Positions 1-64,000 of a DNA stretch of 64,000 bases are shown here, piece after piece. Position numbers and translations under genes: made by a program. The notes under the pieces are model-generated. The model was not told the DNA's origin and ran no database searches. It was given only the letters and a program-made list of their open reading frames with translations. The stretch covers positions 62,001 through 126,000 of the forward strand of contig NZ_DATIND010000044.1 in NCBI RefSeq assembly GCF_035474595.1, written 5' to 3'. How positions within the stretch are numbered: position 1 is the stretch's first letter; each line of letters starts with the position of its first letter. This DNA comes from Longimicrobium sp. (GTDB lineage: Bacteria; Gemmatimonadota; Gemmatimonadetes; Longimicrobiales; Longimicrobiaceae).

Positions 1-352
1 TCGTGATCCAGCAGGCGGCGCGGGCGATGCGGTTTCCCCAGCGGTGCCCGCCCAGGCTCATGAGCGCGCCGATCATCAGCAGCACGTAGCCGAACGAATA
101 GACGGCGTTCGACATCTGCCGCGTGTCCTCGTTCGCCGGGTTTTCCGCGTGCCCGTGCGCCCAGACGAGCGTCAGCACGCCCAGCACGCACGCGATCACG
201 ATCCCCGCGATCGGCTTCGGCTGCGCGGCCGGGCCGACCGGCGCGGATGGCGGCGTTGCGGTGAGCGCGTGGATGGGGCGGCCGCAGTGCGGGCAGGCCG
301 GCGCGGCGCTAGACACCTCGCGGCCGCAGTCGGGGCAGGCGATCAGGGGCAT
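1..352 (-). CDS. Zinc-ribbon membrane protein, partial
   Basis: The gene reads out of the left edge, so only the first 117 residues are seen. The N-terminus has a zinc ribbon with Cys pairs at residues 6/9 and 20/23 (CPDC...CPHC), followed by a low-complexity Ala/Pro linker. Two hydrophobic segments follow at about residues 46-65 and 79-100, so it is probably a small inner-membrane protein with a cytoplasmic zinc knuckle. The ATG at 352 directly precedes the ribbon. The C-terminus is missing and the function is unknown; ribbon-plus-membrane proteins of this layout are common in this group (another lies at 12338-13225). Confidence 0.7.
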   Translation of the reverse strand, partial: MPLIACPDCGREVSSAAPACPHCGRPIHALTATPPSAPVGPAAQPKPIAGIVIACVLGVLTLVWAHGHAENPANEDTRQMSNAVYSFGYVLLMIGALMSLGGHRWGNRIARAACWIT

Positions 353-407
353 CTCGGTAGGGAAAAAGGATTCGGGAAGAGCGGAAGAGCTTGCGAGCAA
401 ACGACAT

Positions 408-451
408 ACGGAGACGCGGAGGCGTTTGTTTCCACGCCTCCGCGTCTCCGT
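408..451. terminator. 17-bp perfect hairpin, terminator-like (GAGACGCGGAG family)
   Basis: Arms at 408-424 and 435-451 are perfectly complementary around a 10-nt loop. It sits just past the stop of the dehydratase gene on the minus strand. No T-run follows. The same GAGACGCGGAG core forms hairpins at 34784-34845 and 61573-61626, so it is a dispersed element that may serve as a terminator or mRNA end. Confidence 0.55.
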
Positions 452-465
452 GTGAGCTCAGGGGA

Positions 466-1452
466 TCACGCGCCGCGCGCGAAGAGCTCGCAGGCGCTGG
501 CCAGGTCCACGTTGCCGCCGCTGATGACGATGCCCACGCGCTTCCCGGCGAACGCGCCGGGGTCCGCCAGCAGCGCGGCCACGGGAACGGCGCCGGACGG
601 CTCCACCACCAGCTTCATCCGCGTCCACAGAAAGCGCATCGCCTCGACGATGTCGGACTCGGAGACGGTGCGCATCTCGTCCACGTTCTGCATCACCAGC
701 GGCAGGGTGTAGCGGCCGAGCGACGGCGTGCGCAGCCCGTCGGAGATGGTGGGGGGATTGTGGACGGTGTGCAGCTCGCCGGTGCGGAAGGAGCGCGTGG
801 CGTCGTCCGCCCACTCCGGCTCCACGCCGACAACGCGGCATCCCGGCGCGGCGGACTTCACGGCCAGCGCGGTGCCGCTCAGCAGCCCGCCGCCGCCGCA
901 GGGCGTCATCACCACGTCCAGCGCGCCGGTTTCGGCGATCATCTCCAGCGCCGCCGTCCCCTGCCCGGCGATCACGTCGGGGTGGTCGTACGGGGGGATG
1001 AGCGTCATTCCGCGCTCGCGCTGCAGCTCCGCCGCGATCTCCTCCCGCGATCGTCCCGCGCGGTCGTACAGCACCACCTCGGCGCCGTAGCCGCGGGTGC
1101 CCTCGATCTTGGGCCCCGGCGCGTCCTCCGGCATCACCACCACCGTCTTCACGCCGAGCAGCCGCCCGGTGAGCGCGACCGCCTGCGCGTGGTTGCCCGA
1201 CGAGTAGGTGAGCACGCCGCGCGCGCGCTCCTCGTCCGACAACCTGGAGACGGCGTTGAAGGCGCCGCGGAACTTGAAGGCGCCGCCGCGCTGGAAGTTC
1301 TCGCACTTCAGGTAGACGCGCGCGCCGACGCGCTCGTCCAGCGTGCGGCTGTGCATCACCGGCGTGGCGTTCGCGTTCCCGCGCAGGCGCCCGGCGGCCG
1401 CGCGCACGTCCGCGGCGGTGGGGAGGATCAGGTTCGTTTCAGTCGTCGACAT
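466..1452 (-). CDS. Threonine/serine dehydratase (PLP fold-type II)
   Basis: This cytosolic PLP enzyme most likely deaminates threonine or serine to the 2-oxo acid. The 328 residues show the full fold-type II set: the Schiff-base lysine K60 in GAFKFRGA, the substrate loop SSGNHAQA at about 84-91, and the phosphate-binding CGGGGLLSG at about 185-193. The C-terminal ISGGN is also present. There is no ACT regulatory domain, so it resembles the short catabolic dehydratase / serine racemase / hydroxyaspartate ammonia-lyase branch rather than allosteric IlvA. Its ATG overlaps the end of the upstream antiporter gene by 14 bp, indicating translational coupling. The exact substrate cannot be told from sequence. 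Confidence 0.88.
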   Translation of the reverse strand: MSTTETNLILPTAADVRAAAGRLRGNANATPVMHSRTLDERVGARVYLKCENFQRGGAFKFRGAFNAVSRLSDEERARGVLTYSSGNHAQAVALTGRLLGVKTVVVMPEDAPGPKIEGTRGYGAEVVLYDRAGRSREEIAAELQRERGMTLIPPYDHPDVIAGQGTAALEMIAETGALDVVMTPCGGGGLLSGTALAVKSAAPGCRVVGVEPEWADDATRSFRTGELHTVHNPPTISDGLRTPSLGRYTLPLVMQNVDEMRTVSESDIVEAMRFLWTRMKLVVEPSGAVPVAALLADPGAFAGKRVGIVISGGNVDLASACELFARGA

Positions 1453-3901
1453 GCAGCCAGTCCAGCTCGGTTCCGGGGGCGAAACGGTCGATCATCTCCC
1501 GCACCCGCTCGGGAGCGCTCAGCAGGCGGGCCACCTCGGCCAGCATCTGCAGGTGCTCGTCGGCGCGCTCGGCGGGGCTCACCAGCAGGAAGATGAGGCG
1601 GGCGGGGTGCCGGGCGCGAGGGAACTCGACCCCCTCGCGGCTCACGCCCAGCAGCAGCACCGGCCGGGCCAGCCCCTTCAGCCGCACGTGCGGCAGCACC
1701 ACGCCCGGCACCAGCTCCGACGAGAACTGCTGCTCGTTGCGCACCACCACGTTGGCCACCTCGCGGGCCACGTCGCCATCGAACACCCCCTCCAGCAGCC
1801 GCCCCACCGCCGCGACGAACGACATCGCCCCCAGGCGCACCACGCGCTCCGGCGCCACGGTGTCGGAGATCCGCGCCGCGCCGTCGGCCGCCAGCTCGGG
1901 CTCGGCGGGGTAGAGCAGGAGGAGCGAGCCGGGGACCAGCGCCGCCAGCTGCTCGGGAAGCCGCACCAGCCGCGGGTGCCACGCCAGCGTCCCGCGCCGC
2001 GCGCTGGCCAGAACGACCAGGTCGCTGGGCCGCACCATCGCCCCCACCCGCTCCAGCAGCTCGCCCCACCCCTCCACCCGCTCCCACGCGGCGGGGAGCG
2101 CGGGCTTCACCGGCGCGTGCAGCGCCTTCAGCCGCTCCGGCTCGCCGCCGATGGTGACCGCGGCGAGCTGGGCACCGGCGCCGGTGGCCAGCAGGTTCAC
2201 CGTCCGCAGCGCCTCGCCGAAGCCGGGGTGGCGCTCGATGGCCGGGGGGAGGACCAGGACGACGCGCCCCGCCGTGTTCACCGGGCGCGTCAGCCGCGCC
2301 GCGGCCACCGCCTGCCGGGTGCGCTGGAGAAGCTGGTCCAGCACGCCGCCGAACAGCGCCTGCCCCGGCCCACGCCGCGCGTTCCAGCCGAGCACGACCA
2401 GGCTCCCGCGCGTCTCCGCCACGCCGCGCGCGATTCCCGCGGCCACGTTGGGGTCCACGCGGGTGAGCGGCACCACCGGCACCTCCGCCGCCGCGGCGTG
2501 CACCACCGCGTGCGCCAGCACCTTCTCCGCCTCGGCCACTTCCGCCTCGGCCTCGGCGTCGCTCCCCTCGCCGCGCACCACCATCAGCGGGTGCACCGGC
2601 TCGTCGGTCCCCGCGCCGCGCAGGATGAACGCCAGGTCCATCAGCGTGTCGGCCGTCTCCGGCTTGGAGAGCGAGACCACGATGCGGCGCGGCGCGGCCC
2701 GCGGATCGTACGGGCGCTGCTCCTCGCGCAGCGCCACCCGTCTCCCATAGCGCTCCACCGCCCACGGCCCGGCCAGGCAGGTCACCAGGATCATCAATAC
2801 CACGCCGTTCACCTCGGCCTGGTCCAGCAGCCCGGCGTCGAAGCCGACGAGCACGATCGCCAGCGTCCCCGCCGCGTGCGGGACGGTGAGGCCGAAGACG
2901 GTCCAGCCCTCGTCCGCCGTCCACCCGAACACCTTCTCGGCCGCGAACGACGCCAGCCACTTGCTCGCGACCACGCCGGCGGTCAGCGCCGCGGCGATCC
3001 CCACGGCGCGCCCCTGCAGCGCCCGCGCGTCCACCAGCATTCCCACCGACAGCAGGAAGAAGGGGATGAAGATGGCGTTGCCGGCGAAGTGGATGCGGCT
3101 CATCAGCGCGCCCTGCGCGGGGATCAGCCGGTTCAGCGCCAGCCCCGCCAGCAGCGCGCCGATGATGGGCTCCACCCCGCCGAAGTGCGCCGTGTACGAG
3201 GCCACGAAGAGGGCGGCGAGCACGAAGATGAACTCCGTGGTCCCGTCGGCGTCCACGGTGCGGAAGAACCACCGCCCCAGCCGCGGCAGCCCCAGCATCA
3301 CCGCGGCCACGTAGACGGCGAACGGGATCGCCAGCCCCAGCCAGAACGCCGCGTCCAGCGCCCCGCCGCGCGACTTCACCACGATGGCCAGGACGAGCAG
3401 CGCCAGCACCTCGGTGAGGATCGTTCCCCCCAGCGCCGCGGTGACCGCCGCGTTGCGCACGATCCCCAGCCGGCTGGCGATGGGGTACGCCAGCAGGGTG
3501 TGCGACGAGAAGACCGAGCCGATGAGGAGCGCGGAGGGAAGCGCGTAGCCCAGCGCCATCGCCATCCCCATCCCCGCCATCCCGGGGAGGAGGAAGCTGA
3601 GCGTGCCGAAGCCGAGCGAGCGGGCGCGGTAGCGGGCGAACTGGTGGAGGTCCAGCTCCAGGCCGACCAGCAGCATCAGGTACAGCAGCCCCACGGTGCC
3701 CAGCAGGACGATGGTGTTGCTGCGCGCCAGCAGCCCGGCGCCGTGCGGCCCGATGGCCGCGCCCGCCACGATCAGCCCGATGATGCCGGGGATGCGGAAG
3801 CGCTCGAAGAGGAGCGGGACGACCAGGAAGACCAGCGTCGCGGTGGCGACGACCAGCACCGGGTCGGTGAAGGGGAGCGTGAGCGGGGCGGCGAGCAGCA
3901 T
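1439..3901 (-). CDS. Cation/proton antiporter with USP and PTS EIIA-like domains
   Basis: An 820-residue inner-membrane antiporter. About residues 1-385 form a CPA2-type exchanger with roughly 12 membrane segments. They are followed by a universal-stress-protein-like region (about 395-660, probably two USP folds) and a C-terminal EIIA type-2 (nitrogen PTS) domain at about 665-820. The domain carries the phosphorylatable histidine context VVLPHVRL. Known relatives exchange Na+ or K+ for H+; the cytosolic domains suggest control by nucleotide binding and possibly PTS phosphorylation. The ion is not determinable. It overlaps the dehydratase gene at its 3' end and lies 97 bp after the paralogue array. 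Confidence 0.85.
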   Translation of the reverse strand: MLLAAPLTLPFTDPVLVVATATLVFLVVPLLFERFRIPGIIGLIVAGAAIGPHGAGLLARSNTIVLLGTVGLLYLMLLVGLELDLHQFARYRARSLGFGTLSFLLPGMAGMGMAMALGYALPSALLIGSVFSSHTLLAYPIASRLGIVRNAAVTAALGGTILTEVLALLVLAIVVKSRGGALDAAFWLGLAIPFAVYVAAVMLGLPRLGRWFFRTVDADGTTEFIFVLAALFVASYTAHFGGVEPIIGALLAGLALNRLIPAQGALMSRIHFAGNAIFIPFFLLSVGMLVDARALQGRAVGIAAALTAGVVASKWLASFAAEKVFGWTADEGWTVFGLTVPHAAGTLAIVLVGFDAGLLDQAEVNGVVLMILVTCLAGPWAVERYGRRVALREEQRPYDPRAAPRRIVVSLSKPETADTLMDLAFILRGAGTDEPVHPLMVVRGEGSDAEAEAEVAEAEKVLAHAVVHAAAAEVPVVPLTRVDPNVAAGIARGVAETRGSLVVLGWNARRGPGQALFGGVLDQLLQRTRQAVAAARLTRPVNTAGRVVLVLPPAIERHPGFGEALRTVNLLATGAGAQLAAVTIGGEPERLKALHAPVKPALPAAWERVEGWGELLERVGAMVRPSDLVVLASARRGTLAWHPRLVRLPEQLAALVPGSLLLLYPAEPELAADGAARISDTVAPERVVRLGAMSFVAAVGRLLEGVFDGDVAREVANVVVRNEQQFSSELVPGVVLPHVRLKGLARPVLLLGVSREGVEFPRARHPARLIFLLVSPAERADEHLQMLAEVARLLSAPERVREMIDRFAPGTELDWLHVDD

Positions 3902-3998
3902 CGGGGCGACCTTTCCTGGGCCGGGGTGGACCGCTTCCCGGTTCAGGGAGCAGGGACCGACGCCCCTCTCCGAACCAAACCTCTCGAACGAAAACCGG

Positions 3999-4393
3999 CT
4001 ACGGACGGCGCCAGGGAACCGGGCGCCGGACCTTCACCGCCACCGTGGACCCGTGCGCCGCCCGCACGCGCGAGTCCACGTAGCGCACGATCATGATCAG
4101 GATCACCGCGGAGAAGATGGATCCCAGCACCCCGTTGTGCTCCGCGATGTCCGACGCCAGGGACGCCACGACCGCCACGACGGCGAGCGCCGCCACCACG
4201 CGCGTGGCCCAGGGGCGAACGCGCCACAGCGCCTCGATGGCCACCGCCGACGCGCCATCCCCAGGATCGTCAGCACGGCGCCGACCGGGTCGTTCCGCAG
4301 GCCCGGCTGCCTGTTCGCGAGCTCGACCACCCCGCCGACCAGGCCGAGAGCCAGGATCACGGCCAGGATGGTGAACCCGCGGGGCCGCTTCAC
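3999..4393 (-). pseudogene. Frameshifted small membrane protein, array member 1
   Basis: Read from the ATG at 4393, the protein begins MKRPRGFTILAVILAL, matching the neighbour at 4413-4817 (MKRPLGF without the M), but after about residue 47 the frame is lost. The rest of the family pattern (AIEALWRVRPWATR, then hydrophobic segments) continues in the next frame to the stop at 3999. One missing base near 4250 explains both halves. It is either a recent pseudogene or an assembly error. The restored protein would have about 131 residues and four membrane segments, like its four neighbours. Confidence 0.65.
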
Positions 4394-4412
4394 ATCGCCC
4401 TCCGCGCGCCGG

Positions 4413-4817
4413 TCACGGCTGGGGACGCGGCACGCGCATCCCCGCCGGCGGCCCGAACCGCTCCTGGATGCGCTGGTGCACGTAGAAGGTGCACATCGCC
4501 AGGAACCCCGCCAGGAACAGCATCCCCAGCACCGGCACCACCTCCAGCGGCACCCGCCAGCGGACCACGAGCAAGGCGACCACGGCGGCCGAAAGGAGGC
4601 CGGACGCGCGCGTGGCCCACGGCCGCACCCGCCACAGCGCCTCGACGGTCACCGCCTTCAGCGCGGCCACGAGCAGGGCCAGCATCCCCTCCAGCGGCGT
4701 CTGCATCCCCGACGCGGGCCCGGCCGCCACCAGCGCCACCAGGTTGCCGCAGAGCTGCATGGCCAGGAACACGGCGAAGATGGAGAAGCCGAGCGGGCGC
4801 TTCGTCGCGGCGCTCAC
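4413..4817 (-). CDS. Small membrane protein, RPW-motif paralogue 2
   Basis: A 134-residue protein of unknown family with about four membrane segments in two pairs, separated by the motif EALWRVRPWATR. The same motif recurs in all five neighbouring genes. The N-terminal segment covers about residues 9-30; the C-terminus is Pro/Arg-rich and soluble. GTG at 4817 is chosen because it overlaps the stop of the upstream gene (GTGA) and fits the start of the first paralogue. Translation is probably coupled to the upstream gene. No function can be assigned. Confidence 0.7.
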   Translation of the reverse strand: MSAATKRPLGFSIFAVFLAMQLCGNLVALVAAGPASGMQTPLEGMLALLVAALKAVTVEALWRVRPWATRASGLLSAAVVALLVVRWRVPLEVVPVLGMLFLAGFLAMCTFYVHQRIQERFGPPAGMRVPRPQP

Positions 4818-5233
4818 GGGCTGCGGCCGGGAAGCGGGCGGCGCCGCGGCGTGGGGCGCGCGGGGAGCATGCCCTGCGACCGCGCCTCGTCGTGCACGTA
4901 GTACAGGATGGGGATGCAGAATGCCAGCATCACCCCCATCAGCGTGACCGCGATCAGCAGCCCCGAGCCTCTTCCCAGCGCCGTGCCGACGAGCAGGATG
5001 ACGCCGCAGAGCCCGGCCACCAGCGCGAGCGACGCGCGGTAGAACCACGGCCGCAGCCAGATCAGCGCCTCGGATGCCACGAACGCCAGCACCGCGATGG
5101 CCGCCACCGCCGCGCGCGCCGCCACGGTCTCCGGGGTGCCGGCGGTGAGCGCGAACAGCACCACGAGAAGCACCGCCCCCAGCAGGCCGGAGAGCAGCCC
5201 CAGCAGCACCAGCCCGAGCGGCGTCCGCATCAC
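4814..5233 (-). CDS. Small membrane protein, RPW-motif paralogue 3
   Basis: A 139-residue paralogue with four predicted membrane segments and the central motif as EALIWLRPWFYR. It is more divergent than members 1 and 2. The cytosolic C-terminal tail is rich in Pro and Arg (PTPRRRPLPGRSP). The stop overlaps the GTG of the next gene by two bases, and the preceding gene ends 13 bp upstream, so it sits in one operon with them. Function unknown. Confidence 0.72.
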   Translation of the reverse strand: MMRTPLGLVLLGLLSGLLGAVLLVVLFALTAGTPETVAARAAVAAIAVLAFVASEALIWLRPWFYRASLALVAGLCGVILLVGTALGRGSGLLIAVTLMGVMLAFCIPILYYVHDEARSQGMLPARPTPRRRPLPGRSP

Positions 5234-5246
5234 GGCACCTCGCCGC

Positions 5247-5663
5247 TCACGGCTGCGGCCGCTGCCGGGGACGCGGGCGCAGCCGCGGCTGCCCGGCGGC
5301 CGAGGTGCGCGCGTCGTCGATCACCGCCAGCCCCGTCACCCCCACGAACGCGGCGCCCGCGATCTCCAGCAGCGCCTTCTCGAGCTCGCCCCGCGCCAGC
5401 AGCGCGCCGGTGGGGATCAGGATGCCCATCGCGGTGCAGAGGGTGAGCGCCTGCGCCGCGCGGAACGCCCACGGGCGGCCGTGCAGCATGGCCTCGGCAG
5501 CGATCCACGCCAGCGCGCAGGCGCAGGCCACCGCGCCGCGGAAGGCCACCTCGCCGGGGCGCAGGTCCGCCGCGTTCATGGCGTACACCAGCCACGCCAG
5601 CAGGGCGCCGTACACGCCCAGGCAGAGCGCGGGAACGGGGCGGCTGGCGGAAGGGTGGGCCAT
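5247..5663 (-). CDS. Small membrane protein, RPW-motif paralogue 4
   Basis: A 138-residue protein with four predicted membrane segments; the family motif reads EAMLHGRPWAFR. The tail again ends in a basic Pro/Arg/Gln run (RPRPRQRPQP). Only 7 bp separate it from the upstream paralogue and 13 bp from the downstream one. No known domain is recognised. Confidence 0.72.
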   Translation of the reverse strand: MAHPSASRPVPALCLGVYGALLAWLVYAMNAADLRPGEVAFRGAVACACALAWIAAEAMLHGRPWAFRAAQALTLCTAMGILIPTGALLARGELEKALLEIAGAAFVGVTGLAVIDDARTSAAGQPRLRPRPRQRPQP

Positions 5664-5670
5664 CGGCGCC

Positions 5671-6069
5671 TCAGGGCTGCGGGCGGGGATGGAGCTGCGG
5701 ATGCATCCGCCGCAGGTAGCCCACCATCGGCAGCACCGGGAAGGCGATGAAGCCGGCCGCCAGCAGCATCCCGAACGCGCCCAGCAGCTCGCCCATCAGC
5801 AACCCGGCCAGCGCGGGAACGACGAAGCAGCCGATGGTGGACCACGCCAGCGCGGCGCCGGCGCGGTACGCCCACGGCCGCACCCGCCAGATGGCCTCCG
5901 CGGTGACGAGCGCCAGCGCGCTCAGCAGCACGCCGGCCCCGCGGAACACCACGCCCCACGCGTTCCACGCGCCGGGCGCCGCGGGATACACCGCGAGCGC
6001 CGCCAGCACCACGCCGATCACGGCGGCGCAGAACGCCAGCCCTGCGTATTCGTTCGGCCTTTGCCGCAT
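5671..6069 (-). CDS. Small membrane protein, RPW-motif paralogue 5 (first in operon)
   Basis: First gene of the five-paralogue array by direction of transcription. It has 132 residues, four membrane segments, the motif EAIWRVRPWAYR between segments 2 and 3, and a short basic tail. ATG at 6069 is the first start after the rhodanese gene, whose stop is 31 bp upstream. Five tandem copies with conserved topology point to repeated local duplication. The acidic-plus-RPW loop is the only strongly kept region and is the likely functional site. Function unknown. Confidence 0.72.
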   Translation of the reverse strand: MRQRPNEYAGLAFCAAVIGVVLAALAVYPAAPGAWNAWGVVFRGAGVLLSALALVTAEAIWRVRPWAYRAGAALAWSTIGCFVVPALAGLLMGELLGAFGMLLAAGFIAFPVLPMVGYLRRMHPQLHPRPQP

Positions 6070-6100
6070 CGCTCCACCTCCGCGCCGGGCGGAAACGGGT

Positions 6101-6433
6101 TCAGTACTTGGGGATGGACGGGTCCACCTGGTCGCTCCAGCCCAGGATCCCCCCCTTCAGGTTCAGCAGCCGGTCGTGCCCGTGCCCGCGCAGGAGCTCC
6201 AGCGCGCGGCCGCTGCGCGAGCCGGAGCGGCACATCAGCACCACCTCCTCGTCCGCGGGGATCTCGTCCACGCGGGTGGGAAGCTCGCCTAGGGGGATGA
6301 GGCGCGCCCCGTACGGCTCCAGGTTGCCGTTGTCCCACTCGTGCGGCTCGCGCACGTCGATGATGGTCAGCTTCTCGCCGTTGTCGAGCCGTTCCTTCAG
6401 CTCGGTCGGGGTGATTTCGGGGATGTCGGGCAT
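6101..6433 (-). CDS. Single-domain rhodanese-like protein
   Basis: A 110-residue single rhodanese domain. DVREPHEW gives the structural start of the fold, and MCRSGSRSGRA holds the catalytic cysteine loop (CRSGSRS), so it is probably an active sulfurtransferase moving sulfane sulfur in the cytosol. The ATG at 6433 starts exactly at the domain; the frame stays open further upstream without similarity. It lies ahead of the five-gene membrane array on the same strand, but a link is unproven. Confidence 0.87.
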   Translation of the reverse strand: MPDIPEITPTELKERLDNGEKLTIIDVREPHEWDNGNLEPYGARLIPLGELPTRVDEIPADEEVVLMCRSGSRSGRALELLRGHGHDRLLNLKGGILGWSDQVDPSIPKY

Positions 6434-6449
6434 GGTGATGGTTCGTGGT

Positions 6450-6490
6450 TGAGTGCTGAGTCCTGAGTCCTGAGTCCTGAGTGCTGAGTG
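6450..6490. repeat. Heptamer tandem repeat (CTGAGTC-like)
   Basis: About five imperfect 7-bp units (TGAGTCC / TGAGTGC) between the methyltransferase and rhodanese genes. The units are the reverse complement of the ACTCAGC-like heptamers at 25987-26078. Confidence 0.7.
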
Positions 6491-6582
6491 GACGGCGGCG
6501 ACCGGGTCCGGTGCCGCGCTCGCGCTCTTCGCAACCTCATTCCGCCGGCGCGGAAAATCAACCCGTGCGGCGCGGACGGGAG

Positions 6583-7401
6583 TCACGGCGCGGGTTTGCG
6601 GACCACGAAGTGGAGATGGTCGGCCGCGTCGCGGTACTGCGGCATCTCGCTGGTCTCGGCCGCGAAGGCGAGCACGTTCGCGTACGCCTCCGCATCGTCC
6701 GCGGCCAGCGCGGCGAGCTGCGGCGCCATGCCGCCGCAGAAGCCCTCGGCGCCGGCGTAGGTGGCCACCTCGAAGCCGGCGGCGCGGAGCTCGCCGGCCG
6801 CGGCGGGCGGGGTGCTCCAGTGCGTGGCGGTGAAGGCGCGCAGCTCCCGGGCGGTGTACGAGCGCGGCTCCATCAGCGCGCGCGGGAAGGCGGCGTCGCG
6901 GTACCAGCGCGGGAAGTCGTTGAGCCCGGTGCGCAGCAGCCCCCACGAGTTCAGGTACGCGGCGATGGCCACGCCGCCCGGCCGCAGCACGCGCCGCAGC
7001 TCGGCCAGGGCCTCCATCCGCGCGTCTCCGTCGGCAAGATGGTACATCGGCCCCAGGAAGAGCGCCGCGTCGCACGACGCGGCGGCGAAGGTGCCGAGGT
7101 CGCACGCGTCGGCGGCGTGGAAGCCCTCCGCGCGCAGGCCCGCGTCGTCGAAGGCGCGGCGGGCGCGCTCCAGCAGGGCGGGGGAGAGGTCGGCCAGCGT
7201 CACGCGGAAGCCGCGGCGCGCCAGCTCCAGCGCGTACCGCCCCGGCCCCGAGCCGATGTCCAGCACCTCGCCGCGCGGCGGGAACCACCGGTCCACCAGC
7301 CGCAGCGTGCTGGCCATCTCCACGCGGCAGAGCGGAAGGTCCAGCCGCTCCCACTCGCTCTCCACGTTCCGCTCGTAGAACTCCCGCACCTCCGAGCTCA
7401 T
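6583..7401 (-). CDS. Class I SAM-dependent methyltransferase
   Basis: A 272-residue methyltransferase. Motif I DIGSGPGRYALELA lies at about residues 48-61, followed by the acidic loop LADLSP that would hold the SAM ribose. The post-II region (DAALFLGPMYHL) and the ELRRVLRPGG segment typical of the Methyltransf_11/25 group are also present. The C-terminal half is a variable substrate domain. It is cytosolic with unknown acceptor. It stands alone on the minus strand with a 149-bp gap to the rhodanese gene. Confidence 0.83.
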   Translation of the reverse strand: MSSEVREFYERNVESEWERLDLPLCRVEMASTLRLVDRWFPPRGEVLDIGSGPGRYALELARRGFRVTLADLSPALLERARRAFDDAGLRAEGFHAADACDLGTFAAASCDAALFLGPMYHLADGDARMEALAELRRVLRPGGVAIAAYLNSWGLLRTGLNDFPRWYRDAAFPRALMEPRSYTARELRAFTATHWSTPPAAAGELRAAGFEVATYAGAEGFCGGMAPQLAALAADDAEAYANVLAFAAETSEMPQYRDAADHLHFVVRKPAP

Positions 7402-7653
7402 CGTCCCCTCCGGTCACTGTCGTCCGATCCCGGCCCGCATTCAGGATAACGATCGTGCGCTCCGGCGACAGCCGTGCGGCCGGGATCCTCCGTTCCCTCC
7501 GGTCCCTCCGTGTGATCCCTCCAGCTTCGCTGATCTCACGCGGAGACGCGGAGTCGCGGAGAACTCATCTTCATCCCCTCCCTTTATCTCCCGGGCACTC
7601 AGCACTCCGCACTCGGCACTTCCCTTCCATCCCCGCAAACCCATGCCGTGCCC
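7402..7653. other. Divergent intergenic region, no gene
   Basis: This spacer between the divergent methyltransferase and DedA genes holds a half copy of the GAGACGCGGAG element near 7538-7560 and a few degenerate 7-bp units near 7597-7622 (ACTCAGC, ACTCCGC, ACTCGGC). No convincing reading frame is seen. Confidence 0.5.
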
Positions 7654-7682
7654 TTGTATACGGCCGCCGCAAGGGCTAGAGT
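7654..7682 (+). promoter_or_regulatory. Predicted sigma70-type promoter for dedA
   Basis: TTGTAT at 7654-7659 and TAGAGT at 7677-7682 are separated by exactly 17 bp, about 80 bp upstream of the DedA start. The boxes are moderate matches, so this is a prediction only. Confidence 0.4.
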
Positions 7683-7771
7683 TTCCGCGTCGGTACATGC
7701 GGTGGAAGCCTTTCGCTTCCGCCGACCGCTGAACCACGCGACGGCCCGGCGGCCGGGGAAGACGGCAGGCA

Positions 7772-8410
7772 GTGCAGACCCTCATCGATTTCGTTCTCCA
7801 CCTCGACAAGCATCTTGCCGAGCTGACCCGCACGTATGGCGGGTGGGCGTACGGCATCCTCTCGCTGATCCTGTTCTGCGAGACCGGGCTGGTGGTCACC
7901 CCTTTCCTTCCCGGCGACTCGCTCCTCTTCGCGGCGGGCGCGCTGGCGGCGGCCGGCGGCGGGCTGAACGTCTTCTACCTCTGGCCCTGCCTGCTGGTCG
8001 CCGTGTTCCTGGGCGACAACGTGAACTACTGGGTGGGGTTCCGCCTGGGACGCCGCGTATTCCGCCCGGACGCGCGGGTGCTGAAGACGAAGTACCTGGA
8101 GCGCACGGAAGCGTTCTACGCGAAGTACGGCGGCCGCGCGGTGGTTCTCGCGCGCTTCGTGCCCATCGTGCGCACCTACGCGCCGTTCGTGGCCGGCGCG
8201 TCGCGGATGCCGTACGGACGCTTCCTGGGGTTCAGCCTGGCCGGATCGTTCGTGTGGATCACCCTTTTCCTCTTCGTCGGGTACTTCTTCGGGAACATCC
8301 CGGCGGTGAAGGAGAACTTCATGGTGGTGATCCTGGCCATCATCCTGATCTCCGTCATCCCCGCGGTCGTGGAGATCGTCCGCGCCCGCCGTGCCGAGCG
8401 CCCCGCCTGA
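7772..8410 (+). CDS. DedA-family membrane protein
   Basis: A 212-residue polytopic protein of the DedA/SNARE-associated family. The family signatures are visible: ETGLVVTPFLPGDSLLF (about 32-48) and the GRxVVLARFVPIVRTYAPFVAGASRMPYGRF block (about 122-152) with the conserved R and P. Bacterial DedA proteins are proton-driven membrane proteins linked to lipid (undecaprenyl phosphate) recycling and envelope homeostasis. GTG at 7772 gives the normal family length. The stop overlaps the next gene (TGATG), so the LysM protein is probably co-translated. Confidence 0.88.
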   Translation: MQTLIDFVLHLDKHLAELTRTYGGWAYGILSLILFCETGLVVTPFLPGDSLLFAAGALAAAGGGLNVFYLWPCLLVAVFLGDNVNYWVGFRLGRRVFRPDARVLKTKYLERTEAFYAKYGGRAVVLARFVPIVRTYAPFVAGASRMPYGRFLGFSLAGSFVWITLFLFVGYFFGNIPAVKENFMVVILAIILISVIPAVVEIVRARRAERPA

Positions 8411-9504
8411 TGCCGATGCCGATCCGCGCACGCCTGCTCGTCCTTCTCGCCGCCGCGGCGCTGCTGGCGCCCGCCGCCGCGCGCGCGCAGGACCCGGCGC
8501 CGCGCGACACCATCCACCTGGGCGCGGCGCCGGGGGATACGGCCGAGCTGCCGGCCGACAGCGCGGCGCGCCCGGGCCGCAACCCGCGCTGGGCGCAGCC
8601 GTTCGCGGTGGAGACGAGCGGGCAGGTGGCCGCCCGCCCGCCCGCCCGCGACGTGGTGTGGCTGAACGCCGACAGCGTTCGCGCGCGCCGCCTGGCCGCC
8701 GCCGCCGCGCGCGACAGCGCCGAGCAGGACGAGGCCGACAGCGCCGCCGCCGAAGCGGACTCCGCCGACGCTGCATCCGACTCCGCCGAGGCCCCGCCGC
8801 CGCCGCGCACCCGCCGCGCCGCCGCGGACACCACCGCATCCGGCCGCCGCACCGGCACCCGCACCGCCTCCCGCGACACCGCCGCCACCGGCCGCCGCAC
8901 CACGGGCAGCCGTACCGCGCGGGCCGACTCGGCAACGACGACGCGACGGACAACGTCGCGCGACACGGCGACGACTCGCCGCTCCACATCGCGGGATACG
9001 GCGGCGACGCGCAGATCCGCATCGCGCGACACGGCGTCGCGGGCGCGGGGGGCGACGAATCGCCCGCGGACGCACACGGTGGCGTCGGGGGAGACGCTGT
9101 ACGGGATCGCGCGGAGATACGGCGTGACCTCGGCGCAGATCCGCGCGCTGAACCCGGACCTCGACGAGACGCTGGACGTCGGCACCGTGCTGCGCCTGCC
9201 CGCCGGCGCGCGCGCACCGGCGCAGTCTTCCGTGCGACCCGGTTCGCCGGACGATGAGGATCGGCCGGCCACGGCGCGGCGTCCCTCGCCTTCGCGCGCG
9301 GACACGGCGTCGCGGCGCACGGCCACGCCCGCGCGGACGCCGGGGCGGCGCACGCACACGGTGGCCGCGCACGAGACGCTGTTCGGCATCGCGCGGAAGT
9401 ACGGCGTGTCGGTGGATGCCATCCGCCGCGCCAACCGGCTGGAGGGCGACGCGCTGCGCCCCGGCCAGACGCTGGTGATCCCCGCGCCGGTGCCCAAGCC
9501 GTAG
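8410..9504 (+). CDS. Secreted protein with two LysM domains
   Basis: A 364-residue exported protein. A signal peptide (about residues 1-24, ending AAARAQ) is followed by a long low-complexity region rich in Asp/Ala/Ser and then in SRDT-RRT repeats (about 130-215). Two LysM domains follow: HTVASGETLYGIARRYGV at about 222-265 and HTVAAHETLFGIARKYGV at the C-terminus. LysM binds peptidoglycan N-acetylglucosamine, so it is likely cell-wall attached. There is no catalytic domain. The start ATG overlaps the DedA stop. The repeat-rich linker probably varies between strains. Confidence 0.85.
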   Translation: MPMPIRARLLVLLAAAALLAPAAARAQDPAPRDTIHLGAAPGDTAELPADSAARPGRNPRWAQPFAVETSGQVAARPPARDVVWLNADSVRARRLAAAAARDSAEQDEADSAAAEADSADAASDSAEAPPPPRTRRAAADTTASGRRTGTRTASRDTAATGRRTTGSRTARADSATTTRRTTSRDTATTRRSTSRDTAATRRSASRDTASRARGATNRPRTHTVASGETLYGIARRYGVTSAQIRALNPDLDETLDVGTVLRLPAGARAPAQSSVRPGSPDDEDRPATARRPSPSRADTASRRTATPARTPGRRTHTVAAHETLFGIARKYGVSVDAIRRANRLEGDALRPGQTLVIPAPVPKP

Positions 9505-9626
9505 CCAAACGCGCGGCGTGGCGCGATTCCTCCGTGGGGTGATGGGCAACGAGCCGCCGGGGCGATCCATCACCCTCGGCGGCCGGAGTGGTGCGGTCAG
9601 GCGGAACACGTGAACGGGGGTGGACG

Positions 9627-10646
9627 ATGGCCAATGCGAACGGGCCGCGCGCGGAGATCCTTCGCTCGCGCGACTTCATCGGCTGGGCGGTGACGGCGGC
9701 GAACGGCGCCAACGTGGGCACCGTGAGCGACATCCTGATCGACCGGCGCGGGCAGGTGCGCTACCTGGCGGTCGATCCCGGCTTCTTCAAGAAGTCCTAC
9801 CTTCTCCCCGTCGAGGCGCTGGAGTGGGGCGAGGGCTCGCTGCAGACCTCGTGGACCGACGCGCAGGTGAAGCACCTGCCGCCGTACGACGCCTCCGTGC
9901 CGCTGACCGCCGAGGTGCTGGGGGAGATGAACCACGCCTTCCCGCGCTTCTACGGCGAGCACGCGGGCACCGCCTACGAGCCGGGCGAGGGCCCCAGCGT
10001 GGTGCCGCTGAAGGACGCGCGCGACTTCCGGCTGGCCAGGGGCGCGCCGAACCTGAAGGGGTGGGCGGTCTACGGCGGCGACAACGAGAAGGTGGGCACG
10101 GTCACGCAGATGCTGGTGGACCCGGTGGCGATGAAGGTGCGCTACCTGGACGTGGACCTGGCCGACGACCTGTTCGGCCTGGTGGACGACCGCCACGTGC
10201 TGGTGCCGCTGGAGGCGGTGGAGCTGCGCGACCGCAGCCAGGACGTGTGGGTGCAGGGGCTGTCCGGGCGCGACATCGCCCGCCTGCCCGCGTACCTGGG
10301 CGGCCCGGTGGACCCGCTGCTGGAGCAGGCCTCCGAGCGCGCCTTCCGCCTTTCCGAGCAGCGTCCGCCCGTGCTGGTGCAGGCGGATGAGGATGCTGCC
10401 GCCGAGCTTCCGCCCCCGTCGCGGGAGATGGACATGGTCCCGCGCGACGCCGAGTTCGCCGCCCCGCCCCCGCCCGCCGACGCGCCGCCCTCGCTCACCG
10501 GCGACCTGACGCCGCACGAGCGCCCGCCCATCGTGGTAGACGAGGGTCCCGGCGCGGCCGGCATGCCCCCTCCGCTCCCCGACGAGCACGGCGAGCCGCC
10601 CCTGGTCCCGTACGACCCGCCGCCGGACGAGCGCGACCGGTCATAG
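9627..10646 (+). CDS. PRC-barrel domain protein (two barrels)
   Basis: A 339-residue cytosolic protein. Two PRC-barrel domains are seen: about residues 15-80 (GWAVTAANGANVGTVSDILI, then RYLAVDPGF) and about 145-215 (GWAVYGGDNEKVGTVTQMLV, then RYLDVDLAD). Both end in the typical VPLEAVEL-like strand. The C-terminal 100 residues are Pro-rich and disordered. PRC barrels are known from RimM and the photosynthetic reaction centre H subunit; stand-alone forms are stress-related in several phyla. ATG at 9627 is preferred over an in-frame start 39 bp upstream because a GGGGGTGG stretch precedes it. Confidence 0.8.
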   Translation: MANANGPRAEILRSRDFIGWAVTAANGANVGTVSDILIDRRGQVRYLAVDPGFFKKSYLLPVEALEWGEGSLQTSWTDAQVKHLPPYDASVPLTAEVLGEMNHAFPRFYGEHAGTAYEPGEGPSVVPLKDARDFRLARGAPNLKGWAVYGGDNEKVGTVTQMLVDPVAMKVRYLDVDLADDLFGLVDDRHVLVPLEAVELRDRSQDVWVQGLSGRDIARLPAYLGGPVDPLLEQASERAFRLSEQRPPVLVQADEDAAAELPPPSREMDMVPRDAEFAAPPPPADAPPSLTGDLTPHERPPIVVDEGPGAAGMPPPLPDEHGEPPLVPYDPPPDERDRS

Positions 10647-10656
10647 GATATCGGAA

Positions 10657-10691
10657 GGGCCGCGGAGGAATTTCCCCGCGGCCCTTTGCAT
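10657..10691 (+). terminator. GC-rich hairpin after PRC-barrel gene
   Basis: GGGCCGCGG and CCGCGGCCC form a 9-bp stem followed by TTTG, 10 bp after the stop. The same hairpin recurs at about 10910 and 11166 as the left end of each tandem unit, so it belongs to the repeat and has been copied with it. Confidence 0.5.
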
Positions 10692-11420
10692 GGGTGGCTC
10701 CCCGCTACCCGGAATGGAATTCCGGGGCAACAAAAGCACAAAGTCCCTCCGGGACTGCAGCCTTCCCATCTCCGCGCGGGGAGGCCCGGGCGCAGCCGCT
10801 GGTGGTGTCGGCCGCGCCGAGCGTGGCTCGCCGCCCCGATCCTTGGAAGCAATCCCGCAGGGACTTGGTGCTGTTGTTGCCCGCCAATTCATTGGCGGTC
10901 GGCGCAGAAGAGCCGCGGAGGGAATTTCCCCGCGGCCCTTTGCATTGATGGCTCCCCGCTACCCGGAATGGAATTCCGGGGCAACAAAAGCACAAAGTCC
11001 CTCCGGGACTGCAGCCTTCCCATCTCCGCGCGGGAGAGGCCCGGGCGCAGCCGCTGGTGGTGTCGGCTGCGCCGAGGGTGGCTCGCCGCCCCGATCCTTG
11101 GAAGCAGTCCCGCAGGGACTTGGTGCTGTTGTTGCCCGCCAATTCATTGGCGGTCAGCGCAGAAGAGCCGCGGAGGGAATTTCCCCGCGGCCCTTTGCAT
11201 GGATGGCTCCCCGCTACCCGGAATGGAATTCCGGGGCAACAAAAGCACAAAGTCCCTCCGGGACTGCAGCCTCCGCATCTCCGCGCGGGAGAGGTTCGGG
11301 AGCGGCCGCTGATGGCGGCGGCCGCGCCGGGGTTGGCTTGGCGCTCCAATGGCGGGCAGCAGTCCCGCAGGGACTTGGTGCTGTTGTTGCCCGCCAATTC
11401 ATTGGCGGTCGGCGCAGGAA
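10657..11420. repeat. Three tandem ~250-bp units each with an inverted pair of double-hairpin elements
   Basis: Units start near 10657, 10910 and 11166 and are nearly identical. Each contains the GC hairpin, a minus-oriented double-hairpin element (10709-10756, 10963-11010, 11218-11265), an approximately 95-bp spacer starting with a CTCCGCGCG-like stretch, and a plus-oriented element (10850-10898, 11106-11153, 11361-11408). In every element a GTCCC-type hairpin and an AATT-type hairpin flank a linker ending in TTGTTGCC. Unit 3 has diverged in its spacer. A degenerate fourth start follows at about 11425. No gene lies in this 820-bp stretch. Confidence 0.85.
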
Positions 11421-11468
11421 TAGCCTGCGGAGGAATCTCCCCCGCGGAACTTTTGATGGTGCAGCGCC

Positions 11469-12236
11469 TCAGGTGGTCCGGTGCACCAGCGTCGCGCTCG
11501 CCTGGTCGGTGGGCTTGATGATGACCTCGTCGATGCAGACGTGCGGCGGGCGCGTGGCCACCCACACGATCGTCTCGGCGATGTCGTCCGCGGTGAGCGC
11601 CGTCATCCCGCGGTAGACGTTCTTCGCGCGCGCCTCGTCGCCGTGGAAGCGGACCACGCTGAACTCCGTCTCCACCATCCCCGGGTCCACCGTGCTGACG
11701 CGGATGCCGGTGCCGAGGACGTCCATCCGCAACCCCCTCGTGATCGCCCCCACCGCGTGCTTGGTGGCGCAGTACACGGCGCCACCGGGGTACACCTCGT
11801 GCCCCGCGACGGAGCCCAGGTTGATCACGTGCCCGCGCTTCCGCTCGGCCATCCCCGGCACCACCGCGCGGGTGACGTAGAGCAGCCCCTTCACGTTGGT
11901 GTCCACCATCTCGTCCCAGTCGGCCGGGCTCCCCTCCCAGAGCTTGTCCATTCCGCGTCCCAGGCCGGCGTTGTTCACCAGCACGTCGATCTCCCGCCAC
12001 TCCGCCGGCAGCCCGGCGATGCGTTCCATCACCGCGGCCTGGTCGCGAACGTCCAGCTCCAGCAGCAGCACGTCGGTTCCCGCGCCGCGCAGCTTCTCCG
12101 CGGCCTCCTCCAGGCGGCCGGCGCGGCGCGCGCACAGGATCAGCCGCGCCCCCTCCTCCGCGAACGCGCGCGCGCACGCCGCGCCGATCCCCGCGCTGGC
12201 GCCGGTGATCAGGACGGTTCTTCCGGACAGCTTCAT
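11469..12236 (-). CDS. NADP-dependent short-chain dehydrogenase/reductase (YdfG-like)
   Basis: A 255-residue classical SDR. It shows the cofactor loop TGASAGIG (about 11-18), an Arg-containing second strand (CARRAGR) that favours NADP(H), NNAGLG, and the YCATK catalytic Tyr-Lys pair (about 155-159). The segment DPGMVETEFS resembles YdfG-type 3-hydroxy acid dehydrogenases (serine/threonine/3-hydroxypropionate). ATG at 12236 follows a GGGGGATCGAG stretch. It stands alone, and its stop lies directly next to the tandem repeat block. Substrate is inferred only from family resemblance. Confidence 0.87.
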   Translation of the reverse strand: MKLSGRTVLITGASAGIGAACARAFAEEGARLILCARRAGRLEEAAEKLRGAGTDVLLLELDVRDQAAVMERIAGLPAEWREIDVLVNNAGLGRGMDKLWEGSPADWDEMVDTNVKGLLYVTRAVVPGMAERKRGHVINLGSVAGHEVYPGGAVYCATKHAVGAITRGLRMDVLGTGIRVSTVDPGMVETEFSVVRFHGDEARAKNVYRGMTALTADDIAETIVWVATRPPHVCIDEVIIKPTDQASATLVHRTT

Positions 12237-12337
12237 CTCGATCCCCCAATCCCTTTGAAAGTCAGAGAGGGGTGATTCTACCGCGGCCGCCGTGCGCGAG
12301 CCAGCCGTCGCGAGTCCAACGATGCAGGGAGACGCGG

Positions 12338-13225
12338 TCAGACGGGGAGCGCGCAGCGGGGGCAGGCGGTGGCGCCGGGCGGGAGGGTTTCGCCACAGCG
12401 GGGGCATGCGGAAAGCTCGGCGGGCGCGGGCGGCGGCTCCGGCGCGTCGTCGGCGAGCTCGATGGCCTGCGTTTCCGCGCGGATCAGCCCCGTCAGCACG
12501 GCGGCGATCGCCTCCAGCTGCGGCGTGACCAGGTTCGCGGGGACGGCGGGGAGGGTGGCGAGGACCAGGTCGCGCGTGCCCTCCGCGCCGGGCGGGCTCC
12601 AGTTGACGCGCAGCGTGGGCGGGCCCTCGATCTCCGGCCACACGTCCACCCGCAGCACGTCGCGCACGGGGAGGGGAACCGGCGGGGGCGGCTCGGCGGT
12701 GAGCGGCGCCACCCACACCCGCCCGCCGCCCACGAACAGGTCCACCGGCCGCGGCGACAGATCTCCCAGCCCGGAGACGTAGCGCAGCCGCGCGATGAAG
12801 GCGGCGTTGCGCGGCATCCCCGCCTGGTAGCGCGCGACCATCACCTTGCTGCGCTGCACGGCGCGGGCGCTCGGCTGCCCCTCCATCACCCCCGGCGGGA
12901 GCTGGCGGAACGCCGGGCCGGGAAAGCGCGGCCCCACCCCCGCCGCGCGCGACGCGGCGCGGCGGCCCAGCAGCGTCCACGCGCACACCAGCGGCGGGAT
13001 GAACGGCAGCACCACGATCAAGCCCCACCCGTCGGCCGGGATGGTGAGCGCCGCGATGGCCACGAGCACGAACCATCCCACGGCGGCCCCCAGGCACCCC
13101 GCCCACCAGCGGGACTTCGCCAGGCGCCAGGTGCCCCACGCGAGCGCCACGATCGCCACGTACAGCACCCACCACGGCAGCGTCGGCGCGGTCTGGGCCT
13201 GGAGGAACACGGCTGCCACCATCAT
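12338..13225 (-). CDS. Membrane protein with C-terminal zinc ribbon
   Basis: A 295-residue protein of unknown family. Two or three membrane segments lie within about residues 17-90 (LPWWVLYVAIVALAWGTW, then LVAIAAL and LIVVLPFIPPLV). A soluble region follows with no recognised domain. The C-terminus is a zinc ribbon CPRC...CPRC at about 276-292. Its ATG overlaps the stop of the AbiEii gene by four bases (ATGA), so it is translationally coupled to a toxin gene. This may reflect an operon role or chance insertion of the toxin cassette upstream. Confidence 0.7.
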   Translation of the reverse strand: MMVAAVFLQAQTAPTLPWWVLYVAIVALAWGTWRLAKSRWWAGCLGAAVGWFVLVAIAALTIPADGWGLIVVLPFIPPLVCAWTLLGRRAASRAAGVGPRFPGPAFRQLPPGVMEGQPSARAVQRSKVMVARYQAGMPRNAAFIARLRYVSGLGDLSPRPVDLFVGGGRVWVAPLTAEPPPPVPLPVRDVLRVDVWPEIEGPPTLRVNWSPPGAEGTRDLVLATLPAVPANLVTPQLEAIAAVLTGLIRAETQAIELADDAPEPPPAPAELSACPRCGETLPPGATACPRCALPV

Positions 13226-14640
13226 TCCCCCACTCCCGTTCTCTGGGTTTCTATCGCGGCCGTCACTCCCTGGACCACCTCACCGCGGGCGAGGTCCCAG
13301 AGCATGGTGATGCCGTTGTCCCTTCCCGGCGAGCGCGTTTGAAGAGCATGTGCACGCCGGGAAGAGACGCCAAGCCTCTGGCCCACCAGAAACTGAAGCC
13401 GGTCATGCTGGCTGGAGAGAAATCTTGCGAGAGACTCACGTGCCGCGGCCTTGCCTTTCGCCCGACGCTCGATATCCGCCGCCAGCGGGCGCCAGACCTC
13501 GGCCCCCAGCTCCACGCCGTCTCCGGGGATCTTCTCCAGGGCGATGGGGAAGACGGCGACCCGCTCTACGTACGACGGTACATGGTCGCGGAGGATGACC
13601 ACGACGCCGAGAAGCACGATTCCGCCGTCGTCCCGCTGCGCCGGACCCGGGAACTCCGCGGCTGCGGGCTCGTCGCCGCGGAGCAGGGCATCGGCCTTCG
13701 AAGGCGGGAGGCGAACGAGCTGGCCATTCGCGGCGGCGAGATAGTACCAGGTTGTGGATGAGATCCCCGATGGCATCCGGATCTTGCGGAAAAGCTCCGC
13801 ACGTGGATCGATCATGCCGAGGAACATCCGGATCCTGTGCACGGCGGCGTTCAGGTCGCGCACGGGTAAATCCATCTCCGCCGCCATGCGCGCGAACGGA
13901 GCGATCCAGTGCTCGTGCGCCTCGACGAACGGCGGCCACGCGTGAGCGCCGCGGAGGGTGAACACCCGCTCGCAGGTCTCGCGGAACGCGGGAAAGTGAG
14001 TGATCAGCTCCGTGAGCAGGAGGAGGTCGACCAAGTCCCTGAAGCGGTCGTTCTGCCGTCCTTCGGCAGCCGGCAGGGTCATGGCGTGGATCTTCTGCGC
14101 GGCCTGCACATACAGGGACAGGCATGGCAGCCGCTCCGGGAAGCCGAAGCAGAGCTCGCGAAGGTCGATCGCCTCCACCATCTCGAACTCGGCCGAATCT
14201 CCCTCGCGCCGGCTCAGGTCGATCTGGATCCGCGACCATCCTCGCCGCGCGTATTCCACCGAGACCTCCACGCGCGCGCCTCCGCGGGGGAGCGGGCGCG
14301 GGTCGCCGTGCCTGCGGAACGAAAAGCCTTCGAACGGCACCGCCAGAGCGGTCTCCAGCTCGGCGATGGGGTCCGCGGTGGGGTCGTTCAGGACCAGGTC
14401 GAGGTCCCGCGTAGCCCGCGCTCTCGACCGAAGCCGCAGTTCCAGCGCAACGCCGCCCTTGATGGTGAACCGGGGGCCATCAGCGGCGAACCCGGCGCGC
14501 TCCAGCGCGCCGCCGAGTGCCATGTACGCCACCCAGCGGCGCACCCGCACCGTGTCCTGCCCGATCTTCCGCGCGTAGGCGTCCACCCAGCGCGAGAGCA
14601 TCTGGTTCGTCTTCGGCGGCGTTCGGGTGCGAGCCGGCAT
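13222..14640 (-). CDS. AbiEii-type nucleotidyltransferase toxin, long form
   Basis: The toxin half of a type IV toxin-antitoxin / abortive-infection pair. The nucleotidyltransferase core has KGGVALELRLRSRARATRDL (GG at 62-63) followed at once by DL and a third acidic strand IQIDLSRREGD. The [K/R]DLVDLLLL motif is at about residue 203. Known AbiEii/MenT enzymes add nucleotides to tRNA or otherwise block translation. At 472 residues it is far longer than the usual 280-300, with an extra C-terminal region from about residue 300 of unknown role. It starts 3 bp after the antitoxin gene, and its end overlaps the zinc-ribbon gene. Confidence 0.82.
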   Translation of the reverse strand: MPARTRTPPKTNQMLSRWVDAYARKIGQDTVRVRRWVAYMALGGALERAGFAADGPRFTIKGGVALELRLRSRARATRDLDLVLNDPTADPIAELETALAVPFEGFSFRRHGDPRPLPRGGARVEVSVEYARRGWSRIQIDLSRREGDSAEFEMVEAIDLRELCFGFPERLPCLSLYVQAAQKIHAMTLPAAEGRQNDRFRDLVDLLLLTELITHFPAFRETCERVFTLRGAHAWPPFVEAHEHWIAPFARMAAEMDLPVRDLNAAVHRIRMFLGMIDPRAELFRKIRMPSGISSTTWYYLAAANGQLVRLPPSKADALLRGDEPAAAEFPGPAQRDDGGIVLLGVVVILRDHVPSYVERVAVFPIALEKIPGDGVELGAEVWRPLAADIERRAKGKAAARESLARFLSSQHDRLQFLVGQRLGVSSRRAHALQTRSPGRDNGITMLWDLARGEVVQGVTAAIETQRTGVGE

Positions 14641-14643
14641 CTC

Positions 14644-15198
14644 TCACTCCGCGAGGAGTTCGGCGCTCAGGCGCCCGGCGGCGGGCTCCGCCAGCAGACC
14701 TTTGCGCCGGGCTTCATCGATCGCCTGGCGGACGAGCTCGGGCCCGAGGTGCGCCGCGGAACAGTCACGGATGGCGCGCTCGAGCGTGGTGACGGGAATC
14801 CCTTCGAACGTGTCGAGGTCCGCGGCGTCCAGGTCGGTCCGGTGCAGCACCAGCCGGCCCGGTACGCGGCGATGCGTCCTGAAGCGGCGCGGTACCGTGA
14901 TGTGCACGGCGGCCGGGCTCACGTCCGACACCTCGTGCAGCGCGAGAACGGATTCGTGCGAGACCACTCCGCGCACCCTCCCCGGCCACAGCGCCGCTTC
15001 CATGTACGACCCGAGCGGAGACGATGGATAGTGGACGAGCCGGTAGACGCCGTGGCTCACGCGCTCCGCGCTGTTCCGTCTGGCCATCATTACCAACGCC
15101 ATGGTGCTCACGCCCCAATCCCGGGCCTGCGCCGTCGTGAAGTAGCCGTGCTGGTCGGCGGCGAGATCCTGAAGCGAGCGGTACGACGAGCCGGGCAT
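14644..15198 (-). CDS. AbiEi-type antitoxin / transcriptional autoregulator
   Basis: Antitoxin partner of the downstream AbiEii. The N-terminal winged helix (about residues 8-60, AADQHGYFTTAQARDWGVS) is typical of AbiEi family 4. The rest resembles the AbiEi C-terminal domain (SHESVLALHEVSD, then TTLERAIRDC). AbiEi proteins repress their own promoter by binding inverted repeats and counter the toxin indirectly. ATG at 15198 is preferred; an in-frame ATG at 15231 lies inside a palindromic operator-like region and has no ribosome-binding site. Both genes form a compact two-gene cassette. Confidence 0.8.
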   Translation of the reverse strand: MPGSSYRSLQDLAADQHGYFTTAQARDWGVSTMALVMMARRNSAERVSHGVYRLVHYPSSPLGSYMEAALWPGRVRGVVSHESVLALHEVSDVSPAAVHITVPRRFRTHRRVPGRLVLHRTDLDAADLDTFEGIPVTTLERAIRDCSAAHLGPELVRQAIDEARRKGLLAEPAAGRLSAELLAE

Positions 15199-15210
15199 AG
15201 ATCCAGAGGG

Positions 15211-15254
15211 TTTGCGTACGGAACCTAACATAACGTTAGATATCGTACGCGCAA
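15211..15254. promoter_or_regulatory. Inverted-repeat operator upstream of abiEi
   Basis: Outer arms TTTGCGTACG (15211-15220) and CGTACGCGCAA (15244-15254) flank inner arms CTAAC (15225-15229) and GTTAG (15235-15239). The nested symmetry just upstream of the antitoxin start fits the known negative autoregulation of AbiEi by paired inverted repeats. Confidence 0.5.
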
Positions 15255-15277
15255 CTCTCCCGTGAGCGGGGGCACGA

Positions 15278-15946
15278 TCACCGCCGGGGGCGGCCGGCGC
15301 CGCTGCCGGCGCGGTGGCGCAGGAAGTAGGCGGCCGCCTCGGTGCGGTTGCGCACGCCCAGCTTCAGGTAGACGTTCTGCAGGTGGAACTTCACGGTGTT
15401 GTCGCTCACCCGCAGCCGCGCCGCGATCTGCGCGTTGGTCAGCCCCTCGGAGACGAGCGCCAGGATCTCCATCTCCCGGTCGGTGGGCTGGCTGGGCTCC
15501 GACGGGCGGGGCGTGCCCAGCAGCCACCGCCGCGCCGCCGCGGGAAAGACGAGCTGGCCGCGGTACACCTACCGGATGGACGCCACCGTCTGCTGCGGCG
15601 GCTCGGTCTTCAGCGCGAACCCGCTGGCGCCGCCCTCCAGCGCCGCCCGCATCGACTCGCCGTCGCTGTACGCGGTGAGGACCAGGACGCGCACCCCGGG
15701 GTGCGCGGTGCGCAGCGACTCCAGGCACTGCAGCCCGCCCATCGGCCCCATCTCCAGGTCCAGCACCACCACGTCGGGGCGATGGCGATGCACCGCGTCC
15801 AGGCACACCCCGCCGTCCTTCACCGCCGCCAGCACCTCCATGTCCGGCTCCGCCTCGATCAGCGAGCGCAGTCCTTCGAGGACGAGCTGGTGGTCGTCCG
15901 CCAGGATGATGCGGATCTTCTCCCCGCCCCCGTTCCCCGCCGTCAC
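15278..15946 (-). pseudogene. NarL/FixJ-type response regulator interrupted by in-frame TAG
   Basis: A receiver domain (IILADDHQLVLEGL, phospho-acceptor in VVLDLEMGPMGG, LTAYSDGESM) is followed in the same reading frame by a LuxR-type helix-turn-helix (LTNAQIAARLRVSDNTVKFH). A single TAG at 15569-15571 separates them: ...SIR-stop-VYRG. Relatives commonly have a glutamine-like residue there (CAG to TAG is one change). The gene begins with GTG overlapping the kinase stop (GTGA). It may be a recent nonsense pseudogene, a sequencing error, or two separate proteins, with the HTH part restarting at GTG 15568. Confidence 0.75.
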
Positions 15947-16650
15947 CGCTCCTCCCCGGGCACGATGGGAACCTCCACGGCGATCATCGCCCCGCGGCCG
16001 GGCTGGCTGCGGAGGCGGAAGCGCCCGCCGATCATCTCCACCCGGTCGCGCATCCCCTGCAGCCCGTAGTGCTTCTCCACGGGGACGGTGCGCGCGTCGA
16101 AGCCGTGGCCGTTGTCGCTCACGCTCATCCGCAGCCGCCGCTCGCCGCGGCGGACCACGGGGCGCAGGCGGACGACGACGCGGTTGGCGCCGCCGTGGCG
16201 GTAGGCGTTGGAGAGCCCTTCCTGCAGGACGCGGTAGAGGCCGATCTTCACCGGCAGCGGCACGTCCGGCAGCGGGGTGCGCACGTCCAGCTCCAGTTCG
16301 GTGTCGGTCATCGCCTCGTGCTGGAGCGCGAGCCCTTCGAGCAGGGTGACCAGGCCGCGCGCCTCGAACTCGGGCGGGCGGAAGGCGCCGATGAAGGAGC
16401 GCACCTCGTTCAGTCCCCCTTCCAGCAGCAGGCGGATGCGCTCGGTGCGCTCGGCCACCTGCGGATCGCGCACGCCGGCGGCGTCGAGCGCGCGGCCCAG
16501 CAGGTCCAGCTGGCTGAGCGCGGCGTACATGTGCTGCACCGGCCCGTCGTGGATGTCGAGCAGGATGCGCTGCAGCTCGCGCTCGGTGACCTGCATCATG
16601 CGGTGCGACGCGCTGATCTCGCGCCGCTCGGCGACCGGGGACCGCGGCAT
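15943..16650 (-). CDS. Soluble NarL-family sensor histidine kinase
   Basis: A 235-residue histidine kinase without membrane segment or input domain. The HisKA_3 dimerisation helix carries the phospho-histidine in LLDIHDGPVQHMYAALSQ (about 30-47). The ATPase part shows the N-box QEGLSNAYRHG (about 142-152), SDNGHGFD and GLQGMRDRVEMIGG. It is cytosolic and would phosphorylate the overlapping response regulator. The lack of a sensor region means its signal must come from a partner protein or a small N-terminal segment. Confidence 0.87.
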   Translation of the reverse strand: MPRSPVAERREISASHRMMQVTERELQRILLDIHDGPVQHMYAALSQLDLLGRALDAAGVRDPQVAERTERIRLLLEGGLNEVRSFIGAFRPPEFEARGLVTLLEGLALQHEAMTDTELELDVRTPLPDVPLPVKIGLYRVLQEGLSNAYRHGGANRVVVRLRPVVRRGERRLRMSVSDNGHGFDARTVPVEKHYGLQGMRDRVEMIGGRFRLRSQPGRGAMIAVEVPIVPGEER

Positions 16651-16727
16651 CGGGGGGATGGAGGCGGTGGGGGCGTGGGCCGGGACGGTTGCAGGGGAAT
16701 CTACCGCGCGGGCGGTTCTCCGTCACG

Positions 16728-16810
16728 GAGTGCGGAAGTGCGGAAGTGCGTGAGTGCGTGGGGTCGCGGGGATCCAACGCACTCCCGCACTTCCGCGCTC
16801 ACGCACTTTC
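16728..16810. repeat. Octamer repeats in inverted orientation (GTGCGGAA-like)
   Basis: Units of GTGCGGAA / GTGCGTGA at 16728-16760 face the reverse-complement units at about 16778-16810, so the stretch can fold into a long imperfect hairpin. It lies between divergent histidine kinase and GntR genes. Confidence 0.65.
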
Positions 16811-16918
16811 TTGTAATCGGTTGCAAACGGATGGAGCGCGGCCGATGTTGTCCCCGAACGGCCGCGGCCCCGCCGATCCCCCGGCGGCCGCGCACCCCGA
16901 TCCCGGCGAGAGTTGCGA

Positions 16919-17563
16919 ATGACCATCACCCGCGTACCCCTTCGCGAGCAGGTGCACCGCGCGGTGGTGGGCCGCATCCTCCGCGAGGAGCTGGCGCCCG
17001 GCTCGCGCATCAGCGACTCGGTGATGGCGGCGGAGCTGGGCGTCAGCCGCACGCCGGTGCGCGAGGCGCTGCTGCGGCTGGAGCGCGAGGGGTTCCTGGA
17101 GGTGGACATGGGGCGCGGCTTCTTCGTGAAGCCGCTGTCGGCCACGGAGATGCGCGAGGTCTACCCCATCCTGTGGACGCTGGAGGTGCTGGCGCTGCGC
17201 TCCCTGCCGCCCGTTCCCGCACCGGTCGTCGCCGAGCTGGACCGCATCAACGCGGAGATGGCGGAGGTGGGCGACGACCCCGAGCGCCGCATCGACCTGG
17301 ACACGGCGTGGCACCGCACGCTGCTGGAAGGGTGCGGCAACCAGCGGCTGGTGGAGATGATCGCCAGCGTGAAGGCCGTGGTGCGGCGCTACGAGTACGC
17401 GTACATGCAGAATTCCGGCTTCATCCCCGTCTCCACCCGCACCCACGACGACATCGCCCGCGCCGTGGAGCGCGGCGACCTCGAATCCGCGGCGCCGCTG
17501 CTGGAAAGCAACTGGCGTTTCGGGATGGAGGAGATGCTGGAGTGGCTGGAATCCGGGCGGTAA
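16919..17563 (+). CDS. GntR-family transcriptional regulator (FadR/FCD subfamily)
   Basis: A 214-residue regulator. The N-terminal winged helix holds the GntR signature LAPGSRISDSVMAAELGVSR followed by TPVREALLRLEREGFLEV (about 22-60). The C-terminal all-helical FCD ligand domain carries metal/ligand positions such as DTAWHRTLLEG and STRTHDDIARAVERGD. The family senses small carboxylates or fatty acyl compounds. ATG at 16919 follows GGCGAGAG and is preferred to a TTG two codons upstream. No catabolic gene is adjacent on the same strand, so the target is unknown. Confidence 0.88.
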   Translation: MTITRVPLREQVHRAVVGRILREELAPGSRISDSVMAAELGVSRTPVREALLRLEREGFLEVDMGRGFFVKPLSATEMREVYPILWTLEVLALRSLPPVPAPVVAELDRINAEMAEVGDDPERRIDLDTAWHRTLLEGCGNQRLVEMIASVKAVVRRYEYAYMQNSGFIPVSTRTHDDIARAVERGDLESAAPLLESNWRFGMEEMLEWLESGR

Positions 17564-17580
17564 GGAAGGTGTGCGCTGAC

Positions 17581-17926
17581 CCGGAATGAAATTCCGGGGC
17601 AACAACAGCACAAAGTCCCTCCGGGACTGCAGCCAGGCTATTCCTTCGCCAGAGACCCCTCACCGCGGTCCGCCGCGATCTTTGGCCCGCGATGAAGGTG
17701 CCCGGCGCGGTGATGCCGAGGCTGCAGCGCCTCCCCGGAATGAATTCCGGGGCTACGACAGCACAAAGTCCCTCCGGGACTGCTGCCAGGCTATCCCTTC
17801 GCCAGAGACCCCTCACCGCGGCCCGCTGCGATCATTGGCCGCAATGAAGGTGCCCGGCGCAGTGATGCCGAGGCTGCAGTCCCGAAGGGACTTTGTGCTT
17901 TTGTTGCCCGCCAATTCATTGGCGGG
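17581..17926. repeat. Cluster of three double-hairpin elements with a duplicated ~94-bp spacer
   Basis: Elements lie at 17581-17628 (minus), 17735-17781 (minus) and 17878-17926 (plus). The two intervals (about 17633-17728 and 17786-17880) are direct copies of each other starting CCAGGCTAT and ending GAGGCTGCAG. The rest of the 440-bp gap up to 18004 holds one octamer remnant (17990-18014) and no gene. Confidence 0.82.
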
Positions 17927-18004
17927 TGGCGGCACCGGTGAACAGCAGTTGCCTGCTCAAAGCCGAAGTGCGCTGGGCCGCCAGAGCTCAGCGCACTTCC
18001 GCAC

Positions 18005-18538
18005 TCACGCACTTTCCGTCGTCCGCCGCGCCTCGATGCGGTCCACCGCGCGGTGGGCCAGTCCGCGGAGGACGTCGAGGTCGGCGTCGCTGAAGGTGCG
18101 CGCCTCGGTGCCGATCACGCACAGCGTTCCCAATGCGTGGCCGCGCGTGGAGACCAGCGGGATCCCCGCGTAGCAGCGGATGCCGTCGTTCGCGACGAGC
18201 GGGTTGTCGCGGACGGTGGGGTGCGTGGTCGCGTCTTCCACCACGAACGGCTCGCGGCTGGCGACCGCGTTCGCGCAGAAGCTCCACTCCACCGGCGTCC
18301 CGCGCGACTCGGCCATCCACCCCGTCAGCCCGTGGTGCGCCGCGAAGAACTGCGCCTCGTCCAGCACCACCGTCACCATCGACATCGGCAGGCCGAGCCG
18401 CGCGGCCGCCTCTTCCGCAGTCTGCTGCAGGATGGCGTCGACCTCGGGCGTCAGCAGGTCGAGATCGACGATCTCCTGCAGGCGCCCGGCCTCGGCCAGC
18501 GCGGCGTCGCCCGCGGCCACCTGCGTGCGCCCGGTCAT
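18005..18538 (-). CDS. GAF-domain protein
   Basis: A 177-residue single GAF domain (about 20-170). Characteristic segments are FCANAVASREPFVVEDATTH, GIRCYAGIPLVSTRGHALGT and LCVIGTEARTFSDADLDVL. GAF domains bind small molecules or chromophores; here no output domain is attached, so it would act with a partner. The ATG overlaps the stop of the 97-residue upstream gene (ATGA), suggesting the two work together. Confidence 0.8.
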   Translation of the reverse strand: MTGRTQVAAGDAALAEAGRLQEIVDLDLLTPEVDAILQQTAEEAAARLGLPMSMVTVVLDEAQFFAAHHGLTGWMAESRGTPVEWSFCANAVASREPFVVEDATTHPTVRDNPLVANDGIRCYAGIPLVSTRGHALGTLCVIGTEARTFSDADLDVLRGLAHRAVDRIEARRTTESA

Positions 18539-18828
18539 CGCCCGCCTCCCGCGTGCTCGCGGTTCAGCAGCAGCCAGGTGCGCGAGCGCACGGCAAGCGA
18601 GGTGCCGATCGCCCGCTCCGGGCCGCTGCCGGTGAGCAGCTTCTCCGCGATTCGCAGCAGTTCCTCGGGGGTCAGGCGGTGCACCTTCTGGCGGTCCACC
18701 CCGGCCTCGCGGCAGGCCCGCAGCCACGCCTTCGTGGCGCCGTCCACCCCCAGCACCCGCGCAAGCATCGTCACCGCATCGTCTTCGTTGGGGGGCGCAA
18801 GCCCGTATCGCTGGATCGTCCCGTCCAT
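18535..18828 (-). CDS. Small hypothetical protein coupled to GAF gene
   Basis: A 97-residue soluble, largely helical protein with no recognised family. Visible features are an acidic N-terminus (PPNEDDAVTMLARVLG), a central RQKVHRLTPEELLRIAEKLL segment and a Gly-rich end. It overlaps the GAF gene by four bases. Chosen start: ATG 18828. The pair might be a sensor with a small adaptor, but this is only context-based. Confidence 0.55.
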   Translation of the reverse strand: MDGTIQRYGLAPPNEDDAVTMLARVLGVDGATKAWLRACREAGVDRQKVHRLTPEELLRIAEKLLTGSGPERAIGTSLAVRSRTWLLLNREHAGGGR

Positions 18829-18979
18829 TCCGTGTCCCCTGATGTACGGTCGGCTGAATTGAGGATCACGAACCTGCCAGCGCGCGCGCGGCGCGTCAAC
18901 CGGCGGTTCCGTGCCGGGCGCGCGTCTGGTATCTTCGGCGGGGGATTGGAAGCGTTCTACGCGGACGGAGGAGGGCGGG

Positions 18980-20398
18980 GTGGCCACACGCACGATGACG
19001 GTTCCCAACGTGGTGGTGGTGGGCGGCGGCTTCGGCGGGCTGTGGGCGGCGCGCGCGCTGCGCCGGGCGCCGGTGGTCGTCACCCTCGTCGACCGCCGCA
19101 ACCACCACCTCTTCCAGCCGCTGCTGTACCAGGTGGCCACCGCCGCGCTCTCTCCCGCCGACATCGCCGCGCCCATCCGCAGCGTGCTGCGCCGGCAGAA
19201 GAACGTGGAGGTGTTCATGGGCGAGGTGGTGGACGTGGACCGTGCCGCCCGCCAGCTCCTCCTGGCCGACGGCCAGCGCATCGCCTACGACTACCTGATC
19301 GTGGCCACCGGCGCCACGCACGCCTACTTCGGCCATCCCGAGTGGGAGCCCATCGCCCCCGGCCTGAAGACGGTGGAGGACGCGACGGAGATCCGGCGCC
19401 GCTTCCTGCTGGCCTTCGAGGCCGCCGAGCAGGAGCGCGACGAGGTGGCGCGCCGCGCGCTCCTCACCTTCGTGGTGGTCGGCGCCGGGCCCACGGGGGT
19501 GGAGATGTCGGGGGCGATGACGGAGATCGCCCGCAAGTCGCTCACGCGCGACTTCCGCCACATCGACCCTTCCAGCGCGCGCATCATCCTCATCGAGGGC
19601 GGCCCGCGCGTCCTGGCGGCCTACGACGAGAAGCTCTCCGCATACGCGCAGCGTGCGCTGGAGCGCATCGGCGTGCAGGTGCGGCTGAACTCCATCGTCA
19701 CCAAGGTGGAGGAGGGGGGCGTGTGGGTGGGCGACGAGTTCATCGCCGCCCGCAACGTGGTCTGGGCCGCGGGGGTCACGGCCAGCCCGCTGGGGAAGCG
19801 GATGGACGCGGAGACGGACCGCGTCGGCCGCGTGAAGGTCCAGCCCGACCTCTCCATCCCCGGCGACCCGCGGGTGTTCGTGATCGGCGACCTGGCGTGG
19901 CTGAACGGGGATGACGGGAAGCCGCTTCCCGGCGTGGCCCAGGTGGCGATGCAGCAGGGGCGCCAGGCGGCGAAGAACATCGCCCGCGACCTGCGCGGCG
20001 AGCCGCGGCTTCCCTTCCACTACCGCGACAAGGGGAGCATGGCGACGATCGGCCGGCGCGCGGCGGTGCTGCAGATGCCCAGGCCGCACGTGCTGGCGAA
20101 GGGGTGGTTCGCGTGGATGGCGTGGCTGTTCATCCACGTGATGTCGCTGATCGGCTTCCGCAACCGCATCTCCGTCTTCATCGAGTGGGCGTGGAACTAC
20201 CTCACCTGGCAGCGCGGCGCGCGGCTGATCACCGGCGAGGTGTCGCCCGACCTGAAGCCCGAGGGCTACCACGCGCACGAGCTGAGCCCCTCGCCCGACA
20301 CGCAGGCCGCGCACGACGCCGGCAACCGCGCGGCCGAGGACGAGCGCGGGTGGATGGGCGGCGACGTGCACCAGGCCGCTCCCGCGCCGAAGGGTTGA
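18980..20398 (+). CDS. ndh: Type II NADH dehydrogenase (NDH-2-like)
   Basis: A 472-residue flavoprotein that would pass electrons from NADH to quinone without pumping protons. It has the FAD-binding VVVGGGFGGLWAARAL near the N-terminus and the second dinucleotide site VVVGAGPTGVEMSGA at about residue 172. The FAD-binding FVIGDLAWLNG and the quinone-site-like GVAQVAMQQGRQAAKNI are also present. The C-terminal amphipathic/hydrophobic part (AWLFIHVMSLIGFRN and LTWQRGARLI) is the membrane anchor typical of NDH-2. GTG at 18980 is chosen because GGAGGA precedes it by about 6 bp. The stop overlaps the hydrolase start. Confidence 0.9.
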   Translation: MATRTMTVPNVVVVGGGFGGLWAARALRRAPVVVTLVDRRNHHLFQPLLYQVATAALSPADIAAPIRSVLRRQKNVEVFMGEVVDVDRAARQLLLADGQRIAYDYLIVATGATHAYFGHPEWEPIAPGLKTVEDATEIRRRFLLAFEAAEQERDEVARRALLTFVVVGAGPTGVEMSGAMTEIARKSLTRDFRHIDPSSARIILIEGGPRVLAAYDEKLSAYAQRALERIGVQVRLNSIVTKVEEGGVWVGDEFIAARNVVWAAGVTASPLGKRMDAETDRVGRVKVQPDLSIPGDPRVFVIGDLAWLNGDDGKPLPGVAQVAMQQGRQAAKNIARDLRGEPRLPFHYRDKGSMATIGRRAAVLQMPRPHVLAKGWFAWMAWLFIHVMSLIGFRNRISVFIEWAWNYLTWQRGARLITGEVSPDLKPEGYHAHELSPSPDTQAAHDAGNRAAEDERGWMGGDVHQAAPAPKG

Positions 20399-21288
20399 TG
20401 CCGCCGCGCGGGTGCGTGCGCCGGCTGGAGCGCTGGCTGGCGGCCGAGGGCGCGCGCCTGGAGCGCGTCCGCTACGCCCGCCCCGAGGCGCGCGGCGAGG
20501 TCGACGCGTGGCGCGTCACGCCCGCGGAGCCGCGGGCGCGCGTGGTGGCCGCGCACGGGGCGGGGAACGACGCGCTGTATCCCCAGATCGCCCTCTTCAA
20601 AGCGCTCGTCCGCCGCGGCGTGGAGGTCTTCTCCTTCGACGCCGACGGCCACGGCGCGGCGAGCACGACCGTCTTCTCCCCCGAAGTCGTCCCTTCCGCC
20701 ATTGCCGCGGCGGTGGAGGAGGCGGAGCGGGGGCGGGACGATCTTCCGCTCCACCTGCTCGGCCACTCGTTCGGCGGCTCGCTCGTGCTGCACGCGCTGG
20801 CGGCGGGCTCGGTGCCGCACGCGCAGTCGGGGATCGCCATCTCCGCGCCGGTCGGCGTCGCGCTGAATCTGCGCGTGGCGCTGGGCGAGCTGGGCGGCTT
20901 CCTGCGCGCGGCCACGCTGGGGCAGCGCGAGCACTACGGCGTGTGGGGCACCGTCCCCGCCGTCGGCCCGCTGAAGCGCCGCGCGTATCCCATCCGCGGC
21001 GCACAGGATGCGGGCGCGCCGTTCGCCTACGTCGCCGCGATCCGGCAGCTCCTCGCGCGCCTCGATCTGCCGCGGACGGCGGGGGATGTGGCCGCGCCCG
21101 TGCTCCTCGTCTACGGCACCGCGGACCGCCTCGTCCCGCCGGAGCAGGGGCGGATGCTCGCGGATCTCATCCCCAATTCCGATCTCCTCGAAGTCCCCGG
21201 CGCCACGCACTGGAGCACCGCGTTCGCGGAAGATGCCCTCGCCCGCGCGGCGGCGTGGATCGGCGCGCACCCGGCGGTGCACGCGTGA
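20398..21288 (+). CDS. Alpha/beta-hydrolase
   Basis: A 296-residue serine hydrolase. The nucleophile elbow GHSFGGS lies at about residues 121-127, the oxyanion strand VVAAHGAGND at about 50, the acid in LLVYGTADRLVP and the histidine in PGATHWST. It resembles lysophospholipase/acylglycerol lipase-like predicted hydrolases with no signal peptide. The start ATG overlaps the NDH-2 stop (TGATG), so both are co-translated. Substrate unknown. Confidence 0.83.
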   Translation: MPPRGCVRRLERWLAAEGARLERVRYARPEARGEVDAWRVTPAEPRARVVAAHGAGNDALYPQIALFKALVRRGVEVFSFDADGHGAASTTVFSPEVVPSAIAAAVEEAERGRDDLPLHLLGHSFGGSLVLHALAAGSVPHAQSGIAISAPVGVALNLRVALGELGGFLRAATLGQREHYGVWGTVPAVGPLKRRAYPIRGAQDAGAPFAYVAAIRQLLARLDLPRTAGDVAAPVLLVYGTADRLVPPEQGRMLADLIPNSDLLEVPGATHWSTAFAEDALARAAAWIGAHPAVHA

Positions 21289-21326
21289 GGCTGGAGCAGG
21301 CAATCACCCGCTCCCCTGTCCGCTCC

Positions 21327-21374
21327 CCGGAATGGAATTCCGGGGCAACAAAAGCACAAAGTCCCTCCGGGACT
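21327..21374 (-). repeat. Double-hairpin element
   Basis: A CCGGAAT...ATTCCGG hairpin, a linker with GGCAACAAAAGC, and an AGTCCC/GGGACT hairpin. The 40 bp that follow match the spacer of the tandem array near 11270. Confidence 0.82.
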
Positions 21375-21439
21375 GCGGCCTCCGCATCCCCGCGCGGGAG
21401 AGGCCCGGGCGCAGCCGCATTCACAAAACGCAGAGAGAG

Positions 21440-21535
21440 ACGTCATCCTGAGGCCGCCCACACCGTGGATGCCGCCACACGAGCGGTTGCAGGCCAAAGG
21501 ATCGATCCATGGCCGGGGCCGCACGTGCGTTGGCA
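21440..21535. repeat. GACGTCATCCTGAGG-family half element
   Basis: Starts GACGTCATCCTGAGGCC and continues through AGGCCAAAGGATCGAT, matching the left arm of the palindrome at 53652-53852. The surrounding 460 bp between the hydrolase and amidohydrolase genes hold no other reading frame of note. Confidence 0.65.
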
Positions 21536-21674
21536 ATGCGCGACCGATCTCCCGAATCCACGTACGAGGGGTGGGAAGATTGGAAGATGAGGAGATGCGA
21601 AAGATTCCAAGGATGCGAGTGATCCCGGTATCGGAAGCACCAGAGCCGGTCATCCAAAGGGATGGCGAGGCGCG

Positions 21675-21722
21675 AGTCCGCGAAGGCGGACTTCGGGCCG
21701 TTGTTGCCGCGAATTCATTCGC
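21675..21722 (+). repeat. Double-hairpin element
   Basis: Stem 1 AGTCCGC/GCGGACT, a linker ending CCGTTGTTGCC, stem 2 GCGAAT/ATTCGC. It lies just before the amidohydrolase start. Confidence 0.8.
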
Positions 21723-21749
21723 CCTTCCCGGGCCCGCGGGAGCGCCCGC

Positions 21750-22772
21750 GTGACGGATCATCTCCCGCTCCACCCCCCGCGCCGGATCGACGTCCACACG
21801 CACCTGACCGGCGTGGGGACGGAGGATTCCGGCTGCTGGAGCGCGCCCAGGCTGCGCAGGCGCTTCGCGATGCGCGTGCTGCGCTGGATGCACGGCGTCA
21901 CAGAGGAGCACCTGCGCACGAGCTTCGACGCCGACTGGGCGGAGCGGCTGGCGGATCGGGTGCGCGCCAGCGAGATCCACCACGCGGTGGCGCTCGGCTT
22001 CGACGGGGTGTACGACGCGCATGGGCGGTTCGACGAGGCGCTGTCGCAGATGATCGTGCCGCCCGCGTGGGTGTTCGAGGTGTGCCGCCGCCACCCGGAG
22101 CTGCTCCCCGGCCCGTCGGTGAACCCGCATCGCGCGGATGCGCTGGAGCGGCTGGAGGAGTGCGTCGAGGGCGGCGCCGTGCTCATCAAGTGGCTCCCCG
22201 CGACGCAGCGCATCGACCCCGCGGACCCCGCGATCGATCCGTTCTACGCGCGGCTGGCGGAGACCGGCATCCCCCTGCTCGTGCACAGCGGCGGGAGCGA
22301 GAACACCTTCGCGCAGGTGGACGCGCCGCTGAAGGACCTGCGCCTGCTGGAGCGCCCGCTGCGCGCGGGGGTGACGGTGATCGTGGCGCACACCGCGGCG
22401 CCGGTGCTGTACGCGCGCGACGAGGACCAGGTGCCGCTGCTGAAGGCGTGGCTGCGCGAGTTCCCGCGCCTGTGGGTGGACAACTCGGGGATCAGCAACC
22501 TGTCGCGCTTCCCGCACCTTCCGCGGTTCGCCAACGACCCGGAGCTGGTGCCGCGCACCCTCCACGGCAGCGACTGGCCGGTGCCGACGAACGCGTTCTA
22601 CTACGTGCAGCAGCTCGGCCGCCGCCGCATGCTGTCGCTGGAGCGCGAGAAGAACCCCATCCAGCGCGACGTAGCCATCAAGCGCGCCCTCGGCTACCCC
22701 GACGAGGTGCTGACGCGGGCGAGCGAGGTGCTGCCGAACCTGAGGCGGTGGGTCGGATCGACGAAAGGGTGA
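21750..22772 (+). CDS. Amidohydrolase-2 family metal-dependent hydrolase
   Basis: A 340-residue TIM-barrel hydrolase/decarboxylase. Metal ligands appear in order: DVHTHL near residue 14, LLVHSGGSEN at about 176, VIVAHTAAP at about 212 and the HGSDWP aspartate near 272. The family includes aminocarboxymuconate semialdehyde decarboxylase and related enzymes; the substrate is not evident. GTG at 21750 is the only start before the barrel. It lies between repeat elements with no operon partner. Confidence 0.8.
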   Translation: MTDHLPLHPPRRIDVHTHLTGVGTEDSGCWSAPRLRRRFAMRVLRWMHGVTEEHLRTSFDADWAERLADRVRASEIHHAVALGFDGVYDAHGRFDEALSQMIVPPAWVFEVCRRHPELLPGPSVNPHRADALERLEECVEGGAVLIKWLPATQRIDPADPAIDPFYARLAETGIPLLVHSGGSENTFAQVDAPLKDLRLLERPLRAGVTVIVAHTAAPVLYARDEDQVPLLKAWLREFPRLWVDNSGISNLSRFPHLPRFANDPELVPRTLHGSDWPVPTNAFYYVQQLGRRRMLSLEREKNPIQRDVAIKRALGYPDEVLTRASEVLPNLRRWVGSTKG

Positions 22773-22802
22773 TGGGAGATGGAGATGGTTCGGTGCGAAA
22801 AT

Positions 22803-22861
22803 GCGACTGAAGTTGCGGCTACAACGGCACACAGTCCGCCTTCGCGCCGCCTTCGCGGACT
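22803..22861 (-). repeat. Double-hairpin element, degenerate
   Basis: Imperfect GCGACT...GTTGC hairpin, a linker with CTACAACGGCAC, then AGTCCGC/GCGGACT arms with an enlarged 15-nt loop. Confidence 0.65.
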
Positions 22862-22893
22862 TCAACTGCGAAAAAATCTCAATCGTTGGGCAG

Positions 22894-23721
22894 ATGAACA
22901 TCATTAGAAGGGCCGCGCTGCTGGCGGCCGTTTTCGTTTCGATCGGGTGGATCCCGGCCCGCGCCCAGCTCCGGCCGCTCGACGCCTTCGACTGGCGGCT
23001 GTTCGACGGCGATGGTGTGGTGATGGGCGAGGTCGGCGGCGGGTGGATGCGCGACCAGCGGGCGTCCCTGGCGGGGACGGAGGGGACGCTGGTGGAGGCG
23101 GGCAGCTTCCGCGCATTCTGGCGCACCGGCCGCGTGGTGATCGAGGCGGGCGGCACGGTGCAGCGCTTCTTCCGCGAGGACGGCCGATTCGCGCCCGCCG
23201 ACCCGGAGGTCACGCCGGACGCGGACGGGCGGCGCCACGACGCGGGCGACTACCGCATCGCCACGGCGGTGCGGCTGACGGGGGAGGGTGCGCCGGTGGT
23301 CGCCGTCCTCCGCTTCGGCACGCGCCTGCCGACCACGGACAACCGCGTGGGCCTGGACCGCGACGCCACCGACTTCTTCGCCACGCTCGGCGGCCGGGCG
23401 AGGCGCGGGCGTGTGGCGGTGCAGGCCGAGGCGGGTGTCGGCATCTTCGGCACGCGCGACCCGGACTTCGAGCAGGACGACCTGCTCGTGTACGCGCTGA
23501 AGGCGGAATACGACGGCGGCCTCGTCGCCCCCGCCGTGACGGTGCTGGGCCAGCAGGTCGGCGCCGGGCACCACGAGATCCGCGGCAACGAATCGCTCGG
23601 CGAGGTCCGCGCCGGCCTCCGCATCGGCCGCCGCGAATACCTCCGCGCCGAGATCGTGCACGGCTACACCGGCTTCTCCCCCAGCTGGGGCGTTCTCGTG
23701 AGCGCCGGTGTCGTGCGGTAG
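22894..23721 (+). CDS. Secreted / outer-membrane-like protein of unknown family
   Basis: A 275-residue exported protein. A signal peptide (MNIIRRAALLAAVFVSIG...ARA, cut near residue 23) is followed by many alternating polar/hydrophobic strands (for example RIATAVRLTGEGAPVVAVL and VAVQAEAGVGIFG), and the end is hydrophobic (GVLVSAGVVR). This fits a small outer-membrane beta-barrel or a beta-rich periplasmic protein. No family is recognised. The ATG at 22894 is directly followed by the signal peptide. Confidence 0.65.
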   Translation: MNIIRRAALLAAVFVSIGWIPARAQLRPLDAFDWRLFDGDGVVMGEVGGGWMRDQRASLAGTEGTLVEAGSFRAFWRTGRVVIEAGGTVQRFFREDGRFAPADPEVTPDADGRRHDAGDYRIATAVRLTGEGAPVVAVLRFGTRLPTTDNRVGLDRDATDFFATLGGRARRGRVAVQAEAGVGIFGTRDPDFEQDDLLVYALKAEYDGGLVAPAVTVLGQQVGAGHHEIRGNESLGEVRAGLRIGRREYLRAEIVHGYTGFSPSWGVLVSAGVVR

Positions 23722-23782
23722 ACGGCGCATCGGACGAGGATGCCATCGGGTCGCGCCGCCGTCCGATCTGCACCGATCTGAT

Positions 23783-23829
23783 GTCCGCGAAGGCGGACTG
23801 CGTGCCGTTGTAGCCGCGAGTTCACTCGC
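23783..23829 (+). repeat. Double-hairpin element
   Basis: GTCCGC/GCGGAC stem, linker TGCGTGCCGTTGTAGCC, GCGAGT/ACTCGC stem. The flanks up to 23910 hold no gene. Confidence 0.82.
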
Positions 23830-23910
23830 ATTTTCGCGATCTCCATCTCCGCTATTCCGCCGTTCGGCATCCAGAATGCTCGCATCTACCGAATCCGGCG
23901 GCGGGAGTTC

Positions 23911-24016
23911 GGTGCGATGCGGCGGCTCACGTGCGGTACCGGCTATAGATCCTTCGGCCTGCCGTCTCAGGTGTGACCGCAGGTTGTCGTGGCCGGCCTC
24001 AGGATGACGTCTTTGT
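23911..24016. repeat. GACGTCATCCTGAGG-family half element (right arm)
   Basis: Contains TAGATCCTTCGGCCTG and ends GGCCTCAGGATGACGTC, matching the right arm of the palindrome at 53652-53852. Confidence 0.7.
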
Positions 24017-24072
24017 GCGGTTCTGTGAGTTGATGATGATTGCCTGATCGGACCGTCGCCGGCACGAAATCT

Positions 24073-24120
24073 GCTTTACATCGCAAAGCACTTGACAGGC
24101 GCCGGAAACCGTCGCATCAT
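24073..24120 (+). promoter_or_regulatory. Predicted promoter with operator-like site
   Basis: TTGACA (24092-24097) and CATCAT (24115-24120) are 17 bp apart, which would start RNA about 3 nt before the ATG at 24130. Overlapping the -35 is CTTTACATCGCAAAGCACTT (from 24074), with CTTT/AAAG dyad symmetry. A close copy occurs at 25134-25154 within the same operon. Confidence 0.5.
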
Positions 24121-24129
24121 CCGGGTACC

Positions 24130-24747
24130 ATGGCGAAGAACATCCCGTTCCGCAGACCCCCGGAGGAGCCGCCGCTCGAGCTGCACGAGCGCGCGATGGA
24201 CAACCTCCGCTTCATCCGCCAGACGATGGAGCGCGCGGGGAGCTTCACCGCCGTCTCCGGCTGGGGGCAGGTGGTGATCGGCGTCACCGGCGCGCTGGCG
24301 GCGTGGCTGGCGTCGCGCCAGAGCAGCCCCGAGAACTGGCTGGCCACGTGGGTCGTGGCCGCCGTCGTGGCCATGGGCATCGGCGTGGTCACCACCGCCA
24401 TGAAGGCGCGGGCGATGGGCGAGCCGATCCGCTCCGGCCCGGGGCGCAAGTTCATCCTCTCGCTGGCCCCGCCGCTGATCGCGGGCGCCATCCTCACCCT
24501 GGTGCTGTTCCGCGCGGGGATGACCGGGGTGCTGCCGGGGATGTGGCTGCTGCTGTACGGCGCGGGGATCATCACCGCGGGCACCAACTCGGTCCGCGTG
24601 GTGCCGGTGATGGGTGGGTGCCTGATGCTGGTGGGGATCGCGGCGGTGCTGGCGCCCGCGGGGTGGGGCGACGCGTTCATGGCCGTGGGGTTCGGCGGGC
24701 TGCACGCGGTGTTCGGAACCCTGATCGCGAGGAGGTACGGTGGCTGA
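24130..24747 (+). CDS. Six-segment membrane protein of unknown function
   Basis: A 205-residue inner-membrane protein. About residues 1-40 are cytosolic and charged ([24 protein letters not shown]); six hydrophobic segments follow. It overlaps the start of the wHTH regulator by 8 bp. Membrane proteins of this type often sit beside HTH_34 regulators in this phylum, which suggests a sensing or effector role. The predicted mRNA is almost leaderless. Function unknown. Confidence 0.72.
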
Positions 24748-25102
24748 CGCGGCACGCAGGGCGGCGGCCGACCCGTTGCGCAGCGTGGCCGGCGGCGCCG
24801 AGGCGGGCGCGCCGGAGCTGGACCGGCTCATCCACGAGCGGGTGCGGCTGGGGATCGTGAGCGCGCTGGCGGTGAACGACTCGCTGGCGTTCAACGAGCT
24901 GAAGGACATGCTGGCGCTGACCGACGGCAACCTGAGCGTGCACGCGCGCAAGCTCGAGGAGGCCGGTTACGTGGAGTGCACCAAGAAGTTCGAGGGGCGC
25001 GTCCCCCGCACCGAGTTCCGGCTGACCGATTCCGGCCGCGGCGCGCTGGAGGCGTACCTGAACCACATGGAGGCGATCATCCAGGCCGTCCGCGACCGCT
25101 GA
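24740..25102 (+). CDS. Winged-helix transcriptional regulator (HTH_34 type)
   Basis: A 120-residue MarR/ArsR-like regulator of the single wHTH (HTH_34) group. The recognition region [31 protein letters not shown] (about 49-79) and the wing with [12 protein letters not shown] are clear. It lacks a ligand domain or metal-binding cysteine cluster. GTG at 24740 overlaps the membrane gene. The dyad-like sites at 24074 and 25134 are candidate autoregulatory and UppS-controlling operators. Confidence 0.85.
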
Positions 25103-25133
25103 CGGGTGGGATCGCCATTTTTTTTGACCAGAC

Positions 25134-25154
25134 ACTTTACGATGCAGAGCACTT
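25134..25154 (+). promoter_or_regulatory. Operator-like site overlapping the uppS start codon
   Basis: ACTTTACGATGCAGAGCACT plus one T matches the 24073 site at about 17 of 21 positions. It contains the ATG of the uppS-like gene (25142), so a bound regulator could block transcription or initiation. Confidence 0.45.
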
Positions 25155-25864
25155 TAGGCGCGGGAAGAGGCGGGCTGCACGCAGCCGTGATCATGGACGG
25201 CAACGGGCGATGGGCCACCGCGCGCGGGCTGCCGCGGGTGGCGGGCCACCGCGCCGGCGCACGGGCGGTGCGGCGGGTTGTCGAGGCCGCGCCGGGGCTG
25301 GGGATCGCCACGCTGACGCTGTACGCGTTCAGCTCCGACAACTGGCAGCGCCCGCCGCGCGAGGTGGGCGCGCTGATGCGGCTCTTCCGCTCGTACCTGG
25401 CCAGCGAGACGGCGAAGCTGATCGAGAACGGCGTGCGCCTGACGGTCATCGGCCGCCGCGACCGCCTTCCCGACGTCCTCGCGCGCGCCATCGCCGGCGC
25501 GGAGGAGGCCACGGCGGGCGGCCACCGCCTCCATCTGCGCCTGGCCATCGACTACTCCGCGCGCGACGCCCTTGTCCGCGCCGCCGCCCTGGCCGCCGGT
25601 CGCGAGGTGGAGCGCGGCGAGTTCGCCGCGCTCCTGGGCACCGCCGCCGGCGCCGCCGAGCCCGCGCCCGACGTGGACCTGCTGATCCGCAGCGGCGGCG
25701 AGCAGCGCCTGAGCGACTTCCTGCTCTGGGAGTGCGCCTACGCCGAGTTGTACTTCACCCCGCGCCAGTGGCCGGACTTCGACGCCGCCGCGCTCGCCGA
25801 GGCCGTCGCCGAGTTCCACCACCGCGAACGGCGGTTCGGGCGGGTAATGGAGAAAAGTGCGTGA
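25142..25864 (+). CDS. uppS: Isoprenyl transferase (undecaprenyl diphosphate synthase family)
   Basis: A 240-residue cis-prenyltransferase that would extend farnesyl diphosphate with isopentenyl units. The catalytic aspartate is D19 in [11 protein letters not shown]. Other signatures are [16 protein letters not shown], and [20 protein letters not shown] followed by YAELYF (the C-terminal RxSGExRxSxFLxWQ-like block, here with E for Q). The unusual context (after a small regulator, not with cdsA/dxr) suggests a second, regulated copy rather than the housekeeping enzyme. Confidence 0.85.
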
Positions 25865-25891
25865 GTGCGGAAGTGCGGAAGTGCGTGAGGC
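25859..25891. repeat. Octamer repeats (GTGCGGAA-like)
   Basis: Four imperfect 8-bp units overlap and follow the uppS stop. Confidence 0.6.
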
Positions 25892-25921
25892 GCGCACCGC
25901 CGCCGGCCCGCAGAGATGTGA

Positions 25922-25970
25922 AGTCCGCGAAGGCGGGCTGCGTGCGGTTTTAGAACGCGACTTCAGTCGC
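25922..25970 (+). repeat. Double-hairpin element
   Basis: AGTCCGC/GCGGGCT stem (one G-U type pair), a linker ending GTTTTAGAAC (diverged), and a perfect GCGACT/AGTCGC stem. Confidence 0.75.
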
Positions 25971-25986
25971 ATTTTCGCACGCCAGA

Positions 25987-26078
25987 ACTCAGCACTCAGC
26001 ACTCAGCACTCAGCACTCAGCACTCAGCACTCAGCACTCAGCACTCAGCACTCAGCACTCAACACTCAGCACTTAGGA
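25987..26078. repeat. Heptamer tandem repeat (ACTCAGC)n
   Basis: About 13 near-perfect 7-bp units immediately upstream of the four-gene operon. The length probably varies between isolates. Confidence 0.9.
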
Positions 26079-26109
26079 CTTCAGTTCACCTTCACCGACA
26101 GCCGGTCCA

Positions 26110-26826
26110 ATGCAACCGCTCTTCAACTTCGTCGGCAGCAGCGCGCCGCTCTCGGTGCTCGCGTTCCTGGGGACCGCGGCGGCGCTGGCGGCGCTGGCGG
26201 TCGCGGCTGTGATCCTGCTGGCGCGGCGCAACCGGTTCGCGGCCGGGCGGGTGGCGATGGCGGGCGGCGGGATCGCGGCGGCGTACGTCGCGGCGCTGGC
26301 GGCCTTCTCGCTCGCCAGCGGCGCGCGCCAGGTGGAGCCGGGGAACGCGAAGTACTTCTGCGAGCTCGATTGCCATCTCGCCTACGCCGTCGTCGGCTCG
26401 CGGCGCGTCGGCTCGCTCGGCGGCACGCCGGCGGACGGCGCGTTCGAGGTGGTCACGCTGAAGGTGTGGTTCGACCCGGGCACCACCTCTCCCCGCCGCG
26501 GGGACGCGCCGCTCACGCCCAATCCCCGCGCCGCGCGGCTGGTGGACGCGGCCGGCCGCTCCTACGCGCCCTCCGCCGAAGGGCTGCGGGCGCTGGAGAC
26601 GGAATGGGGCGCGCAGGCGCCGCTCTCCCGCGCGCTGCGGCCCGGGGAGTCGTACACCACCTCGCTGGTCTTCGAGGTGCCGGCCGCCATGCGAGCGCCC
26701 GAGCTTCTCCTCACCGAGGCCGATCCCGTCACCCGGCTGCTGATCGGCCACGAGAACAGCTTCCTGCATCGCCCCGTCCCCTTCCGCCTGGCCGATTCGT
26801 CGCCCAGCCCGGCGGTGCGCGGATGA
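26110..26826 (+). CDS. Membrane-anchored hypothetical protein
   Basis: A 238-residue protein with two N-terminal membrane segments (about 12-40 and 50-68). The external beta-rich domain has two cysteines (FCELDCHLAY) and a layout like DUF4352-type Ig-like domains (VVTLKVWFDP, RSYAPSAEGLRAL, LRPGESYTTSLVFEVP). The last four bases overlap the reductase gene. It is likely exported to the periplasmic face; function unknown. Confidence 0.68.
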   Translation: MQPLFNFVGSSAPLSVLAFLGTAAALAALAVAAVILLARRNRFAAGRVAMAGGGIAAAYVAALAAFSLASGARQVEPGNAKYFCELDCHLAYAVVGSRRVGSLGGTPADGAFEVVTLKVWFDPGTTSPRRGDAPLTPNPRAARLVDAAGRSYAPSAEGLRALETEWGAQAPLSRALRPGESYTTSLVFEVPAAMRAPELLLTEADPVTRLLIGHENSFLHRPVPFRLADSSPSPAVRG

Positions 26827-28010
26827 GCACGTACGACGTCGTCGTGATCGGCGCCGGGCTGGCGGGGCTGGAGACGGCCCGCCGACTGGCCGGGCGCGGG
26901 CAGCGCGTCCTCCTGGTCGACCAGAAGACCGCGCTGGACCGGTCCGTTCACACCACCGGGATCTTCGTCCGGCGCACGCTGGAGGACTTCGACCTCCCCG
27001 AGGACTGCCTGGGGCCGCCCGTGCGCCACGTCGTCCTCTACTCCCCCCGCGGCCGCGCGCTGCCGCTGGAGAGCGCGCGCACCGAGTACCGCGTGGGCCG
27101 CATGGGCGCGCTGTACGGGCGGATGCTGGACTCCTGCGTCGCCGCGGGCGTCGAGTGGGCGCCCGGGACGCGCTTCGCCGGGCTGCTGGACGACGGGACG
27201 CACTCGGTGGTGGTGCTGGAGACCGGCGGGCGGGGATGGAGCGCCCGCGCGCGCCTGGTCGTCGGTGCGGACGGCGCGGCGTCGCGCGTGGCCCCGGCGC
27301 TGGGTCTGAGCGTGAACCGCGAGTGGATCGTGGGCGTCGAGGAAGTCTTCCGCGTCTCCACCGATGGCCCGCCGTGCTTCCACTGCTGGCTGGATCCCGA
27401 GCTGGCGCCCGGCTACCTGGCCTGGGTGGTGGCCGACGGAGAGGAGGTACACCTGGGCGTGGGCGGCTACGCGGCGCGCTTCCAGCCCGCGGACGCGCTG
27501 CGCCGGTTCCGCGAGCGCGTGGAGGACCGCTTCGGGCTGCGCGGGAAGATGGCGGACGAGCGGCGCGGCGGGCGCATCCCCGTGGGCGGCGTGCTCCCGC
27601 GCATCGCGTCGCCGCGCGGGCTGCTGGTGGGCGACGCGGCCGGCGCGGTATCCCCCCTCACCGCCGGGGGACTGGACCCCTGCATCCGCCTCTCCGCCCT
27701 GGCCGCGCGCGTCGCCGCGGACTTCATCGCGACGGGGGACGAGGCGTCGCTCACCGCTTACTCCGGCGGCGCGTTCCGGCGGCGCTTCCGCTCGCGGCTG
27801 CTGCTGCGGCGCGCGCTCGCGGCCGTCCGCTCCCCGCTCGCGGCAGAGATCGCCATCGCGGCGCTGCGGTCGCCGCTGCTGCGTCCCCTCGCATCGCACG
27901 TCTTCTTCGGCCGCGGCTCGTTCCCGGACACGGGCGAAGAGCGCGGCATCACCCCCATCACCCCGCGTTCCGTGAAGACGGGGCGCGCGCAGGAGGCTTC
28001 CGTCGCATGA
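26823..28010 (+). CDS. FAD-dependent oxidoreductase (geranylgeranyl reductase-like)
   Basis: A 395-residue flavoprotein. The Rossmann motif VVVIGAGLAGLETARRLAGR is at the N-terminus, and LVVGADGAASRVAPALGL gives the GD-like motif. GLLVGDAAGAVSPLTAGGLD is the FAD-ribose site typical of the geranylgeranyl reductase/UbiH superfamily. It would reduce or hydroxylate a lipid-like substrate at the membrane. It overlaps both neighbours by four bases. The exact reaction is not clear. Confidence 0.8.
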   Translation: MSTYDVVVIGAGLAGLETARRLAGRGQRVLLVDQKTALDRSVHTTGIFVRRTLEDFDLPEDCLGPPVRHVVLYSPRGRALPLESARTEYRVGRMGALYGRMLDSCVAAGVEWAPGTRFAGLLDDGTHSVVVLETGGRGWSARARLVVGADGAASRVAPALGLSVNREWIVGVEEVFRVSTDGPPCFHCWLDPELAPGYLAWVVADGEEVHLGVGGYAARFQPADALRRFRERVEDRFGLRGKMADERRGGRIPVGGVLPRIASPRGLLVGDAAGAVSPLTAGGLDPCIRLSALAARVAADFIATGDEASLTAYSGGAFRRRFRSRLLLRRALAAVRSPLAAEIAIAALRSPLLRPLASHVFFGRGSFPDTGEERGITPITPRSVKTGRAQEASVA

Positions 28011-29545
28011 GCGAATCCGTCCTTCCCGCCGCCGCGGCCATCGCCCAGCCGCCGGTGAGCACGCGCACCCGCCACGGCCTGGGCGTCGCGGCCGCCGCCC
28101 TGGCCCTGGGCGCGCTGGGCGACGGGCTGCTGCGGCCCGTGCCGTGGGGGCTGAACATCGCGCTGTGGACCGCCGCGCTCGTGGTGGCCGCCGCGTCGCT
28201 GCAGCGCTGGGCGGAGACGGAAGATGCGGTGACGGAGTGGATTCCCGTCGCGCTCTCCGTCTCCGCGCTGATGGCGTGGCGAGACTCGCCCACGCTGAAG
28301 ATGCTGGACCTCACCGCGCTGTTCGTGGTCCTGGGGCTGGCCGTGTATCGCTCGAGCGGCGGGAGCGTGCGGGTGGCCGGGCTGGCGCGCTACTGCGCCG
28401 GGCTGGCGGATTCGCTGTTCCAGGCCACGTTCGGCGCGGCGCCGCTCCTCTTCCGCGACGTGAAGTGGGGCGAGCTGCCGCGCGAGGGGTGGACGCGCCA
28501 CGCGCTGTCGGCCGCGCGCGGGGTCGCCATCGCCCTGCCGCTGCTGCTGCTGTTCGGGTCGCTGCTGATGGCGGCCGACGCGGCGTTCGACTCGCTCGTC
28601 TCCGCCACCTTCAACCTCGACGTCCCGCTCGCCACCTCGCACATCGTGCTGGCGCTGGTGTTCGCGTGGGTGGCCGCGGGGGTGCTGCGCGGGCTGGTGC
28701 TGCGCCCGCAGCCGAAGGAGATCGCCGCCCCGGCGCCCTCCGATCCACCGTCGCTGGGGATCGTGGAGGTCGCCACGGTGCTGGGGCTGCTGGACCTGCT
28801 CTTCCTGGCCTTCGTGGTGCTCCAGCTCCCGCACTTCTTCGGCAGCTACCAGAACCTGCTGGCGCCGGGGACGGGCACCTTCAGCGAGTACGCGCGGCGC
28901 GGCTTCTTCGAGCTGTGCGCCGTGGCCACGCTGGTGCTGCCGCTGCTGATCGGGATGCACTGGGTGCTGCGCAGGGCCGAGCCGCGCGCCGAGCGGGTGT
29001 TCCGCATCGTGGCGGGGGTGATGGTGGGGCTGGTGTTCGTGATCATCGCCTCGGGGCTGCACCGGATGGGGCTGTACCTATCCGCGTACGGGCTGACCGA
29101 GCTGCGCGTGTACACCACCGCGTTCATGCTCTGGCTGGCGGCGGTGCTGGGGTGGTTCGCGTGGACGGTGCTGCGCGGCCGTCGCGAGCGCTTCGCCTTC
29201 GGCGCGCTGACGGCGGGGGTGGAGATGATCGTGCTGCTGCACGTGGCCAGCCCCGACGCGCTGATCGTGCGCGTGAACGCCTCGCGCCACGAGTCGCCGG
29301 TGCGCTTCGACGCGCTGTACGCCGCCTCGCTGAGCGGCGACGCCGTTCCCGGGCTGCTGGCGCGGCTGGACGCCGTTCCCGCGGACGGGCGCTGCGCCGT
29401 GGCCGGCCGGCTGCTGCGCGACTGGAGCGGCGCGGACGAGGACTGGCGCGCGTGGAGCCTGGGCCGCGCGCGCGCCGTGCAAGCCGTGCACGCCCGCGCC
29501 GCCGCACTGCGCGCGATGTGCCCGGCGCGGGTGGCCGCCCGATGA
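28007..29545 (+). CDS. DUF4173-family polytopic membrane protein
   Basis: A 512-residue membrane protein with about 12 hydrophobic segments. The block LQLPHFFGSYQNLLA...FSEYARRGFFELCAVA and the later LTELRVYTTAFMLWLA are the hallmark of DUF4173/DUF4153 proteins. The C-terminal part (SRHESPVRFDALYAASLSGD) also fits the family. Function is unknown; members are often near regulators. It is translationally coupled to the reductase upstream and the next membrane protein downstream (ATGA overlaps). Confidence 0.85.
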   Translation: MSESVLPAAAAIAQPPVSTRTRHGLGVAAAALALGALGDGLLRPVPWGLNIALWTAALVVAAASLQRWAETEDAVTEWIPVALSVSALMAWRDSPTLKMLDLTALFVVLGLAVYRSSGGSVRVAGLARYCAGLADSLFQATFGAAPLLFRDVKWGELPREGWTRHALSAARGVAIALPLLLLFGSLLMAADAAFDSLVSATFNLDVPLATSHIVLALVFAWVAAGVLRGLVLRPQPKEIAAPAPSDPPSLGIVEVATVLGLLDLLFLAFVVLQLPHFFGSYQNLLAPGTGTFSEYARRGFFELCAVATLVLPLLIGMHWVLRRAEPRAERVFRIVAGVMVGLVFVIIASGLHRMGLYLSAYGLTELRVYTTAFMLWLAAVLGWFAWTVLRGRRERFAFGALTAGVEMIVLLHVASPDALIVRVNASRHESPVRFDALYAASLSGDAVPGLLARLDAVPADGRCAVAGRLLRDWSGADEDWRAWSLGRARAVQAVHARAAALRAMCPARVAAR

Positions 29546-30219
29546 GCGCCGCCTCCGCGCCCGTGCTGGCGCTGCTCCCGCCCGGTCCCGCGCCTTCCCC
29601 GGTCTCCGCGAGCCTCGCGGACCGCGCGCGCGTCGTCCGCCGCACGCGCGCCGGCGCCACGGCGGTGTGCGTCACCGGCGCGCTGCTGCCGCTGCCGTTC
29701 GTGCTGATGGAGCGCTGGATCGGGGAGGGGCAGTACCTGGGGATAGTGGGCTCGTGGCTGTTCCTGTTCGGCATCGGCGGCCTGGTCCTCTTCATCGTCG
29801 CCGTGAGCCAGCGCACCCGCGACGACCTGCGCGCGATGCTGGTCGCCATCGCCACCTTCGTTGCCGCCGTCGCGCTGCTGCCTGCCGCCGGGCGGGTGGG
29901 AACGGAGGCGTACGTCTCCACCCACGCCGTGGAGCTGGACGCGCTCGCCGCCCGCGTCCGCGCGGAGTGGCGCCCCGCGCCGCCCGACGGCCGGCTCGAC
30001 GAAGCGCAGCTGGCCCTCCGCGCGGAGGCGCGGAGGCGGAATCTCGGCAGGCCCCGGGTGGTGGACGGCGGCATCGTCTTCCAGAGCGGCGAGCTCTTCG
30101 GCTCCGACCTCTTCTACTCCGACGGGGTGAAGAACGACGCGGCGTTCCAGTGCCGCGACCTGCGCTCGATCGGCGGGCGATGGTACACGGCCAGCTGTTC
30201 GGGGCCGGGGAGCGAGTGA
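29542..30219 (+). CDS. Membrane protein, last gene of the operon
   Basis: A 225-residue protein with three membrane segments (about 43-58, 66-86, 96-115) and a C-terminal soluble domain containing two cysteines (AAFQCRDLRSIGGRWYTASC). No family is recognised. It starts inside the stop of the DUF4173 gene and probably forms a complex with that protein. Confidence 0.68.
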   Translation: MSAASAPVLALLPPGPAPSPVSASLADRARVVRRTRAGATAVCVTGALLPLPFVLMERWIGEGQYLGIVGSWLFLFGIGGLVLFIVAVSQRTRDDLRAMLVAIATFVAAVALLPAAGRVGTEAYVSTHAVELDALAARVRAEWRPAPPDGRLDEAQLALRAEARRRNLGRPRVVDGGIVFQSGELFGSDLFYSDGVKNDAAFQCRDLRSIGGRWYTASCSGPGSE

Positions 30220-30280
30220 GGCGAAAGAGGGTTGCGGCGTGGCCGGCTGAATAGAAGCGCGCGATCTGGCTTCCTCACCG

Positions 30281-30332
30281 GCGGCTGAAGCCGCAGCAAC
30301 AACTACGGGAAGCCTCGCAAACTGCGCGAGGC
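30281..30332 (-). repeat. Double-hairpin element (variant stems)
   Basis: GCGGCT/AGCCGC hairpin, a linker AGCAACAACTACGGGA, then GCCTCGC/GCGAGGC arms. The reverse complement matches the element at 58459-58509 in both linker and first stem. Confidence 0.78.
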
Positions 30333-30454
30333 TGTTCGGCTCGGACGCTGGTTCCGCCCGCTGGGGACGCCTATCAGGATGACTTCTTCGGGGGATGGTG
30401 TGGGGACGGGGATGATGCGGATTCGCGCTCATGCCGGACCCGCGCGGATGTGAT

Positions 30455-30501
30455 GTCCGCGAAGGCGGACTGCGTGCCGTTGTAGCCGCGACTTTAGTCG
30501 C
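30455..30501 (+). repeat. Double-hairpin element
   Basis: GTCCGC/GCGGAC stem, linker TGCGTGCCGTTGTAGCC, GCGACT/AGTCGC stem. It is nearly identical to the copy at 23783. The remaining sequence between 30220 and 30546 has no gene. Confidence 0.82.
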
Positions 30502-30546
30502 ATTTTTCGCCTCCCCCGCTAGGAAACCTCCATCTCCTAAAACAAA

Positions 30547-30577
30547 GACGCCGGCAGCGCAATCCGCTGCCGGCGTC
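30547..30577 (-). terminator. Intrinsic terminator of proS
   Basis: GACGCCGGCAGCG and its complement form a perfect 13-bp stem with a 5-nt loop. On the minus strand it is followed by TTTGTTTT, and it ends 26 bp from the proS stop. Confidence 0.85.
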
Positions 30578-30602
30578 TCTGCATCTCCATCTCCCAGCGC
30601 CG

Positions 30603-32147
30603 TCAGTACGCCCGGGCGAACACCGCGTCGGTGGTGGCGGGGCGGCCGTCGATGACGCAGGCGCTCTCGGTGCCGCTCTGCTCGAACGGCAGGCAGCGGA
30701 TGGTGACGCCCAGGTCGCGCGCCTTCTCCTCGCACGCCGCGTCGCCGCACCACTTGGCCACCACGAAGCCGGGCTGCTCCGACGCCGCCGCTTCGTTGCC
30801 GGCCTCGGCGAAGAAGGCCTGGAACGCCTCGAAGGTGGTGATGTCGCGCCGGGTGCGGGCCCGCTGGAAGGCGCGCGCCTGCTCCAGATATCCGGTCTGG
30901 ATCTCGTCCAGCAGCGCGCCGACGCCGGCCACGAACTCCCCGCGCCCGCCGCGCACGTACTCGGTGGGCCCGCGGTCGCGGCGCAGGTAGCTCACGCCGT
31001 CGTTCGCCATGTCCTTGGGGCCCAGCTCCAGCAGCACGGGCACGCCGCGCTTCACCCACTTCCACTTCTTGTCGCGCGCCTCGTACAGCGTGTCGTCCAC
31101 CAGCACCTCGACCGGCCGGCCGCCCGCGAACGATTGCGCGCGCACCTCGTCGGCCACTCGGCGGGCGTAGGCCAGCACCTCTTCCCCGCCGTCCTTGCGC
31201 AGCATGGGGACGATGACCACCTGGTGCGGGGCCACGCGCGGCGGCACGCGCAGGCCGTTGTCGTCGGCGTGCGTCATCACCAGCGCGCCGATCAGGCGGG
31301 TGGAGACGCCCCACGAGGTGGTGAAGGCGTGCTCGGTGCCGCCCTCGGCGCTCTGGAAGGAGATGCCGAACGCCTTCGCGAAGTTCTGCCCCAGGTAGTG
31401 GCTGGTGCCGGCCTGCAGCGCGCGCCCGTCCTGCATCATCGCCTCGATGCAGTACGTGTTCTCCGCCCCGGGGAAGCGCTCGCCCGGCGTCTTCTCGCCG
31501 GGGATGACGGCCACGGCGAGGTCCTCTTCCACCACCTTGGTGTACACCTCGTGCAGGATGCGGAGCGTGTACTCCATGGCGTCGTCGTGCGTGGCGTGCG
31601 CGGTGTGCCCCTCCTGCCACAGGAACTCCGTCGTCCGCAGCAGCACGCGCGGGCGCAGCTCCCAGCGCACCACGTTGGCCCACTGGTTCAGCAGCAGCGG
31701 CAGGTCGCGGTAGCTCTGCACCCAGTCCGCCATGCTCTCGCCGATGATCGTCTCCGACGTCGGGCGCACGATCAGCGGCTCGGCCAGCTCGCCGGTGGGC
31801 ACCAGCTTGCCGTCGCGCGCCTCCAGGCGGTGGTGCGTGACCACCGCCATCTCCTTGGCGAAGCCTTCCACGTGCGCGGCCTCGCGCTCCAGGTAGCTGA
31901 GCGGGATGAAGAGCGGGAAGTACGCGTTCACGGCGCCGGCCTTCTTGATCTCGCGGTCCAGCGTGCGCTGCAGCTGCTCCCAGATGCCGTAGCCCCACGG
32001 CTTGATGACCATGCACCCGCGCACGTGGCTCATCTCGGCCACGTCCGCGTCGCGGACCACGGCCTGGTACCACTGCGCGTAGTCCTCGTCGCGCGTGGGG
32101 GTGATGGCGGTGCGCTGCGCGGTGCCGCCCTTCGTCTGCTCTGCCAC
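30603..32147 (-). CDS. proS: Prolyl-tRNA synthetase (archaeal/eukaryotic type)
   Basis: A 514-residue class II synthetase that charges tRNA-Pro. Motif 2 is VVRWELRPRVLLRTTEFLWQEGHTAH-like (read in the sequence as WELRPRVLLRTTEF then LWQEGHTAHAT). The substrate loop GTSHYLGQNFAKAF and motif 3 HADDNGLRVPPRVAPHQVVI are also present. The C-terminal extension with CGDAACEEKA and the final Tyr is typical of the archaeal-type short form without the editing insertion. GTG at 32147 (VAEQTKGG) fits the family start; the open frame extends upstream without similarity. Confidence 0.92.
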   Translation of the reverse strand: MAEQTKGGTAQRTAITPTRDEDYAQWYQAVVRDADVAEMSHVRGCMVIKPWGYGIWEQLQRTLDREIKKAGAVNAYFPLFIPLSYLEREAAHVEGFAKEMAVVTHHRLEARDGKLVPTGELAEPLIVRPTSETIIGESMADWVQSYRDLPLLLNQWANVVRWELRPRVLLRTTEFLWQEGHTAHATHDDAMEYTLRILHEVYTKVVEEDLAVAVIPGEKTPGERFPGAENTYCIEAMMQDGRALQAGTSHYLGQNFAKAFGISFQSAEGGTEHAFTTSWGVSTRLIGALVMTHADDNGLRVPPRVAPHQVVIVPMLRKDGGEEVLAYARRVADEVRAQSFAGGRPVEVLVDDTLYEARDKKWKWVKRGVPVLLELGPKDMANDGVSYLRRDRGPTEYVRGGRGEFVAGVGALLDEIQTGYLEQARAFQRARTRRDITTFEAFQAFFAEAGNEAAASEQPGFVVAKWCGDAACEEKARDLGVTIRCLPFEQSGTESACVIDGRPATTDAVFARAY

Positions 32148-32461
32148 GGTGCCCTGCCGTCGGAAATCGGGATGAATGCCGGAGACACAAAACGTCCTCC
32201 GCGTCGGGGCGGAAGGACGAGTATCGGCAAGCATACCATCGCGGCGCGGTTCGCCGCAAGTAAAGCTGGGGATGATTCCCGTCGGACCGGACCGCGGAAT
32301 CGAATCCCCAACGAAGGGCATCACGCGGAGGGAACGGAGGAAACGGAGAGCCGCCGTCGTTCCTCGATGATGGTTGCCTTCGGCGCGGCAGGCGGCGTAC
32401 CGTTGTCCATCCCCCGTCGACCGTCCTCTCTCTCCCCGCCCTCCATCTTCCCATTCTGCCG
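32148..32461. other. Divergent spacer between proS and M61 peptidase, no gene seen
   Basis: This region is less GC-rich than the genes and carries no recognisable promoter pair, hairpin or T-box that can be supported. Confidence 0.4.
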
Positions 32462-34255
32462 ATGAAGCTCGCCTGCGCCTTCCTGATCGCGATCCTCCCG
32501 GCGTCCGCCGCGGCGCAGCGGGTAACGGTGGATTACGCGCTGGCGGTGGATTCCGCCGACCTCTCCGGGTACGCGGTGGAGATGCGCATCCACCACGCCC
32601 CCGACACGCTGCGCCTGGCGATGGCGGCGCACCCCGAGTACGACGAGCGCTTCCGGCGCCAGGTGCGCGACCTCCGCGCCGAGGGCCGCTCCGGCGCCGC
32701 CGCGGTCGTGCGCGAGGACAGCGCGGTGTGGCGCATCGTCGCCCCCGGCGGCGAGGTGACGGTGCGCTACCGCATCGAGCTTCCCCCGCCCGCCGACGGC
32801 GCGCGGCCCTCCTGGGTCCCGTTCCTGGCGCCGACCGGCGGCCTCGTGGGCGGGCCGCACAGCTTCATGTACCTGCTGGGGGATGAAGATGCGGCGTCGA
32901 CCGTCGCGCTGCGCCTTCCCGCCGGCTGGGACGCGGCGACGGGGATGGAGCCGGCCGCGGCCGCGAACGCGTGGCGCGCCACGAAGTTCGCGGAGGTGAT
33001 GGACGGCCCCATCCTCGTCGGCCGCCTGCGGCGCTGGCGGTTCGCGGTGGACGGCGTGCCGCACGACGTGGTGTACTGGCCCCTCCCCGGCGCCGCCCCC
33101 TTCGACACCACGGCGCTGGTGGACGCGCTGCGGAAGATCGTGGAGCAGTCGCGCTCCGTCTTCGGCGCGCTGCCGTATCGCCGCTTCGCGTTCCTGCTGC
33201 GGGACGGCGCGTACGGCGGGCTGGAGCACGCCACCTCGACCACGCTCGGCGCGCCCAGCGCCGAGCTGGCCGGCGACCGCTCGGACTTCCTCCTCTCCGC
33301 GGCGCACGAATACTTCCATACGTGGAACCTGGTGCGGCTGCGCCCGGCCGGATGGGGCGGGCTGAGCCACCGCCCGCCGGCGCGGACGCGCGAGCTGTGG
33401 TGGAGCGAGGGGGTGACGATGTACTTCGCGGACCTGGTCCTGCGCCGCGCCGGTCTGCTGCCGGACGCGCCCTCGCGGCTGGAGGCGCTCCGCGAGCAGC
33501 TGTCGCGCTACCTGGACGATCCCGGCTTCGCGCGCATCTCGCCGGAGCGCGCGAGCTGGACGGCCGACGATCCGCCCGGCGCCGACGGCGACTACCGCGG
33601 CGACCACTACCTGCAGGGCCAGCTCCTCGCCGCCGCGCTGGAGCTGGTGGTCCGCGACTCCACCGGCGGCCGCCGCGGGATGGACGACGTGATGCGGACG
33701 ATGTACGCGCGCCACGCCGGACCCGCGGGCTTCGCCGGCGCCGACGTGGAGCGCACGGCCTCGTCGGTCTGCGGATGCAGCCTCCATCGCTTCTTCGGCC
33801 GGCACGTGCGCGCCGCGGAGCTGCTGGATTTCGACGCCTACCTGCGCCCGCTGGGGCTGCGCGCGCGGATGGCGCTGGAGCCGGTGCGCGGCCCCGCGGG
33901 CGAGCCGCTCCCGGACCTGCGCGTCTGGTCGTATCTCCCGCCCGGCGAGCCGCATCTCGCGCTGATCATCACCGACGCGCGCGGAACGTGGGCGCGCGCG
34001 GGCCTGCACACGGGCGACCGCGTGGTCGCGCTCGACGGCGTGCCGATCGGCGACACGCGCGCGTTCCGAACCACGGTGCGCGCCCTCCGCGTCGGCAGCC
34101 GCGTCCGCGTCGACGTCCTCCGCGCCGGCCACCCGGTCCGGGCGGACGTGGAGATCGGGAGCTACTCGCGCCGCGCCGTCACCCTGACCGACCTGCCGGC
34201 AGTCTCGCCGCGCCAGCGCCAGATGCGCCAGCGCTGGCTGGATGCGACGCCGTGA
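32462..34255 (+). CDS. M61-family glycyl aminopeptidase-like metalloprotease with PDZ
   Basis: A 597-residue exported peptidase. A signal peptide covers about residues 1-19 (ILPASAAAQ). The zinc site AAHEYFHTWN is at about 280 and the third ligand glutamate in ELWWSEGVTMYFAD at about 318. A C-terminal PDZ domain (about 500-570, GTWARAGLHTGDRVVALDGVP) is present. Known M61 members cleave N-terminal glycine or alanine. It is probably periplasmic. It is followed closely by a small secreted protein gene (22 bp). Confidence 0.88.
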   Translation: MKLACAFLIAILPASAAAQRVTVDYALAVDSADLSGYAVEMRIHHAPDTLRLAMAAHPEYDERFRRQVRDLRAEGRSGAAAVVREDSAVWRIVAPGGEVTVRYRIELPPPADGARPSWVPFLAPTGGLVGGPHSFMYLLGDEDAASTVALRLPAGWDAATGMEPAAAANAWRATKFAEVMDGPILVGRLRRWRFAVDGVPHDVVYWPLPGAAPFDTTALVDALRKIVEQSRSVFGALPYRRFAFLLRDGAYGGLEHATSTTLGAPSAELAGDRSDFLLSAAHEYFHTWNLVRLRPAGWGGLSHRPPARTRELWWSEGVTMYFADLVLRRAGLLPDAPSRLEALREQLSRYLDDPGFARISPERASWTADDPPGADGDYRGDHYLQGQLLAAALELVVRDSTGGRRGMDDVMRTMYARHAGPAGFAGADVERTASSVCGCSLHRFFGRHVRAAELLDFDAYLRPLGLRARMALEPVRGPAGEPLPDLRVWSYLPPGEPHLALIITDARGTWARAGLHTGDRVVALDGVPIGDTRAFRTTVRALRVGSRVRVDVLRAGHPVRADVEIGSYSRRAVTLTDLPAVSPRQRQMRQRWLDATP

Positions 34256-34277
34256 CCGCCAAGAGGAGGGATTCGCA

Positions 34278-34772
34278 ATGAAGCGGACGCTCGCCATCTC
34301 CATCGCCGCCGTTGCGCTGCTCGCCGTCGCGAGCGGGGCGGATGCGCAGCGCGCGGGGCAGGTGTGCGCGGACCCGGCGCGTCCGTGCGCGCGGGGATTC
34401 AGGCCGAACGAGCTGCCGTTCGTGCTTCCGCGCGACAGCGTGGCGCGCGCCGAGTTCCGCTCGGAGCCGTTCTACGCGGTGATCCTGCGGAGCGGGCCGC
34501 GCTGCTCCATCGCCGAGCGCGAGCGAGTGGCGGCGCAGGCGCTGTTCCCGGGGCGCAAGGTGTTCTCGCAGCGCTTCGAGTGCGACGTCGACCAGAGCGC
34601 GGACGACGAGGAGAGCGGGATCACCTACACCAGCGTGGCGGAGCGGACGGCGTTCCTGGCCGTCTACGCCGGCGCCACCCGCGAGCAGGCGCTGCGCGTC
34701 CTCGCCTCCGCGCGCGGCCGCTTCCCCGGTGCGAACCTGCGGCGCATGCAGGCCGTTCTCGTCTATCCCTGA
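34278..34772 (+). CDS. Small secreted protein, possibly SPOR-like
   Basis: A 164-residue exported protein (signal peptide about 1-23, ending ADAQ) with three to four cysteines. The C-terminal part (FYAVILRSGPRCSIAERERV ... REQALRVLASARGRFPGANL) has the beta-alpha-beta spacing of SPOR-like domains, but this is weak. A strong AAGAGGAGGG site precedes the ATG. It lies 22 bp after the M61 gene, so it is probably co-transcribed. Confidence 0.65.
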   Translation: MKRTLAISIAAVALLAVASGADAQRAGQVCADPARPCARGFRPNELPFVLPRDSVARAEFRSEPFYAVILRSGPRCSIAERERVAAQALFPGRKVFSQRFECDVDQSADDEESGITYTSVAERTAFLAVYAGATREQALRVLASARGRFPGANLRRMQAVLVYP

Positions 34773-34783
34773 CATCGCTGGAT

Positions 34784-34845
34784 CTCACGCGGAGACGCGG
34801 AGGCGCGGAGGTGCTCGCCCATGCACCTCCGCGTCTCCGCGTGAG
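34784..34845. terminator. 20-bp perfect hairpin (GAGACGCGGAG family)
   Basis: Arms 34784-34803 and 34826-34845 are perfectly complementary. It lies between the convergent small secreted protein and lipid kinase genes and can end both transcripts. Confidence 0.6.
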
Positions 34846-34853
34846 CCATCGTT

Positions 34854-35750
34854 TCATCCCCCGAGGAGCCGAAGGATTCCGGGAACGATCTCGATCTCCA
34901 TCTCGCGCGCGTCCTCGTACAGGATCTCGCCGTCGGCGTGCACGGGGAGCGGGGTGTCGCTGGTGATGCGGACGCGGCGGGCCAGGCGCATGTGCACGCA
35001 GCTGGCGCCCACGTGCGTGCCGCGCAGCGTGCGCGGGAGGAAGCCGAGGATGCGCATCCGCGACAGCCCGTCGCAGACGCAGACGTCCAGCGCGCCGTCG
35101 TCGATGCGCGCATCGGGGCAGATCCAGAACCCGCCGCCGTGCCGCCCGCCGTTGCCGACGGTGACCAGCGTCAGCGGCCGCTCGATGACCTCGCCGTCGA
35201 TCTCCACGCGCATCACCGGCGGGCGGAAGGAGCGCAGCACCCGCGCGAGCGCCCACAGGTAGATGCCGATGCCGCGGCCGCGACGGCCGCGGTTGGCCTC
35301 GACCGCCACGCGCGCATCGAGGCCGACGCCCACCCCGTTGGTGAACCACGTCCCGTCCACGCGCCCCACGTCCACCCGCCGCTCGCCGCGCGAGGTGATC
35401 CGTCGCGCCGCCTCGGCGGGGTCGCGCGCGAGCCCCGCCAGCAGCGCGAAGTCGTTCCCGCTTCCCACCGGCACGATCCCCATCGCCGCCGCCGGCGCGC
35501 CGCCATCGGAGGCGCGGAGGATGCCGTTCGCCACCTCGTGCACCGTCCCGTCGCCGCCGAGCGCGAGGATGGCGGGCCACCCCGCGCGCGCCGCCGCCTC
35601 CGCGAGCGCGATGGCGTCGCCATGCCCGCGCGTCTGCACCATCTCCACCTCCGCGCCCGCCTGCGCCAGCACCCCGCGCACGACCTCCCACGCCCGCACG
35701 GCCGCCCCACGCCCCGCCACGGGGTTCACGATCGCGTAAAAGCGCTGCAT
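34854..35750 (-). CDS. Diacylglycerol kinase-like lipid kinase
   Basis: A 298-residue cytosolic/peripheral lipid kinase of the DagK/YegS group. Nucleotide-binding LALGGDGTVHEVANGIL lies at about residue 58 and PVGSGNDFALLAGLARD at about 93. The C-terminal beta-sandwich has VTVGNGGRHGGGFWICPDA and ALDVCVCDG. It would phosphorylate diacylglycerol or a related lipid. ATG at 35750 (MQRFYAIVNPVAGRG) matches the family start; the frame is open further upstream without similarity. Confidence 0.88.
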   Translation of the reverse strand: MQRFYAIVNPVAGRGAAVRAWEVVRGVLAQAGAEVEMVQTRGHGDAIALAEAAARAGWPAILALGGDGTVHEVANGILRASDGGAPAAAMGIVPVGSGNDFALLAGLARDPAEAARRITSRGERRVDVGRVDGTWFTNGVGVGLDARVAVEANRGRRGRGIGIYLWALARVLRSFRPPVMRVEIDGEVIERPLTLVTVGNGGRHGGGFWICPDARIDDGALDVCVCDGLSRMRILGFLPRTLRGTHVGASCVHMRLARRVRITSDTPLPVHADGEILYEDAREMEIEIVPGILRLLGG

Positions 35751-36375
35751 GAGGAGAATGAGATTCGGGAGATGTAAAGAGAGGCAGTTTCGACGGATAG
35801 ATAAGCTGCGCCGCCACATCCGCCGACGCGAGCCCTCTTCAGGCTTCTGCGTGACGCGAGGCCCACGGAAGCATCCGCGCGCGCTCTGAAGTTAGCCGGG
35901 CGGGCACGATGGCGGCGCCCAGCGCAGATCCCATCCAGCTACCTCTCCCGGTACGGGAGAGGTGGACGGCCTAAGCCGGCCGGAGAGGGCGCGAGGGCCG
36001 GAGTCCGCGCGCAACCGCCAATCCAACGCTGAGTTCTCCCCTTCCTTCGCAGCGAGGAAGAGGCCGGGGAGAGACCCAGCCGGGGAGCGGACGATTTCTT
36101 CCGCCCACCGAATCCCGTCCACACCGATCTCTCCCCGCCCTCTTCGCGCCGCACGGGGGCACCTTCGCCTCCGCTTCGATCCCCGGCGGCCGTCCACGGT
36201 TTGAACGTTCGCCCGAGATCCGGATCCGGAAACGCGGATGTTTGGGCGTGCGCCCTTCTCCCGCCACCGCGCAAACATCGCCGCCGCATACAGTTGGGAG
36301 ACGGGCCCGCCGCACAGGCTTGTGGAAAAGCTTCTAAGTGCACGCCGAGCACACGTTTACAGCCGGAGCAGAGAC
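35751..36375. other. Long spacer with remnant repeats, no gene
   Basis: Contains a hairpin ACCTCTCCC/GGGAGAGGT at 35940-35962, followed by a GGACGGCCT...GGCCGGCCGGAGAGGG stretch that recurs at about 48461-48490, and a TGAGTTCTCC segment seen near other repeats. No coding signal. It becomes AT-richer after 36310 toward the next promoter. Confidence 0.55.
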
Positions 36376-36414
36376 TTGATTCGGGTAATCTTCGGGATTA
36401 TCTTTACCGAAGAT
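36376..36414 (+). promoter_or_regulatory. Sigma70-type promoter with dyad over the -10
   Basis: TTGATT (36376-36381) and TATCTT (36399-36404) are 17 bp apart. An inverted repeat ATCTTCGG (36388-36395) / CCGAAGAT (36107 offset: 36407-36414) brackets the -10 box, so a repressor (perhaps the encoded HTH protein) could bind there. The start codon is about 60 bp downstream of the predicted +1. Confidence 0.6.
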
Positions 36415-36474
36415 ACACCGAAGTAGCTCCGAAGGACCCAGGCCCCGCTCCAGCACCGATGGGAGGACCGAACG

Positions 36475-36891
36475 ATGGATGAGACGACGAGCCCCGTGCC
36501 CCACTCCAGAGAGGCCACCGTGCAGCACCTGCGCGAGATGGCCGCCGCGCGCGTGGACAACACCTCGCTGCGCGGCGTGGCGCGGGAGATCGGGATGAGC
36601 CCCACGGGACTGAAGAAGTTCCTGATGGGCACCGCTCCCTACTCGCCCACGCTGCGCCGCCTGCGCAAGTGGTACCTGCAGTACGCCGCCCTGCCCTCGG
36701 CGGAGGTGACGTACCAGGACGCGTCGGCCGCGCTGGTGGTGATCACGCACGACCTGTCGCCGGACCCGCGCCGCGAGGTCAGCGACTGCGTGCTCGACTG
36801 CCTGGCGCGCGGCTACGACGCCACCGGCCGCTCGCGCCCGCGCTGGGTGGCCGAGCTCCGCGCCGAGTACGGCACGCGCAGGGCGAGCTGA
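36475..36891 (+). CDS. Small HTH protein (Cro/YdaS-like)
   Basis: A 138-residue protein with a helix-turn-helix at about residues 28-70 (NTSLRGVAREIGMSPTGLKKFL), then RRLRKWY and a helical C-terminal domain. The HTH resembles phage-type Cro/YdaS folds. Its promoter has a dyad over the -10, which suggests autoregulation. It is the only gene here with such an AT-rich upstream region. The target is unknown. Confidence 0.75.
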   Translation: MDETTSPVPHSREATVQHLREMAAARVDNTSLRGVAREIGMSPTGLKKFLMGTAPYSPTLRRLRKWYLQYAALPSAEVTYQDASAALVVITHDLSPDPRREVSDCVLDCLARGYDATGRSRPRWVAELRAEYGTRRAS

Positions 36892-36952
36892 CCGGCTGAG
36901 AATCGCCGGCAGGACGGCCGGACGGCAGGACAATCATACAGCGGGGCCGCGC

Positions 36953-36987
36953 GAAGGCGCGGGGGACACCACGTCCTCCGCGCCTTC
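36953..36987. terminator. Hairpin between convergent genes
   Basis: GAAGGCGCGG and CCGCGCCTTC pair perfectly with further pairing inside. It lies between the HTH gene and the end of the pdeM operon. Confidence 0.55.
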
Positions 36988-37007
36988 GTGTCCCCCGCGA
37001 GGACGCA

Positions 37008-37664
37008 TCAGCCGCCCACGCGCAGCACCTGGTCGCCTGCGACCACGAACACCCGGTCCCCCGGCTCGACGGCCACGTCCGCCGTGCCCGTGAACGCGCC
37101 GAACGCGGGAAGGACGCCCACGCGCGCGCCGAAGTGGAAGCACGGCAGGCGCTCGCGCTGGCGTCCCGCCCCCCGCAGCGTCACCGACGGGTGCACGTGC
37201 CCGGCGAGGACGTACCCCGCCTCCGCCTCGAAGGGATGGTGGGCGAGGAGGAAGGGCAGCGCCGCGCAGGGCGCCTCGCAGCAGTCGATGCCCAGCTCGC
37301 CGGGCGGGTCGCCGGCGTGGCGGTCGTGGTTGCCGCGGATCAGCGTCACCGGCAGCGCTGCGTGGCGGTCGCGCCACGCGCGGACGGTGTCGAGGGTCGC
37401 CGGCTGCTTCGACGAGCGTGCGTGGAAGAGGTCGCCCAGGATCACCAGCTTCGCGGCGCCGGTGCGCTCCAGCGCCCGCGTCAGCCGCTCCAGCCCCTCC
37501 GCGGTGGTGCCACCGGGAACGGGGACGCCTGCCGCGCGGAACGCCGCCGCCTTCCCCCAGTGCGGGTCCGCCACCAGCAGCTCCCCCGTCAACGGACGAA
37601 AGAGCGCGCGCTCCGCCAGCAGGAGCACGCGCTCGCCCGCCACCGTGGTTTCCAGGTCTCCCAC
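37008..37664 (-). CDS. pdeM: PdeM-type metallophosphoesterase (DNA-ligase-associated)
   Basis: A 218-residue calcineurin-like phosphoesterase with all metal motifs: LVADPHWGKAAAFRAAG, VILGDLFHAR, LIRGNHDRHAGD, LLAHHP and LAGHVHPSV. The pattern, with DPHxGK and PGGTTAEGLERL, is that of the DNA-ligase-associated phosphoesterase (PdeM). This enzyme works with an Lhr-type helicase, an ATP-dependent ligase and an exonuclease in a DNA damage response. GTG at 37664 follows GAGGACGG. It is the last gene of the kinase/phosphatase operon, 11 bp after kinase 2; the helicase partner lies at 43575-46181. Confidence 0.82.
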   Translation of the reverse strand: MGDLETTVAGERVLLLAERALFRPLTGELLVADPHWGKAAAFRAAGVPVPGGTTAEGLERLTRALERTGAAKLVILGDLFHARSSKQPATLDTVRAWRDRHAALPVTLIRGNHDRHAGDPPGELGIDCCEAPCAALPFLLAHHPFEAEAGYVLAGHVHPSVTLRGAGRQRERLPCFHFGARVGVLPAFGAFTGTADVAVEPGDRVFVVAGDQVLRVGG

Positions 37665-37675
37665 CGCCGCCGTCC

Positions 37676-39667
37676 TCAGGGTTCGATCACCATCCGCTGC
37701 GCCGCCCACACGCTCACCTTCCCCGTTTCGTCTTCCGCGGGAAGGTAGCGCAGGTAGGGCACGGTGGCCGCCGCCGCGTCCATCGCCGCGTGGCTGGTGG
37801 ACGAGATCACCTGCCATCCCCCCTCCGGAACGCGGCCGTTCTCCCCGATCCGCACCCACAGCACCACGGTGTCGGCCGCGGATGACACGGGCGGCGGCGT
37901 GGCGCTCCCGGCCCGGACGAAGGCGGCCAGCGCCTGCGCCACCGTGGCGTCGTCGCTCAGCTGCGGCGGCCGCGGCACGTCGGCCATCTCGCGCAGGCGC
38001 GTCCCGCCGTCGTCCGCGGGCATGGGCGCGTCCCCGTCGTCGGGAAGCGGGGGGATGGCGCCGTAGCGCGCCTGCGCGACGGATTCCGAGCGCACGTCGG
38101 GAAGGAGGTACGCCTCCCAGCTCCGTCCCATCGGCGGGCCCTGGAGCTCGGCCTCGGTGGCGGCGTCGGGTGACGGCTCGCCCGCCGCGGGCTCGTCCGC
38201 CGGCACCACCACCTGCGTGTAGTCGGGCGAGGCCGGCTTTGCCCGCGAGCCGCCGTGCGGGAGCGAGAGGATCGTGGCCGCCAGGATCGCCATCATCAGC
38301 CCCGTCAACGCCGTGGGCCACTGGAACTGGCGGAAGCGCGCGTCGGTGAGCGCGTAGGCCGACCACAGCAGCCCCAGGAGCCCCAGTACCGTCACCGTCC
38401 CGCCGAACAGCAGCATGACCAGCGCGGTGGGAATGATGACGGCCGGGTTCAGCAGCCCGCGCGGCCCGAACACGGCCGGGAGCGGCGCGGCGGGCGGAAC
38501 GAACGGCGCCGGCGCCTGGCGCACGCCGAACGGCGAAACGACCGGGGCGGAGGGAGATGGCGATGCCGCGCGCGCCGCCGCCGCCGGGCGCGGAAGCCGC
38601 CGCGCGCGCACCGGCGGCGCCGCGGGGATGCCGATGGGGAAGGGGTCGCGCCCGCCCAGCAGCCGCGCGCGCTCGCACCACGGGCACCCCTCCGGCCCCG
38701 CGGCATGGCGGTGCAGCGGGTTCGCCGCGCACTGCGCCAGCCGCGCCTCGGCCGCCTCGAGCGCGTCGCGCCACTCCGCGGCGGACGGGCGCGCCGCCGG
38801 GTCCGCGTGCCCGTCCACGAACGCGCGCAGGAACAGCCCGCGAATCTCCGCGTCCAGCGTCTCGAAGCGCGGGGAAAGGCGCGGGGGATGGCAGTCGTCG
38901 TCGTCCCGCGCGTGCGGGAAGCGCCCGTCGCGGATGCGGTCCTCCACCGGCGCCGCGTCGGCCCCCGGCTCCATCCGCGCGGCGAAGGGGTGCGTCCCCT
39001 CCATCAGCAGGAGGAAGAGGACGACGGCCAGCCCGAAGCGGTCGTGCTCCGGCGCGCGGTCCACCTCGCCGAAGCTCACTCCCTGCAGCTCGGGCGGGGT
39101 GAACTCCGGCTTCCCCACGCGCGAGCGGAAGACGGCGCCGTCCGGATCGCGCACCTGGAACGAGTCCGCGTCCACCAGCGTGACCGCCGCGTCGTACGGG
39201 GCCACCAGGATGTTCGACTCGTTCACGTCGCCGACCACGTACCCGGCGGCGTGCAGCGCGTCGAACGCCGCGGCCAGGTTGCGCCCGGCGCGGACCAGCA
39301 GGCCGAAGTGGAAACCGGGCGCCTGGGCGCGGCGGGTGACCGGGTTGTAGAACTCGAAGACGCGCGGCCCCTCGGCGAACGGCATCACGAAGCCGGCGAA
39401 GGCGCGGCCGCCCAGCAGCAGGTCCGCCGGCCAGGCGATCGCCGTCCCCCGCGGCATGGCGGGCGGATTGGCCAGCATCAGCCCCAGCTTGCGCGCGCGC
39501 TCGATGGCCGGGTCGTGGTAGACCTTGGCCACCAGCGAGCGGTCGTGCGGAAGATGGTAGACGACCGCCTCGCCCCCGGCGCCGATCTCCAGCGCGGGGT
39601 CCAGCACCAGCTGCTCCAGCGTGGAGCGGCGGCGGAAGAGGAGGAGCGGCGGGGCCACGTCGGTCAT
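37676..39667 (-). CDS. YegI-like protein kinase with TM and TonB-C-like domain (kinase 2)
   Basis: A 663-residue membrane kinase. The kinase fold spans about residues 20-300: Gly loop GAGGEAVVYHL, lysine K48 (LVAKVYHD), catalytic loop VVGDVNESN (D147, N152) in place of HRD, and DAD (166-168) in place of DFG, as in YegI-like kinases. A zinc-ribbon-like CxANPLHRHAAGPEGCPWC follows at about 325. Hydrophobic segments lie at about 415-470. The end (about 600-663, VVLWVRIGENGRVPEGGWQV ... VWAAQRMVIEP) matches the TonB C-terminal fold. ATG overlaps the stop of kinase 1. Probably it signals across the membrane. Confidence 0.78.
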   Translation of the reverse strand: MTDVAPPLLLFRRRSTLEQLVLDPALEIGAGGEAVVYHLPHDRSLVAKVYHDPAIERARKLGLMLANPPAMPRGTAIAWPADLLLGGRAFAGFVMPFAEGPRVFEFYNPVTRRAQAPGFHFGLLVRAGRNLAAAFDALHAAGYVVGDVNESNILVAPYDAAVTLVDADSFQVRDPDGAVFRSRVGKPEFTPPELQGVSFGEVDRAPEHDRFGLAVVLFLLLMEGTHPFAARMEPGADAAPVEDRIRDGRFPHARDDDDCHPPRLSPRFETLDAEIRGLFLRAFVDGHADPAARPSAAEWRDALEAAEARLAQCAANPLHRHAAGPEGCPWCERARLLGGRDPFPIGIPAAPPVRARRLPRPAAAARAASPSPSAPVVSPFGVRQAPAPFVPPAAPLPAVFGPRGLLNPAVIIPTALVMLLFGGTVTVLGLLGLLWSAYALTDARFRQFQWPTALTGLMMAILAATILSLPHGGSRAKPASPDYTQVVVPADEPAAGEPSPDAATEAELQGPPMGRSWEAYLLPDVRSESVAQARYGAIPPLPDDGDAPMPADDGGTRLREMADVPRPPQLSDDATVAQALAAFVRAGSATPPPVSSAADTVVLWVRIGENGRVPEGGWQVISSTSHAAMDAAAATVPYLRYLPAEDETGKVSVWAAQRMVIEP

Positions 39668-41556
39668 GGGGCGAAGCGGATGGTGGTTTCCACCCACGCC
39701 GCGATCGTCCGCCCGCCCGACACGGCGGGGTCGAACCGCATCTCCGCCACCACGTCGCCCGCGGGGCCGGCGAGCTCGGAAGCGCCCGCATCGATGATGC
39801 TGAGGGTGCCCACGTCGGGCGACCCGTCGTCGCGCACCAGGAAGCGCACCCGCACGTCGGCCGCGATCCCCGCGTCGCGCAGCACGGCGGGGTAGCGGCG
39901 GGCGACCATGGCCGAGACCGCGTCGCGGTTCAGCAGGCGGGGCGCTTCCGTCGTGACGGCGTCCAGGTCCGGCACCGTTACCGCGCCCACGCCGCTCCCG
40001 TCCTGCATCGCCGGGTAGTCGATGGGGGTGACGGGGACGTCCAGGTCGTCGCGGGCGAAGGCGCCGGAGAGCGCGCCGCCGCCCACCACCGCCCAGGCGA
40101 TCATGAGGATGACGGCCCAGACGACCGTGGCCCCGCGCAGCCGCACGCCGCCGCTGAACACGCGGCGGAGCGCCAGGAAGAAGATCATCAGCCCCGCCAT
40201 GCGCACGCCGCCGGTGGCGCCGAACAGGCAGGTGAGCGCGGCGGGCGCCATCCACACCAGCGGGTTGCCCATCGCCGCGGGCCCGAACGCCGGCTGCGCC
40301 CACGCGGGAAGCGTGGCGTACGCGCGCTGCATTCCCATGCGCGCGGCGCGCACCACCAGCGGCGGCTGCGCGGGAACGGCGGGCGCGGCGGGCGCGAACG
40401 GCGCCGCGGGCGGGTGGGGCGCGTACGGCTGCGCGTGCGCAAGCTGCGCGGGGCGCGGGCGCGGCGCCGGCCGCGGCGTGTCGTGCGCGCGGGCCAGGTC
40501 GACCGTGGCGGGGAAGGGGTCGCGCCCCTGCAGCAGCCGCGCGCGGTGGCACCAGGGGCAGAAGTCGATGTGCGGCCCGAAGCGGTGGCGCGGGTTGGCC
40601 CGGCAGGTCACCAGCCGCGCCTCGGCCGTCTCCAGCGCGGCCAGCCACTCCGCCGGGGACGGGCGCTGCCCCGCGTCGGCGTGCGCGGCCACGAAGCAGC
40701 GCATGAACAGCACGCGGACGGCGGGGTCCAGCGACCAGAACGGCGGCGCCAGCCGCGGCGGGCGGCACTCGTCGTCGGGCCGCGCGTGGGGGAACAGCCC
40801 GCGCGAGATGCGCTCCTCCACCGGCGGGATCTCGCCCCCGTCGCCCAGGCGGCTGGCGTACGGGTGCGTTCCCTCCATCAGCAGGAGGAAGAGGAGGACG
40901 GACAGTCCGAAGCGGTCGTGCTCGGGCGTGCGGTCCACGTCGGCGAAGCGCGCGCCCTGCAGCTCCGGCGGGGTGAACTCCGCCTTCCCCACGCCCGAGC
41001 GGTGCACGATGCGGCCGAGCGGGTCGCGCACCTGGAACGAGTCGGCGTCCACCAGCGTGACCGCCGCGTCGCGCGGCGAGACCAGGATGTTGCTCTCGTT
41101 CACGTCGCCGACCACGTAGCCGGCGGCGTGCAGCGCGTCGAACGCCGCCGCGAGATTTCGTCCGGCGCGGTGCAGCCAGGCGTAGTCGAAGAGCGGCGCG
41201 GTGCGGCGGCGCGAGATGGGGTTGTAGAACTCGAAGATGCGCGGCCCCTCGGCGCGCGGCATCAGGAAGCCGGCGAAGCGGCCGCCGTTCAGGTCGGTCA
41301 GCAGGTCCGTGGGCCAGGCGATCGACACGCCGGGCGGCAGCGCGGGCGGCACGTCGATCATCCGCGCCACCTTGCGGGCGCGCGCCAGGGTGGGGTCGTG
41401 GTACAGCTTGGCCACGAGGGACGCGTCGCCCGGCAGGCCCAGCACGCGCGCCTCGCCCCCCACGCCGATCTCCAGCGCGGGGTCCAGCGCCAGCGGCGCG
41501 CCGTCGGAGCGGCGGCGCAGCATCAGCGCGTGCGGGGCGAGGGCCAGGTCAGCCAT
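39664..41556 (-). CDS. YegI-like protein kinase with TM and TonB-C-like domain (kinase 1)
   Basis: A 630-residue paralogue of the next kinase with the same order. The kinase domain has K50, D151, N156 and DAD at 170-172; then comes the CRANPRHRFGPHIDFCPWC zinc motif, a Pro/Ala-rich linker, and hydrophobic segments (about 430-505). The TonB-C-like tail is seen in VRVRFLVRDDGSPDVGTL and WVETTIRFAP. The insert regions (EFYNPISRR, LLLMEGTHPYASRL) match its paralogue, so it arose by tandem duplication. It overlaps the PP2C gene by 8 bp and kinase 2 by 4 bp. Confidence 0.78.
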   Translation of the reverse strand: MADLALAPHALMLRRRSDGAPLALDPALEIGVGGEARVLGLPGDASLVAKLYHDPTLARARKVARMIDVPPALPPGVSIAWPTDLLTDLNGGRFAGFLMPRAEGPRIFEFYNPISRRRTAPLFDYAWLHRAGRNLAAAFDALHAAGYVVGDVNESNILVSPRDAAVTLVDADSFQVRDPLGRIVHRSGVGKAEFTPPELQGARFADVDRTPEHDRFGLSVLLFLLLMEGTHPYASRLGDGGEIPPVEERISRGLFPHARPDDECRPPRLAPPFWSLDPAVRVLFMRCFVAAHADAGQRPSPAEWLAALETAEARLVTCRANPRHRFGPHIDFCPWCHRARLLQGRDPFPATVDLARAHDTPRPAPRPRPAQLAHAQPYAPHPPAAPFAPAAPAVPAQPPLVVRAARMGMQRAYATLPAWAQPAFGPAAMGNPLVWMAPAALTCLFGATGGVRMAGLMIFFLALRRVFSGGVRLRGATVVWAVILMIAWAVVGGGALSGAFARDDLDVPVTPIDYPAMQDGSGVGAVTVPDLDAVTTEAPRLLNRDAVSAMVARRYPAVLRDAGIAADVRVRFLVRDDGSPDVGTLSIIDAGASELAGPAGDVVAEMRFDPAVSGGRTIAAWVETTIRFAP

Positions 41557-42322
41557 GGTCGCGCGTCACCAGGACCAGGGTCAGGTCGTCGTCCGAGCGC
41601 GCGGCCACCCGCGGCCCGGCCAGGAACTCCGCCAACTGCTCCTCGCCCGTGCGCGCGTCGTGCTGCCCGGCCGCGAAGGCGAAGAGCGGGGCGAAGAAGG
41701 GCTCGTGCGGCGTGCGCGCGGGGTGCTTCAGCGCCAGCCCCTGCAGGCCGTCGGTGAAGATGGCCAGGTGGAGGGCGCTGCCCCGCCACGTGGCCCGCTG
41801 CGCCGCGTCCACCGCGCCGGCGGAGGTCAGGAAGACGGTCTCGTTGGCGAACTCGCCGCTGGTGGGCGCGGTCAGCGCGCGCATTCCCTCGCCGTCGGCG
41901 GCGATCACCGCGCCGTCGCCCACCTGCGCCACCGCGACCGCATCCCCCGTCACCACGCAGGCGATGAGGGTGGTGGAGAGCTCGCGGATCTCCACCCCGC
42001 GCGCCCTAGCCTCGGCCTCGACCGCGACGAGGGCGGCGCCCATCGCGTGGTCCAGCGCGGTGGTCCAGTCCCCCTCCGCAACGGCCGGGGAAGAGGAGAC
42101 GAGCGAGTCGACCGCCGCCCGCGCCGCCGCCCGCGCCCCCGCCTCGGCGTGCGCCGCCGACCCCGCGCCGTCGGCCACGGCGATGGCCACCGCGCCGCCG
42201 GGAAGGCGGCGCCAGGCGTGCGCGTCCTGGCAGGGAAGGTCGGTGCGCGCGTGGCTGGTGCCCCGCACCGAGGCGCCCAGCACGCGCCACGCGGCCGCCG
42301 GCGCGGCGACGGACGGGCTCAC
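41549..42322 (-). CDS. PP2C-type serine/threonine phosphatase (YegK-like)
   Basis: A 257-residue PPM phosphatase. Metal-binding acidic residues occur in CQDAHAWRR, AIAVADGAGSAAHAEAGA, VAQVGDGAVIA and RSDDDLTLVLV. The DGAGS motif in place of DGMGG is typical of the PP2C partner of YegL/TerY-type vWA proteins. It would reverse the action of the adjacent kinases, perhaps on the vWA protein. GTG at 42322 overlaps the vWA stop (GTGA). Its stop overlaps kinase 1. Confidence 0.82.
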   Translation of the reverse strand: MSPSVAAPAAAWRVLGASVRGTSHARTDLPCQDAHAWRRLPGGAVAIAVADGAGSAAHAEAGARAAARAAVDSLVSSSPAVAEGDWTTALDHAMGAALVAVEAEARARGVEIRELSTTLIACVVTGDAVAVAQVGDGAVIAADGEGMRALTAPTSGEFANETVFLTSAGAVDAAQRATWRGSALHLAIFTDGLQGLALKHPARTPHEPFFAPLFAFAAGQHDARTGEEQLAEFLAGPRVAARSDDDLTLVLVTRDHG

Positions 42323-42993
42323 AGCTCGGCCCACCCGGTGGGCGCCAGCTTGATGGTCTCGTCGGGCCGCGAGTGCGCCACCGACTGCATGCTGCGCGAC
42401 AGCCACACGAACATCTCGCGGAAGTCCAGCCCCTTCAGCCGCAGCGGCTGGCGCACGGCGATCCTGGCCAGCGCCTCCATGTTGGCGTTCTCGACTCCCA
42501 CGGCGAAGAAGGCCACCTGCTTCTTCGTTTCGGCCTCGCGCAGGCGCTGCGTGGCGCGCTCCACGGCCTCGGGGGGCTCGCCCTGCGGCTCGCCGTCGGT
42601 CACCAGGAAGATCCAGGGGCGGTAGTAGGCCACGTCGTAGGCGCGGTAGCGCTGCTTGCGCTCTTCCACCATCTCCAGCGCCTTCTCGATGGCCGCGCCG
42701 ATGTGCGTCATCCCCTCGGCGTTCAGGAAGGGGATGTCGAAGCGGTCGGGGCTCACGAAGTCCTGCACCACGCGGATGCGGTTGTCGAACGCGACCACGG
42801 CCACCTCCACCCGGCGCGCGGCCAGCGGGTCCACGGCCAGGTCGAAGCGGAAGGCCTCGAGGCCGGCGAGCATGGCGTCCAGCGGGGCGCCCTGCATGGA
42901 GCCGGACGTATCGAGCAGGAGCACGCACGGGCAGCGCGGCTCGGGGTTCTCGGCGAACTCGACGGCGTCTTCCAGCTTCGCGAGCAGCGACAT
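42319..42993 (-). CDS. vWA-domain protein (TerY/YegL-like)
   Basis: A 224-residue single von Willebrand A domain. The MIDAS metal site is complete: LLLDTSGSMQGAPL, the threonine in EGMTHIGAAI, and LVTDGEPQGEP. The pattern of DAVEFAENPEPRCPC at the N-terminus is that of YegL/TerY proteins, which form triads with a kinase and a PP2C. First gene of the operon; ATG at 42993 is 10 bp after GGAGG. It likely acts as a metal-dependent scaffold whose state is set by phosphorylation. Confidence 0.85.
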   Translation of the reverse strand: MSLLAKLEDAVEFAENPEPRCPCVLLLDTSGSMQGAPLDAMLAGLEAFRFDLAVDPLAARRVEVAVVAFDNRIRVVQDFVSPDRFDIPFLNAEGMTHIGAAIEKALEMVEERKQRYRAYDVAYYRPWIFLVTDGEPQGEPPEAVERATQRLREAETKKQVAFFAVGVENANMEALARIAVRQPLRLKGLDFREMFVWLSRSMQSVAHSRPDETIKLAPTGWAEL

Positions 42994-43574
42994 AGGAAAG
43001 GGACCTCCATGTCCCGGTGGTGGGGCGCGGCGGACCCGGCGGGGCGGCGCGCGCCGGGCCGTCGAATTTCGCCCGAATCCGTTGAAAACACAAGCGTTTC
43101 CGCGAGGCGGCCGCCAGCCTCGCATCGCCATCTCCCGACGGCGCGGCGGCCGGATGTTCGGGCCGATGCCGCCAATCGTGCAAAACCCTCACCGCACCCG
43201 GCGCGGACACATCACCGCGACTTTAGGATGCATCCTGCCCGCCTGGCTGGCCCCGTCCCCCGGCCCCTCCGCCCGCTCCGCGGGGGAGGGAGAGCTCATC
43301 GCGGAAGAGGCTTTGGCTCGTCGCCCGGATACGTGGCGGCAGTCCCGCAGGGACTTCGTGCCGTTGTTGCTGGCGAATTCCATTCGCCTGACCGGGCCGG
43401 CGCGGGTCTACGGCTCTGCAATACGAGCCGAGCCGGTTCCGGGTTGCGAGCTGCTCCTCGATCGTCCTCGGTGAGTTCCCGGAGGATACCTTGGCCGGGA
43501 GATGAACGTTCGGAGGGGCGACATTCTGAACGTTCGAACGGCGATGTGAACGCGGATGCGGGAGATGGGGCGAT
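42994..43574. other. Spacer with repeat elements between vWA and helicase genes
   Basis: At 43225-43310 it holds a GATGCATCCTGCCCG...CCGCGGGGGAGGGAGAGCTC-type repeat, shared with 46455-46530 beyond the helicase gene. At 43341-43388 there is a plus-oriented double-hairpin element (AGTCCC/GGGACT and GGCGAAT/ATTCGCC). A pair of GAACGTTCG words lies near 43504 and 43529. No gene is seen. Confidence 0.65.
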
Positions 43575-46181
43575 CTACTTCTTCTTCGGCCGCTTCGTCG
43601 TCGTCGGCCCGCTGCCGCCCGGGCGCACGCGCTGCGCGGGCGGCTTCTTCCTGATGTCGCCGCGGCCGCCGGTGTCGCCCTCGTCGGCGTAGCGCTCCAG
43701 GGCCACCTGCATGCGCCGCACGCGGTCGGCGATGGACTCGCTGGTAACGGCCTCGCGGGTGCGGTCCACCAGCAGCGGAAAGGCGAGCGGCGGCGTGCGC
43801 GCGGGGTCGGTGATCACCACGCGGCTCTCGGCCAGGCGCTCCAGCGTGCGCCCCAGCCGGCTGCTTTCCAGCTGCCGCTCCAGCACCTCGCGGTGGGCCT
43901 GGCTCACGAGCAGGTTGCCGGGGTCGTAGCGGGTGAACACGTCGAAGAACAGCCCGCTGCTGGCCTGGATCTGCCGCGTGCTCTTGTTGGCGCCGGGGAA
44001 GCCCTGGAACACCAGCCCGGCCACGCGCGCGATCTCGCGGAACTGCCGCCGCGCCATCTCCGTCGCATTGAGCGACGCGGGCACGTCGTCGAACAGGTTC
44101 TCGGGGCGCAGCAGCCCGGCGGCCAGCGCGTCTTCCAGCGGCGCGGGGTCGGGCGACAGCAGCTCGATCCCGTAGTCGTTGGCCGCCATGGTAAAGGAGA
44201 TGGGCTTCAGGCGCGAGATGCGGTACGCCAGCAGTGCCGCCAGTCCTTCGTGGACAAGACGGCCCTCGAAGGGGAAGAAGAAGAGGTGGTGCCCCTCGCG
44301 CGTCTTCACCCGCTCGATCAGCAGCTCGTCGGCGTCGGGGATGTGCGACCAGCGCGCCTGCACGTCCAGGATCGCGCGCACCGCCTCCATCTCCGGCCCG
44401 CGGAAGCGTCCGTGCGCCGCCTCTTCCAGCCGCCGCCGCAGCGCCGCCGCCAGCTCCGTCGACAGCGGCATCCGGCTCCCCATCCAGCGCGGGATGTAGG
44501 CGCCCTTCGCGGGGGCGCGGCGCACCCACGCCTTCATGTCGCGCACGCGCACGAACTCCAGCGGCTTCCCCGAGAAGACGAAGCGGTCCCCGGGCTTCAG
44601 CCGCGCGATGAAGCTCTCCTCCACCGTCCCCAGCCGCGCGCCGCGCAGATACTGCACGGTGATGGCGGCGTCGCTCACGATGGTCCCGATCGCCATCCGG
44701 TGGCGCTTGGCGACCTGCCGGTTCTCGACCGTGTAGAGGCCTTCGCGCTCGACCACCCGCTGGAACTCGGGATACGCCTGCAGCGCGTCGCCGCCGCGGG
44801 TCACGAAGTCCATCACCCAGTCCCACTCGTCGTCCAGCAGCCCGGCGTAGGCGCGGGTGGTGCGCACCTCGGCCAGCAGCTCGTCGCGCCGGAAGCCGCC
44901 GCCGATGGCGATGGTCACCACGTGCTGCGCGAGCAGGTCGAGCGGCCGCTCGACCGGGAGACGGCTCTCCACCGCCGCCGCCTCCACCCCGTCGCGCGCG
45001 GCGGCCACCTCGATCAGCTCCAGCGAGTGCGTGGGGACGCAGGTGACGCGGCTCTCCACCCCGGGCCGGTGGCCGCTGCGCCCCGCGCGCTGCAGCAGCC
45101 GCGCGACGCCCTTGGGGCTCCCCACCTGCAGCACGCGGTCGACGGGGGAGAAGTCGACGCCCAGGTCCAGCGACGACGTGGCGACGACGCAGCGGAGGCG
45201 GCCGGAGCGCAGGCCGGCCTCCACGAAGTCGCGCGTCTTCCGGTCCAGCGAGCCGTGGTGGAGGGCGATCTCGCCGGCCCATTCGGGGCGGGCGGCGAGG
45301 ATCGCCTGGAACCAGATCTCCGTCTGCGAGCGGGTGTTGGTGAAGACGATGGCGCTCTGCGCGGCGTCGAGGACGTCGAGCAGCTGCGGGAGCATCTGCG
45401 TCCCCAGATGGCCGGCCCAGGGGAAGCGCTCGATCTCCGGCGGGATGAGGGAATCGACGACCACCGTCTTGGGGACGAAGCCGCGGACGATGCGCGACGC
45501 GCCCGTGCGCGGTCCCGCGCCGAGCAGCGTCTCCAGCGCCTCGGGGAGGTTGCCGATGGTGGCCGACAATCCCCACGTGCGCAGATCCGGGCGCCAGTGG
45601 CGGAGGCGCGCCAGGTCCAGCTCCGTCTGCACGCCGCGCTTGGTGCCCATCAGCTCGTGCCACTCGTCCACGATCACCGCGCGCAGGTCGGCGAACAGCG
45701 ATTGGGCATCGGGCTGGGAGAGGAGGAGCGACAGGCTCTCCGGCGTGGTGATGAGCGCGGTGGGCAGGCGCGTGCGCTGGCGCGCGCGGACCCTGGCGGG
45801 GGTGTCGCCGGTGCGCGGCTCCAGCGTCCAGGGGATGCGCAGCTCGCGCAGGGGGAGACGGAGCGCCTCTTCGGTGTCGGCGGCGAGCGCGCGGAGCGGG
45901 GTGATCCACAGCACGCGCAGCGGCGGCGCGGGGCGGATGTCGGGCCCGCCGGCGCTCTCGCGGACCCACTCCAGCAGCGGCCCCATCCACGCGGCGTACG
46001 TCTTCCCCGTGCCCGTGGCGGCGTGGATCAGCCCGCTTTCGCCGGCCAGGTACGCCTCCCACACCTCGCGCTGGAACGCGAACGGCTCCCACCCGCGCCC
46101 CGCGAACCACTCCGCCGCCGGCGCGAGCGGATCGGCCGGCGGAGGTGCGGTGCGGCGGGCGGCGGCGGCGGAGCGGGGCAC
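43575..46181 (-). CDS. Lhr-type DEXH helicase, DNA-ligase-associated
   Basis: An 868-residue superfamily 2 helicase. Q-motif region EPFAFQREVWEAYL, Walker A ATGTGKT (about 55-61), DEWH at about 170 (VIVDEWHEL), SATIGN, then the second RecA domain with TNTRSQTEIW, SSLDLGVDFSPVD and QRAGRSGHR. The C-terminal Lhr winged-helix/beta region follows, and the very end is basic and Lys-rich (TTTKRPKKK). The core matches the ligase-associated DEXH helicase family that pairs with PdeM. GTG 46181 after GAGGAACG is taken as the start. The ligase and exonuclease partners are not in the window. Confidence 0.88.
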   Translation of the reverse strand: MPRSAAAARRTAPPPADPLAPAAEWFAGRGWEPFAFQREVWEAYLAGESGLIHAATGTGKTYAAWMGPLLEWVRESAGGPDIRPAPPLRVLWITPLRALAADTEEALRLPLRELRIPWTLEPRTGDTPARVRARQRTRLPTALITTPESLSLLLSQPDAQSLFADLRAVIVDEWHELMGTKRGVQTELDLARLRHWRPDLRTWGLSATIGNLPEALETLLGAGPRTGASRIVRGFVPKTVVVDSLIPPEIERFPWAGHLGTQMLPQLLDVLDAAQSAIVFTNTRSQTEIWFQAILAARPEWAGEIALHHGSLDRKTRDFVEAGLRSGRLRCVVATSSLDLGVDFSPVDRVLQVGSPKGVARLLQRAGRSGHRPGVESRVTCVPTHSLELIEVAAARDGVEAAAVESRLPVERPLDLLAQHVVTIAIGGGFRRDELLAEVRTTRAYAGLLDDEWDWVMDFVTRGGDALQAYPEFQRVVEREGLYTVENRQVAKRHRMAIGTIVSDAAITVQYLRGARLGTVEESFIARLKPGDRFVFSGKPLEFVRVRDMKAWVRRAPAKGAYIPRWMGSRMPLSTELAAALRRRLEEAAHGRFRGPEMEAVRAILDVQARWSHIPDADELLIERVKTREGHHLFFFPFEGRLVHEGLAALLAYRISRLKPISFTMAANDYGIELLSPDPAPLEDALAAGLLRPENLFDDVPASLNATEMARRQFREIARVAGLVFQGFPGANKSTRQIQASSGLFFDVFTRYDPGNLLVSQAHREVLERQLESSRLGRTLERLAESRVVITDPARTPPLAFPLLVDRTREAVTSESIADRVRRMQVALERYADEGDTGGRGDIRKKPPAQRVRPGGSGPTTTKRPKKK

Positions 46182-46764
46182 GGGCTGCGTTCCTCGCGGG
46201 AGATGATGAGCTTCAGCGCCCGATCCGAATCCACGGTGATCAGGGGGGATGGATGGCGCGTCCACTCTGTCGCGGAGGCAACGATTGGGCCGTTGTCGTC
46301 GATCGCGAGAACTGATCAGGAGATTGGGATGATGGTGTGCGTCCAGGCGACGGCGGGGGCGCTGCGCGCCGGGAGCCCTCATCCCCCCGGCCCCCTTCTC
46401 CCGACAGCAGGAGAACGGGGAGACCTGACCGAGAGGAGAAGCTTTCGGCGCACTCTGGATGCATCCTGCTCGCTGGGCTGGCCCCCACCCCCGGCCCCAC
46501 CGCCCGCTCCGCGGGGGAGGGGAGAACTCAGCGCGGGGAAAGCTGCGGAGCGCGCCGCGATACCGGTGTGGGCCACGCATCACAGAGAAAGAGAAGCGTG
46601 CGGAAGATTCCGCGCGCCCCGAACGAAGTTACCCCCGCCCGTTATCGGGAGGGGGTACGCGGCCCCAGTCGCAGGGGGAGGGCTCCGCGGGCGCCGCCGA
46701 AGCGCGCAGGAGGAAGGAAATCGCTGGAGTTTCCTGAATCCCCCCGCTGTTGTTAGGGAGACGA
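46182..46764. repeat. Repeat-rich spacer downstream of PP2C / upstream of helicase
   Basis: A second copy of the GATGCATCC repeat (about 46455-46530) with CCGCGGGGGAGGGGAGAACT. Around 46630-46690 is a TACCCCCGCCCGTTATCGGG...GGGGGAGGGCTCC element that is the inverse of one at 48250-48305. No reading frame of note. Confidence 0.65.
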
Positions 46765-47514
46765 TCAGTCCACGTCGAGGATGCGGACCAGCACGGCGGT
46801 GATGTTGTCGCGGCCGCCGCGCTCGTTGGCGCCCACGATGAGCGCCGCGACCATGTCGGCCAGCTCGCCGGGGCGGTCCAGGACGCGGCGGATCATGCGG
46901 TCGGTGAGCATCCCCGTGAGGCCGTCGCTGGCCAGCAGCACGATGTCGCCGGGGAGGAGCGTGCCGGCGTAGACGTCCGGCTGGTCCAGCGAGTCCGCGC
47001 CCAGCGCGCGGGTCAGCACGTGCGACAGGTGGTGGCGCCGCGCCCCGCGCTCGGTGATGCGGCCGGCCTCGACCTCGCGCTGCACCCAGGTGTGGTCGCG
47101 GGTGACCTGCTCCAGCTCGCCGTGGCGCAGCACGTAGCCCCGGCTGTCGCCGATGTGGCCCAGCCGGAAGGTGCCGTCGTCGCACAGCACCAGCGCGGTC
47201 ATGGTGGTGCCCATCCCCCTGGTCTCGGGCTTGATGGCCGAGTAGTTGACGATGGACATGTGCGCGTTGTGGAAGCTCTGGCGCATGGCCTCTTCCAGCA
47301 CGTCGGTGCGCAGCCCGCCGTCCACCCCCTGCCGGAGCGCCGACCCCACCGACTCGGTGGCGATGGCGCTGGCGATCTCGCCCGCGGCATGGCCGCCCAT
47401 CCCGTCGGCCACCAGGAACACCCCGCGCGGCGCGTCGATCAGGAACGAGTCCTCGTTGTGCGGCCGCACGCGCCCCACGTCGGTGGCGCCGGCCGCCTCC
47501 CAGCTCACCCTCAC
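46765..47514 (-). CDS. PP2C-type serine/threonine phosphatase (PstP/Stp-like)
   Basis: A 249-residue PPM phosphatase with the canonical motifs: VRPHNEDSFLID, FLVADGMGGHAAGEIASAIA, MGTTMTALVL, GHIGDSRGYVLR, LLASDGLTGMLTD and GGRDNITAVLV. Unlike the YegK-like neighbour it has DGMGGH, so it is the housekeeping Stp-type enzyme that dephosphorylates Hanks-type kinase targets. GTG 47514 overlaps the stop of the FHA gene (GTGA). Confidence 0.9.
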   Translation of the reverse strand: MRVSWEAAGATDVGRVRPHNEDSFLIDAPRGVFLVADGMGGHAAGEIASAIATESVGSALRQGVDGGLRTDVLEEAMRQSFHNAHMSIVNYSAIKPETRGMGTTMTALVLCDDGTFRLGHIGDSRGYVLRHGELEQVTRDHTWVQREVEAGRITERGARRHHLSHVLTRALGADSLDQPDVYAGTLLPGDIVLLASDGLTGMLTDRMIRRVLDRPGELADMVAALIVGANERGGRDNITAVLVRILDVD

Positions 47515-48065
47515 GGCCGGCCGGCCCGCGCGGCGGGCACGTCGGTGGGGGCGGGAAGCTGGCGGGGCACCGGCGCCGGCTGGTTCATCTGCACGATGGC
47601 GTACGCCAGCAGCGCCAGCAGGATCACGACGAGCAGCGCCAGCCAGAGCGGGAAGCGGAAGCCGCGCCGCTCCTCCTTCAGCGTGACCTCCTTCGCGGGC
47701 GGCACGTACGCCGCGCGCGCCGCCGCCAGGTCCGCCGACTCGACCTCGCGGAACTGCAGCTTCACCCCGCCGAAGCGCACGGCCGCGCCGTACGGCAGCG
47801 GCGTGGGCACGTTGGGGGCGAGCTTCACCCCCTCGATGGCGGTGCCGTTGGTGGAGTCCAGGTCGGTGATGCGCCACGCGCCCAGGTCGAACTCCAGCCG
47901 GGCGTGCTGCACGCTCACCGAGTCGTCGTCGATCACCACGTCGGCGCCGGCGCCGCGGCCCACGGTCACAACGGGCGCGGGCACGGGGATCTGCTCGCCG
48001 TAGCGCGGCCCCGCGGCAACGCCGAAGGTGGCGAGCGGGCCGGCCTGCGGGAGGTTGGTGGCCAT
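47511..48065 (-). CDS. FHA-domain membrane protein
   Basis: A 184-residue protein with an FHA phosphothreonine-binding domain at about 25-100 (VTVGRGAGADVVIDDDSVSV, then QHARLEF and DSTNGTAIEG). One membrane segment lies near the C-terminus (FPLWLALLVVILLALLAYAI) with a short Pro-rich tail. It would dock phosphorylated partners at the membrane; the coupled PP2C would remove the mark. ATG at 48065. Confidence 0.87.
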   Translation of the reverse strand: MATNLPQAGPLATFGVAAGPRYGEQIPVPAPVVTVGRGAGADVVIDDDSVSVQHARLEFDLGAWRITDLDSTNGTAIEGVKLAPNVPTPLPYGAAVRFGGVKLQFREVESADLAAARAAYVPPAKEVTLKEERRGFRFPLWLALLVVILLALLAYAIVQMNQPAPVPRQLPAPTDVPAARAGRP

Positions 48066-48718
48066 GGTCGTGCGTGGCTCCTGGCGGTGGAAACGGTCTT
48101 TCGCTGCAACGCTTTGCGGGGAGGCCGGAACGTATCGCGGGGGCGGCGGGAGGGCAAGAACTGAAGTGCGGAAGTGCGGAAGTGCGGAGGTGCGGAGAAA
48201 TCGTGAGCCGCGCCGCATCGGTGCGGAGACGAGTGTGGTGCGCGCCGCGGAGCCCTCCCCCCGCGGCTGGGGCCGCGTACCCCCTCCCGATAACGGGAGG
48301 GGGTAGCTTCGATGGCGGCGCTCGGACGGTTGCGCATTCGTCGGATGAGTGCGTGAGGCGAGTCCCGGACCTGGCATCGCGGCGGCGCTCAGAGGGTGGG
48401 CGTGGAGGTCGCCGCGCGGGCAGGATGACGTGGTTCGGCGCGGATGCGGCCCAGCTAATGGACGGCCTCGGCCGGCCGGAGAGGGCGCGTGGGCGCGGGC
48501 GCGCTCCGAAAGCCGCCCCGCGATGAGTTCTCCCGAGGACGTACCAAGCCAACGCACTTCCGCACTTCCGCACTTCCGCACTCACGCACTCACGCACTCA
48601 TGCACTCATGCACTCATGCACTCACGCCTCGTCCCAATTACTTGACGCTCCCCACCCGCCTGGGTATCCTTCGGCGCCCATTCATCCCGCCTCCTTTCCT
48701 CATGCGCGGCCACACCCC
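48066..48718. repeat. Repeat-rich divergent spacer
   Basis: Contains octamer arrays at 48164-48197 (GTGCGGAA) and 48553-48627 (inverse orientation, about nine units with CACTCACG variants). A GAGCCCTCCCCCCGCGGCTG...CCCTCCCGATAACGGGAGGG element lies at 48247-48306. A GGACGGCCTCGGCCGGCCGG stretch shared with 35960 lies at about 48461-48487. No gene is supported. Confidence 0.7.
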
Positions 48719-50428
48719 GTGATCCGGCGCCTCTTCCTTATTCTCGTCCCGCTCGCGCTGCTCGGGCTTCCGGCACCGGCCCCCGCACAGGGGCGCGGCA
48801 AGCCGATCGTGCTGAGCACCGGGTGGAAGGTGTCCCGCGGCGACCAGCCGCAGTGGGCCCGCCCCGGCTTCGACGACCGCGCCTGGACGACGGCCGCCGT
48901 GCCCGGCGAGTGGGAGAACGTCTTCCCCGGCTACGACGGCTTCGGCTGGTACCGGCGGCAGGTGACGCTCCCCGCCGACCTGCACGGCGAGCCCGTGGGC
49001 GTGCTCTTCGCCACCGTGGGCGACGCGTTCGAGGTGTACTGGGACGGCGTGAAGATCGGCGCGCGCGGGGAGTTTCCCCCGCACTTCACCGAGTCGGTGA
49101 ACCCGTCGCTCTTCCTGGTGCCCGACAGCCTGCTGCGCACCTCGGGCTCGCGGCACCTGCTGGCCGTGCGCATCTACAACGACTACGCGTACGGCGGGCT
49201 GATGGGCTCGGTGCGCATGGGCCGCTTCGACGTGCTGGCCGACAAGCGCTCGCCGCGCGACATGGTCATCGGCACGCTGGTGGCCTTCTTCCTGGCCATC
49301 GGCATCTACCACCTGGCCTTCTGGGTGCGCCGCCGCGCCGCCCGCGAGAACCTGTGGTTCGCCACCGTCTCGCTCGCCATCTCCATCTACGGTGCCACCT
49401 TCAGCGGCACCATCAGCGAGATGGTGCTCCCCTTCACCAACCCGTATCGGCTCGGGCTGGTGGCGCTGCTGGCGGGCGGGCCCTTCTTCGTGGCCCTGGT
49501 CTACTCGCTCTTCGACCTGCGCGTGCGGCGCCGCGAGCAGCTGGTGTGTGCCGCGTTCGTGGCGCTCGCCGCGGTGTCGGCGGTGATGCCGCTGGGGCCG
49601 CTGGCGCAGCTGAACCGCTGGATCGACGTGGCCCTGGCGGTGGGGATGCTGGCCATCGTGCTGCGCGCCTTCCGCGCGGCCTCGCGCCACCGGCCGCACG
49701 CGCGGCTGCTGGTGTTCGGCACCGCCGCCTTCGCCGCGACGTTCGTGTACGACCTGGCCAGCGAGTACGACTTCGTCCCGGTGGCGCACGTGCTGCCGAG
49801 CGTGCCGTCGCTCTTCTGGATCGGCTTCCTGGTGTTCGTGATGGCGGTGGGGATCGCCACGGCGGGGAAGTGGGCGCTCACCGAGGTCACCGCGCTGGTG
49901 GACCCGCTCACCGAGCTGGCGCGCCGCCACGTGCTGGAGGATGCGATGCGCCGCGAGACGGAGCGCATCCGCCGGTCGGGGGGGACGATGGCGCTGGTGC
50001 TGATCGATCTGGACTTCTTCAAGCAGGTGAACGACGCCTACGGCCACCGCACGGGGGACGACGTGCTGGCGCGCGTGGGCCGGCTGCTGCGCTCCACGGC
50101 GCGCAACATCGACCTTCCCGCGCGCTTCGGCGGCGAGGAGTTCGCGGTGCTGCTGTACGACAGCGACTTCGACGGCGCGCTGGCGTTCGCGGAGCGCTTC
50201 CGGGCCAACCTGCGGGAGATGAGCGTTGCCGCGAGCGGCGGGCGCACGGTGCGGGTGACGGCCAGTCTGGGCGTGGCCGTCGGCAGCGAGCTGGTGGACC
50301 CCGCCGCGCTGGTCGAGGCCGCCGACCAGGCCCTCTACCGCGCCAAGAACCAGGGCCGCGACCGCCTCATCGGCATCCAGCTCCAGGCCGGCACCATCCC
50401 CGAGCCCGCGCGCAGCGGCGAGGGGTAA
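48719..50428 (+). CDS. Diguanylate cyclase with periplasmic sugar-binding-like sensor and 7 TM
   Basis: A 569-residue c-di-GMP synthase. A signal peptide (about 1-24) is followed by a periplasmic jelly-roll domain (about 30-165; GWKVSRGDQPQWARPGFDD, GWYRRQVTLPADL, VYWDGVKIG) resembling the GH2 sugar-binding domain / 7TMR-DISMED2. Seven membrane segments lie at about 180-385 and a GGDEF domain at about 405-560 with the intact GGEEF site. GTG at 48719 is the only start in frame ahead of the signal peptide. It would sense an envelope ligand and make c-di-GMP. Confidence 0.85.
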   Translation: MIRRLFLILVPLALLGLPAPAPAQGRGKPIVLSTGWKVSRGDQPQWARPGFDDRAWTTAAVPGEWENVFPGYDGFGWYRRQVTLPADLHGEPVGVLFATVGDAFEVYWDGVKIGARGEFPPHFTESVNPSLFLVPDSLLRTSGSRHLLAVRIYNDYAYGGLMGSVRMGRFDVLADKRSPRDMVIGTLVAFFLAIGIYHLAFWVRRRAARENLWFATVSLAISIYGATFSGTISEMVLPFTNPYRLGLVALLAGGPFFVALVYSLFDLRVRRREQLVCAAFVALAAVSAVMPLGPLAQLNRWIDVALAVGMLAIVLRAFRAASRHRPHARLLVFGTAAFAATFVYDLASEYDFVPVAHVLPSVPSLFWIGFLVFVMAVGIATAGKWALTEVTALVDPLTELARRHVLEDAMRRETERIRRSGGTMALVLIDLDFFKQVNDAYGHRTGDDVLARVGRLLRSTARNIDLPARFGGEEFAVLLYDSDFDGALAFAERFRANLREMSVAASGGRTVRVTASLGVAVGSELVDPAALVEAADQALYRAKNQGRDRLIGIQLQAGTIPEPARSGEG

Positions 50429-50449
50429 GGGTCGGCTTGAGAGAAACTT

Positions 50450-50481
50450 GAAGCCCCGCGCGCGGATGCGTGCGGGGCTTC
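50450..50481 (+). terminator. Hairpin after diguanylate cyclase gene
   Basis: GAAGCCCCGC and GCGGGGCTTC pair perfectly around a 12-nt loop, 22 bp after the stop; no T-run follows. Confidence 0.5.
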
Positions 50482-50507
50482 GGCGTTCCAGAACATCGAT
50501 CGAAAGG

Positions 50508-50666
50508 TCAGCGCTTTCCCGGAAAATCTCGGGGATGCTCAGCCGCGTGCTCGCGCGCCCAGCGCTCCAGCTTCTCGATCTGGCTCTGGGACAGCCGGGG
50601 CGGAGGCGGCGTCTCCGGCCGCCGCGGGCCGACCAGCGACGGATGTAAGGCATTCAGGTTCGCCAT
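50508..50666 (-). CDS. Possible small protein downstream of MazF-like toxin
   Basis: A 52-residue reading frame starting MANLNALHPSLVG after GACGAGGAACG. It has a Pro-rich middle (PRRPETPPPPRLS) and a charged helical end (SQIEKLERWAREHAAEHP). It lies 54 bp after the toxin gene on the same strand. No family is recognised; it could also be non-coding. Confidence 0.35.
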   Translation of the reverse strand: MANLNALHPSLVGPRRPETPPPPRLSQSQIEKLERWAREHAAEHPRDFPGKR

Positions 50667-50720
50667 CTCGTTCCTCGTCATTTCGGAGTAACGGGTGAAT
50701 ACCCGGTTGAGCAAGCTCAC

Positions 50721-51056
50721 CTACCCGTTCCTGATTACCTCGATCACGCGTTCCACCACCCGGCTGCGCGCTTCCGCGCGAAGGACGCCTGCGGTTTTCA
50801 CCACGAGCGAATCGTGCGCGGTAAAGAGCTTGCCCGGTCGAGCGTAACTGGTTCTCTGCAGCGATCCAGACTCGAAATCACCCTGTGCCAGCTCGATAGC
50901 GGAATTATCCGCATAGGCGTTGCTTGTGACCTGACACAGGATGAAGTCGTTCCGGCCGGCGCTGGCAAGGACGACTGCGGGGCGAAGTTTCGACTGGCTG
51001 AGATCTGAAAACGGAAAGGGGACGAGGACTACTTCTCCGGCTGAAGGTGTTCCCAC
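50721..51056 (-). CDS. PemK/MazF-family toxin
   Basis: A 111-residue endoribonuclease-like toxin. The MazF fold is seen in GEVVLVPFPFSDLSQSKLRP followed by AVVLASAG, then FILCQVTSNA and TSYARPGKLFTAHDSLVVK. The N-terminal PFPFSD-xxxxKxRPxVVL signature is diagnostic. GTG at 51056 overlaps the antitoxin end by 28 bp. Family members cleave single-stranded mRNA at short sequence sites. Confidence 0.85.
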   Translation of the reverse strand: MGTPSAGEVVLVPFPFSDLSQSKLRPAVVLASAGRNDFILCQVTSNAYADNSAIELAQGDFESGSLQRTSYARPGKLFTAHDSLVVKTAGVLRAEARSRVVERVIEVIRNG

Positions 51057-51247
51057 GCGGCATCCTCCTCTTCGCGGTTCCAATCTTCGGCAAGGGCTGC
51101 CTCGCTCAGGAGCGCGGTAAGATTAGGGTCCTCTGCGGCCTCGTCCAGGATCGTGACGAGTGCGCGCCGCGGCTCCGGGAGGCTGACATCTTCCAGCAGT
51201 CGAACATGGCCGCCGGATTCGACAACTGCTTCAACGGTGCGCGGCAT
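51029..51247 (-). CDS. Antitoxin of the MazF-like module
   Basis: A 72-residue acidic protein: an N-terminal SpoVT/AbrB-like strand segment (MPRTVEAVVESGGHVRLLED) and a highly acidic C-terminal tail that would block the toxin. ATG at 51247 is 5 bp after GGAGG; an ATG immediately before it is too close. A palindrome lies 26 bp upstream, a likely autoregulatory operator. Confidence 0.75.
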   Translation of the reverse strand: MPRTVEAVVESGGHVRLLEDVSLPEPRRALVTILDEAAEDPNLTALLSEAALAEDWNREEEDAAWEHLQPEK

Positions 51248-51272
51248 CATTTCCTCCCTCATCCGAGTTACC

Positions 51273-51290
51273 GTGCAAGAATACTTGCAC
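51273..51290. promoter_or_regulatory. Perfect palindrome upstream of antitoxin
   Basis: GTGCAAG-AATA-CTTGCAC, a 7-bp perfect dyad 26 bp before the antitoxin ATG and 45 bp before the opposite-strand leader promoter. A typical position for toxin-antitoxin autorepression. Confidence 0.6.
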
Positions 51291-51334
51291 ATGAAAGATG
51301 CCATACCCAACGAGATTAGCCAAGTTCGGATGCC

Positions 51335-51363
51335 TTGCGCGCTTCCGGGGCATCCGGTATCCT
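51335..51363 (+). promoter_or_regulatory. Sigma70-type promoter for leader peptide operon
   Basis: TTGCGC (51335-51340) and TATCCT (51358-51363) with a 17-bp spacer. The predicted +1 falls on or next to the A of the ATG at 51371, so the leader mRNA would be leaderless. Confidence 0.6.
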
Positions 51364-51370
51364 CCGCGCC

Positions 51371-51487
51371 ATGCCGAACCACGCCTGCACGATGCGGATG
51401 CGCTGTTGCTGGTGTCTCCTCCACGCGGAGGGGGCGGGCGGCGGCGTGCGCGCGAGGCGGCGAACCGGCATGATCCGGCGGGGGTAA
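51371..51487 (+). CDS. Cys-rich attenuator leader peptide
   Basis: A 38-residue reading frame MPNHACTMRMRCCWCLLHAE... with four cysteines, three of them in CCWC at residues 12-15. It is followed by a terminator (51516-51554) ahead of the ATP-grasp gene. This is the layout of a cysteine attenuation leader as described for sulfur genes of actinobacteria: ribosomes stalling at Cys codons when cysteine is low would prevent the terminator. A later in-frame ATG at 51398 directly precedes the CCWC run. It has no homologue I can name; the conclusion rests on layout. Confidence 0.6.
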   Translation: MPNHACTMRMRCCWCLLHAEGAGGGVRARRRTGMIRRG

Positions 51488-51515
51488 CAGCCCCGAGCCC
51501 CACGACGGCAATCCG

Positions 51516-51554
51516 GCCGCGGCTCCCTCAATCTGACGGAGCGGCGGCTTTTTT
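51516..51554 (+). terminator. Intrinsic terminator / attenuator
   Basis: GCCGCGGCTCC and GGAGCGGCGGC pair over 11 bp with one mismatch and an 11-nt loop, followed by TTTTTT. It ends 27 bp before the ATG of the ATP-grasp gene, so it must be read through for expression. Confidence 0.75.
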
Positions 51555-51580
51555 CTTTCGGCAGACCCGAGGAGATCCGA

Positions 51581-52540
51581 ATGCCCGCCACGCAGGAGCG
51601 CCCGATCGCGCTCTTCCACGAGCACCCCGACTGGTTCCGCCCGCTCTTCACCGAGCTGGAGCGGCGCGGCACGCCCTTCGTCCGCATCCCAGCGGCCGAG
51701 CACCGCTACGATCCCGAGGCGGCGCCGCCGTACTCGCTGGTGTTCAACCGCATGAGCCCGTCGGCGTACCTGCGCGGGGCGGGGAACGCCATCTTCTACA
51801 CCCAGAGCTGGCTGGACCACCTGGAGCGCAACGGCGTGCGCGTGGTGAACGGCCGCGGCGCGTACGCGGTGGAAACCAGCAAGGCGGTGCAGATCAACCT
51901 CCTCCGCCGTCTGGGGCTGCCGCATCCCAGGACGCGCGTCATCAACCACCCGTCGCAGGCGTTCGCCGCGGCCGAGGGGCTGCGCTACCCCATCGCCGTG
52001 AAGCCGAACATCGGCGGGAGCGGGGCGGGGGTGCGGCGCTTCGACTCGCCGGAGACTCTGCGGCAGGCGTCGGAGGACGGTTCGCTGGACCTGGGGATCG
52101 ATTCCGTCGGCCTGGTGCAGGAGTTCGTGCCCGCCGAGGAGGGGCGCATCACCCGCGTGGAGGTGCTGGGGGGCAAGTTCCTGTACGGCATCCGCATCTA
52201 CACCCCCGGCGACACCTTCGACCTGTGCCCCGCCGACGTCTGCCAGCGGGTGGACGGCGCCGAGCTGAACCGCATCGCCTGCGCGGTCGACGCGCCGAAG
52301 AACCGGCTGCGGGTGGAGGGCTACACCCCGCCCGCCGAGATCATCGGGCAGGTGGAGCGGATCATGGCCGAGGCGGGCATCGAGGTGGGCGGGGTAGAGT
52401 ACTTCGTGGACTCGCGCGACGGGAAGCACTACTTCTACGACGTGAACGCGCTGTCGAACTTCGTGGCCGACGCGCCGCAGGTGGTGGGCTTCGACCCGTT
52501 CCAGCGGCTGGCCGACTACCTGGAAGCGGAGGCCCGCTGA
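51581..52540 (+). CDS. RimK-type ATP-grasp enzyme
   Basis: A 319-residue ATP-dependent carboxylate-amine/thiol ligase fold. The substrate domain covers about 1-105; ATP-grasp motifs follow: YPIAVKPNIGGSGAGVRRFD (about 131-150), LVQEFVPAE, and the metal-binding end GVEYFVDSRDGKHYFYDVNA followed by LSNF. A GAGGAGAT site precedes the ATG. It overlaps the flavin monooxygenase start (TGATG), so both are co-translated. The product is unknown; RimK-like enzymes add amino acids to peptides or other acids. Confidence 0.85.
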   Translation: MPATQERPIALFHEHPDWFRPLFTELERRGTPFVRIPAAEHRYDPEAAPPYSLVFNRMSPSAYLRGAGNAIFYTQSWLDHLERNGVRVVNGRGAYAVETSKAVQINLLRRLGLPHPRTRVINHPSQAFAAAEGLRYPIAVKPNIGGSGAGVRRFDSPETLRQASEDGSLDLGIDSVGLVQEFVPAEEGRITRVEVLGGKFLYGIRIYTPGDTFDLCPADVCQRVDGAELNRIACAVDAPKNRLRVEGYTPPAEIIGQVERIMAEAGIEVGGVEYFVDSRDGKHYFYDVNALSNFVADAPQVVGFDPFQRLADYLEAEAR

Positions 52541-53589
52541 TGCGCTTCGGCTACTGGATGCCCGTGTTCGGCGGGTGGCTGCGCAACGTGGACGACGAGG
52601 GGATGGAGGCCAGCTGGGAGTACGTGAGCCGCCTGGCCCGCCGCGGCGAGGAGATCGGGTTCGACCTGACGCTGATCGCCGAGCTCTTCCTGAACGACAT
52701 CAAGGGCGCCGACGCGCCCACGCTGGAGGCGTGGTCCACCGCGGCGGCGCTGGCGGCGGTCACGAAGACGCAGGAGATCATGGTGGCGGTGCGGCCGACG
52801 TTCCACCCGCCGGTGATCTTCGCCAAGCAGGCGGCCAACATCGACCGCATCAGTGGCGGGCGGCTGTCGCTGAACGTGGTCAGCAGCTGGTGGGCGACCG
52901 AGGCGCGGAAGTACGGCGTGCAGTTCGACGTGCACGACGACCGCTACGCCCGCACCCGCGAGTGGCTGGAGGTGGTGAACGGCGTGTGGTGCAGTCCGTC
53001 GTTCACGCACGAGGGGCGATACTACAAGGTGGATGAGGCCGTGCTGGAGCCCAAGCCCGCCTCGCGCCCGCGGCCGACGATCTACGCCGGCGGCGAATCT
53101 CCCGCGGCCAAGGAGATGATCTCGTCGATGTGCGACGGGTTCCTGACGCACGGCGACCCGCCGGAGAACATCGCGCCGAAGGTGGCCGACATGCGCGCCC
53201 GCCGCGAGGCGCTGGGGCTGCCGCCGATGGTGTTCGGCGCCGCGGGCTACGCCATCGTCCGTCCCACGGAAGCCGAGGCGAAGCGCGAGCGGGAGCGCAT
53301 CACCGACGTGTCGAGCGGGAACGCGTACCACAGCTACCAGGACTGGCTGAACAACACGCAGCTGGAGCAACGGGTGAGCCTGGAGGACTACTCGGTTTCC
53401 AATCGCGGGCTGCGCACCGGCCTGGTCGGCACGCCGGAGCAGGTGGCCGAGCGGCTGATCGCGCTCGAAGAGGCGGGGCTGGACCTGGTCCTCCTCCAGT
53501 TCTCGCCGCAGCTGGAGGAGATGGAGCGCTTCGCCGAGGAGGTCATCCCCCTCGTGAACGGAAGCCACACCGAGGCCGTCGCGGCCTGA
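52540..53589 (+). CDS. LLM-class flavin-dependent monooxygenase (SfnG/SsuD-like)
   Basis: A 349-residue TIM-barrel flavin monooxygenase. It begins MRFGYWMPVFGGWLRN, with barrel blocks ISGGRLSLNVVSSWWATEAR and EGRYYKVDEAVLEPKP, and phosphate-site YAGGESPAAKE. These resemble dimethylsulfone (SfnG) or alkanesulfonate (SsuD) monooxygenases that release sulfite for cysteine synthesis. This fits the Cys-rich leader upstream. There is no flavin reductase or transporter in the window, so the substrate is open. Confidence 0.84.
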   Translation: MRFGYWMPVFGGWLRNVDDEGMEASWEYVSRLARRGEEIGFDLTLIAELFLNDIKGADAPTLEAWSTAAALAAVTKTQEIMVAVRPTFHPPVIFAKQAANIDRISGGRLSLNVVSSWWATEARKYGVQFDVHDDRYARTREWLEVVNGVWCSPSFTHEGRYYKVDEAVLEPKPASRPRPTIYAGGESPAAKEMISSMCDGFLTHGDPPENIAPKVADMRARREALGLPPMVFGAAGYAIVRPTEAEAKRERERITDVSSGNAYHSYQDWLNNTQLEQRVSLEDYSVSNRGLRTGLVGTPEQVAERLIALEEAGLDLVLLQFSPQLEEMERFAEEVIPLVNGSHTEAVAA

Positions 53590-53651
53590 GGAAGGGAAGA
53601 TCTCGTCGCGAATCCGGAACTCCAATTCGTGCATCCTCGCCGCATCAACCC

Positions 53652-53852
53652 GACGTCATCCTGAGGCCGTCCACACCGTAACCAGCGGCTACACAAGAGG
53701 TTGCAGGCCGAAGGGTCTATCGTGAGCGAAGGAATCGCACCGAAGCCCGGCGCGTTCCCCCCAACTCACGTGCGATACGGGCGATAGATCCTTCGGCCCG
53801 CGGGCGCTTGTGCGGGGTCGGGCGACGGCGTGGCTGGCCTCAGGATGACGTC
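53652..53852. repeat. ~200-bp palindromic repeat (GACGTCATCCTGAGG family)
   Basis: Outer arms GACGTCATCCTGAGGCC (53652-53668) and GGCCTCAGGATGACGTC (53836-53852) are perfectly complementary. Inner arms CCGAAGGGTCTATCG and CGATAGATCCTTCGG pair as well. Halves of the element occur at 21440 and 23911. No gene fits in this stretch. It may be a MITE-like or REP-like element. Confidence 0.82.
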
Positions 53853-53886
53853 TTCCTTGTGCGTCTTCCTTGTGCGTTCTTTCGAT

Positions 53887-54684
53887 CTACACTCCGCAGC
53901 CGGCGGTGGCGAGCATTCGGGGGGTGGTGCCGCGGATGCGGTAGACGGTGCTCCAGTCGCCCTCGTAGTACTGCCCGTGCACCAGGATCTCGTACTGGCC
54001 GTCGCCGTCCAGGTCGTAGATGCCGCCCAGCGTGAAGGTGTTCAGGATCTCCTCCTCGCTCGTGCGGGGATGGTACTCCTCCTCCAGCATGATCGTCCGC
54101 GCCACGCCGCCCACCAGCTTGCGGACGATGACCAGCGAGTAGTCGCCGGCGCGGACGCGCGTCGACTCCCCGGCGGCCTGCGAGCGGGTGGCGCTGAGGA
54201 CGGCCTCCTCCGTGCCGTCGCCGTCCAGGTCCGCGCGCAGGATGCCGGTGATGCGCACCACCGGGTTCCGGATCCCGTGCCGCACCAGCATCTCGCGCAC
54301 GGCGTTCTGGTACGCGGGGAGGCTCGCGTCGCCGCGCGTGACGGGGCGCGGGCGCACGTTCCAGCTGCCGACCACCGCCACGTCCCCCACCCCCTCCTCC
54401 ATCTTCGGCGTCAGCTCGACCAGGTAGGTGTCCGGGCACGGCTCCTCGATGGAGTTCGCGCGCGACCCCGTGGCCACGCCCCGCGCGGCGCCGTTCGCGA
54501 ACACGCGGTAGCGCTCGCCGCCGCGCACCAGCGACGCGTTGTGCTCGGCGTCGCGCCAGGTGCCGTCCACCACCACGGCCAGCAGGCGGCCGCTCCCCAC
54601 GTCCAGCACGGGCCGCACGCGCTGCGCGGCGGACGGCGTGGCGGCGAGCGTGAGCATCACGGCGGCAGCGATGGAGATGCGCAT
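53887..54684 (-). CDS. Secreted protein with FG-GAP/EF-hand-like repeats
   Basis: A 265-residue exported protein (signal peptide about 1-22, PSAAQ). The second half has two DLDGDG loops (LRADLDGDGTEEAVL and YDLDGDGQYEILV) that look like calcium-binding VCBS/FG-GAP units. The N-terminal part is beta-rich. No enzyme motif. Followed by a hairpin at 54715 that ends the upstream cytochrome transcript. Confidence 0.72.
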   Translation of the reverse strand: MRISIAAAVMLTLAATPSAAQRVRPVLDVGSGRLLAVVVDGTWRDAEHNASLVRGGERYRVFANGAARGVATGSRANSIEEPCPDTYLVELTPKMEEGVGDVAVVGSWNVRPRPVTRGDASLPAYQNAVREMLVRHGIRNPVVRITGILRADLDGDGTEEAVLSATRSQAAGESTRVRAGDYSLVIVRKLVGGVARTIMLEEEYHPRTSEEEILNTFTLGGIYDLDGDGQYEILVHGQYYEGDWSTVYRIRGTTPRMLATAGCGV

Positions 54685-54714
54685 GGATGGATTCCGTGGA
54701 GGCGGAAACGAAAG

Positions 54715-54741
54715 CGGCCCCGGGCGCGGTGCCCGGGGCCG
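54715..54741 (-). terminator. Terminator after cytochrome c gene
   Basis: CGGCCCCGGGC and GCCCGGGGCCG form a perfect 11-bp stem with a 5-nt loop; on the minus strand CTTTCGTTT follows. Confidence 0.75.
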
Positions 54742-54755
54742 GTCTCTCGCGAGGA

Positions 54756-55667
54756 TCACTCCGTGGGCGTCGGCCTGGCGGGGACGGAGCGGATGTACAG
54801 CCACACCGCGCGCATCTCGTCGTCCGTCATCAGCCCGCTGAGCGCCCAGGGCATGGGCGGGCGCAGCGCGGTGCCGTTGGGGCGCTTGCCAGTGCGCAGC
54901 GCGTTGAAGAAGTCCTGCTCCGTCCACTTCCCCACCTCGCCCGCGGCGGTCAGGTTGGCGGCGGGCGGCATCCCCGGGCCCTCGCCCTCGGCCGCGCCGT
55001 TCAGGTCCTTGCCGTGGCACCCCCGGCACCCGCCGATGGTGGCCAGGTACTGGCCGTACTCCACCGTCACGCCCGCCGCGGGCGGCTCGGCGCGAGGCGC
55101 GCCATGGGTGATGTGCTCGGCGGGGAAGAGGGGGAGCTTGCCGGCCAGGTACAGCGCCCGGCCCAGCGCCCGCACGTTGGTGGTGGGCAGCTCGCGGTCC
55201 ACCGGCGGCAGGGTGCGGACGTAGGCGATCACCGCCTGCACGTCGGCGTCGCCCATCGCCCAGTAGTCGGCCGAGGGCATGATGGCCAGCGCGTGCCCGT
55301 CTGCGTCCACGCCGTGGCGGATGGCGCGCTCCAGCTGCCCGTCGCTGTAGCGGGCAAGGACGCCGCCTTTCCCCGCGGTCAGGTTGCTGGCGTACACCAC
55401 GCCCAGCGGTCCCGCGTCCATGAACAGCTTGCCGCCCAGGTCGGCGCCGTGGCAGTCCACGCACTTGGCGATGGCCGTGGCCAGGTGCCGGCCGCGCTCC
55501 AGCGCCGCCGGGTTGCCCTGCCCGGTGCGCAGCGGCGCCACCGCCACCTCGTCGTACGCGCGGCGGAAGCGCACCTCGCTGGCGGCGTACACCACCAGCA
55601 CGGCCAGCACGACCACGAGGGCGAGGGAGCCGACGCTAAGGCCGGTCCATTTCAACAGCTTGCGCAT
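54756..55667 (-). CDS. Membrane-anchored dihaem cytochrome c
   Basis: A 303-residue protein anchored by one N-terminal segment (about 9-29). Two haem sites follow: CVDCH at 69-73 and CRGCH at 214-218, each with a downstream methionine (AIMPS, PMPW). The layout matches dihaem cytochromes of alcohol/sugar dehydrogenase electron transfer. It faces the periplasm. No partner dehydrogenase is adjacent. It is preceded by a divergent spacer with a 12-bp inverted repeat at 55834-55902. Confidence 0.88.
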   Translation of the reverse strand: MRKLLKWTGLSVGSLALVVVLAVLVVYAASEVRFRRAYDEVAVAPLRTGQGNPAALERGRHLATAIAKCVDCHGADLGGKLFMDAGPLGVVYASNLTAGKGGVLARYSDGQLERAIRHGVDADGHALAIMPSADYWAMGDADVQAVIAYVRTLPPVDRELPTTNVRALGRALYLAGKLPLFPAEHITHGAPRAEPPAAGVTVEYGQYLATIGGCRGCHGKDLNGAAEGEGPGMPPAANLTAAGEVGKWTEQDFFNALRTGKRPNGTALRPPMPWALSGLMTDDEMRAVWLYIRSVPARPTPTE

Positions 55668-55833
55668 CGCGAATACTCCGGGGGATCGAGCGTGGGCCGG
55701 CACGCGCGCGGCGCCGGGGCGGGATGACGGGATGGAGATGGGGATGGCGGTGCCCCGCGCCGGGCTGGAGAGGCGCGGTTGGGGTACAGCGTAAACGGAT
55801 GGCCTCGCCCCGTCAAGGGAGTCCCCTCCGCCG

Positions 55834-55902
55834 ATCGCCATGCGGGGCCACGGGTTGCGGCCATTTCGTGCCGCCCCGGCACCGGAGGTTCCGCATGGCG
55901 AT
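55834..55902. promoter_or_regulatory. Widely spaced inverted repeat in divergent spacer
   Basis: ATCGCCATGCGG (55834-55845) and CCGCATGGCGAT (55891-55902) are perfect complements 45 bp apart, between the cytochrome c and CarboxypepD_reg-like genes. This spacer of about 335 bp holds no other feature. Confidence 0.4.
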
Positions 55903-56003
55903 GGGGCGCATCGTCTCCTTCGTCACAAACCCTCACGCGCGCCCGTTCTTCGCGCTTTCATGGGCTCCCCACCGCTCTCCACCTTCCCCGGCTCCCCCCG
56001 CCG

Positions 56004-56459
56004 ATGACGCTCCCGCTGAAGACGATCCGCACCGTCGCGGTCGCGCTGGCGATGGCGGCCGCCGCCTCGCGCGCGGCGGCGCAGGAGGCCGCGCTGGTGC
56101 TGACGGTGACCGCCTCGGAGACGCAGGCGCCGCTGCCTGGCGCGCAGGTGAAGCTCGACGGCCGCGGCGTGGCCGTCACCGACGCCGGGGGCACGGTGCG
56201 CGTGGCGATGGCGCCCGGCGCGCACCAGGTGGAGGTGAGCGCCATCGGCCGCCACGTGCAGACGCTGCGCGCCACTTTGGCCGCCGGGCGGACGGAGGAC
56301 GTGGAGGTGCAGCTGATGCCCGACGCGGTGCCGCTGCGGCCGGTGACCGCGTCAGAAAGTCGAGGATGGGAACAGGACTTTCTCAGGAGGCCGGCCATGC
56401 CGTCGCTGGACCCCGCACCACCGTCTGCAGGCCGATGGATTTATCGCCCCCGCACGTGA
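56004..56459 (+). CDS. Secreted CarboxypepD_reg-like domain protein, possibly truncated
   Basis: A 151-residue exported protein with a signal peptide (about 1-25) and one carboxypeptidase-regulatory-like beta-sandwich (about 28-108; PLPGAQVKLDGRGVAVTDAGG, VEVSAIGRHVQTL). In this phylum such a domain is normally followed by a TonB plug/receptor after a segment like VPLRPVTA. Here the open frame ends about 40 residues later with no such domain, so it may be a truncated receptor. The 150 bp after the stop show no plug remnant I can recognise. Confidence 0.5.
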   Translation: MTLPLKTIRTVAVALAMAAAASRAAAQEAALVLTVTASETQAPLPGAQVKLDGRGVAVTDAGGTVRVAMAPGAHQVEVSAIGRHVQTLRATLAAGRTEDVEVQLMPDAVPLRPVTASESRGWEQDFLRRPAMPSLDPAPPSAGRWIYRPRT

Positions 56460-56610
56460 TGAGGATCCGCTCCACCGACGCGCCCGCCGCGCCGAGAATG
56501 CGGTCCCTGATCCGGCAGGCAGCCTGGAGATCGTTCGCAATACTCAATGGTCGCCCCAAGCGTGTGGATCGCGTGGAAGAGGGAAGATTAACGTCCCGCG
56601 CGTGCCGGGA

Positions 56611-56883
56611 TCAGCTCCCCGATCCGCCGCCTTCCTCACGTTCCAGGTCCTGCATGCGCAGGCGGAGGAAGTCGTCCAGCGAGTCGTCGGGGACGCGGTA
56701 GATCTCGGCCAGGAAGCGGCGCGTCTCGGACTCGTTCCGCTGGAGCTGGCGCAGCATGGCGCCCAGGCGCTCCAGCGGCATCCCCAGCCGCCCCGCCGCG
56801 CCGGCCAGGCGCTCGTAGGCATCGCGGCGGGCCTGCCGCTCCTCGTTGGTCTCACCCTCGAACCATGGCTCGCGCACCAGCAT
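56611..56883 (-). CDS. Small hypothetical protein
   Basis: A 90-residue, highly charged helical protein (NEERQARRDAYERLAGAAGR, NESETRRFLAEIYRVPDDSL). A GGAGGG site precedes ATG 56883. It lies between the heptamer array and a short spacer, downstream of glyA. Unknown function; perhaps a coiled-coil-forming regulator. Confidence 0.6.
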   Translation of the reverse strand: MLVREPWFEGETNEERQARRDAYERLAGAAGRLGMPLERLGAMLRQLQRNESETRRFLAEIYRVPDDSLDDFLRLRMQDLEREEGGGSGS

Positions 56884-56901
56884 CTCCCTCCGTCCCTTTC
56901 G

Positions 56902-56998
56902 CTGTCCCCTGTCCCCTGTCCCCTGTCCCCTGTCCCCTGTCCCCTGTCCCCTGCCCCCTGTCCCCTGCCCCCTGCCCCCTGCCCCCTGCCCCCTGCCG
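56902..56998. repeat. Heptamer tandem repeat (CCCCTGT/CCCCTGC)n
   Basis: About 13 seven-bp units between glyA and the small gene; the last units change T to C. Likely hypervariable. Confidence 0.9.
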
Positions 56999-56999
56999 T

Positions 57000-58250
57000 T
57001 CAGCTCCGCGCCCACTCGCCGTACAGCGGGAAGCGCGAGCACATCTCCCGCACCTCGCCGCGCACGGCCGTGGCCACCTGCTCGTCGTCCGGCGCGGCGA
57101 TCACGCGTTCGATGAGGCCGGCGATGGCGCGCATCTCCGCCTCGCCCAGGCCGCGCGTGGTGAGCGCGGGGGTGCCGATGCGGATGCCGCTGGTCACGAA
57201 CGGCGACTCGGTCTCGCCGGGAACGGTGTTCTTGTTCACCGTGATCCCCGCGCGGTCCAGCGACTTCTCGGCCACCTTCCCCGTCACCCCCTTGTTGCGG
57301 AGGTCCACCAGCATCAGGTGGTTGTCGGTGCCGCCGGACACCAGGTTGAAGCCGCGCTCCATCAATCCCCCGGCCAGCGCCTTGGCGTTCGCGATCACGC
57401 GGCCCGAGTAGTCGGCGAAGTCCGGCCGCAGCGCCTCCTCGAACGCCACCGCCTTGGCGGCGATCACGTGCATCAGCGGGCCGCCCTGGATGCCGGGGAA
57501 GATCTGCTTGTCGATGGCCTTGCCGTGCTCCTCGCGCGCCAGGATCAGCCCGCCGCGGGGGCCGCGCAGCGTCTTGTGCGTGGTCGACGTCACCACGTCG
57601 GCATGGGGGACGGGGGAGGGGTGATGGCCGGTGGCGACGAGACCCGCGATGTGCGCCATGTCCACCATCAGCTTCGCCCCGCACTCGCGGGCGATCTCGG
57701 CGAACACCTCGAAGTCGATGATGCGCGGATAGGCGCTGGCGCCCGCGATGATCATCTTCGGCTTCACCTTCACCGCCTGGTCGCGCAGGGCGCCGTAGTC
57801 GATGCGGTGGTCGTCGGGGCGCACGCCGTAGGCCACGATGTTGTACAGGCGGCCGCTGAAGTTCACCGGCGAGCCGTGCGTCAGGTGGCCGCCCTCCGAC
57901 AGGTTCATCCCCAGCACGGTGTCGCCGGGCTCCAGCAGCGCGAAGTAGGCGGCCATGTTGGCCTGCGCGCCGGAGTGCGCCTGCACGTTGGCGTGGTCGG
58001 CGCCGAAGAGCTGCAGCAGGCGGGAGATGGCCAGCCGCTCCACCTCGTCCACCACCTCGCAGCCGCCGTAGTAGCGCTTGCCGGGGAGCCCCTCGGCGTA
58101 CTTGTTGGTCAGCACCGAGCCCATGGCCTGGAGCACCGCCTGCGAGGTGAAGTTCTCGCTGGCGATCATCTCCAGCTGGTTCTCCTGGCGTTCGGCCTCG
58201 GCCACCAGCAGCCGGTGGATCTCGGGATCGGCCTGCTTCAGGGCGTCCAT
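57000..58250 (-). CDS. glyA: Serine hydroxymethyltransferase
   Basis: A 416-residue PLP enzyme that interconverts serine and glycine with tetrahydrofolate, the main one-carbon source. Family signatures: [68 protein letters not shown] and the lysine motif [18 protein letters not shown] (about 228). Full family length. ATG 58250 is 60 bp from an octamer array. Confidence 0.96.
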
Positions 58251-58312
58251 CTATCGTCCTCGCACGGTCTCGCGTTCGTGGCTGGTCGGGATGGCGGAAG
58301 GTAACCGGACGG

Positions 58313-58417
58313 GTGCGAGAGTGCGAGAGTGCGGAAGTGCGGAAGTGCGGAAGTGCGGAAGTGCGGAAGTGCGGAAGTGCGGAAGTGCGGAAGTGCGAGA
58401 GTGCGAGAGTGCGAGGA
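58313..58417. repeat. Octamer tandem repeat (GTGCGGAA)n
   Basis: About 13 eight-bp units (GTGCGAGA, GTGCGGAA) upstream of glyA. It is the longest octamer array in the window. Confidence 0.9.
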
Positions 58418-58458
58418 GATCGGTCGTGAGCGCCGATGTCGCGGAGTGAGCCGAACAC

Positions 58459-58509
58459 CCTCGCGCAGTTTGCGAGGCTTCCCGTGGTTGTTGCTGCGAC
58501 TTCAGTCGC
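58459..58509 (+). repeat. Double-hairpin element (variant stems)
   Basis: CCTCGC/GCGAGG stem, linker CTTCCCGTGGTTGTTGCT, GCGACT/AGTCGC stem. The rest of the 490-bp spacer before 58744 holds a predicted promoter. Confidence 0.8.
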
Positions 58510-58661
58510 CGGTAAGTGGCCAGCCTCCGCACATGAGTCGGCGGCAGGCACCGATTCTTCCCTGAAACCTGCTTTGGGGGATGGAGATGCGGAGATGGCG
58601 CGACCGCGTCGGTATCTTCATCTCCATACGTTATCGGTATCGATGGATATGGATTTGTGGA

Positions 58662-58691
58662 TTGGACATATGTGCGCGGCGCTGCTAATCT
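58662..58691 (+). promoter_or_regulatory. Predicted promoter of the M13 peptidase
   Basis: TTGGAC (58662-58667) and TAATCT (58686-58691) separated by 18 bp, about 50 bp before the start codon in a locally AT-rich stretch. Confidence 0.4.
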
Positions 58692-58743
58692 CCTAGCACC
58701 ATCTGTTTGCGCGACCCACCCGCCTGTCATGGAGCCCCGCCCG

Positions 58744-60834
58744 ATGCGCTTCTCCCGAAGCATCTTCCGTCTTCCGCTCGTCCTTGCTGCCGCGGCGGGG
58801 TGCGCGACCGCGGCCGTGCCCGCCGCCACCGCGCCCGAGGCGGGGAGCGGAGCGCCGTCCCGGCCGCTCGCCGTCACGGGCGGGCGGGGGATCGACCCGG
58901 CGAACATGGACACCACGTGCAAGGCGTGCCAGGACTTCTACCGCTACGCCAACGGCGGCTGGCTGGACGCGAACCCCATCCCCGCCGACCGCTCCACCTG
59001 GAGCAGCTACGACGAGGTGGGCGACCGCACCACGGCCACCCTCCGCCAGATCCTGGAAGACGCGGCCGCGACCGCCGCGTCGCGCCCGGGGACGCTGGAG
59101 GGGCGGCTGGGCACCTTCTACGCGGCCTGCATGGACACCGCGCGCGCCGAGGCCGACGGCGCCGCGCCGGTGCAGGGCGACCTGCGGCGCATCGCCGGGC
59201 TGCGCGACCGCGGCGCGATCCTGGGCGAGGTGGCGCGGCTGCAGCGCGCGGGGATGGGCATCCCCTTCGCCTTCTTCGCCACGACGGACGACCGCGACGC
59301 CACGCGCAACATCGCCTCGGTGTGGCAGAACGGGCTGACGCTTCCCACCGCCGAGTACTACCTGCGCGACGACTCGGCCTCGCGCGCGCTGCGCGACGAC
59401 TACCGCCGCCACGTGGCGCGGATGCTGGTCCTTGCCGGCGCGCCGCAGGCCGCGTCCGACGCCGACGCCGCGCGGGTGCTGGAGATGGAGACGCAGCTCG
59501 CGCGCGCATCCATGACGCCGGTGCAGATGCGCGACCCCGAGGCCGTGTACCACAAGCTGGCGCCTGCCGGGCTGGCCGCGCTCACGCCGCACCTGGACTG
59601 GCCGGCCTTCCAGCGCGCGCTGGGCATCCCCGCCGCGGCGGAGGTGAACGTGGGCCAGCCCGAGTACCTGCGCGCCGTGGACCGCCTCCTGGCCGAGGCG
59701 CCGGTGGAGGCGTGGTCGGCGTACCTGCGCTGGCACGTGCTGAACTCCGTGGCCAGCTATCTGTCGAAGCCGCTCTCCGATGCGGACTTCGCCTTCGACC
59801 GGCACTTCTCCGGCGCGGCCCGGCGCGCGCCGCGGTGGCGCCGGTGCGTGGGGCTGACCAGCGGCGAGATGGGCCCGGCGCTCGGGCGGCTGTACGGCCA
59901 GCGCGTGTTCACCCCGGCGGCGCGGGCGCGCGCCGAGGGAATGATCGCCAACCTGCGCGCGGTGCTGCGCGAACGGATCTCCGGGCTGGAGTGGATGGGG
60001 CCGGAGACGCGCGCGCGGGCGCTGGAGAAGCTGGCCACGCTGGAGGCGCGGCTGGGCTACCCCGAAACCATCCCCGACTACAGTGCGCTGCGGATCGAGC
60101 CCGGCTCGCTCATCCCCGCCATTCGCGCGGTGGAGGCGTTCGAGACGGCGCGCAACTGGGCCAAGATCGGCCAGCCGGTGGACCGGTCGGAGTGGAGCAC
60201 GGTGCCGCAGCGGGTGAGCGGGAGCTACAACCCGGTGCGCAACACGCTCACCTATCCCGCGGCCAAGTTCCAGCCGCCCTTCTTCGACCCCGAGGCCGAC
60301 GACGCGGTGAACTACGGCGCGCTGGGAAGCACCATCGGCCACGAGATCTCGCACGGCTTCGACGACGAGGGACGGCAGTACGACGCCCAGGGCAACCTGC
60401 GCGACTGGTGGACGGCCGAGGACGCGGCGCGCTTCAACGCCCGCGCCGACCGGATGGTGGCGCAGTACAACGGCTACGTGGCGGTCGACACGGTGCACGT
60501 GAACGGGCGGCTGACGCTGGGCGAGAACATCGCCGACCTGGGCGGGGTCACGCTGTCGTACTACGCGCTGCAGCGGGCGCTGGCCGGCAAGCCGCGGCCG
60601 CTGATCGACGGGCTGACGCCGGAGCAACGCTTCTTCATCTCCTGGGCTCAGAACTGGCGCAACAACACGCGCGAGGCATCGGCCCGCACCTCGGTGCGCA
60701 CCGACCCGCACGCGCCGGCGCGCTGGCGGGTGATCGGCCCGCTCTCCAACCTCCCCGAATTCGCGCGCGCTTTCGCCTGCAGGCCCGGCGACCCCATGGT
60801 GCGCCCCGACAGCGTCCGCGTGGAGCTGTGGTGA
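58744..60834 (+). CDS. M13-family (neprilysin/PepO-like) lipoprotein metalloprotease
   Basis: A 696-residue zinc endopeptidase. A lipoprotein signal (LVLAAAAGC, modified Cys near residue 19) is followed by the M13 N-terminal helical domain starting CQDFYRYANGGWLDANPIPA. The catalytic domain has TIGHEISHGFDDEG (zinc ligands; Glu catalytic), RLTLGENIADLGGVTLSY (third ligand) and the substrate-binding PARWRVIGPLSNLPEFARAF end. It is periplasm- or surface-attached. ATG 58744 is chosen because GGAG lies upstream; ATG 58729 is in frame. It is followed 16 bp later by the next gene. Confidence 0.9.
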   Translation: MRFSRSIFRLPLVLAAAAGCATAAVPAATAPEAGSGAPSRPLAVTGGRGIDPANMDTTCKACQDFYRYANGGWLDANPIPADRSTWSSYDEVGDRTTATLRQILEDAAATAASRPGTLEGRLGTFYAACMDTARAEADGAAPVQGDLRRIAGLRDRGAILGEVARLQRAGMGIPFAFFATTDDRDATRNIASVWQNGLTLPTAEYYLRDDSASRALRDDYRRHVARMLVLAGAPQAASDADAARVLEMETQLARASMTPVQMRDPEAVYHKLAPAGLAALTPHLDWPAFQRALGIPAAAEVNVGQPEYLRAVDRLLAEAPVEAWSAYLRWHVLNSVASYLSKPLSDADFAFDRHFSGAARRAPRWRRCVGLTSGEMGPALGRLYGQRVFTPAARARAEGMIANLRAVLRERISGLEWMGPETRARALEKLATLEARLGYPETIPDYSALRIEPGSLIPAIRAVEAFETARNWAKIGQPVDRSEWSTVPQRVSGSYNPVRNTLTYPAAKFQPPFFDPEADDAVNYGALGSTIGHEISHGFDDEGRQYDAQGNLRDWWTAEDAARFNARADRMVAQYNGYVAVDTVHVNGRLTLGENIADLGGVTLSYYALQRALAGKPRPLIDGLTPEQRFFISWAQNWRNNTREASARTSVRTDPHAPARWRVIGPLSNLPEFARAFACRPGDPMVRPDSVRVELW

Positions 60835-60850
60835 TGGAGATGAGAAGAAG

Positions 60851-61555
60851 ATGATGATGACGAGATTCGTCCGCGCTTCCGTGCTGGGTCTCGCGATCGC
60901 GGCGATGCCGGGCCGGGCGGCGGCGCAGGGGGATGCGGAAATCGCGTGGTCGATCGCCCCCACCGGCCGGATGGCGGCGGACACGCGGATGATCACCTTC
61001 CGCTACCCCGCGGAGGGTGGACGCACCGGGAGCACCGGCTCCGCGCGCTCGGTGGACGAGATGGCGGGGCTCGATGCGGCCGCGCTCGCCGGCCCGGCCG
61101 AATCCCCCGTGCGCTTCACCCTGGCGGGCGATCCGGGGCGGCTGGAGTGCGAGGGGACGGCGGGCGGCGGGCGGGGCTCCGGCCGGTGCGCGTACCAGCC
61201 GGCGCCGGGCTTCGCGGGGGAGATGGAGCGCCTCGGCGCGCCGCGTCCGTCGTCCGCCGACCAGCTGGAGCTGCTGATCCACGGGGTGGAGCTGGCTCAG
61301 ATGCGCGAGCTGCGCCGCCTGGGCTATCGCGACCTGGAGCCGGACCGGCTCATCGCCATGCAGATCTTCTACGTCACCCTCGATTTCGCGCGCGAGGCGA
61401 CGGCGTTCGGCGACCCGGACCGCTCGCTGGACGAGCTGGTGAGCCTGAAGCATGGCGGCGTTTCCCTCGCGTACCTTCGCGCCCTGCGCGAAGCGGGCTA
61501 CACGCGCCTCACCTTCCGCCAGATCGAGGAGATGCACCGGCATCGCACCCGGTGA
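60851..61555 (+). CDS. Secreted protein with C-terminal helical repeats
   Basis: A 234-residue exported protein (signal peptide about 1-25, ending AAAQ). The first half is beta-rich. The C-terminal half holds tandem helical units such as QMRELRRLGYRDLEPDRLIA and YLRALREAGYTRLTFRQIEE, the repeat often seen C-terminal to M56/BlaR-type peptidases in this and related phyla. It is probably co-transcribed with the M13 peptidase. Function unknown. Confidence 0.65.
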   Translation: MMMTRFVRASVLGLAIAAMPGRAAAQGDAEIAWSIAPTGRMAADTRMITFRYPAEGGRTGSTGSARSVDEMAGLDAAALAGPAESPVRFTLAGDPGRLECEGTAGGGRGSGRCAYQPAPGFAGEMERLGAPRPSSADQLELLIHGVELAQMRELRRLGYRDLEPDRLIAMQIFYVTLDFAREATAFGDPDRSLDELVSLKHGGVSLAYLRALREAGYTRLTFRQIEEMHRHRTR

Positions 61556-61572
61556 TCTGAACAGATGGGGTT

Positions 61573-61626
61573 CACGCAGAGACGCGGAGCCGGGGAGAAC
61601 TCTCCGCGGCTCCGCGTCTCTGTGTG
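61573..61626. terminator. Hairpin (GAGACGCGGAG family)
   Basis: Arms 61573-61592 and 61607-61626 (CAGAGACGCGGAGCCG and its complement) pair with one mismatch near the base, between two convergent genes. Confidence 0.6.
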
Positions 61627-61643
61627 CCAGGCAGTTTGAAGCG

Positions 61644-62546
61644 TCAGCCCCGCGCGCGGGCGGCGTCGCGCAACGCGGCGGCGAATCGCTCCCCTGCGGG
61701 CGGCAGGTCGTCGGCGCGGTGGCAGAGGGCGACGAGGGTGGTGCGGTCGGCCGGCCCGGTGAGCGCCGCGTAGGCCACGCCGCCCCAGCGCAGCCGCCGG
61801 AACGACGCCGGCGCCAGCGTCACCCCCAGCCCCGCCTCCACCAGGCCGACGATGGTGAGCCATTCGTGCGCCTGCTGCACGATCCGCGGCTCGAACCCCG
61901 CCGCCCGGCAGAGCGCCGCCACGCGGTCGTGCAGCCCCGGCGCCACCGCGCGGTGGAAGTGCACGAACGGCTCGTCCGCCAGCGCCGCCAGCGCGATCTC
62001 GTCGCTCCCGGCGAGCGCGTGGCCGGGCGGGAGGACGGCCACCAGCTCCTCGTCCATCAGCACCTCGCGCGCGATCCCCTCCTCCGGCGGTGGCTCGCGC
62101 GCCACCGACACGTCGATCGTCCCGTCGCGCAGCGCGGCGGCGTGCGCGGCGGACGGGAGCTCGCGCAGGCGCAGCTCCACGCCCGGCGCGGCGTCGCGGA
62201 AGGCGCGGATCGCGGTGGCCAGCAGCGCCGGCAGCGTGGACGCGGCGAAGCCGACCGCAAGCACGCCCGACTCGCCCCGCGCGGCGCGGCGGGCCTCGTC
62301 CATCCCCCGGTCCGCCTGCGCGATGAGCCGCCGCGCGTGGGCCAGCAGCACGCGCCCGGCCTCGGTGAGCTGCACGCGCGGGCGGCGGACCAGGAGCGGC
62401 GCGCCGACGACCGCCTCCAGCCGCTGGATCTGCTGCGTGAGCGGCGGCTGCTGGATCCCCAGCCGCTCCGCCGCGCGGCCGAAGTGCAGCTCCTCCGCGA
62501 CCGCCACGAAGTAGCGCAGGTGGCGGAGCTCGGGCGTCCGGTTCAT
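61644..62546 (-). CDS. LysR-family transcriptional regulator
   Basis: A 300-residue LysR regulator. The N-terminal wHTH is clear: LRHLRYFVAVAEELHFGRAA then ERLGIQQPPLTQQIQRLE (about 8-45). The rest is the periplasmic-binding-like effector domain (RPRVQLTEAGRVLLAHARR hinge, VEAGLGVTLAPASF). ATG 62546 is taken; the frame stays open upstream without similarity. The target is unknown; no divergent partner gene is adjacent. Confidence 0.88.
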   Translation of the reverse strand: MNRTPELRHLRYFVAVAEELHFGRAAERLGIQQPPLTQQIQRLEAVVGAPLLVRRPRVQLTEAGRVLLAHARRLIAQADRGMDEARRAARGESGVLAVGFAASTLPALLATAIRAFRDAAPGVELRLRELPSAAHAAALRDGTIDVSVAREPPPEEGIAREVLMDEELVAVLPPGHALAGSDEIALAALADEPFVHFHRAVAPGLHDRVAALCRAAGFEPRIVQQAHEWLTIVGLVEAGLGVTLAPASFRRLRWGGVAYAALTGPADRTTLVALCHRADDLPPAGERFAAALRDAARARG

Positions 62547-62665
62547 CGCGAGGGGATGGGATCGGCGGGCGTGAGGAACGGCGCGGATGCGGACCAACGT
62601 AGCCGCCGCCGCATCCCGGCGACAACAGCGCCGCGTCGGAGGGTCGGGGAACAGGAAAACGGAAA

Positions 62666-62693
62666 AAGGCGAGACGCGGCCGCGTCTCGCCTT
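62666..62693 (-). terminator. Perfect palindrome terminator
   Basis: A 28-bp perfect palindrome centred on CGCGGCCGCG with AAGGCGAGAC arms. On the minus strand TTTTTCCGTTTT follows, ending the small gene at 62814. Confidence 0.75.
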
Positions 62694-62813
62694 CTTCTTC
62701 TGGTGCGCCCCGCGTTCCGCGCCAACGGGTCCCCCGGGGCGCGGGAGATCCACATCACCGCGCCCGGTCGTTCATCCTTCCCCCGCTCCCCGCGGCCGGC
62801 GAACCGGCGCCGG

Positions 62814-63086
62814 TCAGGCCTGCGGCGGGCCGGCCTCGTTCGGCACGCGGCGGCGCGTGCCGTCGTCGCGCATCAGCCCCCCGAAATACTGATGCTTCCC
62901 CTTCTCCGCGGCGCGAGCGGGCCGGTCGAACGGCGTGGCGCCGAACACCGAGTTCCACATGCGCTGCAGGAACGAGCCGCGCGGGTCGGCGCCGGGCGTC
63001 TGCACCGGGACCGCGTGCGAGGGTCCGAGCGGAAGCGCGTCGTCTTCGCGGGGCGAGAGGGCCTGCGGGTCGTTGGGCGTGGGCAT
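62814..63086 (-). CDS. Small hypothetical protein
   Basis: A 90-residue soluble protein, Pro-rich at the start (PTPNDPQALSPREDDALPLG). The middle has RGSFLQRMWNSVFGATPFDR and the end is charged (KGKHQYFGGLMRDDGTRRRV). ATG 63086 follows AACGAGGTACC. It lies 90 bp after the helicase-like gene. No family recognised. Confidence 0.6.
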   Translation of the reverse strand: MPTPNDPQALSPREDDALPLGPSHAVPVQTPGADPRGSFLQRMWNSVFGATPFDRPARAAEKGKHQYFGGLMRDDGTRRRVPNEAGPPQA

Positions 63087-63176
63087 GGTACCTCGTTCTC
63101 GAGAGGGCCTGCGCGGCCGCCGCGGAAGACGGCCGTCCACTCCATACCCCCCGATCCGGAAAGGGTCCGTTTCTGT

Positions 63177-64000
63177 TTACCGCACCCGCACGGTCACCCG
63201 CACCGGCGTGCCGTCCGGCGCGGGAAGCTCCAGGTGGCGCACGCGGCGCCAGGGCTGGCGGAGGTAGCCCTTGATGGCCATCGACTCGGTCATCACCCGC
63301 TCGTCGCGCGGCAGGGCGCGCAGCACCTCGTCGCTCATCAGCACCACCAGCTTGGCGCGCGGGCGGGTGATGGAAACGTTGAAGCGGTGCGGGTCGAGAA
63401 GGAATTCCGCCTCGCGCTCGGCGTACTCGCGGTCGGCCACGGCGTACGAGACCACGATCATCTCCCGCTCGTTCCCCTGCATCCGCTCCACGGTGTCGAC
63501 CACGGGAAGCTCGCCGTACGCCCAGCCCAGCGTGGCCAGCTCGTGCAGGATGGCGCTGTTCTGCGCGCGGTGCGGCGAGAGAATGGCCAGCGCCTGCTCG
63601 CGGAACCCGTCGGCATCGTACGCCGCGCCGGTCGCGGGATCGCGCAGCCCCGCGCGCGCCAGCGTGGCGATCCGCGCCGCCAGCCGCGCCTCGAACGGGT
63701 TCCGCGCCGTCCCCCGGAAATCCGCGTACGTCAGGAAGACGACGGAGTCGCGCGCATCGAACACCATCTCCCACAGCAGCCGGTCGATGGGATCGGCGAG
63801 GTCGACGGACTCGGGCGCGGTGAGGAGGCGCCGCTCGGGGACCATCGACACCAGGCCCGGATAGAAGATGCGGCGCGGGTAGCCGACCAGGGCGGCGTTC
63901 ATCCGCCGGCTCTCGCGCAGCGCCAGCCGCCCGAAGCGCGCGGCGAAGTGCGCGAACGCCGAGCCGAACAGCGTTTCCGCGTCGTCGTAGCTGCCGCGCA
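63177..64000 (-). CDS. SF1B DNA2/NAM7-type helicase, C-terminal part
   Basis: The last 274 residues of a larger protein whose N-terminus is beyond the right edge. The AAA_12/C-terminal RecA domain is seen: ILSPHRAQNSAILHELATLG, VDTVERMQGNEREMIVVSYA (motif V-like, with the Q-G-E site) and FNVSITRPRAKLVVLMSDEV (motif VI). This is the DNA2/NAM7/Upf1-like superfamily. The window cuts the Walker motifs off. The end VRVTVRVR is basic. Confidence 0.82.
   Translation of the reverse strand, partial: RGSYDDAETLFGSAFAHFAARFGRLALRESRRMNAALVGYPRRIFYPGLVSMVPERRLLTAPESVDLADPIDRLLWEMVFDARDSVVFLTYADFRGTARNPFEARLAARIATLARAGLRDPATGAAYDADGFREQALAILSPHRAQNSAILHELATLGWAYGELPVVDTVERMQGNEREMIVVSYAVADREYAEREAEFLLDPHRFNVSITRPRAKLVVLMSDEVLRALPRDERVMTESMAIKGYLRQPWRRVRHLELPAPDGTPVRVTVRVR

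Follow-up and report, generated by a model that had tools for sequence, protein, structure and literature searches.

TerY-P triads are widespread, and we know of no case in which either their input or their output has been established. The locus described here raises both questions at once: what might such a triad sense when its kinase continues into a membrane region and a further C-terminal domain, and what might it act on when it lies within a set of DNA repair genes? We found it in a 64,000-nucleotide stretch of DNA (here, the window) from Longimicrobium sp., a member of a genus of soil bacteria. A link between triads of this type and systems for DNA restriction and processing has been described (PMC11090510).

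Gene order at the locus

From 46.1 down to 37.0 kb, the minus strand of the window encodes, in order, lhr, a 581-bp gap, and the vWA, PP2C, kinase 1, kinase 2, and pdeM genes (Table 1). The overlaps between successive members of the four-gene triad string measure 4, 8, and 4 nt; 11 nt separate the stop codon of kinase 2 from the GTG of pdeM. An earlier note on this DNA had delimited five packed open reading frames from vWA to pdeM; these proved real and correctly described, but the same-strand lhr gene upstream of them had been missed. Its assignment of the vWA, PP2C, and kinase genes to a triad is borne out by the Pfam matches (PF00092 and PF13672), the kinase fold, and a zinc-ribbon-type motif (see below). 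Both flanking genes match ligase-associated families of NCBIfam above the respective cut-offs (TIGR04121, 1131 bits with a cut-off of 850, for Lhr; TIGR04123, 220 bits with a cut-off of 150, for PdeM), and thus the triad is flanked on both sides by members of a single known repair set. A metallophosphoesterase gene neighbors lhr in archaea too (PMC8301817).

Just upstream of lhr, at 46765 to 48065 on the minus strand, are genes for an FHA-domain-like membrane protein and a second, Stp1-like PP2C (both named by eye). The same pair occurs in G257, the only other genome with two kinases; the flanks fetched for the relatives with a single kinase did not show it. The kinase duplication, which had been regarded as new, is present but limited to these two genomes.

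Table 1. Features of the locus, listed in the direction of transcription (positions are those of the window)
Feature	Position	Strand	Evidence and remarks
Lhr, ligase-associated DEXH-box DNA helicase	43575..46064	-	TIGR04121, WH_Lhr, and DEAD_assoc; start uncertain, 46064-46181
Lhr-vWA intergenic region, 581 bp	42994..43574	-	presumed promoter region for the triad
TerY-like vWA protein, 224 aa, MIDAS-type DTSGS...T...D	42319..42993	-	PF00092, 1.8e-14
PP2C-type phosphatase, GTG start	41549..42322	-	PF13672, 7e-49; 4-nt overlap with the vWA stop
Kinase 1	39664..41556	-	kinase domain 1-315, Zn-ribbon-like 318-336, three predicted TM segments ~433-501, TonB_C 553-629
Kinase 2	37676..39667	-	layout as in kinase 1; divergent TonB_C tail ~565-663
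PdeM, ligase-associated metallophosphoesterase, GTG start	37008..37664	-	TIGR04123, 220 bits

Kinase domains, membrane region, and TonB_C tails

The two kinases are 67% identical over the kinase domain. The departures from HRD to GDV and from DFG to DAD that had been read from the letters were recovered here as the variant motifs GDVNESN and DADSFQ. Since every relative compared retains the catalytic residues Lys50, Asp151, Asn156, and Asp170 (kinase 1 numbering), both proteins are variant and probably active kinases, and a pseudokinase reading of the altered motifs was ruled out. Beyond the kinase domain, a C-x5-H...CPWC motif at positions 318 to 336 of kinase 1, whose residues C318, H324, C333, and C336 are invariant in 15 kinases, is consistent with a zinc ribbon; a Pro/Ala-rich linker connects it to the membrane region. 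The AlphaFold model of kinase 1 shows a confident kinase fold, and a Foldseek search with this model returned only kinases in its top rows, with nothing matching the tail.

Hydropathy analysis predicted three transmembrane (TM) segments for kinase 1, as for most kinases of the orthologous loci, and two for kinase 2 and for kinase 1 of G257; one of the kinase 2 calls spans 40 residues and, on hydropathy, could be two helices. The linker that follows the TM segments is longer in kinase 2 than in kinase 1. The loop between TM2 and TM3 is basic (e.g., RRVFSGGVRLR), and this loop, the three TM segments, and a cytoplasmic kinase domain would together place the C terminus in the periplasm. We infer this topology from hydropathy, as the AlphaFold model of kinase 1 merges TM1 and TM2 into one long helix of moderate confidence. 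The membrane segments had been considered a new feature of both kinases; they are indeed predicted but are usual for such kinases.

The tail of kinase 1 matches the Pfam TonB_C domain (PF03544; 31.3 bits, cut-off of 24.6), as do its orthologues in G257, G256, G258, G259, and G252 (40 to 53 bits) and, above the Pfam cut-off, the distant kinase of G245. No Pfam match was obtained with the tail of kinase 2, and its G257 orthologue scores 23.5 bits, just under the cut-off. When an HMM trained on the tails of the other kinases was used, kinase 2, its G257 orthologue, and the G260 kinase scored 28 to 48 bits; the kinase 2 tail itself scored 28 bits, with the best of 4000 shuffles reaching 12, and hhalign gave it 97.5%. 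A profile of ten tails recovered solved TonB C-terminal domains (6i97, 3.5e-8; 6fip, 4.2e-8), and the first 16 rows of that search were all TonB. The TonB-C-like tail proposed earlier for both kinases is upheld by these matches, by way of PF03544 for kinase 1 and the tail HMM for kinase 2. The kinase 1 tail is predicted as helix-helix-strand-strand-strand-strand, with an AlphaFold pLDDT of only 54 to 62, and the kinase 2 tail model has a pLDDT of only 42.

Although the domain is homologous to that of TonB energy transducers, its setting differs: in place of an N-terminal single TM segment, a long periplasmic linker, and ExbBD partners, here the domain comes after a kinase and three TM segments and lies ~40 to 100 aa from TM3, and no ExbB or ExbD was seen adjoining the kinases. 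Energy transduction is not implied by the tail. In this phylum, the tail HMM also picks up numerous small proteins with TonB_C, which are a plausible source of the kinase tail domain. In the genome that encodes the kinases, TonB_C proteins form a cluster (L148; G000:C26:36000-46000), and two of these proteins have tandem domains. The G252 kinase carries two tandem TonB_C domains (L147).

The tail evolves far faster than the remainder of the locus. Tails are 70 to 78% identical where the kinase domains are 93 to 96% and Lhr and vWA 96 to 98% identical; between G258 and G259 (L145 and L146), Lhr, vWA, and PdeM share 95 to 98% and the kinase domain 96% identity, whereas the last 120 kinase codons share only 72 to 73% identity, with synonymous divergence increasing roughly threefold at the TM3/tail border; and between this genome and G257, vWA is 95% and the kinase 1 tail 34% identical, all of these divergence figures being descriptive, because the stretches compared are small and the NG86 method is crude. 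The synonymous jump at the border is compatible with segment exchange or diversification of the tail.

With known TerY-P triads the locus shares three adjacent, co-directional genes, a kinase followed by the C...H...CPWC motif, and a position beside a DNA-processing gene set; it differs in the extension of the kinase by three predicted TM segments and TonB_C, in the doubling of the kinase (here and in G257), and in its host, a ligase-associated repair cluster. The YegL-YegK-YegI set of Escherichia coli (COG4248) likewise combines vWA, PP2C, and a kinase with variant catalytic motifs and a post-kinase membrane segment. YegI-type kinases end in a helix-hairpin-helix (HHH) region; Pfam searches found no HHH match in either window kinase, and thus the YegI-type C-terminal region is absent here. 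The longer HHH-type layout, from which the window kinases differ, is seen in G135 and G245, the kinase of the latter having a weak HHH_5 match and also ending in TonB_C.

Outside the phylum, the best-matching loci are mostly cyanobacterial, with others from Poribacteria, Armatimonadota, and Verrucomicrobiota, and commonly have vWA and PP2C upstream of the kinase. After the TM region, their C termini resemble, by eye, TPR, WD40, FGE-sulfatase-type, or multi-TM regions, and no TonB_C was found by the tail HMM among the 80 homologous loci that had been obtained from named genomes. A shared cytoplasmic kinase with a switchable extracytoplasmic module seems to be the general plan, of which TonB_C would be the version of this phylum; that the domains following the TM region differ between lineages of the family is as expected of sensor modules.

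The ligase-associated repair cluster with and without the triad

The order Lhr-vWA-PP2C-kinase(-kinase)-PdeM recurs in all six genus loci that could be read, with distances from the last kinase stop codon to the GTG of pdeM of +11 (this genome), +11 (G257), -4 (G260), and +2 nt (G256, G258, and G259 each). The possibility that the arrangement is unique to this genome, against which the earlier note had suggested a gene-order check, is thereby ruled out. The Lhr-vWA gap varies from ~0.3 to 1.2 kb among the relatives.

In five further genomes (G032, G180, G224, G249, and G253), PdeM comes immediately after Lhr, with no triad in between. G032 and G180 belong to the same genus, and G224 and G249 have the full order exonuclease-ligase-Lhr-PdeM, to be compared with exonuclease-ligase-Lhr-triad-PdeM in G256, G258, and G259. 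Because Lhr and PdeM are adjacent where the triad is missing, and exonuclease-ligase-Lhr is found on either side of this comparison, the gene orders point clearly to insertion of the triad into an existing ligase-associated repair cluster, with pdeM taken into the triad gene string. The Lhr-PdeM gaps of G255, G251, and G208 contain no triad remnants. The four-gene cluster is present in most genomes of the family; in the present genome, two of its members, Lhr and PdeM (by NCBIfam), are split by the triad (~5.3 kb of genes plus the 0.6-kb gap), and the ligase and exonuclease lie on contig C47 rather than on C44, unlinked to Lhr/PdeM. The account of pdeM as a new partner, recruited as an output at the end of the operon, does not stand, since pdeM is the established companion of Lhr, from which the triad separates it. 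The proposed linkage of pdeM to the triad is conserved but restricted to the genus.

Among the 21 genomes of the family searched, the kinase was found in 7 of the 10 from the genus and in G252 (an eighth genome, with only a 32%-identical match, was not counted separately), and across the phylum it was recovered at E < 1e-20 in only 9 of 395 genomes. Outside that count is G261, seen in the family search; its Lhr-vWA-kinase genes and its PdeM gene fall on different contigs, and the sequence upstream of the latter yielded no kinase tail. The vWA proteins are 72 to 95% identical across the genus and 57 to 65% identical in other phyla. A single origin of the insertion was not rejected in an rpoB test (p-AU, 0.353), and the Lhr tree asks for two changes, weakly. 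Two independent insertions were therefore set aside, and the insertion probably happened once.

Lhr/PdeM adjoins the triad in 1 of the 80 homologous loci from named genomes (L051, of the same genus). Near its contig end, L051 has a repeat between vWA and the kinase and again after the kinase (6800-6990 and 8060-8192), with PP2C missing; this probably reflects either misassembly or a mobile repeat. The triads of G252, G135, and G245 also lie away from Lhr/PdeM. That of G245 (L046, 4010-11312), whose kinase has a hairpin, a coiled coil, an HHH region, a TM segment, and the TonB_C tail, adjoins hsdM/hsdS-like genes, and that of G135 (L045, 7569-13063) adjoins an ATPase with AriA/GajA/OLD-like matches. 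In G252 (L147, 5840-8248 and 2519-4171), a Ro60/TROVE-like protein, assigned by eye, is encoded downstream of the kinase on the same strand, and searches for Lhr, for PdeM, and for the ligase and exonuclease of the ligase-associated set gave no match above the cut-off.

Candidate signal and output

The reading we favor, to which we give nearly even chances, is that a membrane TerY-P-type triad with a periplasmic TonB_C domain was inserted between lhr and pdeM, PdeM being its likeliest output. The triad would consist of a vWA adaptor, a serine/threonine kinase fused to a zinc ribbon, and a PP2C that serves as the reset phosphatase, the kinase spanning the inner membrane and carrying the TonB_C domain on its periplasmic side. 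It would have entered the exonuclease-ligase-Lhr-PdeM cluster in the ancestor of part of the genus. The tail may bind some variable ligand in the periplasm or a component of the envelope, and binding would alter kinase activity via the TM helices. Relaying and resetting the phosphorylation would fall to the vWA protein and PP2C, and co-expression with the switch would extend to PdeM and perhaps to Lhr. The fuller version, in which a signal in the periplasm is sensed by the kinase through its rapidly diversifying TonB_C domain and reversible phosphorylation then governs a dedicated DNA repair nuclease and helicase, we regard as unlikely, if still plausible as a route from envelope state to DNA repair such as the earlier note had proposed.

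The main rival is inheritance of a bystander position: a self-contained membrane signaling triad would have landed once between lhr and pdeM and been passed on, neither gene being its target. We take this to be a real possibility, somewhat short of even. A single insertion would make the position one event, which could be chance, and one inherited insertion would look identical; the rpoB result fits this, as does the retention of Lhr-PdeM without the triad in G032 and G180. The kinase family elsewhere also speaks against functional coupling, for it does not lie beside Lhr/PdeM in G252, G135, G245, or 79 of the 80 homologous loci, and no Lhr or PdeM was found near the kinase in any of those loci from outside the phylum. 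However, the arrangement has persisted while Lhr diverged to ~78% identity, and the kinase-pdeM junction stays within -4 to +11 nt in six of six loci although the Lhr-vWA gap varies severalfold. This tight gene coupling, kept across the genus, supports pdeM as the output, and we put functional coupling of the triad to PdeM at about one half. A role in anti-phage or genome defense, with the periplasmic tail sensing infection or envelope damage and the kinase unleashing nucleases (here, PdeM), would suit the tail divergence and the hsdM/hsdS-like and AriA/GajA-like neighbors of the G245 and G135 triads. We consider it improbable: PADLOC gave only weak generic kinase matches to defense-system models, no defense genes were identified directly beside the locus, and Lhr and PdeM belong to a repair cluster common to most of the family.

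The triad, the TonB_C domain, and the ligase-associated cluster are each already known; of a kinase-TonB_C fusion in a triad, and of the insertion of a triad into the repair cluster, we found no description in the open-licence literature searched. In the inserted triad, the input domain can be recognized and looks to be extracytoplasmic; as the candidate output, PdeM/Lhr comes from a repair family with described biochemistry. One locus thus makes testable both the signal that a triad senses and its target, and the empty sites in relatives of the same genus offer a natural, ready comparison. The findings further suggest a bacterial kinase family with interchangeable extracytoplasmic modules (TonB_C, TPR, WD40, and FGE-type). 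If the fuller version of the favored reading is true, the insertion of a TerY-P triad into a ligase-associated repair cluster would have built a direct pathway from the envelope to genome maintenance.

Follow-up and report, generated by a model that had tools for sequence, protein, structure and literature searches.

A YegL-PphC-YegI-type signalling triad between Lhr and PdeM of a complete but split ligase-associated DNA-repair set in Longimicrobium

The ligase-associated DNA-repair set of this Longimicrobium genome, comprising an ATP-dependent ligase (Lig), an exonuclease (Exo), an Lhr-type helicase and PdeM, is complete but has come apart into two loci, and a signalling triad of a vWA protein, a PP2C phosphatase and YegI-type kinases is inserted exactly between Lhr and PdeM. 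The genes from vWA to PdeM abut or overlap, which supports the view that PdeM now closes a signalling operon, even though no member of the repair set is missing from the genome. On balance, we lean towards a reading in which triad and PdeM are also linked in function as proposed below.

The block lies on the minus strand of the window, i.e., the whole stretch of 64,000 nucleotides of contig NZ_DATIND010000044.1 (C44) that was analysed, and comprises six intact open frames in the order Lhr, vWA, PP2C, kinase, kinase, PdeM, just as an earlier note on this DNA had described it. The Lhr-type DEXH helicase of the ligase-associated set (43575..46181) scores 1132.3 bits against TIGR04121 (cut-off 850 bits) and carries WH_Lhr and DEAD_assoc domains. 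It is followed by a gap (43226..43560) that holds a sigma-70-like site (43550-43523) and a dispersed-repeat copy (about 43226-43286), and then by the YegL/TerY-type vWA gene (42319..42993; PF00092), for which the open frame spans 42319-43131 and homologues suggest a true start near 42993. The PphC-type PP2C phosphatase gene (41549..42322; PF13672, 166.6 bits) overlaps the vWA gene by 4 bp, and kinase 1 (39664..41556; PF03544, 31.3 bits) and kinase 2 (37676..39667; ATG start) lead up to the PdeM metallophosphoesterase (37008..37664; TIGR04123, 220.6 bits against a cut-off of 150 bits), whose GTG start lies 11 bp beyond the kinase 2 stop. Direct reading of the PdeM protein reveals D-x-H, GD, GNHD and GHVH stretches. 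An Rfam search of positions 36000-48600 gave no match. Comparing gene order in relatives, as the earlier note had suggested, recovered the same block in six further genomes, so it is not a chance arrangement; one of these is G137, whose contig ends within the kinase.

The earlier note had taken Lhr and PdeM to be the only members of the repair set present, which is wrong for the genome as a whole: on a second contig (C47), the exonuclease (TIGR04122, 498 bits against a cut-off of 325) and the ATP-dependent ligase (TIGR04120, 656 bits against a cut-off of 400) lie side by side at 22359-25206. These partners are thus found together elsewhere, as the note had considered, but they are not accompanied by an Lhr and a PdeM of their own since the genome holds a single copy above the cut-off of each of Lhr, PdeM and the exonuclease. 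Relatives usually carry all four genes together in the order Exo-Lig-Lhr-PdeM, while here they are not contiguous; we regard contiguity as usual rather than as defining for the set. Exo and Lig readily come apart, and linkage within the repair set is therefore not essential to its function.

By sequence, the cassette is the triad known as YegL-PphC-YegI in E. coli and as TerY-P elsewhere, with a TerY-like vWA protein, a PP2C phosphatase and a Ser/Thr kinase side by side and identities of 52% (over 214 columns), 37% and, for either kinase, 35% to YegL, PphC and YegI, respectively. In the alignment, residues K50, D151, N156, D170 and D172 are invariant in nine of nine kinases, as are C318, H324, C333 and C336, which mark a zinc ribbon, predicted to bind metal, C-terminal to the kinase as in other such triads. 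Beyond this C-H-C-C motif come hydrophobic helices and a TonB_C-like domain in kinase 1; kinase 2 is laid out alike with a more diverged C-terminus, and the two proteins share 67% identity in the kinase part versus 21% in the C-terminal part. The TonB_C-like domain of these kinases diverges fast. HHH_5 is weak in E. coli YegI itself (E 9e-4), and a search of the window kinases for it returned none, with TonB_C in kinase 1 instead; the HhH region is not part of the triad definition. From an AlphaFold model of kinase 1 (mean pLDDT 66, pTM 0.51), we used the overall kinase fold alone, which Foldseek recovered with a best E of 1e-8 and TM of about 0.3/0.6.

As genome history, the earlier idea that phosphosignalling was built into the repair module is supported: in relatives, Lhr and PdeM occur without the cassette, which lies between them in members of the genus. 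It directly follows Lhr in seven of the ten genomes of the genus, and PdeM follows the kinase in all six of these whose contig reaches that far. Across the family, the vWA gene is present in 7 of 21 genomes and always (7/7) directly after Lhr, and among 80 Lhr loci, the triad occurs at two, both in this genus. The block persists across diverged species while most of its flanks are scrambled, i.e., G000 shares it with G135 and with the four genomes of clade C, for which the other flanking genes gave no match at 1e-15. Purifying selection is seen in close pairs, with NG86 dN/dS of 0.04-0.19 for all seven genes in the pairs G134/G133 and G134/G131; values from distant pairs are unreliable due to underestimated dS at high GC and were not used.

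The spacing of the genes suggests that PdeM is transcribed together with the triad as one unit. Relative to the kinase stop, the PdeM start lies at -4 bp in four genomes, as extrapolated to the aligned start, and at +11 bp in two, while the Lhr-vWA gap measures 0.2-1.2 kb across genomes, so that a single transcript from Lhr to PdeM is unsupported. The sigma-70-like site in this gap is the only one in the 10-kb stretch, though by consensus match only, and possibly marks the promoter of a triad-PdeM operon. Terminator-like sites occur at chance level (2 found versus 2.0 expected).

We propose that the membrane kinase would read an envelope or metal signal via the zinc motif and the variable TonB_C-like domain, opposed by the PP2C phosphatase and scaffolded by the vWA protein. 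PdeM would be made, and may be phospho-controlled, together with the triad, which would uncouple the nuclease step from Lhr and tie it to stress signalling; the kinase would control PdeM. As reported in work cited in PMC13232886, autophosphorylation of YegI is reversed by PphC; the same paper states that no inducing condition has been defined for yegI and pphC. P. putida MPE, the namesake of the PdeM family, is a Mn-dependent single-strand DNA endonuclease according to the title of the work cited for it. A bolder version, in which the membrane YegI-type kinase with its exchangeable TonB_C-like sensor directly controls the PdeM endonuclease as an envelope-to-DNA-repair phosphosignalling circuit and the fast-changing sensor tail picks the stress that switches the nuclease on, seems rather unlikely to us.

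The most serious rival, which we consider quite possible though short of probable, is that a triad complete in itself lodged at the junction of Lhr and PdeM and persisted there, since clean removal sparing PdeM expression is unlikely, without any functional link. Triads indeed stand alone at all 11 other loci, none of which has PdeM, Exo or Lig nearby; the association with repair genes is confined to one lineage and thus has not recurred independently, and clade B (G130, G136, G138) lives without the triad, which is therefore not needed for the repair set. However, mere lodging fits poorly with a block that is kept where its flanks are scrambled, with the tight kinase-PdeM junction in six of six genomes, and with the duplication of the kinase in place in G000/G132.

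That clades A and C acquired the triad by two separate insertions at the same junction, rather than by a single insertion with later loss in clade B or with B branching first, is improbable in our judgement. In the best tree, A and B group together (79/80, weak) and the state has to change twice, through either two gains or a gain and a loss, but monophyly of the carriers is not rejected (p-AU of 0.127 and 0.186), and clades A and C share gene order, junction and kinase subtype.

Still less probable is an anti-phage or DNA-restriction module, akin to other systems with TerY-P triads and Lhr-like helicases. The CoCoNuT paper links TerY-P triads to defence, and G870 has a Shango system (SngA 308, SngB 582, SngC 802 bits) immediately upstream of a triad and on its strand. 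Yet Lhr in the window is the equivalog of the repair set and scores only 199 bits against BrxH and 193 bits against SngC, and the repair genes, each a single copy above cut-off, are common to the genus. PADLOC gave no match for vWA, PP2C or PdeM and only weak PD-T4-6 and MkoA matches for the kinases. We rejected Shango as an identity of the block itself, given that SngC scores below BrxH against Lhr and the matches listed for the other five genes include neither SngA nor SngB. Finally, replacement of ligase and exonuclease by the signalling genes, raised in the earlier note and suggested by neither adjoining Lhr or PdeM in the window, can be dismissed since both score above cut-off in this genome, are kept in 10/10 genomes of the genus (this one included) and lie a few kb upstream of Lhr-triad in four of the seven cassette genomes, which indicates insertion instead.

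TerY-P triads beside DNA-processing genes are already known. Our literature search, a weak negative that covered few subscription papers, found nothing joining the triad to Lhr or PdeM. According to PMC10140301, neither the role nor the target lesions are known for the LigB/Lhr/phosphodiesterase/MBL operon. A lineage in which PdeM belongs to the triad operon would provide the triad with a concrete output open to testing and the nuclease with a possible input, with the sister clade without triad as a natural control.

Like the ligase-associated (LigB-Lhr-MPE/PdeM-Exo) cluster of TIGR04120-04123, the set described here has all four members above curated cut-offs and Lhr before PdeM, but it occupies two loci with the triad in between. 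With the E. coli YegL-PphC(YegK)-YegI / TerY-P triad, the cassette shares its three proteins and their order, the 4-bp vWA/PP2C overlap and the zinc motif after the kinase, whereas hydrophobic helices and a TonB_C-like domain replace the HhH region of YegI, the kinase is duplicated in G000/G132, and PdeM is attached. In the Shango (SngA-SngB-SngC) and triad locus of G870, too, an Lhr-like helicase immediately precedes vWA-PP2C-kinase on the same strand, but this helicase is of a different family, there are TerB and BrxC/D partners, and PdeM is absent.

All six genes lie on the minus strand as described in the earlier note: the Lhr-type helicase (43575-46181), a vWA protein (42319-42993), a PP2C phosphatase (41549-42322), kinase 1 (39664-41556), kinase 2 (37676-39667) and PdeM (37008-37664). 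The vWA start shifts to about 42993, with homologues beginning near residue 47 of the listed frame, and kinase 2 starts at the ATG at 39667. By curated profile cut-offs, Lhr and PdeM belong to the ligase-associated families TIGR04121 and TIGR04123. The claim that only these two members are present did not hold up, as the TIGR04122 exonuclease (498 bits) and the TIGR04120 ligase (656 bits) adjoin on another contig, C47, of the 6.57-Mb genome; with both partners there, the idea that phosphosignalling had replaced parts of the repair module fails. These partners also have no Lhr and PdeM of their own that would make the window copies unrelated: the genome holds a single over-cut-off Lhr (plus nine weaker matches of at most 84 bits), a single over-cut-off PdeM (plus one weak 42-bit match) and one match to the exonuclease model. 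The general ligase model PF01068 has four matches, and the genome's own ligase as query gives one match at E <= 1e-60. The four-gene repair set is thus complete; these tests show one copy of each gene, divided 2+2 between two contigs. Lhr, vWA, PP2C, kinase, PdeM, exonuclease and ligase all have a dN/dS of 0.04-0.19 in the close pairs G134/G133 and G134/G131 of the same genus, and all seven look retained as working genes.

Between Lhr and PdeM, one vWA protein, one PP2C phosphatase and two kinases follow the order of yegL-pphC-(yegJ)-yegI in E. coli K-12. BLASTP identity to the E. coli counterparts is 52% over 214 columns for the vWA protein, 37% over 252 columns for PP2C and 35% for each kinase through the CPWC motif. 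One paper describes YegI as a membrane kinase that is dephosphorylated by PphC (PMC13232886). The kinase model (AlphaFold) is of moderate quality, and its best Foldseek matches are protein kinases. Residues K50, D151, N156, D170 and D172 as well as C318-H324-C333-C336 are kept in nine aligned kinases, with presumed roles. Past the zinc motif, the window kinases continue with hydrophobic stretches and a TonB_C-like domain (topology judged by eye), whereas E. coli YegI has an HhH region there. PF03544 (TonB_C) is found in kinase 1 and in a kinase of another genome, G126; kinase 2 stays below the threshold of this model. The tail is the fastest-diverging part: identity between the window genome and its near relative G132 is 72 and 79% in the kinase parts and 49 and 38% in the tails, with Lhr at 92%. 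We read this divergence as suggesting a changing sensor, though relaxed constraint is a possible explanation of the same pattern.

A scan of one genome per species (84,980 species) gave 557 Lhr loci, of which the best 80 were examined. Sixty-eight of these 80 have PdeM after Lhr on the same strand, and some of the remaining 12 loci end near Lhr. The commonest order elsewhere is Exo-Lig-Lhr-PdeM, and profiles of the three signalling proteins found the triad at two of the 80 loci (L022 and L023), both of the window's genus. Within the order, 43 of 154 genomes match at E <= 1e-100, and the Lhr region was fetched for the window genome and 28 of the other 42. A second Lhr-like group, whose scores of 381-463 bits miss the TIGR04121 cut-off, is found repeatedly in the order, e.g., on G140 C288 and G144 C211.

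The ten genomes of the genus form three clades (99-100% bootstrap each). Clade A, comprising the window genome, G132 and G135, has Lhr-vWA-PP2C-kinase(-kinase)-PdeM with Exo-Lig elsewhere. Clade C (G131, G133, G134 and G137) carries a single stretch of exonuclease, ligase and Lhr-vWA-PP2C-kinase-PdeM, in that order; the G137 contig stops inside the kinase, and the PP2C gene of this genome is below the search threshold. Clade B (G130, G136 and G138) has Lhr-PdeM without the triad, and exonuclease and ligase are on separate contigs, neither with Lhr. Its four repair genes thus lie in three places, holding exonuclease, ligase and Lhr-PdeM (loci L128, L129, L131 and L149 across these genomes), i.e., the operon is broken up without gene loss. 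No triad accompanies Lhr in six other fetched family genomes with the same Lhr family (G123, G125, G127, G128, G129 and G139). At 1e-10, the vWA gene turns up in 7 of the 21 family genomes, each time beside Lhr. At 1e-25, 8 of 395 genomes across the phylum match, of which six belong to the genus and two do not (G137 is not among the matches listed). Exonuclease and ligase occur in 16 and 17 of the 21 family genomes.

Because the genus is surrounded by triad-free relatives, the triad was most likely gained; clade B may have lost it or may have branched off before the gain. Two downstream flank genes are common to G135 with and G138 without the triad, which therefore represent one and the same site. 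The best tree groups clades A and B (support 79/80), and a tree with all triad carriers in one clade is not rejected (p-AU 0.127 when genome G122 is included, 0.186 when it is left out).

Compared with G135 and with each clade-C genome, the block is intact with no flank-gene match at 1e-15 within the fetched stretches; compared with G132, flank genes match as well. From kinase stop to PdeM start, the spacing is -4 bp in G131, G133, G134 and G135 (extrapolated from the aligned start) and +11 bp in the window genome and G132, while the Lhr-vWA gap is 0.2-1.2 kb and Lhr directly abuts PdeM in triad-free G138. From this spacing, PdeM appears to have shifted out of the Lhr operon into that of the triad. 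In the window, the vWA and PP2C genes share a 4-bp overlap, and the Lhr-vWA gap holds the sole sigma-70-like site of a 10-kb scan (1 found versus 0.1 expected), a consensus match only. The best-supported reading of these sequences is that a portable triad inserted into the repair operon, its transcription unit probably capturing PdeM. The main rival, also plausible from the sequence, is that the triad lodged passively between Lhr and PdeM. Beyond insertion and capture, the kinase may control the amount or activity of PdeM, of which we are less sure.

Just upstream of Lhr, 46765-48581 (minus strand) encodes a second PP2C (PF13672) together with an FHA-domain protein (PF00498) that contains a hydrophobic segment, so that further phosphosignalling is predicted on the other side of the helicase; this stretch is matched upstream of Lhr in G132 and not in G135. 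Lhr is also flanked by a GC-rich direct repeat of ca. 60 bp (43226-43286 and 46457-46517) that ends in AGGATGCATCC. A pattern search found these two as the only window copies and one more in locus L008 of the same genome; the stretches fetched from G132 and G135 had none.

Stand-alone vWA-PP2C-kinase triads of unchanged order occur in two genomes of the same class and in nine others that were reached via other loci, with no PdeM, exonuclease or ligase near any of the 11 in the fetched stretches. Among 50 Lhr-bearing genomes searched, three carry vWA, always on a different contig from Lhr. At a contig end in G126 (L136 5519-10969), a PP2C-kinase of the TonB_C subtype has two TonB_C-like repeats; a TROVE/Ro60-type protein comes next, and the fetched stretch holds no PdeM or Lhr. 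Our literature search, limited to open-licence papers, found neither this kinase subtype nor the combination of triad and ligase-associated set. Both the set and the TerY-P triad are known kinds, as is TerY-P beside DNA-processing genes: one paper describes TerY-P as a vWA protein, a PP2C and a zinc-ribbon-fused kinase linked with DNA restriction and processing systems (PMC11090510). In one of the 11 genomes with stand-alone triads (G870; L156 325-10326), Shango SngA-SngB-SngC, including an Lhr-like helicase, immediately precedes a YegL-PphC-YegI triad on the same strand, a precedent in gene order, not in helicase family.

Follow-up and report, generated by a model that had tools for sequence, protein, structure and literature searches.

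What is the function of a short, cysteine-rich open reading frame (ORF) and a terminator-like hairpin located in front of an operon encoding an ATP-grasp ligase and a flavin-dependent monooxygenase in Longimicrobium sp.? The sequence-only reading of the window (the whole 64,000-nucleotide stretch of DNA analyzed here, from a 6.57-Mb draft genome) had proposed cysteine-dependent, ribosome-mediated attenuation. This proposal is supported by the conserved leader, the terminator, the leaderless promoter geometry and a predicted antiterminator pairing that was absent from that reading and was found here. Judging from the sequences, the site is very probably a ribosome-mediated, cysteine-responsive transcription attenuator of the operon for the ATP-grasp protein and the SfnG-like monooxygenase. 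The features of the locus are listed below, with the evidence for each.

51335..51340, + strand: -35-like element TTGCGC (sequence; TTG at such spacing before 17 of 42 leaders)
51358..51363, + strand: -10-like element TATCCT of the leaderless type, 7 nt 5' of the leader ATG (sequence; 17 of 42 loci)
51371..51487, + strand: leader ORF of 38 codons, peptide MPNHACTMRMRCCWCLLHAEGAGGGVRARRRTGMIRRG (sequence; counterparts in orthologues of the order and in Acidobacteriota)
51404..51415, + strand: TGT TGC TGG TGT codons (CCWC), presumed stall site (sequence; TGT enrichment in leaders)
51416..51422, + strand: region 1, CTCCTCC, predicted to base-pair with the beginning of region 2 (GGAGG..) (RNA fold of 51416-51560)
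51427..51443, + strand: region 2, predicted antiterminator arm GGAGGGGGCGGGCGGCG, within the leader ORF (duplex with region 3; permutation test)
51515..51530, + strand: region 3, terminator 5' arm and predicted partner of region 2 (duplex and fold calculations)
51534..51554, + strand: region 4, terminator 3' arm and T6 tract (sequence, fold; conservation among orthologues)
51581..52540, + strand: ATP-grasp ligase gene, RimK/LysX/ArgX-type fold, first in the operon (profile and structure matches)
52540..53589, + strand: SfnG-like flavin-dependent (LLM) monooxygenase gene (start overlaps the ATP-grasp stop; adjacency across phyla)

The leader ORF extends from the ATG at 51371 to the UAA stop ending at 51487, with Cys at residues 6, 12, 13 and 15 and Met at residues 8 and 10. 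The 38-codon frame with CCWC at residues 12-15 and the 11-bp terminator with T6 ahead of the ATP-grasp gene, both pointed out in the sequence-only reading, are present (the terminator, at 51515-51554). The hairpin consists of 11 bp (6+5, with one mismatch; 51515-51549, -24.4 kcal/mol), with T6 at 51549-51554, and the AGGAG ribosome-binding site of the operon is located at 51570-51574. The 38-aa leader peptide had no match in NCBIfam or Pfam, and no Rfam family scored above the cut-off at the site, the sole match being a sub-threshold isrK on the terminator. Divergent from the attenuator, a PemK/MazF-like toxin gene (Pfam PF02452) occupies 50721-51256 on the minus strand; a small ORF upstream overlaps this gene, and the two likely form a toxin-antitoxin pair.

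The window alone yields modest statistics: compared to dinucleotide shuffles, the Cys cluster in its own upstream region has a p value of 0.015, and the pairing of regions 2 and 3 a p value of 0.03. Conservation among orthologues is decisive and establishes the leader and the terminator as real. The sequence-only reading had staked its proposal on conserved Cys codons and a conserved terminator upstream of orthologous ATP-grasp genes, and both are kept. Among 27 ATP-grasp loci of the same order (53-100% protein identity), a Cys/Met-rich leader was found in 26 (in L005, by eye), for example, MSNRAPMCMCCCP, MTSRAQMMCCCMC, MSCMCMCCCMC and MTPKICPRMCCCICM, and a hairpin with a T tract precedes the operon in nearly all. 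The sole exception with respect to the leader is L006, where the hairpin stands without a clear leader; L003 has a plain leader, and the scan detected no terminator there. At least three Cys within 8 codons occur in 22 of the 27 orthologues versus 2.5% of shuffles (1 of 27 on the antisense strand), and at least four occur in 15 versus 0.07% of shuffles (antisense strand, none of 27). The CCWC motif as such, however, is not kept among the orthologues; what they share is the clustering of Cys codons and of Met codons.

Because the loci were picked by Cys content, the Cys share near the cluster (42%, greater than the 19% of Met) is inflated and is not a test in itself. The enrichment of Met and of the TGT codon is not directly touched by this choice. 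Met accounts for 19% of the residues near the Cys cluster versus 3.3% elsewhere in the leader (Fisher p 2e-13), and TGT for 82 of 156 Cys codons in leaders versus 5 of 98 in ATP-grasp genes (p 9e-17), p values that are optimistic because related sequences are not independent. Several leaders contain Cys and few Met codons (e.g., L038 and L066).

The pair of -35 and -10 elements with 17-bp spacing indicated in the sequence-only reading was recovered (TTGCGC at 51335-51340 and TATCCT at 51358-51363). This promoter is weak compared to the consensus, with 7 of 12 positions matching, and strict promoter and terminator scanners reported neither a promoter nor a terminator in 50800-52000. Across the loci, the geometry tested (TTG, 17-22 nt, TANNNT, 4-10 nt, ATG) is found at 17 of 42 leaders versus 0.17 expected, and a Shine-Dalgarno (SD)-like motif precedes just one of the 42. 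Thus, going by promoter geometry and the scarcity of SD-like motifs, the leader transcript is likely to be leaderless.

Several calculations point to an antiterminator that competes with the terminator. The predicted duplex of regions 2 and 3 in the window has an energy of -28.4 kcal/mol (-30.1 in a second calculation); the fold of 51427-51540, in which region 4 is incomplete, pairs regions 2 and 3, whereas a fold starting at 51460 yields the terminator. Across 39 loci, the pairing of the stretch following the Cys codons with the 5' arm of the terminator had a mean z of -1.29, with p<=0.05 in 12 loci and p>0.05 in 27; in L026 and L081, the test detected no such pairing. For 31 loci, with near-copies taken out, own-locus and swapped-locus pairing were compared in a permutation test, in which the sum reached a z of -5.2 and none of 20,000 permutations was as low. 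In the loci compared, region 2 usually starts 5-25 nt past the last Cys codon, within the leader frame. Its core is read in frames 0, 1 and 2 in 9, 4 and 10 loci, respectively, and is therefore kept as RNA, not as peptide. The leader stop is separated from the terminator by a median of 29 nt, so that a ribosome at the stop would cover region 2 and fall short of region 3.

The elements, their spacing, their conservation and the complementarity of regions 2 and 3 are evident from the sequences; the start site, stalling, termination and the response to cysteine would follow in a mechanism that we infer from them. Transcription would begin at or near the leader AUG, with the ribosome trailing the RNA polymerase, and the sensor would read charged Cys-tRNA and, possibly, Met-tRNA as well. 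When cysteine is ample, the ribosome would reach the UAA at 51487 and mask region 2 (51427-51443), region 3 would pair with region 4, and transcription would end at about 51554. When cysteine is scarce, the ribosome would stall at UGU UGC UGG UGU and leave region 2 exposed; region 2 could then capture region 3 (-28 to -30 kcal/mol versus -24 kcal/mol for the terminator), resulting in read-through into the operon. The window folds are in line with this scheme, with translation to the stop predicted to favour termination and stalling at the Cys codons to favour read-through.

The ATP-grasp protein of the operon showed weak matches to RimK-type models, and its AlphaFold2 model (pLDDT 90.2) had ArgX and LysX as the best PDB matches; the graspetide ligase PsnB was matched in the fold search, too. 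For the LLM protein, the nearest PDB entries were 3rao and 8vw6, the latter deposited as alkanesulfonate monooxygenase. The sequence-only reading had likened this enzyme to SfnG and SsuD. The resemblance holds, in that the LLM superfamily is shared with the dimethylsulfone monooxygenase SfnG and with SsuD and MsuD, and 8t0u, 7jv3 and 1m41 match; assignment to SfnG proper does not, because the protein scores 248.3 bits against a curated cut-off of 382.95 bits (TIGR04021, NCBIfam). A further difference from SfnG is that the gene is paired here with an ATP-grasp ligase gene. The operon might serve the salvage of organically bound sulfur.

Searching 84,980 species genomes yielded 80 further cassette loci, distributed over Gemmatimonadota, Acidobacteriota, Planctomycetota, Bacteroidota and Armatimonadota; the ATP-grasp gene has the LLM gene as its neighbour in almost every locus whose contig is long enough. 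The leader and terminator are present in Gemmatimonadota and Acidobacteriota (in L048, L049, L065, L068 and L101, both were read by eye), with MAMCMCCCICPGERPGLRTTS and MAMCMCMCCCARERNGGLSFS as acidobacterial examples. No leader was found at the Planctomycetota and most Bacteroidota cassettes. The same device, very probably a cysteine sensor, precedes the cassette in dozens of soil bacteria from at least two phyla.

Apart from a gene for an SsuE-like FMN reductase in some loci, there are no notable conserved neighbours beyond the two cassette genes. In L044 and L046, an extra gene precedes the ATP-grasp gene in the position of the SsuE-like gene of L035, the locus on which the SsuE-like assignment was made, and the leader and terminator are shifted to the 5' side of this extra gene. 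L033, L034, L035 and L037 have a gene directly 5' of the ATP-grasp gene as well (the SsuE-like one in L035), and no clear Cys leader within 1500 bases. One locus titled Cyanobacteria bacterium (L066) contains the leader MCTCACCCLEAPASG and a terminator that are close to those of the acidobacterial L038 and L040; probably, the bin was mislabelled or the locus was transferred.

Similar leaders occur at other sulfur genes. A cysK paralogue of the same genome (L162, G000:C80:87604-88491) is preceded by the leader MTNAARCCTCRC.. and a GC-rich hairpin; a like cysK leader, MTNAARCCTCRC.., with a hairpin is found in G008, and VNAACCLCCCRG with a terminator in G025. Cys leaders before the cysK paralogue were thus seen in L162 (G000:C80) and in two relatives (L161 and L156). 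Elsewhere in the same genome (G000:C4:24106-24481, L188:4106-4481), the leader MTFCTCPCW.., with a promoter and a terminator, and a second candidate behind it are located upstream of a gene for sulfate adenylyltransferase (NF003166) and of cysH, all in the same orientation, so that two candidate Cys leaders with terminators stand in tandem at this site. The cysK and sulfate-gene leaders are supportive only, because the pairing p values at these single loci are 0.08-0.24. In several relatives, no CysH or CysD matches were found, and organic sulfur may therefore be their source. A scan for Cys ORFs with terminators that covered about 2.0 Mb of the same genome detected 9 candidates, of which the two at the sulfate genes were taken further; other amino acids gave 4-16, and no regulon count is claimed because the Cys figure is at this background. 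A plain Cys-run pattern, with 1148 forward matches in the genome and no excess over the reversed pattern, was uninformative and was dropped.

The cassette is tied to sulfur independently, by SAM riboswitches on orthologous copies. SAM-I (RF00162) is located 5' of the cassette in two Pontibacter genomes (L051 and L059), SAM-II (RF00521) reaches the gathering score before the cassette in L082, L086 and L103, and in L067, L069 and L073, SAM-II scores 32-33 bits (cut-off 36). In the ATP-grasp tree, where L068 and L005 were scored as loci without a Cys leader, Cys and SAM-II types alternate within one starred 20-row clade. L103 combines the two: at L103:3655-3976, a SAM-II with its own hairpin is followed by a Cys leader and a terminator before the ATP-grasp gene, and this tandem may integrate SAM and cysteine signals.

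These observations bear on what else the Cys-rich ORF could be. That it arose by chance, next to a terminator that simply serves the preceding region, is a notion to which we give practically no credence: the modest statistics of the window (p 0.015 and 0.03), the silence of the strict scanners and a genome scan background that is alike for other amino acids would suit it, but the elements are conserved over the order and in a second phylum versus 0.07-2.5% in shuffles, so that the orthologues contradict it, and the preceding toxin-like gene is oppositely oriented. The ORF adjoins genes for a ligase and an oxidase, and PsnB is among the ATP-grasp fold matches, so one might take it for a graspetide-like RiPP precursor that the ATP-grasp ligase and the monooxygenase would modify. 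This is highly improbable, given that the peptides are unalignable outside the Cys/Met cluster, that past the Cys codons a conserved RNA segment and its surroundings occur in each of the three frames, that cysK and the sulfate adenylyltransferase region have similar leaders, and that in other phyla the cassette comes without the ORF, which a SAM riboswitch can replace. A graspetide precursor was accordingly rejected, as no core peptide is conserved next to the ATP-grasp gene and the cassette also occurs without the ORF.

Two further alternatives accept a regulatory leader. One is cysteine-responsive translational attenuation in the mycobacterial style, in which the downstream hairpin would play no part; mycobacteria do have leaderless polycysteine ORFs and the promoter here is of the leaderless type, too, but the hairpin and T tract are conserved and lie off the ribosome-binding site of the operon, and the 5' arm of the terminator is matched by a segment of the leader, which makes this mode of control very unlikely. 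The other holds that the leader senses mainly methionine, or slow translation in general, rather than cysteine. The Met enrichment near the Cys cluster and the SAM riboswitches on the same cassette in other relatives speak for it; against it, Cys exceeds Met near the cluster (even if the 42% is inflated by the choice of loci on Cys content), and leaders such as those of L038 and L066 have Cys and few Met codons. We consider this variant unlikely and retain cysteine-responsive transcription attenuation as the preferred reading.

The site has the sequence attributes of an attenuator: a short leader ORF in which codons for a single amino acid are clustered, an intrinsic terminator between the leader and the structural gene, and an antiterminator segment after the regulatory codons (at the level of the locus set, with p 0.03 in the window). 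Judged by the SfnG-like LLM enzyme, the cysK and sulfate adenylyltransferase leaders and the SAM riboswitches on orthologues, the genes downstream are part of the metabolism of the amino acid to be sensed. In the trp, his and leu attenuators, leader codons govern the choice between alternative 2:3 and 3:4 hairpins, the latter with a U tract. The same layout is predicted here, except that the codons are for Cys, where those leaders carry codons for the amino acid of their own pathway, and that region 2 is inside the leader ORF.

Among published transcriptional cases, the nearest is uORFC-8-2 of Rhodobacterales (Alphaproteobacteria), which is always located before cysS, with tandem Cys codons at positions 14-15 and an intrinsic terminator, and for which stalling at the Cys codons has been proposed (Brewer et al. 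2021, PMC8632094). Both have a Cys-codon uORF and an intrinsic terminator; unlike uORFC-8-2, the present leaders occur in other phyla, have the ATP-grasp/monooxygenase cassette, cysK or sulfate genes as targets, and show a leaderless-type promoter and Met and TGT enrichment. None of the 30 cysS upstream regions of relatives contained a Cys leader. The sequence-only reading had invoked attenuation known for actinobacterial sulfur genes. Cys leader peptides are indeed predicted there, but they represent a different device, whose Cys runs lie close to the stop and for which conservation of a terminator was not found (Seliverstov et al. 2005, PMC1262725), and in mycobacteria, leaderless polycysteine short ORFs are described as exerting translational control (Canestrari et al. 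2020, via PMC9031893 and PMC13236596). The leaderless-type start (here by promoter geometry), the Cys codons and the sulfur genes downstream are shared. In contrast to the actinobacterial leaders, those described here have their Cys codons well before the stop, which in the window follows CCWC by about 70 nt, and they conserve a terminator/antiterminator pair.

Mechanisms of this kind are already known, and what is provisionally new is the phyla, the target operon and the combination of a leaderless start with a terminator, along with the Met enrichment, the use of the rare Cys codon TGT and the exchange with SAM riboswitches. A literature search, with most subscription journals outside its range, found no paper joining Gemmatimonadota with leader peptide attenuation, and the sole match for Acidobacteria was a general survey. 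The locus provides a testable case of cysteine attenuation, predicted from sequence, in phyla with almost no annotated attenuators. Three kinds of RNA regulators allow a widespread two-gene cassette of Gemmatimonadota, Acidobacteriota, Planctomycetota and Bacteroidota to be assigned to sulfur metabolism, and leader attenuators and SAM riboswitches substitute for each other on the same operon in a single clade.

A broader scenario can be offered tentatively, as a possibility that we regard as rather doubtful in its entirety. The device might be a dual Cys/Met attenuator with slow TGT codons that governs a sulfur regulon of Gemmatimonadota and Acidobacteriota, is exchanged with SAM riboswitches and has organosulfur salvage as its main target. 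The ATP-grasp protein might then tag or protect an organosulfur compound (in a LysX/ArgX-like manner, with a carrier), and the SfnG-like enzyme might subsequently cleave the C-S bond.

In the two Pontibacter genomes (L051 and L059), SAM-I is followed by a short ORF with six or seven consecutive Cys codons at its end, directly before the stop, and no clear terminator was seen at this ORF. The SAM-I and the polycysteine ORF lie at about -472 to -242 relative to the ATP-grasp gene, and the ORF is possibly a separate device in Bacteroidota.
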